From Saccharofermentans sp. (lineage in GTDB: Bacteria; Bacillota; Clostridia; Saccharofermentanales; Saccharofermentanaceae), in assembly GCA_024684815.1 (NCBI GenBank), contig JAIKWL010000068.1, positions 1-54,711 on the forward strand: 54,711 nt of DNA. Reading direction: 5' to 3'. Both the position numbers and the translations under genes were made by a program. This document shows, in pieces, positions 1-54,711 of this stretch. The notes below the pieces were generated by a model. That model was not told where the DNA came from, did not search any database, and saw only the letters and a program-made list of their open reading frames with translations. Numbering within the stretch: the stretch's first letter is position 1; each line of letters starts with the position of its first letter.

Positions 1-1
1 A

Positions 2-343
2 TCAAAGTTTCATTTTGCGAAATCATATGATTTGGTCATGACATTCGCTACACTTTGCTTTGTCGAAAAGGATAAGTGGAGACACTTTATAGAAGATGCA
101 AAAGAGCATACAAAGCCAGGTGGAATACACATTATTCATACCTTTACGAATACGGTTCCGGCTTCTCCTGATATCGCACCTTTCGCGGTCGGATTGGCAG
201 ATGAAGGTGAAATACTGGATTTGTATTCAGAATGGGAAGTCCTGCAGTTTAAGACATATGTATTTGATGATGAACATCCTAATGTTCCAAAACATCAGCA
301 TGCTGTAAATAAGCTCGTAGCACGGAAAAAAGCATCCTGCTGA
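2..343 (+). CDS. SAM-dependent methyltransferase, C-terminal part (gene cut by window edge)
   Basis: The frame is open to the left edge, so this is the 3-prime end of a longer gene; the TTG at 32 is unlikely to be the real start. The visible part reads YDLVMTFATLCFVEKDKW, which fits the post-motif strand (D-x-V/I...L.F) of class I SAM methyltransferases of the TehB/UbiE type, followed by a CKPGGIHIIHTF-like segment that fits motif III (here KPGG at about residue 29 of the visible piece). The SAM-binding glycine loop would lie outside the window, so substrate cannot be inferred. A strong hairpin with a T tract follows about 90 bases downstream. Confidence 0.7.
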   Translation, partial: SKFHFAKSYDLVMTFATLCFVEKDKWRHFIEDAKEHTKPGGIHIIHTFTNTVPASPDIAPFAVGLADEGEILDLYSEWEVLQFKTYVFDDEHPNVPKHQHAVNKLVARKKASC

Positions 344-432
344 CATAATGATGAGGTTAAATAATTACCTGAAGAATTCAAGTTGTTCGGGTTGAACGAT
401 GGCAGATAATATCGGCATTAAAAGAAACTAAG

Positions 433-457
433 CCCGGATTAAAAATCCGAGTTTTTT
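433..457 (+). terminator. Rho-independent terminator after the methyltransferase
   Basis: A six base-pair stem CGGATT/AATCCG with a three-base loop is followed by AG and a run of six T. It lies downstream of the methyltransferase end at 343. Confidence 0.7.
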
Positions 458-466
458 AATGTGAGT

Positions 467-628
467 TCATAGCGGAAGATCATCAATGCACATGTAATAG
501 ACACCTAATCTTTTGATCCGATCGTTTACATCTAGCTTGATGTGAGTCACCTTATTGGACTTTCTCTGAGGCTGCGATAGTAGCACAGCCAGTGCTCCGC
601 CCCATATGATTGTTATATTATTTTCCAT
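467..628 (-). CDS. Small ORF of 53 residues, unknown
   Basis: Reading the minus strand, an ATG at 628 opens a 53-codon frame ending at 467. A purine-rich GAAGAG lies about ten bases upstream of the ATG, a weak ribosome site. The product is rich in basic residues in its middle (QRKSNKVTHIKLDVNDRIKR) and ends in an acidic stretch. I recognise no family. It is divergent from the integrase remnant on the other strand, so it could be a leftover of the same mobile element, or a chance frame. Confidence 0.25.
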   Translation of the reverse strand: MENNITIIWGGALAVLLSQPQRKSNKVTHIKLDVNDRIKRLGVYYMCIDDLPL

Positions 629-659
629 ACAATTTAATCTCTTCTTTAATGTTGGCTGT

Positions 660-950
660 AGTGTATATGCAGGAAAGGCATGGAGAGTCGTCTGTTACTA
701 TAAGGATTGGCGCGGAGAGCGTGTCCGTCACGAGAAGCGAGGCTTTGCTACAAAGCACGAAGCCGTTGAGTACGAGCACAACTTTCTAGCCAAGCAGACT
801 AAGGATATCAATATGTAATTCAGTGTTTTCATTGATATCTATTTAAGAGATATGGAGCCTCAGCTTAAGAAAAGCACTTTTGCAAGTAATGTGCATATAA
901 ACACATGTTATAATCTTCGTATACTGTTTACATCTTTTTTGGGGGGATAA
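660..950 (+). pseudogene. Decayed tyrosine recombinase (phage/ICE-type integrase), N-terminal fragment
   Basis: One reading frame encodes the arm-binding N-terminal region typical of Tn916/phage integrases (WRVVCYYKDWRGERVRHEKR, then GFATKHEAVEYEHNFLAKQ). It is broken by an in-frame TAA at 816-818. The same frame resumes with FSVFIDIYLRDMEPQLKKST, which matches the start of the core-binding SAM-like domain of the same family, before similarity fades and a stop occurs at 948-950. There is no catalytic domain with the R-H-R-Y residues. Thus at least a nonsense change and loss of about three quarters of the gene have occurred. The next gene's promoter and ribosome site lie inside the remnant. 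No attachment-site repeats were recognised. Confidence 0.75.
906..914 (+). promoter_or_regulatory. Extended -10 promoter for the 952 gene
   Basis: TG-T-TATAAT is a perfect extended -10 element. No good -35 is seen at the usual distance. A start near 921 would give a leader of about 30 bases containing a GGGGGG ribosome site at 941-946. Confidence 0.6.
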
Positions 951-951
951 T

Positions 952-1506
952 ATGGCTGTACTGCCTGTAAAATGCAGCAAATGCGGAAATACCGTAAATG
1001 TCGATCCTGAAAAGCACGGACTGAAGTGTCCGTCCTGCGGAACGTGGGTAAACACGGCAATGGCATTGCAGAAACAGCATCCGAAGTGGATCGAACTTTT
1101 AGCTCAGGAGAAGAAACTCAAAGAGGAGTTTAATCGTCTGTGTGGATATGAGGGCAGTTATGAGTCCGCCTCTTCAAGGACGAAGAGAATCTTAATGAAA
1201 TACAAATATGTGATCATAATGCTTACGGTCGATATCGTATGCTTTATTATCAGAATTGCCCTTTACGGTTTTACGCCTCCTTCAAGTGCGCTCGAGGTCC
1301 TGCTTATCATTGCCATGCTCATTCTGTCTTTTGCGGCTTATCTTCTGCCGATGATAATAGAGAGTGTCAGAGAGCGAAGCGAGGAAATAAACGGTATAAA
1401 CTATGCCAGGGAAGCCCGGCCCAAGCTCAATGATAAAATGAATGAGCTCCAAAAGGATAAAGAGGCGTATCTGAAAAAATACGGACAGATTGACGCATCG
1501 CAGTAA
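952..1506 (+). CDS. Zinc-ribbon membrane protein, unknown role
   Basis: A 184-residue protein. Residues 8-29 form a C-x2-C...C-x2-C zinc ribbon (Cys 8, 11, 26, 29), like the ribbons found at the N-terminus of many uncharacterised clostridial proteins. A charged helical stretch follows (about 40-80), then two hydrophobic segments (about 82-105 and 112-137) separated by a short loop, and a basic/acidic helical tail (about 140-180). The expected topology is a membrane hairpin with both soluble ends in the cytoplasm. The start is fixed by an unusually G-rich ribosome site just upstream. Two further proteins with zinc ribbon plus paired membrane helices lie at 7701 and 8719. No specific function is recognised. 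Confidence 0.75.
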   Translation: MAVLPVKCSKCGNTVNVDPEKHGLKCPSCGTWVNTAMALQKQHPKWIELLAQEKKLKEEFNRLCGYEGSYESASSRTKRILMKYKYVIIMLTVDIVCFIIRIALYGFTPPSSALEVLLIIAMLILSFAAYLLPMIIESVRERSEEINGINYAREARPKLNDKMNELQKDKEAYLKKYGQIDASQ

Positions 1507-1550
1507 GGCGGTACGAAACAGAAGAACTTTGCCTTCCTAAATGATTCAAT

Positions 1551-1578
1551 AGGGTTGCCCCTGTTTTGAGGCAACCCT
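1551..1578. terminator. Hairpin between convergent genes
   Basis: A nine base-pair perfect stem (AGGGTTGCC/GGCAACCCT) with a ten-base loop sits between the ends of the 952 plus-strand gene and the 1607 minus-strand gene. It lacks a clean T tract on either side, so efficiency is uncertain; position suggests a shared bidirectional terminator. Confidence 0.5.
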
Positions 1579-1606
1579 TATATCCCCATATGCGGCCGAA
1601 AATCCT

Positions 1607-3151
1607 TTACTTCAAATCCGGGAAGGAATAAACCTTTCCGTCCAGTTTTTGAATCTCAATGATTCCCTGCTCCGTCATCTCATACACGACAGTTATTGCT
1701 TTACCGTCACCCTGACCTATGATGAGGATGGCAAATGCAGTGTCCGCATCTCTTTCCACAACCGTGTGCGCTATAATGAGGTCAGCAGATTCGATTTTCT
1801 GCTTTATATCGCCGTAACGAAGAGAGATGTCAAAAAATCCGTTCGAATCTTTTATGCTTAAGTTTATACGGAAGTCCTTGCCTGATTTTTCAAGCTTTTG
1901 GGAAGCACCCCATTCATTTTTTCTGATTGTGTGTCTTGAATCAAAACCTGGCAGATCAAATTCGATATCTTCAGAAGTATCCACGTAATCGTCATAATTG
2001 ATATTATCCGTGATTTCATTAGAGCTGACTTCATCTGTGGTTTCAGGTTCTTCCGCGCCTTCAGACGTATCCGTACTGACAGTTGCTTCCGTGTCATCAC
2101 CGGTATCACCATCATTTGCATCCGTGCCATCAAAGGTTTCACCATCATCTGTTGTATCAGACCCCAATGAGTGTTCTGCTTCTGCGGCCTTGCATAGTTC
2201 CATAGCATGGGTGATCTGGTTGCTGATCAACTGCTTTGTAGCATCATCTGCAGCGTTTTTATCGTAGCAGAAGATCTGCATTGTATCGTATGAGTATTCT
2301 GTTCCGTCATCCAGTATGTCTGTTGCCAAATACTGATTGGCAAAAAGACCCAGTGACCTTGAAGATGTGGTTCCATCGTTAAACGTGACTTCGATCGTTA
2401 CTTCGACATCCTTTAACAAATAAGTATATCCCGCGTAATAGTCATCTTCGCTTTCCTCGTAAGATAATATATAGTAAAGATCCATCCGGTCTGTCAGAAC
2501 ATTGCAAATGTTTAAAAGGTATTTGGAATTTTGAAGCGTGTCATAATCTGCGCTGAACAGATCGTAATATCCTACTTCTGTCTTGCCGATAGGATGTCCG
2601 CCTACGTCATAACCATCAACATAAGTCGAACTGAAATCGTCAATCGTTAGAGGCAAACCGCTTTTTACAATGGAAGGACAGTCGATATTTACGACTTCAA
2701 AGAACGCGTTGCCTGCTTTGAAGGTCACGGTCGAGATATTTTCGCCCTCGACCGAGATGGGGAAATTGATCTGAAAATCTGAACAGCCTGTCCAGTCAAC
2801 ATAATAACCAAATGTCTGGTTGCTGACATCCAAACTTATCGGGAGAGGAGTTTCAGACTCAAGCTCTGACGCACAAACCCTGATCGTAAACTGATTTCCG
2901 TCACCGGGTAATTCCGGTCCCTTGCCGCCAAAATATGATATTGCGCCGAATAACACGGCTATGGTTGTGGCCGCAACAACCACTGTCGATGCAATCTTTA
3001 TGATCGTTGCTCTGGCTGATTTATGAATCTTTTGAGGCTTTGGGGCCGGCTCATCCTGACGGGTATATATCGTTGCGAAAGCAGCATTTGCTTTCTGCTG
3101 TACAATATCCGGAATCATGGCGTTTTTCTCGAAAATATTCTTATTTTTCAT
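1607..3151 (-). CDS. Membrane protein partner of the ECF sigma factor (putative anti-sigma factor)
   Basis: A 514-residue single-pass protein coded directly downstream of the sigma gene (20-base gap, with an AGGAG site before the ATG). The first 45 residues are cytoplasmic and basic, residues about 48-72 form one membrane helix, and the rest is outside. The N-terminal part lacks the H-x3-C-x2-C zinc anti-sigma motif. The outer part has a beta-rich segment (about 80-320), a low-complexity Asp/Thr/Glu linker (about 325-390) and a small final domain (about 400-514). Position next to an ECF sigma gene and the topology suggest it holds the sigma factor at the membrane and senses an envelope signal. 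That role is inference; no named anti-sigma family is recognised. Confidence 0.6.
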   Translation of the reverse strand: MKNKNIFEKNAMIPDIVQQKANAAFATIYTRQDEPAPKPQKIHKSARATIIKIASTVVVAATTIAVLFGAISYFGGKGPELPGDGNQFTIRVCASELESETPLPISLDVSNQTFGYYVDWTGCSDFQINFPISVEGENISTVTFKAGNAFFEVVNIDCPSIVKSGLPLTIDDFSSTYVDGYDVGGHPIGKTEVGYYDLFSADYDTLQNSKYLLNICNVLTDRMDLYYILSYEESEDDYYAGYTYLLKDVEVTIEVTFNDGTTSSRSLGLFANQYLATDILDDGTEYSYDTMQIFCYDKNAADDATKQLISNQITHAMELCKAAEAEHSLGSDTTDDGETFDGTDANDGDTGDDTEATVSTDTSEGAEEPETTDEVSSNEITDNINYDDYVDTSEDIEFDLPGFDSRHTIRKNEWGASQKLEKSGKDFRINLSIKDSNGFFDISLRYGDIKQKIESADLIIAHTVVERDADTAFAILIIGQGDGKAITVVYEMTEQGIIEIQKLDGKVYSFPDLK

Positions 3152-3170
3152 GTCATTCTCCTATTAACGC

Positions 3171-3674
3171 TTAGCTGCCATAGTACTTTGCCAGCTGCTC
3201 TCTGCCCCTTTGGAGCCTGGTAGTTACCGTGCTCTTTGGGATATGAAGCATCGATGCAATTTCTTTGGTGCTGTATTCTCTCAGGTAATATAGAGTGATG
3301 ACCGATCTGTACTTCTCATCGATAGAAGATAAAGCGTCCTTGAGTTCGACATTGTATTCGTCAGTTACAGAAGGCTCTTCCCATTCTTCCAGGCCTGTCT
3401 GACGCTTTCTGACATCCAGGATCTTATAGCAATTGTTTATAAGGATCCTAGTCATCCATGTCTTGAAATACTTGTCTTCTCTTAGTGTGTTTAACTTCTC
3501 AAAGCAATTGAGGATCGTCTCACTGACGGCATCAGCAACGTCCTCATCATTCATGAGGATTGCCAACCCGACTTTGTACATCTCCTGCATATGCCCCTGC
3601 ATCAACTCTGCAAAGGCAAGCTTATCTTGCCTTTTTGCGAGTCTTACAAGTCTTGTCGTTTCATCAATCTGCAT
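3171..3674 (-). CDS. ECF-type RNA polymerase sigma factor
   Basis: A 167-residue sigma-70 family protein of ECF size. Region 2 is seen in DVADAVSETILNCFEKL...FKTWMTRILINNC, the usual DxxQ-like and W-x3-I-x2-N signature, and region 4 helix-turn-helix in YLREYSTKEIASMLHIPKST. The longer frame begins at 3722, but the ATG at 3674 (MQIDET) is preceded by AAGGAAAG at good spacing, so I use it. It is the first gene of a pair with a membrane protein that is probably its regulator. Its target promoters cannot be read from the window; the neighbouring lipoprotein genes are candidates only because of proximity. Confidence 0.88.
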   Translation of the reverse strand: MQIDETTRLVRLAKRQDKLAFAELMQGHMQEMYKVGLAILMNDEDVADAVSETILNCFEKLNTLREDKYFKTWMTRILINNCYKILDVRKRQTGLEEWEEPSVTDEYNVELKDALSSIDEKYRSVITLYYLREYSTKEIASMLHIPKSTVTTRLQRGREQLAKYYGS

Positions 3675-3793
3675 TACGTTTCTTTCCTTGTGTACACAAA
3701 CGAATGGAGATTTGTTTTCCATTCTCTAACCATTAGATGAACTAAAACGGCATTTGGTCTCAACTGATTTTGTGAGGGAGGATCCTCTGTGGT

Positions 3794-5086
3794 TTATTTC
3801 CGCTCGTCCAGAGCTTTCTGAACTCTGTCCTGCGCTATCTTAACTACTGAATCAAGATCCTTCTGTCCGGTGAAATAAGCAGGCATCTCTTCGATAAGAA
3901 TAGCGTTAATGGCGGCATCTGAGCATGGCATGTTTGAACAGCTCAATATGATGTTCTCAAGATCATCGATATTCTGATCTGAGAAGATAAGACGCTTCGG
4001 GTTGGGATCTTCTCCTTCCCATCCGAAAAAGGCCCAGTATCCGTCGCCGTTGATGTATTCGACAGCCGCTTCTCCCAACTGTCTGAATACGGTGCGGTTA
4101 ATGACCAGTTCATCATCTGATGCGATCAGGTCCTGAATATCATCTGACAAAAGAAGCTTTGCAAATTCAACACAGGCATCGACATTATATGCCTTGGCTG
4201 ATACTGCTACCGAGAGGTTTGCACATGCAGAGGGACCTCTGCCGTCAGTCGATGGGATGCCCAATATAGATGAAGAACCTGTCATCTCCGCGATCTCGAT
4301 CATGTAACTGTAGCAGCCATAACAGGAATATAAGTCCGAATCTCTGTTGCGGAGAAGCTCAGGATCCCCTTCATCATCTGCGTAAAAAGCCGCCCACAAA
4401 GCTGCGTCTTCCGGAGCATTATTCTTTACAAAATCTGCTATCTCTGCGAATTCGGGAACAGTGAGATCGGCTTTGCCGTCCGAAATGAACTTGTCGCTCA
4501 TATTGTTAAAGAGCTTGGTGAAATAATATATCTGTCCGTTATTGATCACGTCTTTGCCGTTCAGTGTAGTATCAAGGAACTCCTCATACTCAGGTATTGT
4601 AAAACCAATTCCGGAACTGCCGGCATTCTCATTGTCCGTAATGATACCTTCAACGTAAAAACTGATCGGCATGTTATAGAGCTTGCCCATCGACTGAAAG
4701 TACACGGCCATGTTTCCGTTTTCTTCCACGACTCCGAGTTTTGTGCTCATGGGAAGTTCTTCGGTGATCTCGAACTCTTTCAGAAGATTGCCTTCGGAAT
4801 CAAAGATGCATATCGGGTCATGCGGGTCGCCCGAGTACAGGTCATCATAAGCATTGTAGGTCACTACGACCTTGTCACCGATCACTACAGGAGCCCAGAA
4901 ATGATAATTATTGTAATTCAGGGCATTGCATTTGCTTGCGGCATCGAACTCGGTGCATGAGTACCATTTGTCAGTCGCGCTGATGACTTCGTGTTCCCTT
5001 TTCACCTTGCCTTTGCATCCGGCAAAAGATATAAGAGAGCCAAACAAAAACACAGACGCCATAGCAGCTGATACGATCTTTTTCAT
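3794..5086 (-). CDS. Lipoprotein, shortened paralogue of the upstream solute-binding-like protein
   Basis: The ATG at 5086 has AAGGAG eight bases upstream; the longer frame starts with GTG at 5092. The signal peptide ends in a lipobox (SFAGC) with Cys24 as the lipidated residue. Residues about 35-110 resemble the first part of the beta-rich domain of the 794-residue neighbour, and from about residue 135 (KLYNMPISFYVEGIITD) the protein follows the neighbour's family 1 solute-binding C-terminal lobe (KQYFLPVTIEIEGLVTD) to the end. The roughly 370 residues between are absent, so most of the N-terminal domain and the N-lobe of the binding fold are missing. The open frame and well-formed signals argue for a functional gene rather than recent damage. 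It overlaps the regulatory start of its neighbour's stop and is surely co-transcribed. Confidence 0.75.
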   Translation of the reverse strand: MKKIVSAAMASVFLFGSLISFAGCKGKVKREHEVISATDKWYSCTEFDAASKCNALNYNNYHFWAPVVIGDKVVVTYNAYDDLYSGDPHDPICIFDSEGNLLKEFEITEELPMSTKLGVVEENGNMAVYFQSMGKLYNMPISFYVEGIITDNENAGSSGIGFTIPEYEEFLDTTLNGKDVINNGQIYYFTKLFNNMSDKFISDGKADLTVPEFAEIADFVKNNAPEDAALWAAFYADDEGDPELLRNRDSDLYSCYGCYSYMIEIAEMTGSSSILGIPSTDGRGPSACANLSVAVSAKAYNVDACVEFAKLLLSDDIQDLIASDDELVINRTVFRQLGEAAVEYINGDGYWAFFGWEGEDPNPKRLIFSDQNIDDLENIILSCSNMPCSDAAINAILIEEMPAYFTGQKDLDSVVKIAQDRVQKALDERK

Positions 5087-5088
5087 TA

Positions 5089-7473
5089 TCACATCTCCTT
5101 GATGTATTTTTCGGAACGGTCATTAAGGATCTTTATCACGTCATCAAGCGAACGGTCTCCCGCATAGTAAGGACCGATCTCTTCCGTGAGGAAAGCCGTA
5201 ATTACAGGATCGTCATAATAATATCTTGAGAGCGCCGTCAGACAATCGAGGAAGTTGTCTCCCAATCCGTCGCCGGCATATTTATAACCGTAGAGCGCCG
5301 CGTCATCTGCGATACCTGTCATGTAATCTGCCATTTCAAGAAGACCTGCCTGCGCGTCATTGTTTTTCTCCGTGATCATCGACATGTTCCTTGCCATTGT
5401 TTCTTTATTGGTGACAATACATTGGAATTCCTTTGAGGACCCGGAGTAACCAGCTCCCGCGAACAGGAAATTCAGGAATTTCTTTGCACCGTCCTTCACT
5501 CCAGATGCGGAAGTAACGGATATTGTTTCCAATGCTCTGAATCTCGGGCCTGATGCGTCAACGGAAGGAGTTCCGATTATGGTATAGTTCCCATCTTCAT
5601 CCTTGCACGCACGGATAAAATCAATATAGCTTCCTATCTTGTCATATCTGCAGGAACCACGTACACGTGCTGTCTCTTCATCCCATTCAAAGTCAGCGGG
5701 TTTTGTGAATCCGTCTTGCGCAAAATGCTCATTTGAATATTCAACTGCAGCCCTGAATTGTTCCGTGCCGAAATCAACCCTGTCACCTTCCACGGCCGCT
5801 TTGACATCGATGCATGAGAGGATGAAGTCCTTCTTATAGCAGCATTCAGAGAACGGATAATCGTAAGGCGAGAAGCCGTCTAACTGTTCATTTACCATCC
5901 TGTCATAGTCTTCGAATGTGATTCCGTAAACGCCGTCACCTGTCAGACTCTTATCTGTTACCAGCCCCTCGATCTCAATGGTTACCGGCAGAAAATACTG
6001 CTTTCCTCCGAATCTCGATGCCTCGATAATGTTGGAAAACTGCCTGTCCAATACGTCCTGTTCCAGATATCCGTCCAGGTTCTCGAAAATATCATCCCTC
6101 ATCGCATACTGTTTCTGGATCCCGATCGCGATATCAGGAGCTTCATCACCTTTCAGTTCCTGGATCATCGTATACATTTTCTCGTCATCCGCATTCAGGA
6201 TCGACAGATCCCTGCCTGCGACGATACCGGTCTTATATTTGCTCCAGACTCTGATTAGATATTCGTTATCGGTCCTGTTGAATTCATAGACCGCATTTGA
6301 CAGATATTCAGACATGCCCTTGTCGACCGGTGTGGCAAGTTCTATCACTTTCTTGCCGGCATGAGGATTTGAGTCAGCTTTTGAAAGTATGGTGACAGTC
6401 TCTCTTGTTCCCGCAAAGAACATTGAATACGGTTCTTCAACGCTCGACTGGATCACCGCTTTGCTGCTGTCACAATAGACAAGATTGGATTCTTCCGTAA
6501 TGTCTGAAAAATACGTTGTATACCAGTTGTTGTCAATAACCGTTACTTCCTCCTGAGTCTGCATGTCAAATGTGGTTATGTTTCCCAGCATGTCGATCTT
6601 ATAAAGCTCGCCTGTGGTAACCGCTCTGTATTCGGCAAGGTTTACCTCTCCATCGCCCTGAACATTGTATTTCTCATAGCCTGTGCGCTTGCCTGTCTCG
6701 GGATCAAACTCCAATACCACCGCTCCGTCAGTCATGGTATAGCCTATGGTCAATACGGTTTTGCTCCTTGAATCGTAGGAGAACTCCTCGAGCATATGTA
6801 CTGCGGGAACACCTGTAAGATCCAGCTCGGTTATGTATTCGGCACCCCTAAACGAGTATATGTGAGCCTTCACCTCACCACCTAATGAACCCTCGTAGAT
6901 AACAGGAAAATAATATTCTCCTGCAGAATAAACATCTGATACGCCATAAACATCCTTGCCTCCTGCAGACAGTTCCAACGGCTTGCCCGGCTCTTTTTCC
7001 ATCAGTTTTGTGGAAGTTACTTTTCCGCTCTCAAGGTCGATCTTGCAGATCGCATTCGCAAAATAACCCGTTGCAAATACTTCTGCGGCAGCTTCAAGTG
7101 TTTTACCGTCTGCGTCAGGCCTTACCGCAATGATGCTGCTCAAGACATAGTTGACGGGATCTTCAAGTCTGATTGAACTTAACTCGTTGCCATGTTCATC
7201 GTATGTCGTGAGCATTGTCCTTCTGTAATCATCATAATCAGCAAGATTGGTGAGGCTGTACAAATGATAGACTTTGCCGTTGCAGTAACTCACTATACTG
7301 CTCTCCATCATCTCCGTCGCTTTCTGGTCGGTATCGAGTTCAAATCTTATTGAATCAAACCATGGATCATCTTCCCTGACCACCTGCTCCTTACCCGTTT
7401 TCGTGCATGACACGAGCACGGTTGCAAACAGGCAGACTGCGAGCAGAGAAGAAACCGCTTTTTCCTTCCTCAT
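5089..7473 (-). CDS. Lipoprotein with beta-propeller-like N-terminal and solute-binding C-terminal domains
   Basis: A 794-residue lipoprotein with lipobox LVSC (Cys23). Residues about 40-350 carry repeating hydrophobic strands and DxxGxE-type turns like a beta-propeller. Residues about 365-790 fit an extracellular solute-binding protein of family 1: KKVIELATPV..., then YLSNAVYEFNRTDNEYLIRV, a typical first strand-helix of sugar-binding proteins, and the later hinge pieces GKQYFLPVTIEIEGLVTD and ASGPRFRALETISVTSAS. No ABC permease or ATPase gene is nearby, so a transport role is unproven; it could be a sensor or binding protein acting with a remote transporter. Start is set by AGGAGG seven bases before ATG. 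Confidence 0.75.
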   Translation of the reverse strand: MRKEKAVSSLLAVCLFATVLVSCTKTGKEQVVREDDPWFDSIRFELDTDQKATEMMESSIVSYCNGKVYHLYSLTNLADYDDYRRTMLTTYDEHGNELSSIRLEDPVNYVLSSIIAVRPDADGKTLEAAAEVFATGYFANAICKIDLESGKVTSTKLMEKEPGKPLELSAGGKDVYGVSDVYSAGEYYFPVIYEGSLGGEVKAHIYSFRGAEYITELDLTGVPAVHMLEEFSYDSRSKTVLTIGYTMTDGAVVLEFDPETGKRTGYEKYNVQGDGEVNLAEYRAVTTGELYKIDMLGNITTFDMQTQEEVTVIDNNWYTTYFSDITEESNLVYCDSSKAVIQSSVEEPYSMFFAGTRETVTILSKADSNPHAGKKVIELATPVDKGMSEYLSNAVYEFNRTDNEYLIRVWSKYKTGIVAGRDLSILNADDEKMYTMIQELKGDEAPDIAIGIQKQYAMRDDIFENLDGYLEQDVLDRQFSNIIEASRFGGKQYFLPVTIEIEGLVTDKSLTGDGVYGITFEDYDRMVNEQLDGFSPYDYPFSECCYKKDFILSCIDVKAAVEGDRVDFGTEQFRAAVEYSNEHFAQDGFTKPADFEWDEETARVRGSCRYDKIGSYIDFIRACKDEDGNYTIIGTPSVDASGPRFRALETISVTSASGVKDGAKKFLNFLFAGAGYSGSSKEFQCIVTNKETMARNMSMITEKNNDAQAGLLEMADYMTGIADDAALYGYKYAGDGLGDNFLDCLTALSRYYYDDPVITAFLTEEIGPYYAGDRSLDDVIKILNDRSEKYIKEM

Positions 7474-7654
7474 GACAGATTCCTCCTAAATCGAATGAAA
7501 TTCCTATTTCCCTGACCTTACTATAAAAGATTTTTGCTGATTGAAAACAGGAATCCTTAAAAAGACACGAAACCTATGCTGAATTGATGCCTTCACATCA
7601 AGTATTCTATCAGCGTTATCCTGAAAACCCCGGAGCATATTCCGTTCGGTTTGA

Positions 7655-7660
7655 TATAAT
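7655..7660 (+). promoter_or_regulatory. Candidate -10 box for the 7701 gene
   Basis: A perfect TATAAT lies 40 bases before the ATG at 7701. No convincing -35 is present. It falls inside the upstream part of the longer open frame that begins at 7584, which argues for the 7701 start. Confidence 0.45.
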
Positions 7661-7700
7661 GAACGCATCAGATAGAAGTGTTTGTATAGGGAATCAGGTT

Positions 7701-8603
7701 ATGAGCAGCATAAAGAAACATCAGTGTCCGTCCTGCGGCGGTAATCTTACCGTAGATAACGACAAACAGATGTATTACTGCACATTCTGCGGATCAACAT
7801 TTGATTACGAATATTTCAGAGAAGAACAGATGCATGAGATGGGCGAGACATATCTCTCCAGAGGAGAGTTTATGGCCGCTGCCGATGCATATAGATTCAT
7901 GTTGAAAAAAGATCCTCATGATTTCACTGCGCTCAGAGGATTGATGCTCGCTTCAGCTCATCTGACGGATATGGATAAACTTACCCGTGAGGATAAGATA
8001 AAGGGCTTTGCATATAATTCAAACCTGATCAACGAAGCAATAGAATGTGCTTCAGAAGAAGATAAGGAATACTTTAAGGAGTTTGGCAGGATCTTTTCAG
8101 ATAAGAAGAAATTGTACGATCTTAACCACGAGATCAATTCTCTTCAGGAGGACAAAAGAAAGCTCCTGGCTGCTGTCGCTCTCGACGATATAGAGCGTGA
8201 ATATTACTATATTCCGGACAAACGCGGCAAAATGAATGATCCCAAAGTAACTTTTTTTCCATTAGTGATTACCGGTGGCATTATGATTTTATCGGGTTTG
8301 ATGTGGTTCATCATGCAATCAGATCTAGAAACTGACTGGTTGATACAGGCACTTGGATGGTTCTGTATCATAACCGGCATCGTCCTCGTAGGTTGTAATC
8401 TCATATTTGTCTATCCCAAAATGAGAGAGATAAAAGAAATCGATAACCACAGCAAAAAACTCCAAGCTGAATCAATGCTTATCGAAGAGAAGGTAAAATC
8501 CCTTGAAAGTGAAGCTGATAAGTTATCGGCAGGTATCAGGATTTCCTGCCATGATTTCGCAAAGAAAGACAGAATGATAATGAGCAAAATTAAAACTGTA
8601 TGA
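7701..8603 (+). CDS. Zinc-ribbon, TPR-like membrane protein
   Basis: I choose the ATG at 7701 rather than 7584 because the zinc ribbon then starts at residue 9 and a TATAAT precedes it; the 300-residue product begins MSSIKKHQC. Cys 9, 12, 27 and 30 form the ribbon (CPSC...CTFC). A helical repeat follows (MGETYLSRGEFMAAADAYRF, a TPR-like pair), then charged helices, two membrane helices (about residues 182-202 and 213-234 of this start) and a coiled-coil tail rich in Lys and Glu. All soluble parts should be cytoplasmic. Unknown role. The next gene shares the ribbon-plus-repeat-plus-membrane layout but adds a DNA-binding head. Confidence 0.7.
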   Translation: MSSIKKHQCPSCGGNLTVDNDKQMYYCTFCGSTFDYEYFREEQMHEMGETYLSRGEFMAAADAYRFMLKKDPHDFTALRGLMLASAHLTDMDKLTREDKIKGFAYNSNLINEAIECASEEDKEYFKEFGRIFSDKKKLYDLNHEINSLQEDKRKLLAAVALDDIEREYYYIPDKRGKMNDPKVTFFPLVITGGIMILSGLMWFIMQSDLETDWLIQALGWFCIITGIVLVGCNLIFVYPKMREIKEIDNHSKKLQAESMLIEEKVKSLESEADKLSAGIRISCHDFAKKDRMIMSKIKTV

Positions 8604-8657
8604 ATTGATACCGGCATACGCGGATATCTTCCTGAATAAATACGGTTTATAAATCTG

Positions 8658-8686
8658 TTCAAATAACACCCTGTTTCCGTTATTAT
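8658..8686 (+). promoter_or_regulatory. Promoter for the 8719 gene
   Basis: TTCAAA (8658-8663) and TATTAT (8681-8686) are separated by 17 bases. Transcription would begin near 8693, leaving a short leader with GGGGAG before the ATG. Confidence 0.5.
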
Positions 8687-8718
8687 ATTGTCAGAAGAAA
8701 GCTTGGGGAGTTTTTAAC

Positions 8719-9663
8719 ATGGATACTATACTTGCCGAAAACATGAAGAAACTGAGAGAAGAGCACTCACTCACTCAGGAGACGCTTGCAGAAGCTTTGG
8801 AAGTTTCTCCGATCGATATTTATATGTGGGAAGCGGGACGCGCTTACCCGGATAAAAGAAAGATAATAAAGATCGCAGAGTTTTTCGAAATATCTGTTGA
8901 TACATTATTGGAAAGCAAGGCGGACGATACCCCTGAGATCCCCGCATCAGATCATCTTCCGTTAAACTGCAAGATGTGCGGCGGAGAGCTGATCCATAAC
9001 TATCTCGCCGGTACCTGCAAGTGTGCCAACTGCGGAAAAAAGAGGGCTATTTCCGAGCTGTATCCGGGATTTGCCAAGTATACCCCTGTGATTGCTGCCA
9101 TTGCCAAAGCTAATGAGATTTTAAACGGCAAGACATTGCTTGCTTCGGCAGATGAAGCAAATCTTCTTTACAAGCAGGCCATAAATGAGTGCAACAAATT
9201 CAACGATATGGTCTCTCTCGAACTGCTTAAGATCTGTAACGAAGGACTGGTGAAAGTTAAGCAGTTTGAGATTTACTGCAGGGGCAAGCATTTCTTTGAT
9301 AACAAGTCTTTCAAAAGTGCGATGAATGAACTTGAGAAGATCCGCGGTTACAGGGATGCGGATGAAATGATCGAACGCTGCAAAGTCAAACTTGAGTCAA
9401 GTCACAAAGGTGATATCCCGTGGGCAGTCGTATTCAGTCTTATCATTCCCGGTACAATTGCCATCTCCCTGGCAGCCTTTGCCGGCTGGCCTATTTGGGT
9501 CTGCATCCTGATCTTCCTCGCAGGTTCTGCAGGATTGGGATATATCATTTACCGTGGAGGTGTACCGTCGATCATCATAAAGGTCATATCTTTCCTTTGT
9601 CTTGCAGCAACACCGCTCATCCTGATCCTGATACTCGCCTATCTGCTTCATTTTCATATATAA
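8719..9663 (+). CDS. Membrane-bound XRE-family regulator with zinc ribbon and helical repeats
   Basis: A 314-residue protein. Residues 4-64 are a Cro/C1-type helix-turn-helix (MKKLREEHSLTQETLAEALE, then WEAGRAYPDKRKIIKIAEFF). Residues 84-105 form a zinc ribbon (Cys 84, 87, 102, 105). Residues about 120-235 contain helical repeats related to tetratricopeptide repeats (SFKSAMNELEKIRGYRDADEM). The C-terminus has three hydrophobic segments (about 238-258, 262-280, 286-312). A transcription factor tethered to the membrane is expected, perhaps reporting an envelope or metal signal; the ligand is unknown. The ribosome site is GGGGAG. Related multi-domain XRE/zinc-ribbon proteins occur in Clostridia but their function is not established. 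Confidence 0.8.
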   Translation: MDTILAENMKKLREEHSLTQETLAEALEVSPIDIYMWEAGRAYPDKRKIIKIAEFFEISVDTLLESKADDTPEIPASDHLPLNCKMCGGELIHNYLAGTCKCANCGKKRAISELYPGFAKYTPVIAAIAKANEILNGKTLLASADEANLLYKQAINECNKFNDMVSLELLKICNEGLVKVKQFEIYCRGKHFFDNKSFKSAMNELEKIRGYRDADEMIERCKVKLESSHKGDIPWAVVFSLIIPGTIAISLAAFAGWPIWVCILIFLAGSAGLGYIIYRGGVPSIIIKVISFLCLAATPLILILILAYLLHFHI

Positions 9664-9810
9664 CCTGCCAACCTTATGACAGAACACGTTATTACTTAAC
9701 GGTTTATGAACGGAAAACACAGTTTTTTCAAAAATTTTTTGCCACATAAAAAAAAGACAAGTATATAAGAGATGACAGTATCAGCGGCTGGAAAACTCTG
9801 AAAAAAGTGC

Positions 9811-9839
9811 TTGCATAAACTATTTCTTGATGTTACAAT
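9811..9839 (+). promoter_or_regulatory. Promoter of candidate small RNA
   Basis: TTGCAT at 9811-9816 and TACAAT at 9834-9839 are spaced by exactly 17 bases. The expected start is near 9846, just before a hairpin-terminator unit. Confidence 0.55.
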
Positions 9840-9845
9840 CCCGAC

Positions 9846-9917
9846 AGATGAAGGAAGTGCCTGTCCGACATCTGAACCTGAATTGAAGGTTTGGATCGTG
9901 CAGCACTTCTTTTTTTA
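9846..9917 (+). ncRNA. Candidate small RNA of about 70 nt ending in an intrinsic terminator
   Basis: The region between the promoter and the T run has one long imperfect hairpin. The outer stem pairs AAGGAAGTGC (9851-9860) with GCACTTCTTT (9903-9912), and an inner stem pairs ATCTGAACCT with AGGTTTGGAT around a GAATTGA loop. Seven T follow from 9910 to 9916. This is the layout of a complete short transcript. It does not match a riboswitch consensus I know. It could also be a transcription attenuator for downstream sequence, but the frame that starts at 9917 has no ribosome site. Confidence 0.45.
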
Positions 9918-10151
9918 TGACCAAAAAACGAAAGGACATGGAACATCTTATGACTGCTATGTTGAGACATCTTCTATATAACCTCAAAGCACACCTGAAT
10001 ATGGTGTTAGCTTTTGTATGTTCTAATGTCCGAATAGATTTGGATAAGAGAGATCATTTCTATGGAAAAAATTATTTTTACGGACTTATAGGGCGGTCAC
10101 TATGTGATTTGACTTTTGTTTAGGCACAGGCAAAAAGATAAGACTTACAGC

Positions 10152-10189
10152 AGACCGTCCGTGATGAGAATAAAACGGACGGTCTTTTT
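10152..10189 (+). terminator. Strong Rho-independent terminator
   Basis: An eleven base-pair perfect stem (AGACCGTCCGT/ACGGACGGTCT) around a twelve-base loop is followed by TTTTTG. It ends a transcript upstream of the tRNA array. Confidence 0.75.
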
Positions 10190-10223
10190 GTTCTCATGCA
10201 CCTTGACAACTTAGACCTAACAT

Positions 10224-10297
10224 TCCCTTCTCATTCAAAGGTAGGATGCCTGACTGTTAATCAGAGAATGCAGGTTCAATTCCTGCGAAGGGAGCCA
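10224..10297 (+). tRNA. tRNA-Asn (GTT)
   Basis: Acceptor TCCCTTC pairs fully with GAAGGGA, followed by G73 and encoded CCA. The D stem ATTC/GGAT encloses only seven bases with GG. The anticodon loop CTGTTAA gives GTT; the stem has one C-A mismatch at 27-43. The T arm is GCAGG-TTCAATT-CCTGC. Position 9 is C. Shortened D loop and the mismatch make it atypical but foldable. Confidence 0.8.
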
Positions 10298-10308
10298 ATA
10301 AAAGAGTC

Positions 10309-10335
10309 TTGCATGGAAACAGGCACTCCATGCAA
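10309..10335 (+). repeat. Inverted repeat (hairpin) in the tRNA spacer
   Basis: A nine base-pair perfect stem (TTGCATGGA/TCCATGCAA) with a nine-base loop, between tRNA-Asn and tRNA-Phe. There is no T tract. It may be a processing signal or the collapsed acceptor of a lost tRNA. Confidence 0.55.
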
Positions 10336-10342
10336 AGCTTAA

Positions 10343-10376
10343 GGGATGTGAAGAAGCAGTTTGCTTCTTCCGTCCC
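10343..10376 (+). repeat. Second hairpin in the tRNA spacer
   Basis: GGGA/TCCC closes an internal loop above a nine base-pair stem GAAGAAGCA/TGCTTCTTC with a GTT loop. It lies eight bases before tRNA-Phe. The following CCCG can also pair with the 5-prime arm of the Phe acceptor. Confidence 0.55.
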
Positions 10377-10383
10377 GGTTTAC

Positions 10384-10459
10384 GGGCGGTAAGCTAATCC
10401 GGTGAAAGCAGCGGTTTGAAGCACCGTGTAGGTTGGATCGACACCAACACTGCCCACCA
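10384..10459 (+). tRNA. tRNA-Phe (GAA)
   Basis: Acceptor GGGCGGT/ACTGCCC pairs along all seven positions with one G-U, then A73 and CCA. D stem GCT/AGC. Anticodon loop TTGAAGC gives GAA on a stem GCGGT/ACCGT. T arm GTTGG-ATCGACA-CCAAC has A in place of the near-universal T54, and position 8 is A rather than T. Length 76. Confidence 0.8.
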
Positions 10460-10470
10460 AACACCAATAT

Positions 10471-10545
10471 GTGGTTATTAGTGTAGCGACAGCACGGCAG
10501 TTTGTGGCACTGCAGGCATGGGTTTGACTCCCTTATTTCCACCCA
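10471..10545 (+). tRNA. tRNA-His (GTG)
   Basis: The extra G at -1 faces C73, the specific mark of tRNA-His, and CCA is encoded. Anticodon loop TTGTGGC on a perfect GCAGT/ACTGC stem. The acceptor has two consecutive T-T mismatches (4-69 and 5-68), the D loop lacks the GG pair, and the T loop reads TTTGACT with C56 changed to T. Identity is clear; structural quality is poor. Confidence 0.78.
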
Positions 10546-10549
10546 ATAT

Positions 10550-10637
10550 GCCGCCGTAATTCGTTAAGGAGGCGAGACAGACTGTAAATCTGTTACCTAT
10601 GAGGTTCGAGTGGGTTCGATTCCTTCGGGCGGCACCA
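10550..10637 (+). tRNA. tRNA-Tyr (GTA), class II
   Basis: 88 bases with a long variable arm (ACCT/AGGT stem). Anticodon loop CTGTAAA gives GTA on a perfect ACAGA/TCTGT stem. Acceptor GCCGCCG/GGGCGGC has one G-G mismatch at 7-66, and the T stem has one T-T mismatch. T loop TTCGATT is normal; A73 and CCA are present. Confidence 0.82.
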
Positions 10638-10640
10638 ATA

Positions 10641-10715
10641 CGGAACATAGCGCAATGGCAGAGCAGGCGGCTTATATCCGTCAGGTTCAAGGTTCAAGTC
10701 CTTGTGTTCCGACCA
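10641..10715 (+). tRNA. tRNA-Ile (TAT)
   Basis: Acceptor CGGAACA/TGTTCCG is perfect, with A73 and CCA. Anticodon loop CTTATAT gives TAT, which reads AUA directly. T arm CAAGG-TTCAAGT-CCTTG is perfect. The D stem has one mismatch. Bacteria normally read AUA with a CAT tRNA modified by TilS, so a TAT isoacceptor is uncommon. Confidence 0.78.
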
Positions 10716-10718
10716 AAT

Positions 10719-10794
10719 GTCTCTGCAGCCGGTCGGCCCGGCATACAGTCCGCAAAACTGTACTATGCAGGTTCGAGTCCTGCCGGAGACTCCA
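10719..10794 (+). tRNA. tRNA-Cys (GCA)
   Basis: Acceptor GTCTCTG/CGGAGAC pairs along seven positions with one wobble; T73 is the known Cys identity base and CCA is encoded. D stem GCCG/CGGC. The anticodon loop reads CCGCAAA, giving GCA but with C at position 33 instead of the universal T, and position 8 is C. T arm GCAGG-TTCGAGT-CCTGC is normal. Confidence 0.78.
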
Positions 10795-10895
10795 CAAACG
10801 GCCGCAAAGGAGAGAAAGCTGCTTTTATCCGCACGCTTCTGCTTCACGTAAAAGATTATTCCGCCAATGATCACAAAGAAATAGATGGTCATGCT

Positions 10896-10925
10896 TTGCC
10901 TCTAAAAATTCAGATGTTCTATAAT
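10896..10925 (+). promoter_or_regulatory. Promoter for the glycosylase gene
   Basis: TTGCCT (10896-10901) and a perfect TATAAT (10920-10925) are spaced by 18 bases, giving a start near 10932 and a leader of about 35 bases. Confidence 0.55.
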
Positions 10926-10966
10926 GAATATATATATATGTATAAGTTTTCGAGGTCTGACAGATA

Positions 10967-11446
10967 ATGATAGTACATCCCATTCCACCGGTCTTTGATG
11001 AGAATTCAAAAGTGCTGATATTAGGAAGCTTCCCTTCGGTCAGATCAAGAGAAGAAGGATTCTTTTACGGGCATCCCCAAAACCGTTTCTGGAAAGTAAC
11101 TTCATCCGTCTTCGGTGAAGATACTCCGTCAGGAACTGAAGAAAAGAAGGCATTTCTTCTCCGCAATCACATTGCTTTATGGGATGTAATAGGTTCGTGC
11201 GAGATCAACGGATCATCTGATTCGAGCATCCGGAATGCAACTGTAAATGATGTTTCTCTCATCCTGAACACAGCAAAGATCCGTTCGGTATATCTCAACG
11301 GAAGAAAGGCATATCAGCTCTATCAGAAATTCATGTTCCCGCGTACCGGCCGCGAAGGGATCTGCCTTCCTTCAACAAGCCCTGCAAACGCAGCCTGGAG
11401 CACGGATAAACTGACAGAAGCATGGAAGATAATAAAGATAACCTGA
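10967..11446 (+). CDS. DNA-deoxyinosine glycosylase (uracil-DNA glycosylase superfamily, HDG type)
   Basis: A 159-residue repair enzyme that removes deaminated purine (hypoxanthine) from DNA. The superfamily motif A is seen as ILGSFPSVRSREEGFFYGHP with the following QNRFW, and motif B as LPSTSPANA near residue 135-143, both typical of the bacterial deoxyinosine glycosylase family. The length matches that family. It has its own promoter downstream of the tRNA array and is convergent with the flippase gene. No partner genes are visible. Confidence 0.85.
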   Translation: MIVHPIPPVFDENSKVLILGSFPSVRSREEGFFYGHPQNRFWKVTSSVFGEDTPSGTEEKKAFLLRNHIALWDVIGSCEINGSSDSSIRNATVNDVSLILNTAKIRSVYLNGRKAYQLYQKFMFPRTGREGICLPSTSPANAAWSTDKLTEAWKIIKIT

Positions 11447-11481
11447 AAACTCTGTGACGTGTTTTCCCCGTTTAGCACTTA

Positions 11482-12987
11482 TTATTTCTTCGCAAAATAA
11501 TTTCTGAACTTCTCATATTCAGGTGTCTTACGGTTGGTAATAAAGAAAACAAATGTGGTGACCGAGCATACTGTCAGCGCTTTTAATATCAAAGGGAAGA
11601 TTCCGATTCCGATAAACGGCAGTATAAAGAAGCAGATCAAATAACTGATTGCGGTCAGGATAAAAAATCTGAGCTGCTTTCTCCAATAGTTTTTTGTAAG
11701 ATCGCAATACAGTTTTTTTGCAAGGACTTTCGGTTCATACCACAGATTCGTAAGAACAAGGCTGATAGTGGTTGCCAACAGTATTCCGAATACTCCGAAG
11801 AACAGCCCCAGAACGACCGAGAATACAATATTCAACCCGGCGCGGATCAGCAGAATATACTTGACGTCATCAAATAATCCGTTCGCTTCTCTGAATATCC
11901 ATACAGGAGCAATAGCGTATGTTATATAGAAATTCAACGCGATGATAAAGACTGTCGCATTATCAAGAAGATACACAGGGCCAAGCCATACCGTGATAAG
12001 GTCATTAAACAGCAGCGAAAACCCTGTTAATCCCAAAGCAGCTATCAGATGATAAACCAGAAGCATCATATCAAAGAGTCCTTTTTGCTGCTCTTTGCTC
12101 TCTTTTACAGCCAGGTTTCCTATTCCTGTTATCAATGACGCATTTATAATCGCGATCAGATTAGTAAACGCAATGATGATCGAATAGTAGTTTGAATACA
12201 GACCGACGGCAGTAATGCCGACCAAAACGGAAATGAGTATATTATCCGTACTGTTTATAAGGACCGCACCGACCTTATACATGAAAGTGGCACGGATCCT
12301 GCCATATATTTCCTGTTTATCGAAAACGGAATCTTTTCCTGCCCTGAACACTTCCGGATGGATCTTTTCCGCCGCGATACTTAACGCAATATTATAAAGG
12401 ATCGTTGTAACAGTCGAAGCAAGCACATAGAAATGGTAGTCTTTGAAGACGATCAATACGATTATCTGTACTATCTGAAGCACAAAATTCGTGAGCAGCA
12501 TAAATATCCTTTGGATACGCTGCTCCTGAAAAGCAGCAAACAAGGCTATCTTATGTGCAACAAAATATGTTAATACCATATTTATGAGATAAACAACATA
12601 GTAAAAGATCAGGTCTGTCTGCGGGATGTCGGATTTGATCAGAAATCTCAGGAACGGGATTACTGCCACTCCGATCACAAATAAGATACCTGCCAGGGTA
12701 AAGTAGATCTTCTTAAAGAAAACAAGCAATGAATTGATCAGTTCATTATCATGTTCGGCAACAGGCTTATAGAGCGAATACAGAAATGCTGAATCAAGAC
12801 CGAGTTCTGCTAAAGATAATACTGTCAGGATATTGGTATAAAGGCCGTTGATCCCCAGGTAATCTGCCGAAAGATAACTAAGAAAGATCTTTCTCCCGAT
12901 AAAGGAAAGAATAAAAACACCTGTCTGGGCAATATACCCATACACTATGTTTCTTTTGGCATTCTGACTTCTTGTTTTCTCTGTCAT
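11482..12987 (-). CDS. Wzx-like polysaccharide flippase
   Basis: A 501-residue protein of 12 to 14 hydrophobic helices, opening with the RNIVYGYIAQTGVFILSFIG segment common to the MATE/Wzx-like exporters of O-antigen and wall polysaccharide subunits. It should move lipid-linked oligosaccharide across the membrane. It is the last gene of the minus-strand polysaccharide cluster; its ATG overlaps the stop of the upstream fusion gene (ATGA), so the two are translationally coupled. No Wzy-type polymerase is visible in the cluster. Confidence 0.85.
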   Translation of the reverse strand: MTEKTRSQNAKRNIVYGYIAQTGVFILSFIGRKIFLSYLSADYLGINGLYTNILTVLSLAELGLDSAFLYSLYKPVAEHDNELINSLLVFFKKIYFTLAGILFVIGVAVIPFLRFLIKSDIPQTDLIFYYVVYLINMVLTYFVAHKIALFAAFQEQRIQRIFMLLTNFVLQIVQIIVLIVFKDYHFYVLASTVTTILYNIALSIAAEKIHPEVFRAGKDSVFDKQEIYGRIRATFMYKVGAVLINSTDNILISVLVGITAVGLYSNYYSIIIAFTNLIAIINASLITGIGNLAVKESKEQQKGLFDMMLLVYHLIAALGLTGFSLLFNDLITVWLGPVYLLDNATVFIIALNFYITYAIAPVWIFREANGLFDDVKYILLIRAGLNIVFSVVLGLFFGVFGILLATTISLVLTNLWYEPKVLAKKLYCDLTKNYWRKQLRFFILTAISYLICFFILPFIGIGIFPLILKALTVCSVTTFVFFITNRKTPEYEKFRNYFAKK

Positions 12988-14981
12988 CTGGCTAACCGCA
13001 GTATATCTTCCTTCATTTCAGAAAACTTTACGGTCAGATCACTGTTATCGTACGTCTGACTTCCGTGAGGCATATCTGCATATATCTCAGCAATCTTACC
13101 GGGATCATCGCAAAGACGGATATAATCAAGATGCTTGATCCATTCATAACATTCTATCACCTTGTGACTCCTGCTATTAAGGACTATGCAGGGAGTGCCG
13201 GTTACAGCTGCAAAGATCATTCCGTGAAGCCTGTCAGTAACCACCAGTTCAGAACCGCGGACCTTATTAATGAGTTTATTGTATTCGCGTTTTCTTTGCT
13301 TTTCGGGGATCCTGTAAGGAAGCACGGTATCACTGAAAGTTACTTTTTCTCCAAAAACAGATCTCAGATGATCCGTAAGTTCTTCATCTGTTTCAGGAGA
13401 CCTGGTCTTCTCACAGTCATTCCGCAAGAGCAACAGACAACCTGAACGTTCAATATGCGAAGCATCTTCTTTGAGCAGCATTACCATATCAGGAACAACA
13501 CCGGCATTTACTCCCATGTCTTTTAGGGTTTGATAGCTTTTCCGCTCCCGGGCATAGATCTTAAGATTTTTGTGTGTGCTATATATATTAGATGATCTGA
13601 TGTATTCTTCCTTACCGAACTCATTTTCGTGGAAATACAGAGTGTTCGGGAAAAACAACATTGATGAATCCGGATTTGAGGTAATTACATCACGGACCAT
13701 TTCTTCGTTGTGAAACCAAAGGGTGCCTAGATATCCCCCTCCGTGAAACAGAACAGGACTGCCGTTAAATATGTTAAGCAAGCCTCTTTTACTCAGCTCA
13801 TATAATGATTCATCGGTAACTTCAAAATATTTAACGCCTGCCATATCAAGCATTTTCCGCTCTGATATTGCAATAGCCTGATCCCCCATATTGCCGTGTA
13901 CAGGCGTAAGGATCCAGAAGATCATATGAGGATCCCGTTTTGCTGCAATGATCTTTTCGATCGACTTGTTTACCTGCGCATCATGATCAAAGCAGATATC
14001 TCTCATTTTCTTATAAAGATGATATAAGGGTTTGTTCAGATTAAACAGTCTTATCGATAAGCGGATGTTGCCGTTCTTTTTGAGCAACGGCATCAGTCTT
14101 TTAAAGCATTCTTTAACTTCGTGCGATTTCTGCTCTTCTTTAGAAAGTTTCTCCCAATAGAACATCATAACCCACGCATAATACCAGTTAAGCCATTTTG
14201 CGGACTTCCTGTTTATATCAGGATGCGAATCAATAAAACGTTCTGATTCCTCGGCACAAATGCATATTGATTTAAGTTTCGATAAGTAATCTTCCCCGGT
14301 GATGATAGAACCCGTTCTGTAGCGCCGGTAATGCAACGGCCGGTTAATAACAGAAACCCTTTCACATAATGAAGTCAACTGAAAATTATACAGTTCATCT
14401 TCATGAAGGATTCCCTCATAGAACTTCAGATCATTGTTTTCGATCACACTTCTTCTTGTAAATATCATTCCGCAATTCGGATTGTAATCATTATTCTCAA
14501 TAGCCAGCTGATAAAAATCAGGTCCGGTCATAACATCAGGGTAAGAACCATAAAATTTATAACCTGTACGGTCAGTATCTCTGACCCATTTATAATCTTT
14601 AGTTCCGTCTTCAAAGATATAAGCAGAAAACCTTACCTGATCCAGGTCTTCACTTTCAGCTTTGCTATAAAGTAATTCCATCGCATTATCAGCCAGGAAA
14701 TCATCACTGTCTAAGAAATATACATATTTGCCTTGAGCTGATTCAAGCCCTGTATTACGGGCTGCGCTCAGTCCGCCGTTCTCACGGTTAACCAATCTGA
14801 AATTCGGATTTCGTTCAGAATACTCTGCAGCTATCAATTCGGAACCGTCAGTTGAGCCGTCATTAACCATAATGACTTCAATGCCATTAAGAGTCTGGCG
14901 TTCAAGACTGTCCAAGCATTCCTTCAGATATGCTTTAACATTATATATAGGAACGATAACTGAAACCCTGATAAGATCCAA
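12984..14981 (-). CDS. Fusion of family 2 glycosyltransferase and polysaccharide pyruvyl transferase
   Basis: A 665-residue two-domain enzyme. Residues 6-200 are a GT2 domain (VSVIVPIYNVKAYLKECLDS, then VNDGSTDGS and the metal-binding FLDSDDF). Residues about 352-645 match the pyruvyltransferase family that includes CsaB and ExoV: NMGDQAI, LFHGGGYLGTLW, RERKSYQTL and TDRLHGMIFAAVTGTPCIVL. It probably adds a sugar and then a ketal-pyruvate to a surface polymer. The start is TTG with a GAGGT site eight bases upstream; no ATG fits the domain edge. Pyruvyl groups in related systems anchor S-layer proteins, which is only one possible outcome here. Confidence 0.85.
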   Translation of the reverse strand: MDLIRVSVIVPIYNVKAYLKECLDSLERQTLNGIEVIMVNDGSTDGSELIAAEYSERNPNFRLVNRENGGLSAARNTGLESAQGKYVYFLDSDDFLADNAMELLYSKAESEDLDQVRFSAYIFEDGTKDYKWVRDTDRTGYKFYGSYPDVMTGPDFYQLAIENNDYNPNCGMIFTRRSVIENNDLKFYEGILHEDELYNFQLTSLCERVSVINRPLHYRRYRTGSIITGEDYLSKLKSICICAEESERFIDSHPDINRKSAKWLNWYYAWVMMFYWEKLSKEEQKSHEVKECFKRLMPLLKKNGNIRLSIRLFNLNKPLYHLYKKMRDICFDHDAQVNKSIEKIIAAKRDPHMIFWILTPVHGNMGDQAIAISERKMLDMAGVKYFEVTDESLYELSKRGLLNIFNGSPVLFHGGGYLGTLWFHNEEMVRDVITSNPDSSMLFFPNTLYFHENEFGKEEYIRSSNIYSTHKNLKIYARERKSYQTLKDMGVNAGVVPDMVMLLKEDASHIERSGCLLLLRNDCEKTRSPETDEELTDHLRSVFGEKVTFSDTVLPYRIPEKQRKREYNKLINKVRGSELVVTDRLHGMIFAAVTGTPCIVLNSRSHKVIECYEWIKHLDYIRLCDDPGKIAEIYADMPHGSQTYDNSDLTVKFSEMKEDILRLAR

Positions 14982-14999
14982 TGATATTACCTCATCACA

Positions 15000-15983
15000 T
15001 TAATATGACAGCCTGGTCATGAACTTATTTATTCTTACTAAAATATACATCATATAGAGTTTTATTCTTTCAATAAGACCAAGATCTGAAAAATGTATCC
15101 ATTTGTATGTATACGTAAGATCCTTCTTTTTTGCTTCTTCTGAATAAGGTTTCAGCTTATCTGGATCTATATTTTTCCTGTTCTTCATAAGACTCTTCCA
15201 TATATGCGAAAAACGCACTTTTGACTGTGAAGTGAATTTAGGATTTATCTTCAGACACATATCGAACATCATCATGCTCCTTACGGAGTTTTCTATCTCG
15301 TTTCCGCCGGTCCATATGCCGTCTCCGGTCTGAGTATAAACAGCCCAGAATTCAGGAAAGTAATATAGCTTCCCGTATTGGATAACAGAAAAAGTAATAA
15401 CGATATCATCAAAATGATTCTTGAGAAGAACTGTATCCAGCTTTCTGATAACAGAGCTTCTGATAAGCAATGTGTCTGTGCTGAAATAGAGATCCCGCCA
15501 GTATTCTTTTGCTCCGACCTTGCCTTCATTAAGCTTTATGTCCATGACCGGAATACGTCTGCCGTCATCATACTGCATATACATATTGTGACCGCAGGCA
15601 ATACAATCACTGTTTTCCTCTTTTTCGAGAATATCAACCTGTTTCTGGAGTTTCAGATCATAACTGAAATAATCATCTCCATCCAGGAAGGTAAAGTAAT
15701 CGGTGTCAACATGGGCAAGCAGATTAAGTCTGTTTCCGGAAGCTCTGAACCCGGGTGTTTGCTGTTCCTCATTCCGTTCCATTATGAACAGTTCAAAAAT
15801 GTCGGGATATCTGCTGATCCATTCATTAACTATGGCAACTGTTTTATCATCAGAACCGTCATCACCGACAAGAATCTTGATCCCGAAGTCAGTTTTCTGG
15901 GAAACAATGCTCTCAAGAGCTTTATCAACATATTTCTCCTGGTTATAGAAAGTAACTAAAACACTGACTTTGGGCTTACACAT
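15000..15983 (-). CDS. Family 2 glycosyltransferase
   Basis: 327 residues, from the ATG at 15983 (a TTG codon precedes it in frame). GT-A fold signatures are VSVLVTFYNQEKYVDKALES, VGDDGSDDKT and FLDGDDYF. The DGDD metal site is intact. The donor and acceptor cannot be told from sequence. The start lies four bases beyond the stop of the deacetylase gene, so the genes are in one transcript. It resembles the 18049 product (RVSVMITFFNQKQYINDCLS, FLDGDDYYSDD), suggesting a duplication inside the cluster. Confidence 0.85.
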   Translation of the reverse strand: MCKPKVSVLVTFYNQEKYVDKALESIVSQKTDFGIKILVGDDGSDDKTVAIVNEWISRYPDIFELFIMERNEEQQTPGFRASGNRLNLLAHVDTDYFTFLDGDDYFSYDLKLQKQVDILEKEENSDCIACGHNMYMQYDDGRRIPVMDIKLNEGKVGAKEYWRDLYFSTDTLLIRSSVIRKLDTVLLKNHFDDIVITFSVIQYGKLYYFPEFWAVYTQTGDGIWTGGNEIENSVRSMMMFDMCLKINPKFTSQSKVRFSHIWKSLMKNRKNIDPDKLKPYSEEAKKKDLTYTYKWIHFSDLGLIERIKLYMMYILVRINKFMTRLSY

Positions 15984-15986
15984 CAA

Positions 15987-17042
15987 TTACTGACCATCCA
16001 CTTTAACAACCAATTCTTCACCCGGAATGACATTATAATATGTTATTTCATCATCCGCCCGCAAATTAACACCTACTGTAAGCGGAAAGTTGAAAGTATC
16101 ATAAGACATCCTCCCGTCAGTCAGCTCCACATAAATATGAAGTTCTCCGTCTGAAATATAAGTATAGACAGTTGAATTCTGCTTTTCTCTGATATACTTC
16201 ACTGCATCAGTAAAAACAGGATTCCATACTTCACCTGAACTGACTTTCTCCGAAAGATAATCCAGATGTTCCGAAGCTTCTTCTATAGTAATTGTCTGAA
16301 AATATTCATCCTCTTCAAGAGCAACACGGTGCCACATCTCTATGACCCAGGCATTATTTGCAACAGCCTGATCTATCCATCCGTTTCTGACTGCCGTATC
16401 AACTCCGTCATCTTTAATACCAAATAAGTTCAGCCGGTACCATTGCCCGCCTTCGCAGCCGTCGACGGGAGATAAACTGTTAAACCCTCTGTAATCACTT
16501 CTTGATGCCCAAAATCCATTCTTCAGAAGAATGGAATATCCATTGCTGCACATTGCGTTTTCCGGCCAGATAAACACGATTTGTTCTTTGCCGAAATTCT
16601 TTTCATAATATCTGTCCGAATCGACGATCTGATGTCTTAATGAAAAATAATCATATGAGATCAATGATCCTTCTTTCATCGTCTTGTGACTGTACGAATG
16701 ATTAATTACTTCAATGTGATCCTCATTTACAACATCTTTCCACTCGTTAAGATGCGGATCGATAAAATCAACAACCCCGGCAACACTTGCTCTTAAATCA
16801 TAATGCTTCATTAATTCATTAAGATACATACCCGATTCAAAAAAACCGTCATCTGAGATAATGGTGACTACCGCATCCGCATTTCCGAATACTTCAGCCA
16901 CAAAGGTCTCAGGAATAAAAACATCTTCCGGAACGGAATAAGCCGCGGGAGTATCCGATTTGGTACATGCCGCAGACAGAAAAAGCAAAAGAACACTTGC
17001 CAATATAAAAAACGATCGCTTAGTCTTATACATATCAATCAT
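15987..17042 (-). CDS. NodB-type polysaccharide deacetylase lipoprotein
   Basis: I use the ATG at 17042, which shares its A with the upstream TAA and has AGGAAG at good spacing; the frame is open further upstream. The 351-residue product has a signal peptide with lipobox LSAAC (Cys26). The NodB fold is shown by ISDDGFF (catalytic Asp and metal Asp) and VINHSYSHKTM (metal His pair). A Trp/Arg motif segment around WPENAMCSNGY and a C-terminal MWH follow. It would remove acetyl groups from an amino sugar at the outer face of the membrane. Location inside a glycosyltransferase cluster suggests it trims the polymer made here. Confidence 0.78.
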   Translation of the reverse strand: MIDMYKTKRSFFILASVLLLFLSAACTKSDTPAAYSVPEDVFIPETFVAEVFGNADAVVTIISDDGFFESGMYLNELMKHYDLRASVAGVVDFIDPHLNEWKDVVNEDHIEVINHSYSHKTMKEGSLISYDYFSLRHQIVDSDRYYEKNFGKEQIVFIWPENAMCSNGYSILLKNGFWASRSDYRGFNSLSPVDGCEGGQWYRLNLFGIKDDGVDTAVRNGWIDQAVANNAWVIEMWHRVALEEDEYFQTITIEEASEHLDYLSEKVSSGEVWNPVFTDAVKYIREKQNSTVYTYISDGELHIYVELTDGRMSYDTFNFPLTVGVNLRADDEITYYNVIPGEELVVKVDGQ

Positions 17043-18022
17043 TAACTCTTCCTGAAGATCCGTGCTATTCTCCATAACACAGAGATAACATAATGGTCGA
17101 AAGCCATTCCCAGATAAAATAACCAAGACCATAATCTGTTATTTATACCTGTAGTGTCTGCCAAACGTCCGGCAATGTTATTGCTGTATTTTCCGCTATC
17201 CTCCAGATAATGTGAATAACGCCCGTCTTTAATTAAATGCCGGTTTGCATAAAGATCTCTTATATGTCCGAATTCCCTGGATTTAGTTGCAAATCTGAAA
17301 CCAAACCGTGGACTTTTGTCATTTAAGACATCCTGAAGTATCATTGCTTCGATAATAAGCAATTCACATTGAGTCGATGAATGCATAATGCTTTCATCTC
17401 TTTGAGTGTATTCAAATGTTACTTTTGAATCGTCTTTGCACTTTCCCTGCTTAAGGATAGTATAAACAAGTCCGGTATCATCACTGAACCTGTCGAGTAA
17501 TAATTCCGGATCAAACTTGCGGAAAACAAAACACGAAATATGGTAATAGTCAAAATGGCCCCAGAATAAAAACGTATTAATCACTTCAGGAATATGTTCT
17601 TCCGGACTGTTTGTATATCTGAAACCCGATACATATGAAGAATAATCTTTGTGGGCATCTAAAAAACTGACAGCATCACTGAACTTCGAATTATCACAAA
17701 ACACATCATCGGCACTCAGGATAGCGCAGTATTCACCAGTCGCCATCGATAAAGCTTTCTTTATGATCGATGACACTCTGAAACTCGGAACTGTTTTTTC
17801 TGAGGGTTTAGGTCTTTGCATGACAAAATGAGAAACAGAAATACCTGAGTCTGTCAACTGACTCTCAATCTGACTGATAAGTTCTATCGAACCATCAGAT
17901 GAACCGTCATCACCGATAATGATCTCAATTTCATCTGCCGACTGAGAAGTGATCGAATCGATCGCACGCCGGATATAGTTTTTCTCATTATAAGAAATGA
18001 CTATCGCTGTGATCTTACTCAT
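17042..18022 (-). CDS. Family 2 glycosyltransferase
   Basis: 326 residues with the GT2 core ITAIVISYNEKNYIRRAIDS, IGDDGSSDGS and the acidic ILSADDVF. An AAGGGG site precedes ATG. The C-terminal third is Tyr/Arg-rich and ends in a weak amphipathic segment (LWSWLFYLGMAFDHYVISVL) that may touch the membrane. It shares one base with the next gene's start. Confidence 0.85.
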   Translation of the reverse strand: MSKITAIVISYNEKNYIRRAIDSITSQSADEIEIIIGDDGSSDGSIELISQIESQLTDSGISVSHFVMQRPKPSEKTVPSFRVSSIIKKALSMATGEYCAILSADDVFCDNSKFSDAVSFLDAHKDYSSYVSGFRYTNSPEEHIPEVINTFLFWGHFDYYHISCFVFRKFDPELLLDRFSDDTGLVYTILKQGKCKDDSKVTFEYTQRDESIMHSSTQCELLIIEAMILQDVLNDKSPRFGFRFATKSREFGHIRDLYANRHLIKDGRYSHYLEDSGKYSNNIAGRLADTTGINNRLWSWLFYLGMAFDHYVISVLWRIARIFRKS

Positions 18023-18048
18023 TCAACCTGCCCCTTTATCAGCACTGT

Positions 18049-19059
18049 TTAAATATATTTCCGTGTGCATTTTTCAAGCTTATTTCCGAATACTTTCAAG
18101 ACCTTTCCAAAGTATAATGGAAACATCCACTTGATCACATAAAGCATTTTAAAACCAAACCCTGACTCTCTGTATCTGACGGTATCAACATATAAAGGTT
18201 CACACAATTTCAGATGAGGTGACTGACAGACGCTCCAGTCTTTATTTCTGTTGTCAAAAAGGAACCTGATCGAATCATAGCATTTGATAAAACATTGTTT
18301 TTTCATCTTAGGAAGTACACGCTTTGATTCCTGATAAACCAGGAGATTAATATAATTCTTCTCAAATTCCGTACGCCTGTTCCATGAACTGTCACTGATC
18401 TGCCTGTATACACTCATTACTTCAGGTGTATATATAACCCTTCCCGTTTTGATGAAATATGCAGTAATCAGATTATCATCAAAGAAATCCTTATTGATCG
18501 AATTGACCAGATCATGATCACTGTTCCTGAACATAAATGTCTGAACATGAGACCATAGACACCCCCAATAATTTTTATTTGACACTGAAAACATCTTATC
18601 GGAATACCTGCTCCACAGACCATCCTGCTTTTCTTTATCAAGTTTTAAAGCTACAGGATGAAAACAGGCTGACGCATCCGGAAACCGCTCCAGGATCTCG
18701 TATTGCTTCTGAAGTTTTTGATCATCACTATAATAGTCATCACCATCAAGGAAGCATAAATACCGGCCTTTAGCGTTACGCAGAAGGTTGATCCTGTTAT
18801 TTGATGCCCTGACGATAGGCTCGCTGCCTGACAAGGACAGTTTGTCTGTCTGATACACGCTGATAACATCAGGATATTGCTGTTCCCATTTCAACAGCTC
18901 TTCATAAGTGCCGTCGGTCGAGCAATCATCTCCGCATAGTATTTCGAACGGGAAATCGGCTTTTTGACTCAGGACAGAAGACAGGCAATCATTAATATAT
19001 TGCTTTTGATTAAAGAAAGTAATCATCACAGATACCCGGCAATCATTATCCGTGTTCAT
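18049..19059 (-). CDS. Family 2 glycosyltransferase
   Basis: 336 residues from the ATG at 19059; the frame is open to 19080 but GGTGG sits seven bases before the inner ATG. Motifs are VSVMITFFNQKQYIND, CGDDCSTDGTYEE and FLDGDDYYSDD. It overlaps the upstream gene by 14 bases. It is closest in look to the 15000 gene product. Confidence 0.83.
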   Translation of the reverse strand: MNTDNDCRVSVMITFFNQKQYINDCLSSVLSQKADFPFEILCGDDCSTDGTYEELLKWEQQYPDVISVYQTDKLSLSGSEPIVRASNNRINLLRNAKGRYLCFLDGDDYYSDDQKLQKQYEILERFPDASACFHPVALKLDKEKQDGLWSRYSDKMFSVSNKNYWGCLWSHVQTFMFRNSDHDLVNSINKDFFDDNLITAYFIKTGRVIYTPEVMSVYRQISDSSWNRRTEFEKNYINLLVYQESKRVLPKMKKQCFIKCYDSIRFLFDNRNKDWSVCQSPHLKLCEPLYVDTVRYRESGFGFKMLYVIKWMFPLYFGKVLKVFGNKLEKCTRKYI

Positions 19060-20008
19060 AATCATTCCACCATTTTCCACAACCGGAAATGTCTTCAGAA
19101 GACATCCGCGGATCGAATCTGAATTTTACTACTTTCTTAAAACCGCCCTTTTGCATATTCTTAACAAGACGTTTTTTACTGTTACTGCCAGAATTCATTT
19201 TAGTCAATGCATTTGATATCTGGATCTGGAACGGATCCTTATTCTCTTTATTAATGATCAGCAATTCAGCTTCTCTCAGATCCTTAAGGAAACGGTCTCT
19301 CCATTTATTGTCACTTGATGTGGATACACCGCACCCGAATTCATAAAAGATGCAGGGTTTGGAATAATAAGCCGGAACTATTCCGTCGAACATCATAAGC
19401 ATATATGAAAGATCTTCAGAATAAATTACCTTACCGGTCACGATATTTAAGTATTCCAAAAACAACGATCTGTCGCAAAGAATTGCAGCTCCTAAAGGAA
19501 GATCTTCCAACACAATGTAATTCCACCTGCAGACAGGATCATTGCCTTCCAAATAGCAGTCTATGACTCTCGGAGCAAGAGGAGTACTGTTGATCTTTAT
19601 GCTGCCTTCAATAGAACCGTAATAAACAGCATCAGCGAAGGACCAGGACTTTCCGCTGTCTTCAAGAAATCTTATCCATTCGGCCAGCGCAGACTCGTTA
19701 AAGAGCGCATCTCCGGGACTGATCAATTTTATATATTTGCCTTTCGCGGCAGATATTCCGTCATAATAATTCTTAACCGTACCCTGATTCTCTTTGTGAT
19801 CTATCAGTCTGTAATCGGTAGAACCCTTGCTTTCAAAGTATTCGGAAAACCTTCCAAACAAATTATCGGCAGAACCGTCATCGACAATGATCAATTCAAG
19901 TCTGACTCCTTTTTGCCCGACAACAGAATCAAGCGTAAAGACACACTTCTCCCACACTGGATTGTAGGTAGCCATAATAACTGACACTTCAAAAACAATG
20001 TTGTTCAA
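19046..20008 (-). CDS. Family 2 glycosyltransferase
   Basis: 320 residues. The start is TTG at 20008 with AGGAG six bases upstream. Core motifs: VSVIMATYNPVWEKCVFTLD, VDDGSADNLF and KLISPGDALF, the latter standing in for the usual DxD, which is weakened to PGD. That change may reduce metal binding or mark a variant. Its 3-prime end overlaps the next gene. Confidence 0.8.
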   Translation of the reverse strand: MNNIVFEVSVIMATYNPVWEKCVFTLDSVVGQKGVRLELIIVDDGSADNLFGRFSEYFESKGSTDYRLIDHKENQGTVKNYYDGISAAKGKYIKLISPGDALFNESALAEWIRFLEDSGKSWSFADAVYYGSIEGSIKINSTPLAPRVIDCYLEGNDPVCRWNYIVLEDLPLGAAILCDRSLFLEYLNIVTGKVIYSEDLSYMLMMFDGIVPAYYSKPCIFYEFGCGVSTSSDNKWRDRFLKDLREAELLIINKENKDPFQIQISNALTKMNSGSNSKKRLVKNMQKGGFKKVVKFRFDPRMSSEDISGCGKWWNDYEHG

Positions 20009-20032
20009 ATCTGTCTCCTGAAAAATGAACTT

Positions 20033-20920
20033 TTACTTATAATACTCAATTTCAGGTTTAAACACAGATCCCTCACGATATGAATTAAGTATAATCCGTA
20101 TCTTTTCCAGTCTGGATTCTTTCGCCCTGAATAAAACTCTTGTCAGATGCAAGCCTACTCTAATGAATAAATACAGTCTACCTTTAAGACCTTCACGTCT
20201 GTATATGTAGACTTCGTTTCTGTACAGACATTTATACCGCGAAAATCTGTCTTCCTCATCATGTTCTATTCCGACTTTGTCATTACTTTTCATATTATGG
20301 ATAACTATGCTTCCGTTCACGGCATAACACGGATACTCCAACGATAAACGCCTGGAATACTCAATGTCATCTGCCCAGATAAAGAATTCCTTTATAGGCA
20401 GACCTATTTGTTTAACAGTTTCAGCTTTAACAAAAAAAGAAACAAATGTAGCCATTATTACCGGAACAGTAGCAGATGTGTGATCAGTAATTGTTTTCTT
20501 AAGGCCCGTTTTCTGGAGGTTCATCTTACAGAGACTGCCGTCAGTCCATTTGGCAATACCGGACAGGAAACCGTATTTACCCTCAAGTTCACGGTCAGCA
20601 TCAAGAAATGCGGATAAACTGTCCGGTTCGGGAACAGCATCATCATCCATTAACCAAAGAAACTTATAACCACGCTTTAATGCCTCAGTCATACCAAAAT
20701 GGAAGCCACCGGCACCACCCGTATTTGTTCCGGTATTACAGTATATGATCTTATTTGAATCAATATATGAAATCAAAGCATCACCGGTACCGTCTGTACT
20801 GGCATTATCAATTACAAGAACGTCACACTTAGCGTTCCGCAGCAACAGCAAATGCTCTATGCATTCCAAAAGCATTTCTTTCCTGTTATAAGTTACTACG
20901 ATTGCAACAACTTCATTCAT
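20033..20920 (-). CDS. Family 2 glycosyltransferase, rhamnosyl/galactofuranosyl-transferase-like
   Basis: 295 residues, first gene of the cluster. Motifs AIVVTYNRKEMLLECIEHLL, DNASTDGTGD, NTGGAGGFHFGM and LWLMDDDAVP are typical of the GT2 subgroup containing rhamnosyltransferases and GlfT2-like galactofuranosyltransferases. It may add the first or a deoxy sugar. An extended -10 box lies about 50 bases upstream. No strong Shine-Dalgarno is seen before the ATG. Confidence 0.85.
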   Translation of the reverse strand: MNEVVAIVVTYNRKEMLLECIEHLLLLRNAKCDVLVIDNASTDGTGDALISYIDSNKIIYCNTGTNTGGAGGFHFGMTEALKRGYKFLWLMDDDAVPEPDSLSAFLDADRELEGKYGFLSGIAKWTDGSLCKMNLQKTGLKKTITDHTSATVPVIMATFVSFFVKAETVKQIGLPIKEFFIWADDIEYSRRLSLEYPCYAVNGSIVIHNMKSNDKVGIEHDEEDRFSRYKCLYRNEVYIYRREGLKGRLYLFIRVGLHLTRVLFRAKESRLEKIRIILNSYREGSVFKPEIEYYK

Positions 20921-20971
20921 TAAATGATATGATTCCCTTAATCCGTTTATGAAATCATCAGTATCTTATTG

Positions 20972-20980
20972 ATTATATCA
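20972..20980 (-). promoter_or_regulatory. Extended -10 promoter of the polysaccharide cluster
   Basis: On the minus strand TG-A-TATAAT is complete. Transcription would start near 20965 and cover the eight genes down to 11482. No clear -35 is present, as is common for extended -10 promoters. Confidence 0.55.
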
Positions 20981-21037
20981 TTAAAAATAAGAGGCTCGCA
21001 GCAAAAATCAGACACACCGGTAATCCGGTAAATGTTT

Positions 21038-21066
21038 TTGACATAAAATGCATGAATATATAAATA
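21038..21066 (+). promoter_or_regulatory. Promoter for the 21125 lipoprotein
   Basis: A perfect TTGACA at 21038-21043 is followed by AT-rich TATAAATA around 21059-21066, with 15 to 17 bases between depending on the -10 chosen. An inverted repeat ACCGG-TAAT-CCGGT lies just upstream at 21015-21028. Confidence 0.55.
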
Positions 21067-21124
21067 CATTTGTTAAACTATTAGCGTTAAGTAACGTAAA
21101 CAATCCCCGGGGAGCTGTTCGTGT

Positions 21125-21595
21125 ATGAGAAAAAGCATATCTTTGATCCTTGCTGCCGCCATGCTGTTCACATTAGTTTCATGCGGCAGATATAAAATCG
21201 ACAATATTGAGTATGCCTTAAAAGTCTGCGACTGCAGCCGTGAAAACATGTTCGGACTTGAGCAGGTGGCTGTGTTTGACGACAGGATCGTGGTGGTATT
21301 TGATAAAAAGACCTGTGATAAGAACGGAAAGTTAAGATTGGACGGCGCAAGAAATGTCGAAGTCATTCAGGGCAAATATATTTTTACAAAATTTTATGTA
21401 AACGGTGAATCATTAAGTCACGACATGTGCCGGATCGATCAGGGACGCATTGATTTTTCAGATGATGATCTTGAATTGTTTTATTCATTTACAACGAATT
21501 ACGGTCAATCTGAAACAGATTATTATCAGACTTACGATCAGGCATCCGGGAAATGGAACCCGGTAACCGAAGAAAATATCGATTGGGGCGAATAA
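21125..21595 (+). CDS. Small lipoprotein, unknown
   Basis: 156 residues with signal peptide and lipobox LVSC (Cys20). The mature part contains four more Cys (two in KVCDCSREN, one in KKTCDK, one in HDMCRID), alternating strands, and an acidic end. I recognise no family. It has its own promoter and a GGGGAG site, and stands alone between the polysaccharide cluster and pilT. Confidence 0.7.
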   Translation: MRKSISLILAAAMLFTLVSCGRYKIDNIEYALKVCDCSRENMFGLEQVAVFDDRIVVVFDKKTCDKNGKLRLDGARNVEVIQGKYIFTKFYVNGESLSHDMCRIDQGRIDFSDDDLELFYSFTTNYGQSETDYYQTYDQASGKWNPVTEENIDWGE

Positions 21596-21708
21596 TTTAT
21601 AAGTCACGAAATGAGCCTTTCCTGGACGAACTCCTAGTTTATGCACTCCCATAACATATCCATTGGAAAAATATTCAAAACAATATATCAAAGACATAGG
21701 TTTTAACT

Positions 21709-21714
21709 TATAAT
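21709..21714 (+). promoter_or_regulatory. -10 box for pilT
   Basis: A perfect TATAAT lies 31 bases before the pilT ATG; the AGGAGG site follows. No -35 of quality is visible. Confidence 0.45.
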
Positions 21715-21744
21715 CTAAAGCATACTTTCTCAGGAGGTTTCTAT

Positions 21745-22809
21745 ATGACTTTTGAACAACTGATGGATTATGCTATTTCCCGTGACTGTTCCGATGTGCA
21801 TATTACCCAGGGTACCAACCTTGCTGTAAGAAGATACGGAATGCTTCACATCCTTGACGAACGCCCCACACCTGAAGAAGCACGCGACATGATCTACGAT
21901 ATTCTCTCAACAGACGAGATCAAGCGCGTTGAAGCAGGCGAGGACGTTGATATCGGCCGCATGATCGACAACGAAATCAGAGTAAGAGCTAATGTTTATC
22001 ATCAGCGTAATAACCTTGCATGCAGCATCCGTCTTCTTATGGCCGAGATCCCCGAGTTCGAAGCTTTGGGCCTTCCTGACGTGATCAAGACACTCGCATC
22101 TGCCAATAACGGTATCATCCTTGTTACAGGACCTACGGGTTCAGGCAAGACGACCACTCTTTCTGCTATTGTTGACTACATCAACAAGAATGAGGCAAAG
22201 CACGTTATCACGATCGAAGATCCTATCGAGTATATCTATCCTCATAACCGTGCCATGATCCATCAGCGTGAAGTCGGACGTGACGTAAGTTCATTCGCTT
22301 ATGCTCTCCATTCAGCTCTGCGTGAAGACCCGGATATCATTCTCGTCGGCGAGATGAGAGATTTCGAGACGATCTCGGCAGCTATCACAGCAGCAGAGAC
22401 AGGACACCTCGTCCTTTCAACACTCCACACACAGAGTGCTGCCCAGACCATCAACAGGATCATCGACGGTGCTCCGATGGACATGCAGGCAACGATCCGT
22501 TCACAGTTTGCCGCAAGTATCCGCGGCGTTATCTCACAGCAGCTCCTGCCTACCACTGACGGCAACGGACGCGTCCTTACCACAGAGATCATGGTCGGAA
22601 CAAGTGCTATCAAGAGCCTTATCCTTGAAGATAAGATCCAGATGATCCCGGGTGCCATCCAGTCTGCTGCTCAGGTAGGTATGCACACCTTGAACAACGA
22701 TCTCCAGAGACTCGTTACGATGGGTCTCATCACAAGAAGGACCGCGATCGATGCAGCTTACGATCCCAACGAACTCGAGAAGATGATCGGCGTAACAAAT
22801 TACTTCTGA
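21745..22809 (+). CDS. pilT: PilT-type twitching motility ATPase
   Basis: 354 residues, full length for PilT. Walker A is GPTGSGKTTT at about 129, Walker B LVGEMRD near 200-206, with the PilT family His box (STLHTQSAAQTINRIID). The N-terminal DVHIT segment and the C-terminal region fit PilT rather than PilB. PilT powers retraction of type IV pili. No other pilus gene is in the window, so it either serves a remote pilus locus or works with another secretion-type machine. A strong terminator follows, so it is monocistronic. Confidence 0.88.
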   Translation: MTFEQLMDYAISRDCSDVHITQGTNLAVRRYGMLHILDERPTPEEARDMIYDILSTDEIKRVEAGEDVDIGRMIDNEIRVRANVYHQRNNLACSIRLLMAEIPEFEALGLPDVIKTLASANNGIILVTGPTGSGKTTTLSAIVDYINKNEAKHVITIEDPIEYIYPHNRAMIHQREVGRDVSSFAYALHSALREDPDIILVGEMRDFETISAAITAAETGHLVLSTLHTQSAAQTINRIIDGAPMDMQATIRSQFAASIRGVISQQLLPTTDGNGRVLTTEIMVGTSAIKSLILEDKIQMIPGAIQSAAQVGMHTLNNDLQRLVTMGLITRRTAIDAAYDPNELEKMIGVTNYF

Positions 22810-22866
22810 TTCCGGGTATCCTGATAACACCCTGACAAAACAGTTCAATAAAGAATAAGCAGATGA

Positions 22867-22917
22867 GGCTGTCTCATAAGGCGGACAATGATCCGCCGGG
22901 AGACAGCCTTTTATTAT
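22867..22917 (+). terminator. Rho-independent terminator of pilT
   Basis: GGCTGTCTC (22867-22875) pairs perfectly with GAGACAGCC (22900-22908), with an inner GCGGA/TCCGC stem, followed by TTTTATTAT. Confidence 0.8.
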
Positions 22918-22918
22918 A

Positions 22919-22947
22919 TTGAAGCTATTCATTAAAAGTAATAAAAT
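22919..22947 (+). promoter_or_regulatory. Promoter of the duplicated wall-polymer operon
   Basis: TTGAAG at 22919-22924 and TAAAAT at 22942-22947, spaced by 17 bases, place a start near 22954, about 30 bases before the first ATG and directly after the pilT terminator. Confidence 0.6.
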
Positions 22948-22984
22948 AATTGACTGTGGATAAAAACAGGAAAGAAGCCAACGC

Positions 22985-24307
22985 ATGAATTTAATCAGAG
23001 TTCTTTACATAGATCCCGGAACGGGAGGAATGCTGTTCACGATACTGTTCGGTATTTTCGGTGTGGCAGTATTCTCGTTCCGTGCGCTGATAATGAAACT
23101 TAAATTCCGTATAAGCGGCGGTAAAAGTGCAAAGATCAACGATCAGAAGATCCCGGTCGCTATCTTTACCGATCACAAAAGATACTGGAATGTTTTCGAG
23201 CCCATAATGGACGAACTGGAAAAAAGAAAACAGAAAACTGTTTATCTCACGTGCTCCAAAGACGATCCCGCTTTCAACAAAAAATACGAATACATTACCT
23301 GTGAGTTCCTTGGTGAAGGCAACAAAGCTTTCAGCAAACTTAATCTCCTTAATGCATCAGTAGTCGTATCTTCAACACCGAGTCTTGACGTTTTCCAGTG
23401 GAAGCGCTCGAAAAACGTCAACTATTATATTCATGTTCAGCATGCCGCCAATGACATTTCAATGTACCGCATGTTCGGTACGGACCACTTTGATGCGATC
23501 CTTCTTTCGGGTGAATATCAGGTTGATGAGATCAGACAGCTGGAGAAGATGCGCGACATCAAACCCCGTGAACTGCCTCTTGTCGGCATCCCCTATATGG
23601 ATGTGATGAAAAAGAGACTGGATGCGGCAGGTCCCGTACCTCCACACGAGAGAACTGTACTTATGGCTCCTTCCTGGGGCGCGAGCGGAATTCTTTCGAG
23701 GTTCGGCGAAAAACTCATAGATGCCCTTATCTCAACAGGGTACAAGGTGATCGTAAGACCTCACCCGCAGTCTTATTCTTCCGAGAAGGATATGCTGGAA
23801 AAGCTTATGTCCAAATACACTGATGAATCCAAGGTCATCTGGAATAAGGATAATGATAACTTTGAAGTATTGAGACAGGCTGATATCCTGATATCTGATT
23901 TCTCAGGCATAATCTTCGATTTCACTCTTGTCTTCGACAAGCCGCTGATCTATACGGACACAAAGTACGATATCCGTCCCTATGATGCTTCCTGGATCGA
24001 GGAAACGCCCTGGACGTTCAGGATCCTTCCCTCTTTGGGACTTGAACTCAATGAGGATAACGTCAGTGATATCAAAGATCTTATCGACAGATGTATTGAG
24101 GATCCTTCTTTTGCCGAAGGCAGAAACAAAGCCCGTGCTGAGACCTGGGTCCCGATGGGGGTTGGTGCCGTGAACACCGTTGATTTCATAATGGAAAAAT
24201 ATAACGAAGTCGTTGCAAAAAATGCTGCCGGAGAACTTGAGAAGACCGGTGCCGGAACCTCGGCACGCGGCCGCAGGAAGACTCAAGCAGCAGGAAAAGA
24301 GGCCTGA
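22985..24307 (+). CDS. CDP-glycerol glycerophosphotransferase-like enzyme, copy A
   Basis: 440 residues. The N-terminal YIDPGTGGMLFTILFGIFGV segment plus the next few residues form one membrane anchor (about 8-35), a feature shared by clostridial members. The rest matches the TagB/TagF family: IHVQHAA near 153 stands where the family has its catalytic His, then LMAPSWG, VIVRPHPQS near 260 (second His) and ISDFSGIIFDF near 302. These enzymes transfer glycerol-phosphate (or ribitol-phosphate) from CDP-polyol to lipid-linked wall polymer. The C-terminal 35 residues are Lys/Ala/Gly rich. It is followed five bases later by the YidC-sulfatase fusion, and the pair recurs as copy B. Confidence 0.82.
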   Translation: MNLIRVLYIDPGTGGMLFTILFGIFGVAVFSFRALIMKLKFRISGGKSAKINDQKIPVAIFTDHKRYWNVFEPIMDELEKRKQKTVYLTCSKDDPAFNKKYEYITCEFLGEGNKAFSKLNLLNASVVVSSTPSLDVFQWKRSKNVNYYIHVQHAANDISMYRMFGTDHFDAILLSGEYQVDEIRQLEKMRDIKPRELPLVGIPYMDVMKKRLDAAGPVPPHERTVLMAPSWGASGILSRFGEKLIDALISTGYKVIVRPHPQSYSSEKDMLEKLMSKYTDESKVIWNKDNDNFEVLRQADILISDFSGIIFDFTLVFDKPLIYTDTKYDIRPYDASWIEETPWTFRILPSLGLELNEDNVSDIKDLIDRCIEDPSFAEGRNKARAETWVPMGVGAVNTVDFIMEKYNEVVAKNAAGELEKTGAGTSARGRRKTQAAGKEA

Positions 24308-24312
24308 TAAAA

Positions 24313-27084
24313 ATGTCGATCCTCTCATTCCTTTACACATTCATAATCACTCCGTTAGAACTTCTTTTTGAAGTGATATTTACTGTTGCAAATAAGATCA
24401 TCGGCAACGCGGGTCTTGCGATAATCTTTCTGAGCCTTGCCGTCAATTTCCTTGTCCTTCCGCTCTATAAACGTGCTGATGAACTGCAGGCTGAAGAACG
24501 AGATATACAGGCAAAGATGGCTCCCCGCTTAAAGCACATAAAGAGCACTTTTAAAGGTGACGAGCGTTTCCTGATGCTCCAGGAGTATTACCGCATCAAT
24601 CACTATAAACCGATATATGCACTTAAGAGTTCTGTATCGCTGTTACTGCAGATACCGTTCTTCATCGCCGCATATAATCTTTTGTCCGGAATGCAAAGCC
24701 TTCAGGGAATGCACTTCGGTTTTATCTCCGACTTAGGCAAAGAAGATGCAATGTTCATGATCGGGAGTTTCCCCGTAAATGTCCTTCCTATACTGATGAC
24801 CCTGATCAATATCGTTTCAGGGATCATATATACAAAAGGTCATCCTTTGAGGGCAAAGATACAGGTCTACGGACTTGCGGCCATATTCCTCGTTCTGCTC
24901 TATCATTCACCTGCCGGTCTTGTTTTCTACTGGCTTTTGAATAATGTCTTCTCGCTAGTAAAGAATATCTTCTATAAGCTTAAGAACCCCAAAAAAGTGT
25001 TAAGTGTCGTGCTTGCGGTTTCAGGCGCTGCGGTTCTTATACTGACACTTATAAGGCCTGACCTCAACTTAAGGCAGAAGATCCTTCTTGCAGCAGGTGC
25101 AGTATTGCTTGCCCTCCCTCTTGTTTTCGAAATGACCGGAACCAGATCGGCACAAAAGCCTGTGGCAAAGGCAACTTCCAAAGACAGGCTGTTCTTCCTG
25201 GGAGGAGCCGTGCTCATGGCTTTCATAACGGGACTTCTTATTCCTTCGGCTATCGTCAATGCTTCGCCTGCTGAATTTATTGACGTTATGCACCCTTATA
25301 ATCCTGTGCTTTATATCATCAATTCAATGCTTTTGGCATTCGGCAGCTGGGTATTGTGGGGCGGTGTTTTCTACTTCTTCATGAACGATAAGATCAAATC
25401 CTTATTCTGTAAGGGAATATGGATGATCTGCGGCATATCCGTCACGGATCACCTTCTGTTCGGCACTAAGCTCGGCAATCTGTCATCGACTCTTCAGTAT
25501 GATCTGACACCTTCGTTCTCGCTGCCCGAATACATTATCAATATCATCGCGGTCATAGTTGTAGCCGCAGTCTTCTATATTGCATACAAACTGATCCCGA
25601 AGATATCCGGAACTGTTCTTATCGTCGGGCTCCTGACTGTCATGGGTATCGGAGCATATAACTCCGCACAGGTATGGCGCACATATCTCTGGTATCAGAG
25701 CAGTACAAATCCTTCGTCAGAGATGCCTGTTATCCCCTTGAGCAGGAACGGCAAAAATGTGGTCGTGCTGATGCTCGACCGAGCCATGGGAACACAGACG
25801 CCTTATATCTTTAACGAAAAGCCTGAATTACTGGAACAGTTCGACGGCTTTACTTACTATCCGAACACCATATCTTACGGTTCTTATACCAATTTCGGCG
25901 CACCTGTCCTTTACGGCGGTTATGAATACACACCGGTCGAAATGAATGCAAGATCTGATGAGAAACTTGAAGATAAACATAATGAAGCTCTTAAGGTCAT
26001 GCCTGTCCTCTTCGGAGAGAACGGATATACGGTAACCATCTGCGACCCTTCCTATGCCGGATATAAGACGATCCCTGACCTGTCTGTATTTGACGATCAT
26101 CCGGAATTTAACTGCTATAACACCATGGGCAGATTCAACTACTTTGATGATGATTCCAACAGCGAAACTTCATTAAAGCTTTCTTCGCGCACAAATGAGA
26201 TCCGCAACCGCAACTTCTTCTGTTATTCGCTTATGAGGATCTCTCCAGTCCTTCTGCAGGAAACGATATATGACGGCGGCCTTTACAACGAGTCGAATGC
26301 TTCTGAGAACGTTGACGGAATTAATATATCCGTCGTTCAGGATATAGACGGCATCTCGAAGAGTACAGGTTACCGCAAGTTCTTCCTTGAATCATATACC
26401 GTGCTCACAAAACTTAGTGACATCACTTCCATTCTCGACAATGATGATAATACATTCCTTATGATGTCCAACGATACGACCCACTCGCCCTGTCTGTTGC
26501 AGGAGCCGGACTACGTTCCCGCGATGAATGTCGACAATACTCAATATGATACTGATATGGTCTCAAGGTTTACGATCGACGGAGTTACGATGCAGATGAC
26601 GACCGAAGATCAGGTGACCCACTATCAGGTAAATATGGCAGCTTATATCAAGCTCGGCGAATGGTTCGATTATTTGCGCGAAAACGGTGTCTACGACAAC
26701 ACCAGGATAATTCTGGTCGCCGATCACGGACGTGACCTCGGCCAGTTTAACGTAATGTGCAATAATGAGGATATGGAATTCTTTATGCCGCTTCTGATGG
26801 TCAAGGATTTCGGTTCCTCCGGATTTACTGTATCCGAAGAATTCATGACGAACGGAGATACACCTTCACTTGCAGCATCAGGCCTGATCAACGATCCTTT
26901 GAATCCCTTCACCGGAAAACCGCTGGATTCAAATACCAAGACCGGTCCGCAGCAGGTTCTCTTATCCAACAAGATCGATGTGGACGAGAACAACGGATAC
27001 AGGTTCCTTCCCGGTTCATGGTTCGCATTTGAAGGCGAAGATCCGCATGATCCGGCAAACTGGACTTACATTGGTGAAGGGTAA
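24313..27084 (+). CDS. YidC/Oxa1-like domain fused to LtaS/sulfatase-type domain, copy A
   Basis: 923 residues. About 1-240 follow the YidC/Oxa1 fold: AGLAIIFLSLAVNFLVLPLY, a charged cytoplasmic loop, VSLLLQIPFFIAAYNLLSG, and SPAGLVFYWLLNNVFSLV. The Arg that lines the insertase groove (the R in IVRxxxxPL) is Asn45. About 230-480 hold six or so further membrane helices. About 480-923 form an outer alkaline-phosphatase-superfamily domain like LtaS: VVVLMLDRAMG with metal ligand Asp489, YTNFGAPVLYGG with probable nucleophile Thr526, THSPC with His724, and VADHGRD with Asp804-His805. LtaS moves glycerol-phosphate from phosphatidylglycerol onto a polymer; here the partner gene suggests a related phospho-polymer reaction. 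I know no described family with this architecture. Confidence 0.8.
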   Translation: MSILSFLYTFIITPLELLFEVIFTVANKIIGNAGLAIIFLSLAVNFLVLPLYKRADELQAEERDIQAKMAPRLKHIKSTFKGDERFLMLQEYYRINHYKPIYALKSSVSLLLQIPFFIAAYNLLSGMQSLQGMHFGFISDLGKEDAMFMIGSFPVNVLPILMTLINIVSGIIYTKGHPLRAKIQVYGLAAIFLVLLYHSPAGLVFYWLLNNVFSLVKNIFYKLKNPKKVLSVVLAVSGAAVLILTLIRPDLNLRQKILLAAGAVLLALPLVFEMTGTRSAQKPVAKATSKDRLFFLGGAVLMAFITGLLIPSAIVNASPAEFIDVMHPYNPVLYIINSMLLAFGSWVLWGGVFYFFMNDKIKSLFCKGIWMICGISVTDHLLFGTKLGNLSSTLQYDLTPSFSLPEYIINIIAVIVVAAVFYIAYKLIPKISGTVLIVGLLTVMGIGAYNSAQVWRTYLWYQSSTNPSSEMPVIPLSRNGKNVVVLMLDRAMGTQTPYIFNEKPELLEQFDGFTYYPNTISYGSYTNFGAPVLYGGYEYTPVEMNARSDEKLEDKHNEALKVMPVLFGENGYTVTICDPSYAGYKTIPDLSVFDDHPEFNCYNTMGRFNYFDDDSNSETSLKLSSRTNEIRNRNFFCYSLMRISPVLLQETIYDGGLYNESNASENVDGINISVVQDIDGISKSTGYRKFFLESYTVLTKLSDITSILDNDDNTFLMMSNDTTHSPCLLQEPDYVPAMNVDNTQYDTDMVSRFTIDGVTMQMTTEDQVTHYQVNMAAYIKLGEWFDYLRENGVYDNTRIILVADHGRDLGQFNVMCNNEDMEFFMPLLMVKDFGSSGFTVSEEFMTNGDTPSLAASGLINDPLNPFTGKPLDSNTKTGPQQVLLSNKIDVDENNGYRFLPGSWFAFEGEDPHDPANWTYIGEG

Positions 27085-27123
27085 AGGAAAGCACAACCAG
27101 AATCTATTACGGGGAAATAACAG

Positions 27124-28440
27124 GTGGAAATTACTAAGTTGTTATACATAGATCCCGGAACGGGAGGAATGCTGTTTACCGTACTGTTCGGTATCTTTGG
27201 CGTGCTTGCCTTTTCTTTGCGCAGCCTTTTCATGAAATTGAAGTATTCCTCGGCAGGCAAACAGAATGCCAGGATCAGCAGCACCAAGATCCCGGTCGTT
27301 ATCTTTAATGAGCACAAGAGATATTGGAACATCTTTGAACCCATTATGGATGAGCTCGACAAAAATGATATCCCGATAACCTATATGACCTGTTCTGAGG
27401 ATGATCCGGCATTTAAACGGAAATTTAAAAACATAAACTGTGAATACATCGGAGAAGGCAACAAAGCTTTTTCCAGATTAAATCTCCTGAACGCTAATGT
27501 TGTTTTCGCGACCACGCCGAGCCTCGACGTTTTCCAGTGGAAGAGATCGAAGTATGTAGACTGCTATATCCACATCATGCACGCGGCAAAGGATCTCACT
27601 ATGTACAGAATGTACGGCACTGATCATTACGATGCTTTCATACTCGGCGGTGAATATCAGGAAAAACAGGCACGCCAGATGGAAGAGATGCGCGGCATCA
27701 AGCCCAGAGATATCGCGCTCTGCGGGGTTCCGTATTTGGATGTGATGAAGAAAAGAGTTGAAGATGCCGGCGAGGTGCCGCCCCATGACAGGACTGTTCT
27801 TCTGGCACCTTCCTGGGGAGAAAGCGGAATACTGACCAGATTCGGAGACAGACTGATAGATGCACTGATCTCAACAGGATACACAATAATAGTAAGACCT
27901 CATCCTCAGTCATTCGCCTCCGAGAAGGATATGCTCGAAAAGCTCATGGCTAAATACAATGATCCTTCAAAGGTTGAATGGAACAGAGATACAGACAACT
28001 TTGAAGTGCTCAGAAGATCCGATGTGCTGATATCGGATTATTCCGCCGTAATGTTTGAATTCGCCATGGTATTCAATAAACCCGTTATCTACACGGACAC
28101 TAAGTTTGATATCAGACCATATGACGCAGACTGGATCGATGAAGTGCCCTGGACATTCAGGATCCTTCCTGATCTCGGAATAGAACTTAATGAATCCAAC
28201 GTAAATGATATCAGGAATGTCATCGACAGATGTATTGAAGATCCTTCCTTTACAACAGGCAGAGAAAAAGCCCGCCGTGACACATGGGTGCACATAGGCG
28301 AGAGCGCCAAAAGATCTTCCGATTTTATAATCAAAAAGTACCATGATACGGTTTCAGACAACATCTCGGAAGAGCAAAAGACAGACACGGATAACAGAAA
28401 AAACAATAAGAGAATTCGTTTGGCAAACAGCAGAGGTTGA
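27124..28440 (+). CDS. CDP-glycerol glycerophosphotransferase-like enzyme, copy B
   Basis: 438 residues, start GTG with GGGG upstream. It is a clear tandem paralogue of the 22985 product: the same YIDPGTGGMLFTVLFGIFGV anchor, the core segments YRMYGTDHYDAFILGGEYQ, LLAPSWGESG, IIVRPHPQS and LISDYSAVMFEFAMVF, and the same DIRPYDADWIDEVPWTFRIL block. Catalytic histidines are kept. The tail differs from copy A. It starts 39 bases after the copy A fusion gene, with no terminator visible between, so both units are probably one operon. Confidence 0.82.
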   Translation: MEITKLLYIDPGTGGMLFTVLFGIFGVLAFSLRSLFMKLKYSSAGKQNARISSTKIPVVIFNEHKRYWNIFEPIMDELDKNDIPITYMTCSEDDPAFKRKFKNINCEYIGEGNKAFSRLNLLNANVVFATTPSLDVFQWKRSKYVDCYIHIMHAAKDLTMYRMYGTDHYDAFILGGEYQEKQARQMEEMRGIKPRDIALCGVPYLDVMKKRVEDAGEVPPHDRTVLLAPSWGESGILTRFGDRLIDALISTGYTIIVRPHPQSFASEKDMLEKLMAKYNDPSKVEWNRDTDNFEVLRRSDVLISDYSAVMFEFAMVFNKPVIYTDTKFDIRPYDADWIDEVPWTFRILPDLGIELNESNVNDIRNVIDRCIEDPSFTTGREKARRDTWVHIGESAKRSSDFIIKKYHDTVSDNISEEQKTDTDNRKNNKRIRLANSRG

Positions 28441-28446
28441 CCGGGA

Positions 28447-31215
28447 ATGACTTTTTTATCAGGACTTTACACTTTAATAATCTCGCCTCTGGTACTTCTC
28501 TTTGAAGTCATATTTACCATTGCCGACAGACTTATCGGAAATGCGGGATTATCCATCATCGTCTTAAGTCTTGCAGTTAATTTTCTGGTCCTCCCTCTGT
28601 ATAAACGTGCTGATGAACTTCAGGCCGAAGAACGCGATATCCAGGCAAAGATGGCCTACAGGATCAAAAGGACCAAGCAGACATTCAAAGGCGACGAGCG
28701 CTTCTTCATGCTCCAGGAGTATTACCGCATCAATAACTATAAACCGGTATATGCTCTTAAGAGTTCTGTCTCTCTCCTTCTTCAGATACCGTTCTTCATT
28801 GCCGCATACAGGCTCCTTTCAGGCATGCAGAGCCTTCAGGGCGTACAGTTTGGTCTTATCCGCGACCTCGGAAAAGAAGATGCGGCATTCATGATCGGTA
28901 ACTTCCCGGTTAATATCCTTCCGGTACTCATGACGCTCATCAACATAATTTCAGGCATAATCTACACGAAAGGACATCCCCTTAAATCAAAGATACAGGT
29001 CTACGGTCTTGCCGTGGTCTTCCTCGTACTGCTCTACCATTCACCTTCCGGACTCGTTTTCTACTGGCTGCTGAACAACGTGTTCTCTCTGGTAAAAAAT
29101 ATCTTCTATAAACTTAAGGACCCTAAAAAAGCACTTGGCATCATCCTTGCCGCTGCCGGTGCTGTAATACTGGTCATCACGATAATCAGGCCTGATCTCG
29201 GTATAAGACAGAAAGTCCTTCTCGGGCTGTTCTGCATCCTGCTTGCACTCCCGCTGGTATCCGTTCTTATCAAGAATAAAGCAAAACCGGTATCAGATAC
29301 TGTACCCGGGAAAGCAGATAAGACACTGTTCTTTTCCGGAGCATTTCTTATGGCTTTGGTTACGGGACTGTTCATACCATCTGTCATAATAAACGCTTCC
29401 ACAGAGGAATTCATAAATGTAATCGATCCTTCCTCACCCCTCATCTATATCGCCCGTTCCCTGCTCTTATCTTTGGGGAGCTGGGTGCTTTGGGGCGGTG
29501 TCTTTTTCGCTTTTTCGAAAGGCAGGACCAGACAGATATTCAGCATGGCAATGCCTGTGATCTGCGGGATCGCGATAATCGATTATATGCTGTTCGGGAC
29601 AGATCTCGGAAATCTTTCATCGGTACTTCAGTATGACACTCAGCCGGCATTCAGCGTATATGATCATCTGTTCAATCTGCTGGCAGTCGCTTTAATTGCA
29701 CTCATCTGCATATTCCTTTATTTGAAAGTCCGCCAGGCAACAAAGATCCTGATCCTGGCAGGTATATTGTCAATAACGGGAATAGGCATATATAACGTTT
29801 CGAAGATAAACTATACATATTCATGGTACGAGAACACAAATGATGTTACTGATGAGATGCTGAATATTCCGCTGAACAGAAACGGCAGGAATGTTATAGT
29901 CCTTTTTCTCGACCGTGCCCTGGGAACGCAGGTGCCATATATCTTCAATGAAAAACCTGAGTTATTGGAAAAATACGAAGGCTTTACTTACTATCCGAAC
30001 ACCATTTCATACGGGCCAAAGACCAATTTTGCATCCCCTGCTTTGTACGGAGGTTATGAATATACTCCCGGCAGGATAAACGAAAGGTCAGACGAAAGCC
30101 TGACAGAAAAGCAAAATGAAGCATTGAAAGTCATGCCCGTGATCTTCGGGAATAACGGATTCGACGTAACCGTCTGCAACCCTAAATATGCAGGTTATAA
30201 ATGGATTCCGGATCTTTCAATTTATGATGACTATCCTGACTTCCACTGCTATAACACCAACGGACAGTTCGGCTTCACATTCGACGGTGCCGGCACTATG
30301 TCATCGCTGGAGATATACGGGAAGATAGATGAGATACGTTACCGCAATTTCTTCTGCTTCTCCCTTATGAAGATATCGCCTCTGCTCCTTCAGGAAACTC
30401 TCTATGACGGCGGTATGTACAACAGAGCTGCTTCCGCATCAGCTTCCCCTGAAACATCTGTGCTGACACAGACCTTTGACGGTGTCTCCAAAAGCACCGG
30501 TTACAACATTTTATTCATTGAGTCTTATCCTGTCCTCACAAGTCTTTCTGATGTCACGACGATCAGCGACAGCTCGGAAGACACATTCCTCATGATGTCC
30601 AACGATACTCCTCATTCCCCGTGCATACTTCAGGAACCTGACTATGTTCCTGCAATGAACGTTGATAACACAGCTTTCGACACCGATATGGTCTCAAGAT
30701 ATACGGTTGACGGGAAAACAATGAAAATGGAAAGTGTTGCGCAGGTAGCCCATTATCATGTAAATATGGCAACATTCCTGAAACTTGGTGAATGGTTCGA
30801 TTATCTGCGCGAGAACGGAGTCTACGACAACACCAGGATAATCCTTGTCGCCGATCACGGAAGAGACCTTGGCCAGTTCGATATATACTGCAATGGCCAG
30901 AACATGGAGTGTTTCCTGCCGCTTCTGATGGTAAAGGATTTCGATTCGACAGGATTTGCCGTATCAGATGATTTTATGACCAACGGGGACGTTCCCTTGC
31001 TGGCAACTGCAGGACTTATCGATGATCCGGTAAACCCGTTTACGGGCAATCCCATCACCGACAGCGCGAAAACAGGTCCTCAGACTGTCTATTATTCACC
31101 GGGATCCACAGCACAGGATAACGACAGGAACACGTTTCTGCCCGGTTCATGGTTCGTATTTGAGGGCGAAGATCCGCATGATCCCTCTAACTGGAAATAT
31201 GTCGGCGAAGGGTAA
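28447..31215 (+). CDS. YidC/Oxa1-like domain fused to LtaS/sulfatase-type domain, copy B
   Basis: 922 residues, same architecture and almost the same length as copy A. LYKRADELQAEERDIQAKMA is identical in both. The groove position is again Asn45. Metal and catalytic candidates are kept at matching positions: Asp489 (LFLDRALG), Thr526 (KTNFASPALYGG), His723 (PHSPC), Asp803-His804 (ADHGRD). Divergence is concentrated in the membrane region at about 240-480 and in surface loops around 590-690, as expected if the copies act on different polymers or partners. The last residues WFVFEGEDPHDPSNWKYVGEG mirror copy A. Confidence 0.8.
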   Translation: MTFLSGLYTLIISPLVLLFEVIFTIADRLIGNAGLSIIVLSLAVNFLVLPLYKRADELQAEERDIQAKMAYRIKRTKQTFKGDERFFMLQEYYRINNYKPVYALKSSVSLLLQIPFFIAAYRLLSGMQSLQGVQFGLIRDLGKEDAAFMIGNFPVNILPVLMTLINIISGIIYTKGHPLKSKIQVYGLAVVFLVLLYHSPSGLVFYWLLNNVFSLVKNIFYKLKDPKKALGIILAAAGAVILVITIIRPDLGIRQKVLLGLFCILLALPLVSVLIKNKAKPVSDTVPGKADKTLFFSGAFLMALVTGLFIPSVIINASTEEFINVIDPSSPLIYIARSLLLSLGSWVLWGGVFFAFSKGRTRQIFSMAMPVICGIAIIDYMLFGTDLGNLSSVLQYDTQPAFSVYDHLFNLLAVALIALICIFLYLKVRQATKILILAGILSITGIGIYNVSKINYTYSWYENTNDVTDEMLNIPLNRNGRNVIVLFLDRALGTQVPYIFNEKPELLEKYEGFTYYPNTISYGPKTNFASPALYGGYEYTPGRINERSDESLTEKQNEALKVMPVIFGNNGFDVTVCNPKYAGYKWIPDLSIYDDYPDFHCYNTNGQFGFTFDGAGTMSSLEIYGKIDEIRYRNFFCFSLMKISPLLLQETLYDGGMYNRAASASASPETSVLTQTFDGVSKSTGYNILFIESYPVLTSLSDVTTISDSSEDTFLMMSNDTPHSPCILQEPDYVPAMNVDNTAFDTDMVSRYTVDGKTMKMESVAQVAHYHVNMATFLKLGEWFDYLRENGVYDNTRIILVADHGRDLGQFDIYCNGQNMECFLPLLMVKDFDSTGFAVSDDFMTNGDVPLLATAGLIDDPVNPFTGNPITDSAKTGPQTVYYSPGSTAQDNDRNTFLPGSWFVFEGEDPHDPSNWKYVGEG

Positions 31216-31257
31216 CTAAAGTCACCCTTACGTAATAATTGCCTCTTAAATAGGGTG

Positions 31258-31263
31258 TATACT
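31258..31263 (+). promoter_or_regulatory. Candidate -10 box before the 31318 gene
   Basis: TATACT sits about 55 bases before the chosen start, outside any gene. An imperfect 22-base inverted repeat around the copy B stop (31208-31229) may partly end the preceding transcript. Confidence 0.4.
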
Positions 31264-31317
31264 ATAGAGATAATATCAACTGCTCTTGATTTATACATAC
31301 CTGGAGGGGATAGCAAG

Positions 31318-32703
31318 ATGTATATTGATTCAAATAGATCCCGTTACAAGAGGGCTGTGGGAGCACTGACTGCACTCTTGTGTCTTGTTCTGATACCCAT
31401 GATCAGTCTGGCTTCAGGATTCGGTTCATCCCGTGAAGTGGACATGACCGGATTTGCGACGGATCTCGCTTTTTATGCAGGAGCTTTCTCGACTGCAGTT
31501 ACAGCTTCAGTCAATCCTTCTGCCACAATGGCTGTTCTTGCTATTCTCGGGTCGATAGAAAATGCCGCAGTTTATTCTCCGGATTCCGCTTTCCTGACAA
31601 GCGTTGCTGATTTTCTGAACGGAGTACCCATTTTAAGAGAGATCGGCAAACTCCCGATAGCAAATCCCTATGCTGCCGTCTTTTTAAGTCTGGTGGCAGC
31701 TGCCCTGATAGTTCTACACTCATTTGCAGAGTCAAAAATGGTATCCGAGGCAACTATCGATAAACTCGATAAATATATCGGCTATATCTGTACAGTGGCA
31801 ATATCACTTTTGCCGTTCGTAACCACGGAAGCATTGGAAGCGGATCCGCCGGGAGTTAAAACCGGCGCTTTAATGATGCGCACTGCAGGATTGCTCGGAA
31901 AAGCTGATTTTGATGTCGGAACACCCGGGCTTCATACGTATCTTCTTGCAGGGATCACGGTAATAGCCATTACGATCTTTTATAACTGCATATATTCCTG
32001 CATGGATGACTGGGAAGTCATCGTTGCCGCCATACCGGTCAAGGGTACGAGTTTTATCTGGCAGATAATCAAGGGTATCCTTCACATTATTCTTGTTCTT
32101 CTCCAGATATTTGCTCCCGTCATCAGCCTGATCGTATCCATTCATCTGGCAATAGCAGGACTGTTCCTGTTCAGGATACTTAAGAGAAATGCTCAGTATT
32201 ACAAGGATGTATATGTTTTCACTGTGCTCCGCAGGATATTCAAACGCAACGATCCTATTCCCAGGATCGAAGATCACGTTCCCGGAAGACTTAAAAGGCT
32301 TTATCCGTCTATGGAGATCGCCATGTCTGTATATACCTTCCACGGTGTTGCACGGCTTCCGAAACGCTCCAGAGTTTGGCTCATCAAAGACGGTGATAAA
32401 GTCGATCTTGTTTACAAGCGTCTCATAAGAAAACCTTATATCATCTCCTGGACTGAGCTTTCAGAAAAACACGAAGGCAAACCTTTTTATCTTGAGCAAT
32501 GCGCAAGATTCTTAAAGATACGTACGGAAGACTGCAAACTCGAACTGGTCATGTCATCACGTTACAGAGCGGATATCCCTATGCTGTCTCAATTGCTGGA
32601 TCTTAAGGATTTCGCTCCGGTAAAACAGGAGATCAAAGAAAACAAAAAGCTAAACCGTAAACTCCGCCGCAAAAAGAACAAAACCGCGGCAGATACGGTC
32701 TGA
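31318..32703 (+). CDS. Polytopic membrane protein of unknown function
   Basis: The start at 31318 has GGAGGGG eight to ten bases upstream; the frame is open to 31255. The 461-residue product has a cleavable-looking N-terminal helix, then about six further membrane segments between residues 40 and 310 (for example AVFLSLVAAALIVLHSF, TYLLAGITVIAITIFYNCIY, IILVLLQIFAPVISLIVSIHLAIAGL) and a basic cytoplasmic C-terminal part (about 315-461) ending in a Lys-rich tail. The middle part looks like DUF4126-type membrane proteins, but I am not certain. It lies between the glycerophosphotransferase/fusion pairs and the LCP ligase, so a role in the same envelope pathway is plausible. Confidence 0.65.
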   Translation: MYIDSNRSRYKRAVGALTALLCLVLIPMISLASGFGSSREVDMTGFATDLAFYAGAFSTAVTASVNPSATMAVLAILGSIENAAVYSPDSAFLTSVADFLNGVPILREIGKLPIANPYAAVFLSLVAAALIVLHSFAESKMVSEATIDKLDKYIGYICTVAISLLPFVTTEALEADPPGVKTGALMMRTAGLLGKADFDVGTPGLHTYLLAGITVIAITIFYNCIYSCMDDWEVIVAAIPVKGTSFIWQIIKGILHIILVLLQIFAPVISLIVSIHLAIAGLFLFRILKRNAQYYKDVYVFTVLRRIFKRNDPIPRIEDHVPGRLKRLYPSMEIAMSVYTFHGVARLPKRSRVWLIKDGDKVDLVYKRLIRKPYIISWTELSEKHEGKPFYLEQCARFLKIRTEDCKLELVMSSRYRADIPMLSQLLDLKDFAPVKQEIKENKKLNRKLRRKKNKTAADTV

Positions 32704-32731
32704 AATAATACTTATGGAATAAGAAGGCATT

Positions 32732-34348
32732 ATGAAACACACATTTGAAAAAATAAGGATCGAACAGGAAAGGAAAGCCAGAGAGAAAAAACAAAAACGC
32801 AGATGGAGAACGTTCGCAGGCATCCTTCTCATTCTGCAGACTATAGCTTCAGGTTATTTATTTCAGAAGGCTTTCGCTCTCGATATGTTGCCGGGCAGAC
32901 TGATATTTGCTCTCGGCGGCATTTTATTCATACTTCTGGCCGTTAATTATCTGCTCTATTTTGCCGGTGCCAATAAGACCGGTGCCAGAACCTTCCGCCG
33001 TTTCATTGCGATCCTTCTGACCTTAACTATCTGCACAGGAGCAGTCTACGTCGGAAACGTCATGGGCAAAGTAAATACCACGGTCAAGCAGATCACACTG
33101 ACTGAAAAAGAGAACTATGCCGCAGTCATGGATATATATGTACTGGCCAAAGATCCCGCAGCAGATATTGCAGGCTGCAAAGACTATCCTTTCGGAGTAT
33201 CAGGCGGCAACGACGGTCCCGCTTCTTATGCAGCCGTAACAAAGATCAACTCTGAAACAGGAGCGCAGATCAATGCCAAGGATTATCCTTCTTCAACGCA
33301 ATTAGCAGGCGCTCTTTACAGCGGTGAGGTAAAGGCTGTCATTATAAACCACAACTATGTTGATATTCTCGGAGAGACAGACGAATTCGCAAATTTCGAA
33401 GACAATACCAGACTTGTTGAAACGGTAAATATCACACCTGAAGAACTGGCTCAGGCCGAATCTTCCAATCCGTTTACGGCAGCTCATTCAGACGATAAAC
33501 CGGTCGATATCGAGCCGGCAACATCAAAGGTCGCCAGCGTTGAGTTAGAACCATTCATTGTCTACATAAGCGGTTCAGATACGAGAGACAAAATGTTCCA
33601 GATATCAAGAAGCGACGTCAATATCCTGATGGCCGTTAATCCGCAGACAAAGCAGATCCTCCTGCTCAATACTCCAAGAGACTACTATGTTCCCAATCCG
33701 AGAAGCAGTTACGGCACAAAAGATAAGCTGACACATCTCGGTATCTATGGTGTTGACTGCTCTATCACAGGACTTGAGGATCTTTATGGTTGTGATATCA
33801 ACTACTACGTTCAGATCAACTTTACGGGCACAGAGACACTGATAGACGATCTGGGAGGTATTACTATCAATAATCCCCAGTCCTTCAGAGCAAGGGGCTA
33901 TTCGTTCCCGTCAGGGGAGATCACTCTTAACGGTCCTCAGGCTGTGGTCTATGCAAGGGAGCGCTATGCATTCGCATCGGGCGATAATATGCGCGGTCAG
34001 AACCAGATGCGCCTTATCACCGCCATCATCAAAAAACTTACCTCTCCCAATACGGCTCTTATCCTGAACTATCATGCGATCCTTTCTGATCTTGAAGGAT
34101 TCATCGTTACCAATATGGAATCGGAAGAGATAGAGAATCTTGTAAAGATGCAGTTAAACGACCTGGCAACATGGAATATCAAGACATATGCCGCTACGGG
34201 TTACGGCGGATACGACACAACATACTCAATGCCGGGAACCAATCTCTATGTAACTTATCCTTATATGAGCACAGTAGAAAAAGGCAGCGGACTGGTCGAT
34301 AAAGTATTAACAGGCGGGATCCTGACTGACGAAGATGTCGCGGATTAA
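32732..34348 (+). CDS. LytR-CpsA-Psr (LCP) family wall-polymer ligase
   Basis: 538 residues. Three membrane helices lie in the first 115 residues after a Lys/Arg-rich cytoplasmic start. An accessory outer domain (about 120-270) precedes the LCP catalytic domain (about 275-470), shown by YISGSDTR, RSDVNILMAVNP, LLNTPRDYYV, KLTHLGIYG, GGITINN and YARERYAFASGDNMRGQNQM with the conserved Arg/Asp residues that hold the pyrophosphate lipid. LCP enzymes attach teichoic acids or capsule to peptidoglycan. Its position as the last gene of the plus-strand run, followed by a terminator, suggests it links the product of the duplicated polymer enzymes to the wall. Confidence 0.88.
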   Translation: MKHTFEKIRIEQERKAREKKQKRRWRTFAGILLILQTIASGYLFQKAFALDMLPGRLIFALGGILFILLAVNYLLYFAGANKTGARTFRRFIAILLTLTICTGAVYVGNVMGKVNTTVKQITLTEKENYAAVMDIYVLAKDPAADIAGCKDYPFGVSGGNDGPASYAAVTKINSETGAQINAKDYPSSTQLAGALYSGEVKAVIINHNYVDILGETDEFANFEDNTRLVETVNITPEELAQAESSNPFTAAHSDDKPVDIEPATSKVASVELEPFIVYISGSDTRDKMFQISRSDVNILMAVNPQTKQILLLNTPRDYYVPNPRSSYGTKDKLTHLGIYGVDCSITGLEDLYGCDINYYVQINFTGTETLIDDLGGITINNPQSFRARGYSFPSGEITLNGPQAVVYARERYAFASGDNMRGQNQMRLITAIIKKLTSPNTALILNYHAILSDLEGFIVTNMESEEIENLVKMQLNDLATWNIKTYAATGYGGYDTTYSMPGTNLYVTYPYMSTVEKGSGLVDKVLTGGILTDEDVAD

Positions 34349-34373
34349 CAACCGGAAATAACAGTAAAAAACA

Positions 34374-34412
34374 ACTGCCGCATGGAACTTATTCGTGCGG
34401 CAGTATGTTTTT
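34374..34412. terminator. Bidirectional terminator
   Basis: ACTGCCGCA (34374-34382) and TGCGGCAGT (34396-34404) form a nine base-pair stem between convergent genes. A T run follows on the plus strand and an A run precedes it, so it can work in both directions. Confidence 0.8.
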
Positions 34413-34820
34413 CTCATAATAATGTTTAATTATCGATCGTCTGGTCACTATCCCTATGAAGATTCCCCGGTCATCTACGATAGGCACAAAGTTGGTCTCC
34501 ATTGACCTTATTATCAGATCCTCGATAGATGAACTGATAGATATCGGCTGATTCTTGAATTTGTTAAGCCCGACATCAGTAAGCTTGAACTGCTCAAGAT
34601 TCTCAATAGCCATAGTATGAGGTTCTCCGCCTTCTCCCTTTACGATAAACCACAGAAGATCACCCTCTGTTACCGTTGCAACATAATGTCCCTCGCGGTC
34701 AACAACGGGAACAGCCGTATAAGAACTGTTGTGCATCTTTTCGAGAGCCTGGCGAACAGTATAATCCGTGTAGAGATAAGTTATCTCCTGCTTGGGACGG
34801 GTGAAAAATGCGATATTCAT
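34389..34820 (-). CDS. CBS-domain protein
   Basis: 143 residues made of two CBS domains: VRQALEKMHNSSYTAVPVVDREGHYVATV at the start and SIEDLIIRSMETNFVPIVDDRGIFIGIVTRRSI at the end. CBS pairs usually bind adenine nucleotides and act as energy or signal sensors. As a stand-alone protein it may regulate a partner not visible here. It follows the esterase-like gene by one base pair gap on the minus strand and is the last gene before the terminator. No strong ribosome site is seen, consistent with coupling to the gene upstream. Confidence 0.8.
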   Translation of the reverse strand: MNIAFFTRPKQEITYLYTDYTVRQALEKMHNSSYTAVPVVDREGHYVATVTEGDLLWFIVKGEGGEPHTMAIENLEQFKLTDVGLNKFKNQPISISSSIEDLIIRSMETNFVPIVDDRGIFIGIVTRRSIIKHYYEKNILPHE

Positions 34821-34821
34821 A

Positions 34822-36399
34822 TTATGCGCCGCCGAGATCCTTATCGATCCTTACCTGGAACGGAGTTGCTGTAAGACCGTTCTGCGCATGCAAAGGTGTT
34901 GGACCGTATGAGAAGAAAGCATATCTGACCTTGGAAGGAAATTCCACCATCGGACATGAGAGCAGTATCGTCTTTCCGTCAAAATCGACAGATGCTTCAG
35001 CAGGATAGAATTTCCCGTCTTCGCCAGCAAGTTCAAATCCTGAATCGTCGGGACCGAAACCGGTCGTAAGATTTAAGAGCAGGTAATCTCCGCCGAAAGT
35101 TATCTCAACTCCCTCACCGCGTCTTGCATCAATAATGAAAGGAGATACGGCATCGACCTTCTCAAAGCCGTAAACAAACTTCTCGGCCAGAAGCGCAAGT
35201 CTGTCACCGGGAGTCTTCTTGTCCGAAGGAAACAGATTATTGAATTCTCCGCAATCGACAATAACAGCCATATAGACGTTGGGCATGTCGATAGCGACTA
35301 TCTGCTGCTGTTCTCTAAGAAGAGGCCAGGACATATCATCATAACCCATGTATTTCCTGTCTTTTGATATATACATAGGAAGCTGACAGAAGATAAAAGG
35401 AAGCTGGTCATCAAAGAAAACACCTCTCCACTCGGATATCATCGTCTCAAATACGTGACCGTATTCCGACTGATGACCGTCGGTATCAGCTTCGCCCTGA
35501 TAGAAGATAACACCTCTTAATGTATAAGGCGCAACTCTTAAGATCATGCATTCGAAAGCCGAACCGGGATGCCTTGGTGACTTGAATCCGACAGGAGCAG
35601 GCCAGGGAGCGGGGCCGAGAAGGTTATCAGCCTCGGGATAAGTGATCCACGGGTTCTCATCGAGCACTTCCTGAAGTCTCTCGTTATACTTGCTGTACTT
35701 ATCTTCATACTCGGCATAAGCCTGATCATATTCTTCAGGCGTAAGCTCAGATGCCTCGTCATCAAAATCCTTGATGTACTGTCTTCCCTCTTTTGTCGAA
35801 AGCAGGGATTCCACGCTTTGCCAGTTGTCGATCGTCGATCTCGTGGCACAGCACTGAATGATACCGATCTTGGAATCAAGACGTGATTCAAGTTCTCTTG
35901 CAAAGTAAAAAGCGACCGCGCTCATATTGCCTGCAGTATCGCTGTTAATATCTATCCATTCAGTTGCCGCTTCGGCTCTGGCCTGTTCTTCATCCATATG
36001 CCCGCAAGCAGGAACTTTATAATATCTGATCTCAGTCTGACCTATCTTCGGAATGATAAACTTGGCAAATTCAGATCTGACAAGAGGATAATCCATATTG
36101 CCGCCGCCTGCCGCAAGCCAGACTTCTCCCGCATAAACATCTGTAATGGATATAGCTTCAATATCATCTTCATAGATATTGATCTCGTATGGACCGCCCG
36201 GTTCATCAACAGGCTCCAGGCATACGAGGAAACTGCCATCCTGTTCGGTTCCGCATGTTCCGGTGGAAACCATTTCACCGTCTTTACAAAGCGTACACCT
36301 TATAATACAGGTCTTATCAGAATAACCGAACACTCGAAGTTCGGCGCCCCATTGGAAGACCATCTTATCTCTAAAAATGCCATTCAGTTTAATTGCCAT
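34822..36399 (-). CDS. Sialate O-acetylesterase-like SGNH protein, catalytic residues lost
   Basis: 525 residues with the full family layout: N-terminal beta domain (1-85), SGNH core, and small C-terminal domain. Family blocks are recognisable: VYAGEVWLAAGGGNM, SAVAFYFARELESRL, GVIFYQGEADTDG, and DCGEFNNLFPSDKKTPGDRLAL. In active relatives the first block is GxSNM with the nucleophilic Ser, and the last contains D-I-H-P with the Asp and His. Here they are Gly100, Asn388 and Phe390. All three triad positions are therefore changed while the fold blocks remain, so it is probably a binding or structural protein. No Shine-Dalgarno precedes the ATG. Confidence 0.78.
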   Translation of the reverse strand: MAIKLNGIFRDKMVFQWGAELRVFGYSDKTCIIRCTLCKDGEMVSTGTCGTEQDGSFLVCLEPVDEPGGPYEINIYEDDIEAISITDVYAGEVWLAAGGGNMDYPLVRSEFAKFIIPKIGQTEIRYYKVPACGHMDEEQARAEAATEWIDINSDTAGNMSAVAFYFARELESRLDSKIGIIQCCATRSTIDNWQSVESLLSTKEGRQYIKDFDDEASELTPEEYDQAYAEYEDKYSKYNERLQEVLDENPWITYPEADNLLGPAPWPAPVGFKSPRHPGSAFECMILRVAPYTLRGVIFYQGEADTDGHQSEYGHVFETMISEWRGVFFDDQLPFIFCQLPMYISKDRKYMGYDDMSWPLLREQQQIVAIDMPNVYMAVIVDCGEFNNLFPSDKKTPGDRLALLAEKFVYGFEKVDAVSPFIIDARRGEGVEITFGGDYLLLNLTTGFGPDDSGFELAGEDGKFYPAEASVDFDGKTILLSCPMVEFPSKVRYAFFSYGPTPLHAQNGLTATPFQVRIDKDLGGA

Positions 36400-36407
36400 A
36401 TTAGTTT

Positions 36408-36416
36408 ATTATATCA
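36408..36416 (-). promoter_or_regulatory. Extended -10 box eight bases before the esterase-like gene
   Basis: On the minus strand TG-A-TATAAT overlaps the stop codon of the SCP2-like gene. With a start about seven bases downstream, the mRNA would begin at or next to the ATG, giving a leaderless message, in keeping with the missing ribosome site. Confidence 0.4.
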
Positions 36417-36749
36417 AAACATCACCTTGCAGAAAACAAGAGCTTGTGCGGCATCACCGTTTATGGTTATGCTTCCCTGTGCGACAGCGACAACAAAGTC
36501 TTTGTCTCCGTTAAGAACGCCCGCAAAAGTTTCTGCATCGGCATCAATATAAAAAGGAGCATTAATATATTCATACGGAGCAACTTCAGCCACACCGTCT
36601 TCCACCTTAACATATAAAGGAAGATTGTCGAGATTGCCGTTCAGTGTGATCTGCGTGGCAGTATCCTGAAGAAACGATGACTTTGACGCTTTCTCCTCCA
36701 CTGCGCGGAAAATGCTGCCGAAGTTTGGTTCAATCCTCTTTTTACTCAT
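36414..36749 (-). CDS. SCP2 sterol-binding-fold protein
   Basis: 111 residues from the ATG at 36749, which has GGAGG eight bases upstream (a TTG further up is less likely). The pattern PLYVKVEDGVAEVAPYEYIN...ADAETFAGVLNGDKDFVVAV then QGSITINGDAAQALVF fits the SCP2 fold, in which a hydrophobic tunnel binds lipids. Bacterial stand-alone SCP2 proteins are poorly understood. It lies 28 bases after the SDR gene, suggesting a shared lipid-related task. Confidence 0.7.
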   Translation of the reverse strand: MSKKRIEPNFGSIFRAVEEKASKSSFLQDTATQITLNGNLDNLPLYVKVEDGVAEVAPYEYINAPFYIDADAETFAGVLNGDKDFVVAVAQGSITINGDAAQALVFCKVMF

Positions 36750-36776
36750 ATGGTTAACCTCCGCCAAAGCTTTGTT

Positions 36777-37577
36777 TTATTTCAGATTGCCCGAAAAACA
36801 TAATATCCAGGATGTCGGAATTATCTTCGAAGCAAGATGCAGCAATTTCTGCGAAAAAGGATATACAAATATCCTTTTCCCTTTTCGGGATGCCTTAAGA
36901 GTCTTTCCGGCAAGCTTAACGGGATCGGCAACAAAATTCTTGCGCCAGTCCGTAAAATCCGTTTCCTTACCTTCTGTTGCCCTTCTCTGAAAATCCGTAG
37001 CCACAGGGCCGGGGCAGACAGCCGTTACATCTATTCCTAACGGTTTTAATTCATAACTCATCGCTCTCGAAAAAGAGATTACATAAGATTTGCTCGCAGC
37101 ATAGCAGGCAAAATTCGGCTGAGGAAGAAATCCTGCAGACGAAGCAATATTTATTATTCGGGGTCTCTCGCCCTCATTTTTCATATACGGGACCGTGATC
37201 CTTATCATCCGGCTTAATGCATTGCAATTGAGGTTAACGGTATCATCCAAAGCTTTGGCAGGCTTGTCCATTACAAGGCCCTTGATCCCCATTCCTGCCG
37301 AATTGATAAGAAGACCTACGATAGGGTTTTCAGCCTTGAGTTTATCTTCTATGGTCTTTATTCCGGAATCACAGGAAAGATCTGCAACGACAGGAATTAT
37401 CTTATCCGTTCCCAAAGCCGAAGATATCTCATTGAGAACATCTCCGCGTCTTGCCACCGCCCATATCTCATCAAAGGAATTATTGAAATATCCGCCATTA
37501 TCATTTGCAATAAGCTCAAGAAAGGCTTTTCCTATGCCTGATGAGCTGCCTGTAATAATTGCGATTCTTCGGTACAT
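36777..37577 (-). CDS. Short-chain dehydrogenase/reductase
   Basis: 266 residues of the classical SDR family. The NAD(P) site is TGSSSGIG (residues 9-16), followed by NSAG, the catalytic Ser in NIASSAG and Y-A-A-S-K, and the CPGPVATDF segment. The Arg/Arg after strand 2 (AVARRGD) favours NADPH. The last 25 residues are hydrophobic and basic (KLLHLASKIIPTSWILCF), so it may be membrane-associated. The substrate is unknown; the SCP2-like neighbour suggests a lipid. Confidence 0.85.
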   Translation of the reverse strand: MYRRIAIITGSSSGIGKAFLELIANDNGGYFNNSFDEIWAVARRGDVLNEISSALGTDKIIPVVADLSCDSGIKTIEDKLKAENPIVGLLINSAGMGIKGLVMDKPAKALDDTVNLNCNALSRMIRITVPYMKNEGERPRIINIASSAGFLPQPNFACYAASKSYVISFSRAMSYELKPLGIDVTAVCPGPVATDFQRRATEGKETDFTDWRKNFVADPVKLAGKTLKASRKGKRIFVYPFSQKLLHLASKIIPTSWILCFSGNLK

Positions 37578-37634
37578 AAAGCCTCTCCGTTAAAGGAAGT
37601 ACAGTACCTAAATAATACACTTTAAAAATACTAA

Positions 37635-38714
37635 TTAAAAGAGAATGTCTTTAAAGCATACCCTTTGCTTATTATTATCGTAATCGAAGCAGTGCCTCGA
37701 GCCGCCCGCGCACCATTTCTCATATTCGCATTTCTGACAGTCAGCGCATAAAGAGGACAATGGTTTCCTGTACACCTGGAATCTGTTAAACCAGACATCA
37801 CTGAACTTGTCATTTGCGATATTGCCCTGGACAAACTCCGGTCTTTCCTCGATATCAAGACATGCTGTAATATCACCGTTGATCCTTATTGCCGCAGTAT
37901 GGGTTCCCGCACCGCAATAGAAGAACCAGTCCCTGACCTCACGCTCGTATTCAAGACCCAGGAAATGCGAACATCCGTAATTAACCGGTATTCCCTGTTC
38001 TCTCTTTTCGCGGATAAAATTAAACAGATATCTCTGGTCATCAGGTGTCAGGAGCATGTCCGGAAAATCCAGTGCCCTGCCCATAGGTTCAATCCCGATA
38101 ACACGCCATGAATCAAGATCTATCTTATCCAATATCTCATAGAGCTCATCCAATTCAACGATATTTTTGTGATTGACTACGGTAGTAACCTGAATATGTC
38201 TGAAAGCTTTTCTTTCGATCAGGTTCTCAATCCCCTGCATCGCTTTATCGTATCCGCCCTTAAGTCCGCGCTGTTTATCGTGGGTATCACGGAGACCGTC
38301 TATACTTACAGACACGGTTCCCATGCCTGTATCTTCAAGCATCTTTGCTACATCTTTTGTAATAAGCGTGGCATTTGTAGTCATGCCCCAGTGAAAACCG
38401 ATCTCATTGGCATATCCCAAAAGATCTGCAAATCCGGGATAAAGCAGCGGCTCTCCGCCAGTGATGCAAAGCTGGAGCCTTTTTAGATCGAAATGTTCCC
38501 TGACATCTCTTAACACAGCTTTAAAGGCTTCAACATCAGGTCCGTGTCCTAATCCGGGTGCGCAACTGCTTCCGCAGTGAAAACACCTTTCATTGCAGCT
38601 TCTTGTCAACTCAAAAAACAGATAGATCAGATCAGGCTCCTTGAAAAGCCTTGCCCTTTCTTCCGCTTTCCTGTCGAGATATGCTTTTTTGACTTCGTTC
38701 AGTTCCACAGACAT
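37635..38714 (-). CDS. Radical SAM/SPASM enzyme, candidate peptide maturase
   Basis: 359 residues. The SAM-binding iron-sulfur site is C40-x3-C44-x2-C47 (CNERCFHC), followed by the GGEPLL motif and the core barrel. The C-terminal SPASM part has Cys in YCGAGTHTAAIRINGDITAC and CADCQKCEYEKWCAGGSRHC for auxiliary clusters. SPASM enzymes mostly modify peptides. Its ATG overlaps the stop of the small VYGPP lipoprotein gene (TGATG), so the two are translated together, making that protein the likely substrate. No RRE domain or transporter is seen in the gene itself or next to it. Confidence 0.85.
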   Translation of the reverse strand: MSVELNEVKKAYLDRKAEERARLFKEPDLIYLFFELTRSCNERCFHCGSSCAPGLGHGPDVEAFKAVLRDVREHFDLKRLQLCITGGEPLLYPGFADLLGYANEIGFHWGMTTNATLITKDVAKMLEDTGMGTVSVSIDGLRDTHDKQRGLKGGYDKAMQGIENLIERKAFRHIQVTTVVNHKNIVELDELYEILDKIDLDSWRVIGIEPMGRALDFPDMLLTPDDQRYLFNFIREKREQGIPVNYGCSHFLGLEYEREVRDWFFYCGAGTHTAAIRINGDITACLDIEERPEFVQGNIANDKFSDVWFNRFQVYRKPLSSLCADCQKCEYEKWCAGGSRHCFDYDNNKQRVCFKDILF

Positions 38715-39052
38715 CAGTTTTCAACCGGAGGGCCGTATACAATTACTTCAGGACCGTCAAATATATCTTCCGGCGGAGGTCCGTAAACATCGACCTCAGG
38801 GCCGTCAAGGGTCTCATCCGGCGGAGGTCCGTAAACACATACTTCCTCACTTCCGGCAGTTGAATGGGAAGCCTCCGGCTTGACCCCTTCCTGTTCCTCA
38901 ATTGTACGTGAAGTATATATATCATCCGGTGGAGGACCATATACATTAGTCTCCGGCGGAGGTCCGTATACGCATCCCTCAACAGCAAGACTCAGAGCGC
39001 CGATCGCAGCAGCAACTCCGGCAAAGGTCAATGGTTTCTTCGATCGTTTCAT
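38714..39052 (-). CDS. Small lipoprotein with five VYGPP motifs, possible modified-peptide precursor
   Basis: 112 residues. A hydrophobic signal segment (8-25) ends at Cys27 (VEGC; the Glu before Gly is unusual for a lipobox). V-Y-G-P-P follows directly at 28-32 and recurs at 37-41, 73-77, 89-93 and 105-109, four of the five with a third Pro. DGPEV occurs twice between the last copies. The middle (45-70) is acidic with no motif. Cys27 and Cys72 each precede a VYGPP. Motif repetition, small size and stop-start overlap with a SPASM gene fit a substrate that is modified at Tyr or Cys. From memory, Bacteroidota lipoproteins paired with radical SAM enzymes carry similar YGxP motifs after the lipobox; I could not check this. 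Confidence 0.72.
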   Translation of the reverse strand: MKRSKKPLTFAGVAAAIGALSLAVEGCVYGPPPETNVYGPPPDDIYTSRTIEEQEGVKPEASHSTAGSEEVCVYGPPPDETLDGPEVDVYGPPPEDIFDGPEVIVYGPPVEN

Positions 39053-39083
39053 AATCTATATCTCCTGATATATCTTAATTAAA

Positions 39084-42000
39084 TTAAACAATGCCGTCTT
39101 CTTCGGATGGATAGCCGGAAGGATCTTCGTCGCTGTTATCTTCCATATCAGTCGGTTTGAATCCGGCAAGAGGCTTTGCGGCAGTAGGGATCGACCTTAC
39201 AGTCGGATCCATTATTGACGGTCTTTGTCCTTCAAGAGCTGCGCCCATTGCAGGAGCAGTCATAGTCTTTCTGGTATCACGCTCTTCATCTACGATCGCG
39301 GAAGGTCTTACGATTCCGCCATATGCGGAAGAGTGATCGTCTTTTTCCGCATTAGGCTGATTTCTGCCGTTCGGGGATCTCTTGAAGAAAGCTGATTTAT
39401 GAGTCGTTGCACTGTCAGCAATACTTGTATACTGCGATCTGGCCTTTTCTTCAGCAAGTTTCTTTGCAGTCTCTTCCTCAATACGCTTCTGTTCTTCGAG
39501 CATCCTCATTTCCCTGGCTTCATCGCTCTCTTTGAAAGGAGTAACCTTTGCCATGGCAGGAGCTGCCCATACGGGAGCTCTTCCGGAATTATTATGCTGT
39601 TTTCCTGCAAGAAGAGTACCGAGCTGATTGGAGTTGGAAGACGATTTAGCTCTTTCGACAGAGATAGACGGACCGCCGGTATCCTTTGCCGCATTTGCTC
39701 CTACGCCTGAAGATGAACCGCTCTTGAAAGAAGACAGAGGATTATTCTTCCTGACAGCGTTGCCGGCAGGTGTTTCCGCAGGTTCCGGTTCGTTATCCTT
39801 TCCGTAAGGATATCCTTCCACCGTAGCCAACGCGGAAATGCCCGGAACGATACCGTTATCGTTAGTCTTCATTGCTGTCTTGAAGAATTCTGATGTCTTG
39901 CTCTGATGCTTGGCTCTTTCAGCTTTTGCTTCTCTGGCTGCATCTGCCTCCTCCATTGCCTTCTTGGCCTGAGCAACTTTAGCTTCTGCTTCAGCCTTCA
40001 GAGCTTCCGCAGCTCTTGCAGCTTCCGCAGCTTCCTGTCTTGCACGTTCCGCTGCTTCAGATTCCTCTTTGGCCTTGGCAAGTTCAGCAAGCCTTGCCTG
40101 CTCTGCAGCTGTTGCTTCTTCTTCGGCTTTCCTAAGTTCCGCAGCACGTCTGGCTTCTTCAGCTTTTTCTGATTCTTCCTTCTTTTTAGCTTCTTCGGCT
40201 CTTCTGGATTCTGCGGCGATCTTTGCTTCTTCAACTTCCTTAAGTGCAGCAGCCTTCTTTGCAGCAGCAGCCTTTCTGGCTTCCTCTGCTTTTATAAGTT
40301 CTTCGGCTTTCCTTGTTTCTTCAGCCGCTCTTGCTTCTTCGGCGATCCTTGCCGCCTCAGCTGCCTTTGCAGCCTCGATCAGCCTCGCAGCTTCAGCAGC
40401 TTTAGCTTCGGCTTCGGCTTTTGCAGCCGCAGCGATCCTTGCTGCTTCAGCAACTTTTGCCGCTTCTTCCTGTCTTGCTTTTTCCGCAGCCCTTGCTGCT
40501 TCAGCAGCCTTTTCGGCCTCAGCTATTCTTGCGCGCTCAGCAGCTTCTGCGGCTTCCTTAGCCTTTCTTGCTTCTTCGGCTTTTCTCTGCTCTTCTTCTA
40601 TCCTTGCACGCTCAGCAGCTTTTGCAGCTTCCTGCATTTTTCTTGCCTGAGCAGCTTTAGCTTCTGCTTCAGCCTGGGCGGCAGCGGCCAGTCTTGCTGC
40701 TTCTGCAGCTTTTGCTGCCTCTTCCTGTCTTGCAAGTTCAGCCGCTCTTGCAGCAGCCTCTGCCTTGGCAGCCTCTTCCATTCTGGCCTTTTCTTCAGCC
40801 AGTGCTGCTTCCTGTGCCTTTTTCGCTTCGGCATTTCTTCTTATCTCTTCAACTCTTGCAGCCTGGGCAGCTTTTCTCTCCTCGAGAGTCTTATAAGCTT
40901 TCTCACGTGCTTTGAGCTGTTCGGGTGTAAGTTCGTTCTTCGGACGCTTTATAGGACCGGATGATATCTTTTGCTCTGCATCGTTTTTGGATTCCTGAAC
41001 AGGTTTCTGTTCCGGAGCCGGCTTAAAAGCAGATATAGTTGCTGCAGAAGCTGTGCGCTGACCGGCAGGAGTCTTAAACGGATAAGGCGGTTTCTCGGTT
41101 GCAGTTTCTTTAACTTCAGGTTTCTTGAAAGGAGATGTCTCCTGAAGTCTGGTCTTTGCCTTATTCTGTTCATTAGCCCGCTTGATCGCATCAGCAGCTG
41201 AAATAACAGGAGCAGCACTCTTGTCTGCTGGCTTTGCCGTAGAAGATGAAGCCTGTTCAGATACTTTATCCTGCTTGGCAGGGCTCTTGAAAGGAGAAGT
41301 ATTGGAATTTGAAGATGTTGTTGTATTCCTGTCAGTAAGACGCTGGAAAGCCTGGGCGGCAGCTGCTGTCTTATTCGAAGAAGGAAGCTTCGGAGAATTT
41401 GATGACAGGCTGTTCCCACCGGAAAGCTTTTGAGGCTGGGTCGTGTTTGACTTCGTGTCTGACGGACGATTTGTCTGTCCGGCCGCTGTGTTTCTTTGCT
41501 GTGCCGGTCTGTCAGATGCGGTTAATACAGCACCATGAGTTGCGGTACTACTGAAAGGTTTTTCCATTTCTTTTATTTCCTTCATTGCATTCGCTGTGTT
41601 GAATGCATTATTATTTTGAGGTTCGCTTATAGGCTTCATATCCTTGACAGGACCTAAATATCCGAACTTCTCCGCAACAAGCGGAATGCCCGGAATAAAT
41701 GCTATGGCAAGATCCTTGCCTTCAAGTTCTTTTCTGTCTCTGAGATATCTGTATCTGAGATAAAGAAGCCCGGCCAAAAGCAGTAAGATAACGATCCAGA
41801 GCCAGCTTGTAACAGAAGGTCCCTTCTTGCCGCCACTGTTTTTTCCTGTCGCAGTAAGTCCCACAACAACAGGCGTAGCCTCAGGTTCTGTCTCGCCGTT
41901 CTCATCAGTCTGTACGGCAGCATCATTGTTTGATTCATCTATCCCGGATGACTCGTTTACAGACACATCAATACCGGCAACAGTTTCATTTGCATCAGAA

Positions 42001-42893
42001 GGCTGCTCTCCGGCATCAGCGGCATTTCCGGCAGTTGTTTCCGCGGAAGTCACATCAGAAACCGTTTCCGGGGTCTCTGTTGTCTTTGTCTCAGTGAGTT
42101 CTTCGAACTGTGCTTTAGAAGATTCCGTAGTTGTCGGGTTAGAAGGTGCCGACGTGGGTTTAGGTGTAGGAGTGTTCGTTGCCTTGGGCTTTGGTGTGGG
42201 CGTACTGGTTGCCTTCAATACCGGAACAGGCGTATTTGTCGCTTTGGCCTTTGGCGTAGGAGTAGGCGTATTTGTTGCCTTGGGCTTAGGCGTAGGAGTA
42301 GGTGTGTTTGTTGCCTTGGGCTTCGGTGTTGGAGTGGGTGTATTCGTTGCCTTGGGCTTCGGTGTAGGCGTAGGCGTATTCGTTGCCTTAGGCTTCGGTG
42401 TAGGCGTAGGTGTATTTGTTGCCTTAGGCTTCGTAGTAGGCGATGGTGTGGGTGTAGGTGTTGAAGTAGCTGCGCTCGAAATAAGAGTTGCAACGGTGTG
42501 GTTCTGGTCAACACTAATAGAACCGCAGTTTGTTCCTCTTACAGTGATCTTATAGGTTGATTCATCGACAAATGTAACATTAGCTTCTATTACTGTTTCA
42601 CCACAGGAGATCAGAGAAAAACCTTTAGGACCGGAATATCCGTTATATCCCATCTCATTTTTGTTGGTCTCGATATGAACTTTGACTACATCGCCCTTGT
42701 TATATCCGAATAATCCGAACTGGACTATGCCTTCATCCATGTCACCTTCACCATATGCATTTGCCCATATGCCGCCGGCAGCATATACATCTTCAGTTCC
42801 GGAAAAACAAACCGCAAAAGAAAAACCGATAACGGCACATAAAGTTATACATAGAAGTCTTAGTGAGAAGCGCCCCGAATAGCTGCCCGACAT
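39084..42893 (-). CDS. Large single-pass membrane protein with Pro/Thr linker and Ala/Glu helical cytoplasmic region
   Basis: 1269 residues. A signal peptide (about 1-39) leads to a small outer domain (40-140), a linker with tandem [12 protein letters not shown] units (about 145-250), an acidic Ser/Thr region, and one membrane helix near 357-380. The cytoplasmic part is huge: Gln/Ser/Asn-rich sequence with repeated FKxP-like motifs (SPFKSP, SPFKKP, YPFKTP, SAFKPA), then a TolA-like Ala/Glu/Lys/Arg helix at about 650-1000, then disordered sequence ending in [11 protein letters not shown] and an acidic tail. It could transmit force or signals from the surface or act as scaffold; no enzyme motif is seen. 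Start has GGAGGG; a strong promoter lies about 60 bases upstream. Confidence 0.75.
42140..42470 (-). repeat. Tandem 36-base coding repeats
   Basis: About five near-identical 36-base units coding [12 protein letters not shown] plus shorter flanking variants, all in frame in the 1269-residue protein. Unit number probably changes by slippage. The spacing is contiguous, so it is not a CRISPR array. Confidence 0.85.
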
Positions 42894-42927
42894 CTATAAA
42901 CCCTCCAAAACAAAGCACACAGATCGC

Positions 42928-42944
42928 CTAATATAAAATATTAG
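42928..42944. promoter_or_regulatory. Palindrome in the leader of the 1269-residue protein gene
   Basis: CTAATAT-AAA-ATATTAG is a perfect inverted repeat just downstream of the expected transcription start. It may be an operator. Confidence 0.35.
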
Positions 42945-42955
42945 AAGATAACTAA

Positions 42956-42983
42956 ATTATACAGTGCGCACCTGTATTTTCAA
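42956..42983 (-). promoter_or_regulatory. Strong promoter for the 1269-residue protein gene and following genes
   Basis: On the minus strand TTGAAA and a perfect TATAAT are spaced by 16 bases, with the start expected near 42949. Confidence 0.65.
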
Positions 42984-43022
42984 GTATTGCAAGTTGCGGA
43001 GGAATATGCCTGATTTACGGTT

Positions 43023-43913
43023 TCAGCTGTTTTTATCATCTTCGCCGTCAACAATATCTTCATTTGGGACAAAGCCCTTTATAGGTTCTGTGGCAGCAGG
43101 AATGATCGCCTCTTCACCGGATTTCATGATATCCGGCTTCTCAGACTGAACTTCCGCCACAACATCAGCAACTGCATTTGAGACTTCTGAGCCTGTCTCC
43201 GGTCTGATGGCAGAATTATATGTGGTGTCGTCTTCTTCAATAATATCAGGGTTCTGATTTCTTGAAGCAGTGGGTCTCTTTAATGCAGTAGGTTTAACTT
43301 TCTGAACCGGTGCTCCGGTTATCTTGACCTCTGAAGGCGCCGCGGAATCCATGACAAGAGCAGGAGTTCCGGCTTCCTTTCCGACCTCATCGGAATCAAG
43401 TTCTTTTCTCTGCTGCTGACGGGCTTCAAGCGTATTAGAGTAAACGGGTCTGATGGGTGCAGTATTGGATTTCTGAAGATATCCGTTGATGATTATCTGT
43501 TCCTTGGCTTTATCTATCTCTTCAGCTTTTCTGGAAGATATTCCTAAAGAACCGAATACCTCGCTTGCTTCTTTCTCTTCCTGCTGGGCTTCACTTTTGC
43601 CTCCGAGAAGAGTGTTCCTGGCAGCAGCCTCTTCTTCGGCCTTTTTTCTGGGGTCTCTGGTCTCACGCTTGATCTGATGGATCTTCTTTTCTTCCGTATA
43701 CTTCTTCGATCTGCCTTCAACACCGTGAACGATCCTCTCGGCCTGTCTTTCGGTCTCGAGGTGTTCTTCTTTCTTTTCTTTGCGTTTGTCGTTGGCAATG
43801 CTTATGTTGAGGAAGATGACCAGGACAACAAGAACTATCACGGCGAACGTGATCACAATAGGAGTGAGCTGACTGTTATCAGCCAAATTTATACTCAGTA
43901 TTCTATACAGCAT
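43023..43913 (-). CDS. Single-pass membrane protein with long charged cytoplasmic tail
   Basis: 296 residues from the ATG at 43913, five bases after the cellulase stop and preceded by AAGGAGG; the frame is open upstream to 44015. One membrane helix (about 18-40) is followed by a charged helical stretch (KRKEKKEEHLETERQAERI) and a disordered tail. The end (EPIKGFVPNEDIVDGEDD) resembles the end of the 1269-residue protein ([14 protein letters not shown]), and both have IRP/VRP and KPTA-like pieces, hinting that they bind the same partner. No known domain. Co-transcribed with the cellulase. Confidence 0.7.
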   Translation of the reverse strand: MLYRILSINLADNSQLTPIVITFAVIVLVVLVIFLNISIANDKRKEKKEEHLETERQAERIVHGVEGRSKKYTEEKKIHQIKRETRDPRKKAEEEAAARNTLLGGKSEAQQEEKEASEVFGSLGISSRKAEEIDKAKEQIIINGYLQKSNTAPIRPVYSNTLEARQQQRKELDSDEVGKEAGTPALVMDSAAPSEVKITGAPVQKVKPTALKRPTASRNQNPDIIEEDDTTYNSAIRPETGSEVSNAVADVVAEVQSEKPDIMKSGEEAIIPAATEPIKGFVPNEDIVDGEDDKNS

Positions 43914-43917
43914 AGAG

Positions 43918-46014
43918 TTAATCCTCCTTATTATTATCCGACAATTCATCCGGCTTGTCGACATCAAAAGCTGTAAACGATCTTTCACTGTCATCAGGGC
44001 TTTGACCGGGATCAAACGGGTCTAACGGAATGATATCCTCCTCTTTCTTGTTGCCGGATCTTTGTTTTACGGCAATTCCGGCTGCAGCAAGGACAATTAC
44101 CAGTAATACCGCGATCACAGCTACTGTTATTAGTCCAAGAGAGCCTTTTCTGATAAGTTCTGAAGAAACATCCTGTTCAGATGGCAAAGTATTGACGGAA
44201 GTCTCTTCAGAAACAGTAATTTCAGTAATCTGAGCCGTTGTTTCCGTTATTCCGGCAGTTGTCTCGGATGTAGCCTTCACAGGTGCCGGCGTTACCTTAA
44301 TTCCGGTATGATCCGACAGGGCGATCCCGTTATTTCCGAGCGGAACAGCATGATCGAGTCCTATGAACTTGCCGTCTTCAGTCTGCCAGAGAACCTCTTT
44401 GACAAATCCGTATTTCTCCTCATCCCATGTCCTGAAATCATCTTTGACAAGGCCTCCCGTATCACCGGAATTAGCATTGTAACACCAGAATGTGTGATGC
44501 AGATGTTTCTCTGCTATAAGCTGTCTGAAATACTCCATCCATTTGAGGTTGTCGCCTTCCATGAAGCCGCCCCATTCACCTACGAATACCGGAGCAATGT
44601 TTTCTTCCTGTATGTACAGCCAGTAATCGTACCACGCATCCTTCATGAGGGAATCGTATGTGAACCCGCCTTCAAACCACGGCTGCTCATAAACTCTCGG
44701 GCCATAGTCGTGAGGAGAATAAACGATCTGGGCATTGCGCTCCGGCGAACCGAAATCGATCGGATATTTCCTGACCGCCATAAGGTTTGCTCCCCACCAG
44801 GTGTTGTAGTAGTCCTCGTCGTCCGTGGATTGGAAGTCATTCTTTTCAATATTTAGAGGATATATCTGGATCCCTTCGATGATTATCAGAGCATGGGGGT
44901 TGGCATCGAGTACCGCATTGCCGGCGCGTTCCGCTACACGTTTCCAGTTATTCGGGCTTGCCGAGTCGTTCCAGATCGCATGCGGCATCTCCGAAGCCTT
45001 GCCGTGAGGCTCATTCTTAAGGTCATATCCGACGATAGTATCGTTATCCTTATATCTTCCGGCAATCCAGGAGAGTGATTCGACGAATTCGTCCACAGTA
45101 ATATCGTCCTTATACCAGACAGGATGATTATGTCCCGACGCGTCAGTCTTTGCTGAATGGATATCTATTATCACCTTCATGCCGTTCTGCTCACAAAGCG
45201 AGAGAACATAATCGAATATCTGAAGCGAGTTCATAGAATTAAGCTTCTCGTTATATGCATTATTGTAATTTGCTTTAGGGTATTCCCCGTTTTTCCACTG
45301 AAGGAGCAGTTCCGCACTCATCGGAACACGGAGGATATTAAAACCATGGTCTGCTATGGATTTAAGCGAGTCTTCCAGATTGCAGTTCCACACTCCGTCG
45401 AAAAGGTTCGTTCCTGTGTTATATCCGAACCAGTTGCAGCCCGTAAGCCATACTTCCGTGCCGTTCATATCAACAATGTGGGAATCAATGGTGGTAAGCC
45501 AGTCATCGCCTTCGGCACCTTTTGTATTTTTGGCAGGACCGGGAGCTGATGTCTCTTTGCTCTCCTTTGTCTGATCAGTCTCCGTAACTTTAGCCGTCTC
45601 ACTTGTCTTGGACGTCTCTTTTACGGTTCCGGCATCACCGTCGCCTGACACTGAGATGAGCTTTGCGGAATTAACGCCTTTACCGGTAACCTGAATACCG
45701 ACCTTGCTGTCGAATCCCCAGCTGTTGGGGCCTGATACCGAACACTCGGCAGTCACCTGATTGCCGTTGATCTTATAGGAATCAAAACCCCATCCCGTGG
45801 CAGATTCAATGGAGCCTGAGAACTCTACAACGACCGTGATCTTTGAGTATCCTGAACATCCGGACAGGCTGATCTCGATCTGTCCGCCGGAATCCCAGCA
45901 ATTGACCGACGGTGTTCCCGAAGGAGCAGCAAGTGACGTCACCGGGAAAGCCAAAAGAATAAATATAAACGCAGTCAACAGCGGAAAGATCTTCCGCTTT
46001 AAGATACCATGCAT
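43918..46014 (-). CDS. Membrane-anchored GH5 endoglucanase with N-terminal carbohydrate-binding-like module
   Basis: 698 residues. Signal peptide (1-29), a beta-rich module with conserved Trp (about 33-118, CBM-like), a Thr/Glu/Lys linker, then a GH5 catalytic domain (about 165-580). GH5 signs are LTGCNWFGYNTGT, LRVPMS, YDLKNEPHG with acid/base Glu335, and FVGEWGG with nucleophile Glu480, closest to subfamily 1 cellulases. A second linker leads to one membrane helix (about 632-656) and an acidic cytoplasmic tail. It therefore cuts beta-glucan at the cell surface. A GGAGG site precedes ATG; it follows the dCMP deaminase gene by 12 bases. Confidence 0.88.
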   Translation of the reverse strand: MHGILKRKIFPLLTAFIFILLAFPVTSLAAPSGTPSVNCWDSGGQIEISLSGCSGYSKITVVVEFSGSIESATGWGFDSYKINGNQVTAECSVSGPNSWGFDSKVGIQVTGKGVNSAKLISVSGDGDAGTVKETSKTSETAKVTETDQTKESKETSAPGPAKNTKGAEGDDWLTTIDSHIVDMNGTEVWLTGCNWFGYNTGTNLFDGVWNCNLEDSLKSIADHGFNILRVPMSAELLLQWKNGEYPKANYNNAYNEKLNSMNSLQIFDYVLSLCEQNGMKVIIDIHSAKTDASGHNHPVWYKDDITVDEFVESLSWIAGRYKDNDTIVGYDLKNEPHGKASEMPHAIWNDSASPNNWKRVAERAGNAVLDANPHALIIIEGIQIYPLNIEKNDFQSTDDEDYYNTWWGANLMAVRKYPIDFGSPERNAQIVYSPHDYGPRVYEQPWFEGGFTYDSLMKDAWYDYWLYIQEENIAPVFVGEWGGFMEGDNLKWMEYFRQLIAEKHLHHTFWCYNANSGDTGGLVKDDFRTWDEEKYGFVKEVLWQTEDGKFIGLDHAVPLGNNGIALSDHTGIKVTPAPVKATSETTAGITETTAQITEITVSEETSVNTLPSEQDVSSELIRKGSLGLITVAVIAVLLVIVLAAAGIAVKQRSGNKKEEDIIPLDPFDPGQSPDDSERSFTAFDVDKPDELSDNNKED

Positions 46015-46026
46015 ATTATGCCTCCG

Positions 46027-46512
46027 TCAGAGATCGATCTCGGCTTTACGGCCTGAAGGCTGATACTTCTCGTATGTAATGCCAGCTGCATCCAGCATCC
46101 TGCGTGCTGCCTTTGTCGTATCGGAATCGTGATACTTGTCATCAAAATACACAACCTTGCCGACACGCTTCTGGATCAGAGCCTTCGTGCACTCATTGCA
46201 CGGGAAGAGCGTAACATAGACAGTGGAACCGGCCAGGTCCCCCGTCTTGGAATTAAGGATCGCATTAAGTTCGGCATGAGCTACAAATGCATACTTCGTA
46301 TCAAGAATGCCTCCCTCTCTGGCCCACGGGAATTCTTCATCGTCACAGCCTAAAGGGAATCCGTTGTAACCGACAGATAAGATGTAATTATCCTTATCGA
46401 CGATGCAGGCGCCAACCTGCGTGCTGGGGTCCTTGCTTCTCAATGATGCAAGCTTTGCAACACCCATAAAATATTCGTCCCAGCTGATATAGTCAGTTCT
46501 CTTGTCGCTCAT
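46027..46512 (-). CDS. Deoxycytidylate deaminase
   Basis: 161 residues, turning dCMP into dUMP for thymidylate synthesis. The zinc site is HAELNAI (His and catalytic Glu) and PCNEC (two Cys), with the family segment DPSTQVGACIVD and the substrate-related GYNGFPLG. Length and motifs fit the ComEB/dCMP deaminase group. A GGAGGAG site precedes the start. It seems to share a promoter with the following cellulase gene, an unrelated function. Confidence 0.9.
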   Translation of the reverse strand: MSDKRTDYISWDEYFMGVAKLASLRSKDPSTQVGACIVDKDNYILSVGYNGFPLGCDDEEFPWAREGGILDTKYAFVAHAELNAILNSKTGDLAGSTVYVTLFPCNECTKALIQKRVGKVVYFDDKYHDSDTTKAARRMLDAAGITYEKYQPSGRKAEIDL

Positions 46513-46545
46513 AAACTCCTCCGAATCGTTAAGTGAAACATTTTC

Positions 46546-46574
46546 ATTTTATCCGAACAGAGAACCTGCCGCAA
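46546..46574 (-). promoter_or_regulatory. Promoter for the deaminase-cellulase operon
   Basis: On the minus strand TTGCGG and TAAAAT are 17 bases apart, about 35 bases before the deaminase start. Confidence 0.45.
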
Positions 46575-46606
46575 CAAGAACCGCCGTCATTAATCAGCTC
46601 ATCAGT

Positions 46607-47653
46607 TCAAACAGAATCTCTTCTGCACTCCAGGATAAGGCTCTCGCAAAGATCCTCATATTTTATGCCGTCAGCCTTTGCAGCCTCAGGCAGAAGCGAA
46701 GTGTTCGTCATGCCAGGAAGATTATTTGCCTCAATGAACCAGAATTCGTGATTGACATCGTCATACATCATGTCAACGCGGCCGTACTGTGTCATCCTTA
46801 AAAGATCGAATATCTTCAATGCGATCTTCTGTCCTTTTTTGTAGTCTTCCTCATCTATCTGAGCGGGACATACATGAGTCGTAAGACCGTCCTGATACTT
46901 ATTCTTATAGTCGTAAAAACCCTGATGGGGAATGATCTCCGTTATGGGGAGAGCCTTATGATTTACTATGGAAACAGTGATCTCACGCGCTTTGATAAAT
47001 TTCTCGATAAGTATCTTCTGGCGGTATGAAGCTGCATATTTGATCGCTGCTTCAAACTCATCCTGTGACTTGACGATCGATACGCCGCAGGATGAACCGT
47101 TGCCTATTGGTTTAACTACACATGGAAGTCCGAGTTCTTTATAGACTCTGTCGAAAGTGAGTTTCTCCGGCACATCGACTATCCAGTCTGCCGTAAGATA
47201 TCCTGCCGCTCTGGCAAGTGATTTGGACAGATCCTTATCCATTGCGATAGCACACCCCATGTAATCGCATCCCGTATATTCAATATCAAAAGCATCAAGA
47301 AGAGCCTGGACCTGTCCGTTCTCGCCATGGCTTCCGTGAAGTCCCAAAAAGACTTTGTCAGCGAATTTGCACATCTCGATAACTCTGGGACCAACCCAGC
47401 TCTTTCTTCCGCCGTGCAATCTGATGATCTCATCAAGATCAGGCTCTTTCTCAGGAATATCGTAAGAAAACGGATTGACCGTGCCGCGTCTGAAAAAAGA
47501 CTCACAAGGCTCTGAAGTCTCTATTCCGTCGTACAGATCGACCAGTGCCACCTCATGTCCTTTGGACAGAAGAGCGTTGGCAATAAGGCTTGCCGATTTA
47601 AGTGATACATCTCTTTCCGGTGACAGACCGCCGCCAAGAACAGTAATTTTCAT
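46607..47653 (-). CDS. ddl: D-alanine--D-alanine ligase
   Basis: 348 residues of the ATP-grasp family, joining two D-Ala for peptidoglycan. Motifs: GGLSPERDVSLKSA at the N-terminus, GLHGSHGENGQ, VVKPIGNGSSCGVSIV for ATP binding, and FIEANNLPGMTNTS for metal binding (the usual EVNTLPGMT has Ala-Asn here, a small change). The omega-loop area around FYDYKNKY resembles Tyr-type ligases that make D-Ala-D-Ala. It has an AAGGGG site and a possible TATAAT at 47685-47690 on the minus strand. Confidence 0.9.
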   Translation of the reverse strand: MKITVLGGGLSPERDVSLKSASLIANALLSKGHEVALVDLYDGIETSEPCESFFRRGTVNPFSYDIPEKEPDLDEIIRLHGGRKSWVGPRVIEMCKFADKVFLGLHGSHGENGQVQALLDAFDIEYTGCDYMGCAIAMDKDLSKSLARAAGYLTADWIVDVPEKLTFDRVYKELGLPCVVKPIGNGSSCGVSIVKSQDEFEAAIKYAASYRQKILIEKFIKAREITVSIVNHKALPITEIIPHQGFYDYKNKYQDGLTTHVCPAQIDEEDYKKGQKIALKIFDLLRMTQYGRVDMMYDDVNHEFWFIEANNLPGMTNTSLLPEAAKADGIKYEDLCESLILECRRDSV

Positions 47654-47684
47654 ACAAATTCCCCTTTTAACGCAAGATAGACAG

Positions 47685-47713
47685 ATTATACTCTTTTTCT
47701 ATCGGGGTATAAT
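47685..47713. promoter_or_regulatory. Divergent -10 boxes between ddl and the GT-C gene
   Basis: TATAAT occurs on the minus strand at 47685-47690 (ahead of ddl) and on the plus strand at 47708-47713 (ahead of the 47795 gene). Neither has a good -35. Confidence 0.4.
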
Positions 47714-47794
47714 TGATACCTGTAAATTGCCACATGTTTGTAAAAAGACAAGTTGTGATAAGATTAGTTAGATATTTTAAATAAGGGGATATTT

Positions 47795-50700
47795 ATGTTA
47801 GCAGTATTATATTTGGTTTTTTGTGCCGCATTCGGAATATGCTTCGTCGGTCTGACGGTTCCGGATGTCCGCAGATTATATATTGCCTGCAGTCCGTCGG
47901 CAAAAGCTATCAGACATATTCCGAACACGCTGTTCACGGTTCCTGCCGGGATCGTAACAGGTATGATGTGCGTACCGTTCTTCAACTACTTTGTCACGCT
48001 GGGCCTCTCCTACATCATGGACAGCGGTGAGATCTGCAAAAAGCTTGGTGTTCTTATCACATTTGCATTTTTTCTCTGGATGATCCTTACATGTCTCATT
48101 CTCATCAACCGTAAGAGAATGAAGCGTGAGGAACTTAAGAATTCCGGCGCAACAACGATCGAAGATTATAAATTCAATATTGCCGATTCTTTATTCTACG
48201 GAATAGTGATCCTGGCTATAACAGTAGCCTCCACATTCCTTATGTTCTACACATACAGACTAAACGGTAATACATTGTTAAACGGATCTTCCACATTCTC
48301 GGATCTCTCGCCTCATACGGCCATGGTATCCTCGTTTGGCAAGGGATTTAACTTTCCTACCCAGTATATGCATTTTTCAGGTGACGGAATACGTTACCAT
48401 TTCCTGTTTTATTTTCTTGCAGGTACTCTTCAGTATCTGGGGCTTCCTATCGATTATGCATTGAACCTTCCGTCTGTTCTTTCAATGGTCTGTGCGCTCG
48501 TTCTTCTGGGCCTTCTTGCAGTGTTGATCAGTTCAAGACGTGCGGCATTTCTTGTGGCTCCGGTCCTCGTATTTTTTAGAAGCTCTCTCAATGTGTATTT
48601 CTATGTTAAGAATCTTCTTCTGGAAGGCTTGTCATTCAGTCAGGCAGTTAACGAGATATTTACTTCATCCTCATGGTATGCGGTAACAGATTACGACAGC
48701 TGGGGAATATGGGCGATCAATGTATATCCCAACCAGCGTCATCTGATGCTCGGGATCGCCGTAATACTTGTCATGGTCATCCTTTTCATTCCTTTTGTCA
48801 GAAGACTCGGCATATCCGTATCCAGGGCAGAAGGTGCTGGAAAGATAAAGACTTTCGCTTTTTCAAGAAATGCCTGGCTTACAAGATCTGAAGATCCGCT
48901 GTACCCTGTATCGATAGCCCTTCTTGCATGCATACTTGTTATAACGATGCCTTATTTCCACGGTTCCTGCCTTATTGCACTGCTTCTGGTGCTGTTCGGC
49001 ATGGCAGTCTTCTCGGAGAGCAGGCTTGTATATGCTGTTGTCGCAGTCTGCGCTATCGGTTCTTCCTATTTGCAGACTATGGCATTCTCGGGCGGATATA
49101 AGAACGTCGTATCATTCGTATTTGAGCCCGGTTTTATTCTTGAGGACATCACTTTCTATTCTTTGGTAAGATACCTGTTTATCGTTACCGGATTTACGCT
49201 TATCCTCGCGGCTGTTTTCGCGGTCACTGTTCTTGTCCTCGATATCATCCACAAAAAGCCGGTATACAGGTTCCTTATATTCTTATGCTTCCTCAACCCT
49301 ATGATCTTTGCCTTCCTCTTCAAGGTATCACTTGAGATGCTCGCAAATCATAAGTTTATACAGGTATCCCTGATCCTTGTTGACAGCCTCGTTGCCGCCC
49401 TGATCGCTAATTTGCTCTATATTCCGATAAAGCGCAGAAAGACGGGCGAAGATCAGGAAGGAGCATCTTCTTCCGGAGATATCATCGAAGCTGAATCTGC
49501 AGACAGCGAGCTGGCCCTTGCCGTTGCACCCGCTTCTTCTGGTATAAGAACTCCTTCTGTTCCGGTCACAAGTGCTTTTGGAGAGCCCATAACCGACAAT
49601 GAGGAAAGCAAGTCCTCTGAAATCGCTGCTGAAGATATTGAGGCAGCTGATCAGCACACCGGCATTGATGCGGATATCCTGAGCATGACAGAAAAGTTAT
49701 CTGATGAAGCCCGGGATAATAAGAACAATGAACCTGAAAAGGAATCCGAAGATGACGGTGATGAGATCTTCGAGGTGATCGAAGAGAATGTCCCGGAAGA
49801 GCTTTTATTCGGCGACGGGAACAAAGATACTGATGAAGATAAAGAAAATGAAGACGCTGAAGCTGCAGCAGGTGTTGCCGCCATCGCCGCACTTTTCGGT
49901 GAGGACAGTGATGATAATGAGACTGCAGTTGATACAAAACCCGTAACAGATGATAAGCAGCCTGAGGAATCCGTAATAACCGGAGATAATGTAACTGAAG
50001 ATACTGCCGGAGAGTCTGATGATTCTGACGAGGCTATCCAGGCTGCCGCTTCCGAACCTGCACACATTGCAATACGTCCGGGTAATATAGCTCTTGTCGA
50101 AGAAGTCACGTTCGGTGAAGAAATGCATGATGATGAAAGTGATGCAAAAGAAGAGCCCGTCTCAGATAATGAGGTAAAGACAGAAGATAGGGCCGCCGAA
50201 CCTTCTTCCGTTGAAACGGAAAAAGATGACAATATCGGTAAGCTTACACATGAACCTGTCAGATCAGGCAAGACAAAGGGAGTATCTCTTGGTGCCTGGA
50301 TCGCACTGGAGATAGCTGGAGTTATCCTGGCAATTGCCCTTATGGTTCCTCTTACAGCAACCGGCATATCCGAATGGGCTACTTATATCAATCTCAACAG
50401 AGCACCGTTGTCAGTTAACGCAAACTCACCGGTTACAAGGTGGATTATGGAGAATACTGATCCTTCCGATGCATTCCTCACACCCACCTGGTCCATGAAC
50501 AGATTCATTCTCTCAGGACGCCCGATGTACTACGGATGGCCTTACTACGCATGGTCTGCAGGTCACGATACCTATACGAGAGATACTATCTATCTCTGGC
50601 TTGTAACAGGCTGCGGCGGAGACATCAATGAGTTCACGAGATACTGCAAGGAACGTCATATCAGATACCTGATAGCCGATCCTGAATTCGATCATATGGA

Positions 50701-50803
50701 CTTTGGAAACGGTATTACATTCAACAGGGAGTTCTTTGAACAGAACCTTGTTCAGGTGGCATATTTTGCAGAGGAGAATACAACGATCTACAGGATCTAT
50801 TAA
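47795..50803 (+). CDS. GT-C-type polytopic membrane protein with large acidic insertion
   Basis: 1002 residues. About 13 membrane helices occur before residue 545, with a long outer loop after the third or fourth helix containing STFSDLSPHTAMVSSFGKG (Asp170), which looks like the acidic first loop of lipid-sugar-dependent GT-C transferases, and SGDGIRYHFLFYFLAG. Residues about 548-826 are a very acidic, low-complexity stretch rich in Glu, Asp, Ser and Ala. One more helix follows (about 830-850) and then an outer C-terminal domain (855-1002) like the soluble end of such enzymes. Probable role: glycosyl transfer at the outer face. Start has AAGGGG. The stop overlaps the stop of the opposite gene. 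Confidence 0.7.
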   Translation: MLAVLYLVFCAAFGICFVGLTVPDVRRLYIACSPSAKAIRHIPNTLFTVPAGIVTGMMCVPFFNYFVTLGLSYIMDSGEICKKLGVLITFAFFLWMILTCLILINRKRMKREELKNSGATTIEDYKFNIADSLFYGIVILAITVASTFLMFYTYRLNGNTLLNGSSTFSDLSPHTAMVSSFGKGFNFPTQYMHFSGDGIRYHFLFYFLAGTLQYLGLPIDYALNLPSVLSMVCALVLLGLLAVLISSRRAAFLVAPVLVFFRSSLNVYFYVKNLLLEGLSFSQAVNEIFTSSSWYAVTDYDSWGIWAINVYPNQRHLMLGIAVILVMVILFIPFVRRLGISVSRAEGAGKIKTFAFSRNAWLTRSEDPLYPVSIALLACILVITMPYFHGSCLIALLLVLFGMAVFSESRLVYAVVAVCAIGSSYLQTMAFSGGYKNVVSFVFEPGFILEDITFYSLVRYLFIVTGFTLILAAVFAVTVLVLDIIHKKPVYRFLIFLCFLNPMIFAFLFKVSLEMLANHKFIQVSLILVDSLVAALIANLLYIPIKRRKTGEDQEGASSSGDIIEAESADSELALAVAPASSGIRTPSVPVTSAFGEPITDNEESKSSEIAAEDIEAADQHTGIDADILSMTEKLSDEARDNKNNEPEKESEDDGDEIFEVIEENVPEELLFGDGNKDTDEDKENEDAEAAAGVAAIAALFGEDSDDNETAVDTKPVTDDKQPEESVITGDNVTEDTAGESDDSDEAIQAAASEPAHIAIRPGNIALVEEVTFGEEMHDDESDAKEEPVSDNEVKTEDRAAEPSSVETEKDDNIGKLTHEPVRSGKTKGVSLGAWIALEIAGVILAIALMVPLTATGISEWATYINLNRAPLSVNANSPVTRWIMENTDPSDAFLTPTWSMNRFILSGRPMYYGWPYYAWSAGHDTYTRDTIYLWLVTGCGGDINEFTRYCKERHIRYLIADPEFDHMDFGNGITFNREFFEQNLVQVAYFAEENTTIYRIY

Positions 50804-52716
50804 TCTGCGGGATGATCCTTATGATATTCGTTCTTGATCTCGTACATCAGAACATCCGCTTCCTCAACATAATCATTGACCGTCTTGTTTGAAGCCGGGT
50901 CCGTAAGGACATATCCGACACTGATGGAAAACTTAAAGGGATTTATTCCCAGATTGTTTTCCCTGTCAATATAAGAGATCATCTGACGTTTGAATTCTTC
51001 GGCATATTCTTCGCTTGCATCAGCGGCAATGACCAGGAATTCGTCACCGCCGTAACGGATACCTATCGCATTGTCATCACCGATGCTCCTCTTAATGGCA
51101 TCTGATACCGTGGTTATAGCCCTGTCTCCGAAAACATGACCATAGCGGTCATTTATCTTCTTCATGTGGTTGATATCAGCAAACATGATCATTGCCTTGC
51201 GGCCGTGAGCCTTGCTCTCATCCACGATCGGAACTGCATGGCTTACAAAACAGAATCTGTTATATAATCCGGTCATCGGATCCTTGTCATATAGGAAACG
51301 GAGTTCCTTATTGACGAGTTCGAGTCTCATGTTGATCCTGAACTCCATAAAGGAATGCTCCATCTTTTCAAGATATTCATATATACGGAAGGCTTCATCA
51401 ATGATGTAAGTCCCGTCTCTGAAAACCACATATCCGTAGTTATACTGCTCGTTGTGAAGCGGATAAAAGAAATAAATATGCTGCTCTCCGGGTGTCCTGA
51501 TAAACCCGGGAACTTTTATAGTCCTGTCGATACCTTCTTCTGATATCTTTCCGTCCATAAGAGCAATGGTCGGGTCAAATTCAGCTGAGTAACATCTCTT
51601 AAGAACATCGCTGTCTTCAGATGCAACATCCTCAAAATAATACTTATTGAGCATTATGTAATAATTGCTGCCGATATAGTCCTGATTGCCGGAATAATAT
51701 GTCCTTAACCGGTTCTTCATGTCATCGTAATCGGAGGACTCAAGGATCGTCGTCCTTTCAGCACGCATAAATCGGTTAAAGAAGTCAGCCTGCTTGCTCT
51801 TGGCATGGATATTCCTGCAGTAATTACGTCTGCCGATATCGTACGGGCTGTCAGCTTCACTGTTGCAGCCGCAGCTCTCGCCTATAACAAGTTTGGATGC
51901 TACAAATGAATAGTCTTCCTTTTTTCCGTCAATAATGTCATAGAGCATCTTACATCTGTTGTAACCGACCGTTACATAATCCTGGTCAACGGTGGTAAGT
52001 GCGGGATATGACACGCTGCCCTCACCTATATGATCGAATCCGGTTACTATCGTATCCTTTGGCAGATCGTATCCAAGATCACGCAGTTCGCAGGCAACAG
52101 CCAGTGCCATTATGTCGTTGGCGCAGATGATCGCATCAGGAAGGCCTTCAGGTGAATTAACGAGATGATCCGTTATCGCGATCGCTTTCTCGTTAACCCA
52201 ATCGCCGTAATACACGTTATTATCAAGGAGTTTCAGACCGTGCTTTTCCATAACATCAGCGACAACGTTATATCTTTCGACAGTATCGACATGACCTTCA
52301 CTTCCGCCGATATATACAACTTTCTTCACGTTATGTTCTGTTATCAGGTGCTCTACCAGATCACGCATACCGTCTTCGTTGTTGATGCCGACATACGGAA
52401 TGCCTTCGATCTTCATTCCGACACTGATCACGGGAACACCTCTGTCCCTTGCTTCCTTGCATGCACTCTCGGCAAGTGCGGGGTTATTCAGCAGACCGGA
52501 GAAAACGATAAGTCCGTCATACTCTTCAAGCTTTGCAAGCTGATAAATATTGAACTGGCCTACATTAAATGTAGCTTTCTCGTTGTTGGCCGCAAACCCT
52601 ATATAAAAATGTGTGTCGAAATCCTTATCCGCGGCAAAACGTTTTATGCCCTCAATAGCCTTGAGAGTAATACTTCCGTTATATCCGTTCGAAAAGATCG
52701 CTATCCGGTGTTTCAT
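50800..52716 (-). CDS. Diguanylate cyclase with LacI-type sugar-binding sensor domain
   Basis: 638 residues. Residues 3-285 match the periplasmic-binding fold of LacI/GalR regulators (IAIFSNGYNGSITLKAIEGI, DGLIVFSG, IPYVGINNEDGMRDLVEHLI, ICANDIMALAVACELRDLGY, TGFDHIGEG), but no helix-turn-helix and no signal peptide are present, so it should be a soluble cytoplasmic sensor. A linker with ESCGC and a helical region (300-470) leads to a GGDEF domain (about 480-632) with MTGLYNRFCF and intact YGGDEF near 556. The RxxD inhibitory site is missing. It would make cyclic di-GMP in response to a small ligand, perhaps a sugar. Confidence 0.85.
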   Translation of the reverse strand: MKHRIAIFSNGYNGSITLKAIEGIKRFAADKDFDTHFYIGFAANNEKATFNVGQFNIYQLAKLEEYDGLIVFSGLLNNPALAESACKEARDRGVPVISVGMKIEGIPYVGINNEDGMRDLVEHLITEHNVKKVVYIGGSEGHVDTVERYNVVADVMEKHGLKLLDNNVYYGDWVNEKAIAITDHLVNSPEGLPDAIICANDIMALAVACELRDLGYDLPKDTIVTGFDHIGEGSVSYPALTTVDQDYVTVGYNRCKMLYDIIDGKKEDYSFVASKLVIGESCGCNSEADSPYDIGRRNYCRNIHAKSKQADFFNRFMRAERTTILESSDYDDMKNRLRTYYSGNQDYIGSNYYIMLNKYYFEDVASEDSDVLKRCYSAEFDPTIALMDGKISEEGIDRTIKVPGFIRTPGEQHIYFFYPLHNEQYNYGYVVFRDGTYIIDEAFRIYEYLEKMEHSFMEFRINMRLELVNKELRFLYDKDPMTGLYNRFCFVSHAVPIVDESKAHGRKAMIMFADINHMKKINDRYGHVFGDRAITTVSDAIKRSIGDDNAIGIRYGGDEFLVIAADASEEYAEEFKRQMISYIDRENNLGINPFKFSISVGYVLTDPASNKTVNDYVEEADVLMYEIKNEYHKDHPAD

Positions 52717-52856
52717 ATAAACCTGTTAAATAAAATATTCCTGACCTGTTTGATATTATATAACTCACTCACTCCGATTTATACAGGATAATAATGCGAT
52801 AAGAAGCCTGCGGGATAATAAAATCCTATTGTTTTACTCTCTTTCGAATCGATATG

Positions 52857-52911
52857 AAAAAGGGATGCCCCTTAAGTGATCCATTCATCACTTTCCGGGA
52901 CATCCCTTAAA
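52857..52911 (-). terminator. Terminator of the hydrogenase gene
   Basis: AGGGATG (52861-52867) pairs with CATCCCT (52901-52907), with further pairing inside (AGTGAT/ATCACT). On the minus strand the stem is followed by a T run. Confidence 0.75.
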
Positions 52912-52931
52912 AGTCTGTTTATCAGATAAGA

Positions 52932-54710
52932 TTACTTCTCTACTTCGTTGAAGCCTTCTCTTGCAGCATATGATGTGTGCAGGAGCTCATGAGCCTTGTG
53001 TGAGTTAGGCTCGCCGAGATACTTCTCATAGAGTTCAATGATCTGTGGATTGTTGTGTGACTGACGGAGTACCTGACGCTCATCCTCGGAATAGAGTGCC
53101 TGAGCTCTCTTCTCCTTGTATGTATCGAGGATATCGTCTGCCTCGTTAGGCATGAAGCAGGGACGTACATAAGGCTGACCGCCGCCGTTGATACAACCGC
53201 CGGGGCATCCCATGATCTCGATGAACTGATACTTTGACTTGCCTTCGCGGATCTCGTCCAAGAGGACCTTAGCACTCTTCATGCCGGAAGCGATAGCAAC
53301 GTTAACTGTTGTGCCGTTGATATCAAGAGATGCCTCTCTGATACCTGCATCGTGACCACGTACTGCCTTGATCTCGATAGGCTCGCATTCCTTGCCTGTG
53401 AGCTTGTAGTAAACAGTTCTGAGAGCTGCTTCCATAACGCCGCCTGTTACACCGAAGATAACAGCTGCGCCTGTGTAATCGCCCATGATATCCTGATCCC
53501 ACTCCTCATCGGGGAGACGGTTGAACATGATACCTGCACGGCGGATCATTCTTGCGAGCTCACGTGTTGTAAGAACTGCATCAACATCGGGAATGCCGTT
53601 GACCTTGAGCTGTTCTCTTTCCTTCTCGAACTTCTTAGCTACGCAAGGCATGATGGATACAACGAAGATATCCTTGGGATCGATGCCCTTCTCCTGTGCC
53701 CAGTAAGACTTGATTACTGCGCCCTGCATCTCGTGAGGAGACTTGCAGGAAGAAAGGTGAGGGAGAAGATCGCCGTAGTTGTACTCAGCGTAGTTGATCC
53801 ATCCCGGTGAGCAGGATGTGATCATAGGAAGAACACCACCGTTTGTAAGGCGGCCTAAAAGCTCTGTTCCCTCTTCCATGATAGTAAGGTCTGCACCGAA
53901 GTTAACGTCATAAACTCTCTCGAAGCCGAGTCTTCTCAAAGCTGCGATCATCTTGCCTGTGCAAGGTGTTCCTACAGGATTGTCGAACTCTTCGCCAATA
54001 GCTGCACGTACAGCAGGAGCAGCCTGAACGATAACGTGCTTGCCTGCCTTGAAAGCTGCATCTACCTTGTCGATCTCGGAGTGTTCCATCAAAGCGCCTG
54101 TAGGGCAGACATTGACGCACTGACCGCACTGGATACAAGGTGAATCTGCAAAGCTTCTGTTCTCTGCAGGTGATACGAATGTATTAAATCCGCGGTTCTC
54201 AAAACCGAGGATACCCATGCCGTGAGCATTGGAGCAGCGTGCGATACAGCGTCCGCAGAGAATGCACTTGGATGTGTCGCGGATAAGTCCGGGAGCCAAT
54301 GTATCGATGTGTGTCTCAGAGTGAACACCTGCAAATGCGTCTTCTCTGGCGCCTGTGACCTGAGCTACGTGAAGGAGTTCGCACTGGCCGTTCTTGTCGC
54401 ACTGCTGGCAGTTCTTATTGTGGTTGGAGAGCATGAGCTCTACAGATCTTCTGCGGGCCTGTACGGCTGCAGGTGAGGAGATCTTGATCTCCATACCCTC
54501 GGAAATAGGATATACGCAGGATGCAACGAGTCCTCTTGCGCCTGTTGCTTCTACCAAGCAAACACGGCAGGAACCCTGGTTGCACTCTCCGTGATTAAAT
54601 GCACAAAGTGAAGGAATCTCATAGCCACAAGCCTTAGCAGCTTCAAGAATGGTGAGGCCGGCTTCAACCTGATAGGGCTGACCTTCAATTTTAATATTAA
54701 CTAAACTCAT
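52932..54710 (-). CDS. hydA: [FeFe] hydrogenase catalytic subunit, NADH-dependent type
   Basis: 592 residues, complete, with ATG at the window edge. The N-terminus has a 2Fe-2S ferredoxin domain (CAFNHGECNQGSCRVCLVEA), then a His/Cys cluster region (HNKNCQQCDKNGQCELLHVA), two 4Fe-4S motifs (CILCGRCIARCSNAHG and CIQCGQCVNVCPTGA), and the H-cluster domain with TSCSPGWINYAE, MPCVAKKFE and EIMGCPGGCINGGGQP. It makes H2 from protons. This layout (group A, trimeric or bifurcating type) usually works with NADH-binding HydB and HydC partners, which would be encoded upstream beyond the window. Confidence 0.93.
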   Translation of the reverse strand: MSLVNIKIEGQPYQVEAGLTILEAAKACGYEIPSLCAFNHGECNQGSCRVCLVEATGARGLVASCVYPISEGMEIKISSPAAVQARRRSVELMLSNHNKNCQQCDKNGQCELLHVAQVTGAREDAFAGVHSETHIDTLAPGLIRDTSKCILCGRCIARCSNAHGMGILGFENRGFNTFVSPAENRSFADSPCIQCGQCVNVCPTGALMEHSEIDKVDAAFKAGKHVIVQAAPAVRAAIGEEFDNPVGTPCTGKMIAALRRLGFERVYDVNFGADLTIMEEGTELLGRLTNGGVLPMITSCSPGWINYAEYNYGDLLPHLSSCKSPHEMQGAVIKSYWAQEKGIDPKDIFVVSIMPCVAKKFEKEREQLKVNGIPDVDAVLTTRELARMIRRAGIMFNRLPDEEWDQDIMGDYTGAAVIFGVTGGVMEAALRTVYYKLTGKECEPIEIKAVRGHDAGIREASLDINGTTVNVAIASGMKSAKVLLDEIREGKSKYQFIEIMGCPGGCINGGGQPYVRPCFMPNEADDILDTYKEKRAQALYSEDERQVLRQSHNNPQIIELYEKYLGEPNSHKAHELLHTSYAAREGFNEVEK

Positions 54711-54711
54711 T

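Follow-up and report, generated by a model that had tools for sequence, protein, structure and literature searches.

Phosphocholine on gut bacteria matters for host recognition, and the attachment of phosphonates to bacterial surfaces is only partly known. In the Lic-1 (LicABCD) system, the CDP-choline used on surface glycans comes from a choline kinase, a cytidylyltransferase, and a choline transporter, and the transferase described for placing phosphocholine on glycans is LicD (PMC10434233, available sections). For the Pnt pathway, the steps after PEP mutase have been called enigmatic; the study that settled the activation step places LicD-like phosphotransferases or glycosyltransferases near some phosphonate clusters (PMC6697681, available sections). 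In this pathway, which includes PntC, the route to CMP-phosphonate for the cell surface involves phosphonopyruvate decarboxylase, 2-aminoethylphosphonate (AEP) transaminase, and a PEP mutase that is fused to cytidylyltransferase domains.

GacH/SccH and LtaS combine membrane helices with an outer alkaline phosphatase (AlkP)-superfamily domain, and the PptA/EptA-type phosphotransferases belong to the same superfamily. To our knowledge, GacH/SccH and LtaS have neither a YidC module nor a PF04464 partner, and the PptA/EptA-type enzymes have neither a YidC module nor a dedicated CDP-dependent loader. In the accessible parts of the respective sources, PptA is described as decorating pilin with phosphocholine, for which phosphatidylcholine is given as the kind of donor (PMC10434233), and SccH as acting, with phosphatidylglycerol (PG) as donor, on a wall glycan that is later attached by LCP (PMC11754754). 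The latter source, as far as it was accessible, also outlines GT-A/flippase/GT-C glycosylation (SccN-?-SccM), in which a lipid is loaded inside, flipped, and used for transfer outside.

The window analysed here, a stretch of 54,711 nucleotides from Saccharofermentans sp. (contig JAIKWL010000068.1), carries two tandem two-gene units on the + strand, each with a transferase (GPT) followed by a fusion protein (FUS). GPT1 (22985..24307, 440 aa) has a membrane helix with a YIDPGTG motif and then a PF04464 transferase, which is proposed to load a head group activated in cytidylyl form. FUS1 (24313..27084, 923 aa) joins a YidC-like module, membrane helices, and an outer AlkP-superfamily domain in a single protein. 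The second transferase copy, GPT2 (27124..28440, 438 aa, GTG start), precedes the second YidC-7TM-AlkP fusion, FUS2 (28447..31215, 922 aa). The gaps between GPT and FUS are 5 bases in unit 1 and 6 in unit 2; hence, the tandem units and the six-base spacing reported in the first-pass annotation, made from the letters and their reading frames, are present in the ORF set. The LCP ligase said to follow them is there as well (32732..34348, +; CpsA-like; PF03816 1.3e-35; NF051849 3.9e-92, under the 650-bit cut-off of this model), but a gene for a 482-aa membrane protein stands between (31255..32703, +). This protein, conserved between units and LCP, has no Pfam match, and its relatives are found by clustering in 10 of the 71 loci described below.

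Relatives at 43-78% identity occur in 71 loci of named records (the best 80 of 176 being kept), which excludes a chance origin of the unit. Within the window, FUS1 and FUS2 are 65% identical, as are GPT1 and GPT2, and the two copies take separate places in the GPT tree. They are old paralogues, and two specificities fit better than a recent duplication. The heterodimer suggested earlier as one option for the copies is without evidence.

With moderate confidence, we regard GPT and FUS as a transbilayer relay that decorates a glycan of the cell surface with small phospho- or phosphono-head groups; GPT-FUS seems to carry such phosphate or phosphonate tags, e.g., phosphocholine, from the cell interior to the outer surface. 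Judging from the neighbouring genes, CDP-choline, CMP-2-aminoethylphosphonate, or CMP-hydroxyethylphosphonate would be made in the cytoplasm. GPT, held at the membrane by the YIDPGTG helix, would take the head group off CMP and load it onto a lipid of the membrane, probably polyprenol, and the YidC-like module would offer the loaded head group a path across the membrane; we infer both the loading of a lipid, as opposed to direct loading onto the glycan, and the crossing. On the outside, the catalytic threonine of the AlkP-type domain, part of an invariant active site, may take the head group from the lipid and pass it to a glycan hydroxyl, a step modelled on SccH with glycerol phosphate. Gene order suggests that LCP would then fix the decorated polymer to the wall. 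The loci have one to several fusions per single GPT, and the extra fusions in an array might serve different acceptor positions with one common loader. Such a relay would differ from SccN-?-SccM in handling a phospho-head group, not a sugar, and in having the crossing module and the transferase in one protein; moreover, the SccN-?-SccM system is built from other protein families than GPT and FUS.

Both transferases match PF04464 over its cut-off (3.4e-14 for GPT1, 2.7e-15 for GPT2), and YIDPGTG, H153, and RPHPQ at 258-262 are invariant in 64/64 aligned GPTs. PDB profile matches of GPT1 include Cps3D (8qoy, 1.4e-07) and TarL (8va1, 0.0011), and the equivalog models TarF (NF041712), TarB (NF041711), and TarL (NF041713) give 13.6-22.5 bits against cut-offs of 500-1000. 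The names of the PF04464 and LtaS-type domains suggest a glycerol-phosphate, teichoic-acid-like polymer, with GPT using CDP-glycerol and the LtaS-like domain PG, and TagD is indeed somewhat commoner in genomes with FUS (8/70 vs 1/73). We consider this reading quite improbable: TagD over the cut-off is found in 9 of the 143 genomes of the order and is missing from 62 of the 70 with FUS, and none of its 10 matches lies within 10 kb of a GPT or YidC-GPT (0.13 expected). Below its threshold, the TagD model does pick up sequences close to GPTs; the one inspected, in L105, is a cytidylyltransferase domain within a PEP-mutase fusion. The neighbours of GPT are head-group genes for choline-phosphate or phosphonate activation, and the glycerol phosphate unit of the first-pass annotation is hence not borne out.

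FUS1 residues 471-923 (25723..27081, +) are assigned by sequence to an outer AlkP-superfamily domain of the LtaS/sulfatase type. PF00884 matches at 4.9e-05 in FUS1 and 2.5e-04 in FUS2 (23.2 and 20.9 bits vs a curated cut-off of 25), while copy 1 reaches 26.3 in the genome search; among the matches listed, the LtaS equivalog NF053595 gives FUS1 18 bits against a cut-off of 970. The conserved positions noted earlier (Asp489, Thr526, and an Asp-His pair near 804) are confirmed and joined by H724: D489, T526, H724, D804, and H805 are invariant in 105/105 aligned full-length fusions; in this set, picked by BLAST to FUS1, overlapping stretches contribute a few members that may be counted twice. By analogy, we take these residues to be the metal ligands and the catalytic Thr (D/E, T, H, D-H). 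The preceding region, residues 226-470 (24988..25722, +), has about seven further membrane helices by its hydropathy peaks and is the least conserved part (mean pairwise identity 0.344). No published description of a YidC-AlkP fusion, or of a YidC-related module in the role proposed here, was found in a literature search, which is in line with the earlier remark that no described family with this fusion was known to its author.

FUS1 residues 1-225 (24313..24987, +) form the YidC/Oxa1-like module. PF02096 matches residues 34-221 over its cut-off (3.1e-22 in FUS1, 4e-21 in FUS2), and the PDB profile of YidC (4utq) matches FUS1 at 1.6e-12. The family likeness to the YidC/Oxa1/Alb3 insertases is thus evident by sequence, but FUS differs from them in being fused to enzymes and in occurring besides an ordinary YidC, which is additionally present in 111/114 genomes; FUS is therefore not the housekeeping YidC copy. 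It differs, moreover, at the groove-arginine position, Asn in FUS1, where FUS has N (23/27) or S (4/27), whereas ordinary YidC has R (26/26) and the reciprocal fusion YidC-GPT, described below, has K (10/10). The residues Y52, D56, E84, Y98, D145, K217, and N218 are present in 27/27 FUS modules, and Y98 is common to YidC-GPT.

The clear YidC homology could also mean that the module is merely a built-in insertase or chaperone for the outer enzyme or its partner, without a part in the chemistry. Insertase work is compatible with a neutral groove residue, since E. coli YidC can do without R366 when an aromatic or polar residue occupies position 517 (PMC8920935), and a PDB profile alignment puts a Trp of FUS at the place of residue 517; S. 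mutans YidC2, however, needs its arginine although it has Trp at the same place. We find this explanation unlikely given the ordinary YidC in nearly all of these genomes and the module's own residues and missing arginine. In addition, YidC-GPT fuses YidC to a cytoplasmic transferase, and help with export cannot explain both architectures.

This reciprocal fusion, with YidC and PF04464 in a single protein by Pfam, is found in L093, L094, L095, L103, and L104. A separate AlkP gene adjoins it (exceeding the Pfam Sulfatase cut-off in L093, L094, and L095 and falling short of it in L103), and BLAST reveals the same arrangement in L145 and L148; the separate AlkP protein is homologous to the membrane-AlkP part of FUS (hhalign 99.1%, E 1.5e-18). 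That the YidC, GPT, and AlkP modules exchange partners in this way is an argument for a single machine. A BacA/UppP gene adjoins the modules in L104, L146, and L147, which are close relatives, and a gene for a VTT-domain protein in L105, L106, L107, L109, and L144; both are presumably genes of polyprenyl-phosphate traffic. More tentatively, a YidC/Oxa1 branch may have given up protein insertion and now serve as a route by which lipid-linked phospho- or phosphono-head groups are translocated, fused to the lipid loader (YidC-GPT) or unloader (YidC-AlkP). In that case, many gut and rumen Clostridia might use GPT-FUS as a last step when they decorate their surface with phosphonate or, without LicD, with phosphocholine. 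If the YidC module does carry lipid-linked head groups, the insertase family gains a second kind of cargo.

GPT and FUS might instead decorate the same polymer independently, GPT acting inside on a lipid-linked glycan and FUS outside with a PG or PE donor, like SccH. The PF04464 enzymes known act on lipid-linked acceptors, and 18/71 loci have no GPT in the ORF set, although L059 and L069 do show one otherwise and others are cut by contig ends. SccH itself draws glycerol phosphate from phosphatidylglycerol (PMC11754754, accessible part). The tight pairing (gaps of <=20 nt in 53/71 neighbouring GPT/FUS pairs) and the YidC-GPT fusion with its adjacent AlkP gene point to one pathway, and we doubt the independent reading for these reasons. 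The earlier idea of one assembly system joining a cytoplasmic and an outer transferase is supported.

The link to head groups rests on genome data. Two cytidylyl head-group gene sets occur with FUS: choline kinase, LicC-like cytidylyltransferase, and choline transporter; or PEP mutase and phosphonopyruvate decarboxylase with AEP transaminase or Fe-ADH. LicC-LicA-LicB or LicC-LicA-BCCT runs adjoin GPT-FUS, e.g., GPT-FUS-LicC-LicA-LicB on one strand with gaps of <=16 nt in L056 and a tight one-strand FUS-LicC-LicA-LicB run in L067. A scan of L044, L056, L058, and L067 covered nine flanking genes and gave no LicD; the probable difference from Lic-1 is that GPT and FUS would do the transfer. Phosphonate operons are of the type FUS-PepM-FeADH-Ppd-GPT, or have GPT/FUS beside Ppd-PepM-AEP transaminase-LicC/PntC-like; the main text of PMC6697681, in the part available, contains none of the terms "sulfatase," "membrane protein," and "alkaline phosphatase." Choline kinase lies within 10 kb of GPT or YidC-GPT in 24 of 39 typed matches (40 listed; 0.48 expected), and PEP mutase in 27/71 (1.1 expected). 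Among the named loci, choline kinase and LicC-like cytidylyltransferase lie beside the relatives at 8/71, and 58/71 are without head-group genes by a strict rule, although two of these (L066, L072) have LicA-like genes by clustering. GPT-FUS, which is widespread, is a concrete candidate for carrying out the transfer in both surface phosphonate and glycan phosphocholine decoration.

FUS is present in 70/143 genomes of the order, 68 of which have GPT (G048 and G086 gave no GPT match). PEP mutase or choline kinase is found in 67/70 genomes with FUS vs 23/73 others, and PEP mutase within the source genus in 44/48 vs 5/11, whereas choline kinase alone shows no genome-wide co-occurrence (19/70 vs 16/73, p 0.30); Fisher values overstate such associations since related genomes are not independent. 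Two genera in which FUS is common (g1 and g5) hold 66 of the 69 PEP-mutase genomes, and 44/71 PEP-mutase matches lie beyond 10 kb from any GPT, as expected if the association reflected shared ancestry or clustering in surface-glycan islands and were silent on substrate. That is very unlikely in our view, as genes of both kinds lie next to the modules much more often than expected, in different genera and both architectures, and some form tight one-strand runs with them (L056, L067). In the GPT tree, the head-group neighbour label is clustered (20 changes vs a shuffled mean of 29.7, 0/200 shuffles as low), tightly so for hydroxyethylphosphonate (HEP) and weakly for choline alone (9 vs 11.4, 10/500 as low) and AEP (3 vs 4.0, 18/500 as low); the NTP-transferase-CobD label shows no clustering.

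For the window itself, the likeliest head group is phosphocholine, from the GPT tree, or hydroxyethylphosphonate, from the pathway in the same assembly (GCA_024684815.1). This assembly, 76% complete, gave no match to choline kinase and none to TagD at 1e-10. Its phosphonate genes (L138) lie on another contig than the window and include PEP mutase, phosphonopyruvate decarboxylase, and a CMP activation domain (TIGR02320 397 bits, TIGR03297 460 bits); over its length, a 669-aa protein there shares 67% identity with the NTP_transf+CTP_transf+PEP_mutase fusion of L105. One LicD-family gene also sits in a different cluster of the source genome, and its product would compete for CDP-choline.

On the + strand of the window, the locus reads GPT1-FUS1-GPT2-FUS2, in which GPT is a PF04464 transferase and FUS a YidC-7TM-AlkP-superfamily fusion, then a 482-aa membrane protein without a Pfam family (31255-32703, +) and an LCP transferase. 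The LCP gene reported downstream of the units in the first-pass annotation is thus present, but the gene for the 482-aa protein intervenes. Clustering finds this protein between the GPT-FUS units and LCP in 10 of the 71 loci with relatives of the units, and it may be an additional component of the pathway. Just upstream of GPT1 lies a PilT-type ATPase gene (21745-22809), a relative of which is found beside the units in 6/71 loci by clustering. Further upstream, a glycan cluster on the - strand (11482-20920) carries genes for a deacetylase, a sub-threshold Wzx-like protein and six proteins with GT2 domains, of which one also bears a fused pyruvyl transferase domain; this cluster is a possible source of the acceptor polymer.

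GPT consists of an N-terminal YIDPGTG membrane helix and PF04464, with H153 and the RPHPQ motif invariant in all 64 aligned GPTs. FUS combines a PF02096 (YidC) module, approximately seven further membrane helices and an outer domain of the AlkP superfamily, a placement with which the distribution of positive charge between hydrophobic peaks agrees. The catalytic positions first proposed for the fusion (Asp489, Thr526 and an Asp-His pair near 804) are borne out, since D489, T526, H724, D804 and H805 are invariant in 105/105 aligned full-length fusions. The Pfam Sulfatase scores of FUS1 and FUS2 are both under the cut-off, and a FUS profile search gives weak matches to sulfatases, phosphonate monoester hydrolase and LtaS. 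The AlkP-domain call draws on the conserved residue set, these weak matches and the match to stand-alone AlkP relatives. FUS1 and FUS2 share 65% identity overall; by region, it is highest in the YidC part (84%), followed by the AlkP part (67%) and the membrane linker (45%). A recent tandem duplication of the unit is rejected, as GPT1 and GPT2 group with genes of other species: in the GPT tree GPT1 belongs to a starred group of five, and GPT2 is nearest to L017. In the YidC-domain tree, FUS2 joins L012 (85/77), and FUS1 joins L022 (92/47) and L007 (95/91).

The 71 loci come from a genome scan (best 80 of 176 matches). Most of their record titles name Clostridia, frequently of ruminant origin, and MAGs titled Spirochaetales, Chloroflexi, Erysipelotrichaceae and Eggerthellaceae also occur. 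Together the loci contain 112 FUS pieces, seven of them in one locus, and 61 GPTs; the overlap filter behind these counts dropped some genes at L059, L061 and L069. The gap between neighbouring GPT and FUS genes is ≤20 nt in 53/71 pairs. Within the order of the window's organism, a FUS profile matches 76 of 143 genomes, strongly (E 1e-100 or better) in 70; GPT is present in 68 of these 70, and the profile search gave no GPT match in the FUS genomes G048 and G086. An ordinary YidC (best match ~1e-31 or better in a frame of 320-410 aa) occurs in 111 of 114 genomes searched, the exceptions being G096 and G104, where the best match is fusion-level, and G131, where it is weak.

The same modules are also found in a reciprocal arrangement. 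Pfam places YidC and PF04464 in one protein (YidC-GPT) in L093, L094, L095, L103 and L104. A separate AlkP gene follows YidC-GPT in L093, L094, L095, L145 and L148, and in L149, where it is cut by the contig end; in L103 a sub-threshold AlkP gene lies upstream. The YIDPATTTY helix starts five of six aligned AlkP copies (L147 is without it), and the membrane-AlkP part of the separate gene can be aligned over 474 columns with the corresponding part of FUS (hhalign 99.1%, E 1.5e-18). L145 carries LicC (opposite strand), LicA, LicB, YidC-GPT and AlkP in this order; L148 and L103 are without such Lic-type neighbours. Judged from the sequences, YidC, GPT and AlkP modules exchange fusion partners, often with the same kind of neighbours, and it is mainly for these two reasons that we regard them as one machine.

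What do these neighbours suggest about the product? Near the units, clustering identifies LicC-like (cytidylyltransferase) and LicA-like (choline kinase) genes together with either LicB-like genes or a BCCT choline transporter. In L036, FUS is separated from the PilT, 482-aa protein and LCP genes by BCCT-LicC-LicA, which lie on the other strand. By a strict rule, choline kinase plus transporter is found in eight of the 71 loci, an NTP transferase-CobD-like fusion in four and PEP mutase in one; 58 loci have none of these head-group genes by this rule, although clustering gives LicA-like genes in two of them (L066, L072). The fusion of NTP transferase and CobD-like PLP enzyme lies beside GPT-FUS in L055 (12807-14633; families verified here), L046, L049 and L068, and possibly makes a CDP-amino-alcohol, e.g., CDP-ethanolamine or CDP-aminopropanol. 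A CAAX-protease-like membrane protein is encoded either in the GPT-FUS interval or close to the third unit of the window's genome (L044 9378-9986 and L089 16088-17335, both by PF02517; L047 3278-3964, by eye).

Within the order, phosphonate genes occur beside the modules in two arrangements. In the first (L105-L109, L144), FUS is followed by a fused NTP_transf, CTP_transf_like and PEP mutase protein, an Fe-ADH, a phosphonopyruvate decarboxylase and GPT (families verified on L105, the remaining loci by BLAST). Replacement of the transaminase by Fe-ADH is presumably a sign of hydroxyethylphosphonate (HEP); the Fe-ADH scores below the cut-off of the phosphonate Fe-ADH model. A VTT/DedA-type membrane protein lies directly 3′ of GPT in such loci (L105 10081-10884; L106, L107, L109, L144). 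In the second arrangement (L139, L141, L142, L143), GPT/FUS lie beside the decarboxylase, PEP mutase, aminoethylphosphonate (AEP) transaminase and a LicC/PntC-like protein (families verified on L143, except that Pfam assigned the cytidylyltransferase on L139 alone). L140 has a comparable layout; its PEP mutase, hidden by the ORF filter, is found in the PEP-mutase search.

Within 10 kb of GPT or YidC-GPT lie 24 of 39 choline-kinase matches (0.48 expected) and 27 of 71 PEP-mutase matches (1.1 expected); the maxima in 20,000 simulations were five and eight. Distances were measured between starts, with only GPT and YidC-GPT as targets, the GPT matches being those listed plus four added YidC-GPT places; one of 40 choline-kinase rows was left out (G072:C46:2518, ~55 kb from a GPT). 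A glycerol-phosphate polymer as product is not favored: TagD, which supplies CDP-glycerol, has 0/10 matches within this distance. At genome level, with FUS genomes defined by E 1e-100 or better (G006, G017, G021, G023, G024 and G101, at 1e-11 to 1e-13, thus FUS-negative), PEP mutase occurs in 61/70 FUS genomes versus 8/73 others, and PEP mutase or choline kinase in 67/70 versus 23/73; choline kinase alone is not enriched (19/70 versus 16/73). Counting in YidC-GPT genomes gives 80/85 versus 10/58 for either gene, and in the window's own genus PEP mutase is found in 44/48 FUS genomes versus 5/11 others. These co-occurrence figures are inflated by kinship, and adjacency is the stronger argument. 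In the GPT tree, the head-group labels are clustered when considered jointly. A branch with support 93 sets apart all seven HEP-type-locus GPTs, of which five are near-copies and one (L144_12664) a long branch; clustering is weak for the choline and AEP labels and absent for the CobD-type label.

At the groove-arginine position of the YidC module, ordinary YidC of the order has R (26/26), YidC-GPT has K (10/10) and FUS has N (23) or S (4 of 27). One study describes the positive groove residue as strictly conserved and shows it to be dispensable in E. coli YidC if residue 517 is aromatic or polar, and required in S. mutans YidC2, which has Trp at the 517-equivalent (PMC8920935). Alignment also places Trp at this position in FUS; hence the neutral groove residue is a sign of altered function, short of proof. 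In the YidC-domain tree the FUS modules (100/100) and the YidC-GPT modules (100/99) each form one clade, their union being weakly supported (77/50, long branches).

The sequences establish the modules, their pairing and exchange of fusion partners, the conservation of their active sites and the presence of the head-group genes. In the mechanism we propose, GPT would load a lipid from a CDP/CMP donor, the YidC module would aid the loaded lipid across the membrane, the AlkP domain would transfer the head group outside and LCP would anchor the product. BacA/UppP adjoins YidC-GPT in L104, L146 and L147, and a VTT-domain gene adjoins GPT in L105, L106, L107, L109 and L144. Both VTT/DedA and BacA proteins are involved in undecaprenyl-phosphate handling, and these neighbors lend side support to a polyprenyl carrier. 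SccH, an outer glycerol-phosphate transferase, belongs to the same superfamily as the AlkP domain. One report describes it as using a lipid donor (PMC11754754). Surface phosphocholine or phosphonate as a task is already known. The transfer machine, in turn, fits no tested family, since for each at least one feature fails or stays ambiguous, except for the Pnt activation genes. That the YidC module carries lipid-linked cargo is a tentative idea, which we hold to be somewhat doubtful; if true, a lipid-carrying YidC would be categorically new. A literature search, with most subscription journals outside its scope, turned up neither a described YidC-sulfatase nor a described YidC-PF04464 fusion, in line with the original claim that no family with the former is described, and no paper naming PF02096 together with PF00884.

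With respect to the window's organism, the set of five with GPT1 includes two choline loci (L020, L023), the third GPT (contig C19) groups with two more (L098, L097), and the nearest tree rows of GPT2 carry no head-group label. The 76% complete assembly gave no choline kinase or TagD match. Its contig C16 carries a contiguous PEP mutase triple fusion, Fe-ADH and phosphonopyruvate decarboxylase (L138 7993-12252), and the organism probably makes HEP. The window head group may be phosphocholine or HEP. Choline-binding repeats occur in 53/143 genomes of the order, and choline kinase is found in 5/8 genomes with at least 12 repeat matches versus 30/135 (p 0.02; match counts are lower bounds). As such repeats also bind other things and the counts are lower bounds, they are only suggestive as a phosphocholine marker. 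Repeat proteins are greatly expanded in this genome, with at least 49 matches on many contigs (597 first-look candidates, 45 of them scored), one near the third unit (L089 17633-18979).

The genome encodes three fusions, each with a GPT, and one ordinary YidC. The third fusion is absent from the PF00884 search listing of this genome, so other LtaS-type enzymes could have escaped. A Sulfatase match on contig C49 was rejected, being by eye a phosphopentomutase-like protein. A further PF04464 protein lies with a LicD-family protein in a different glycan cluster on contig C76 (L091 6302-11893).
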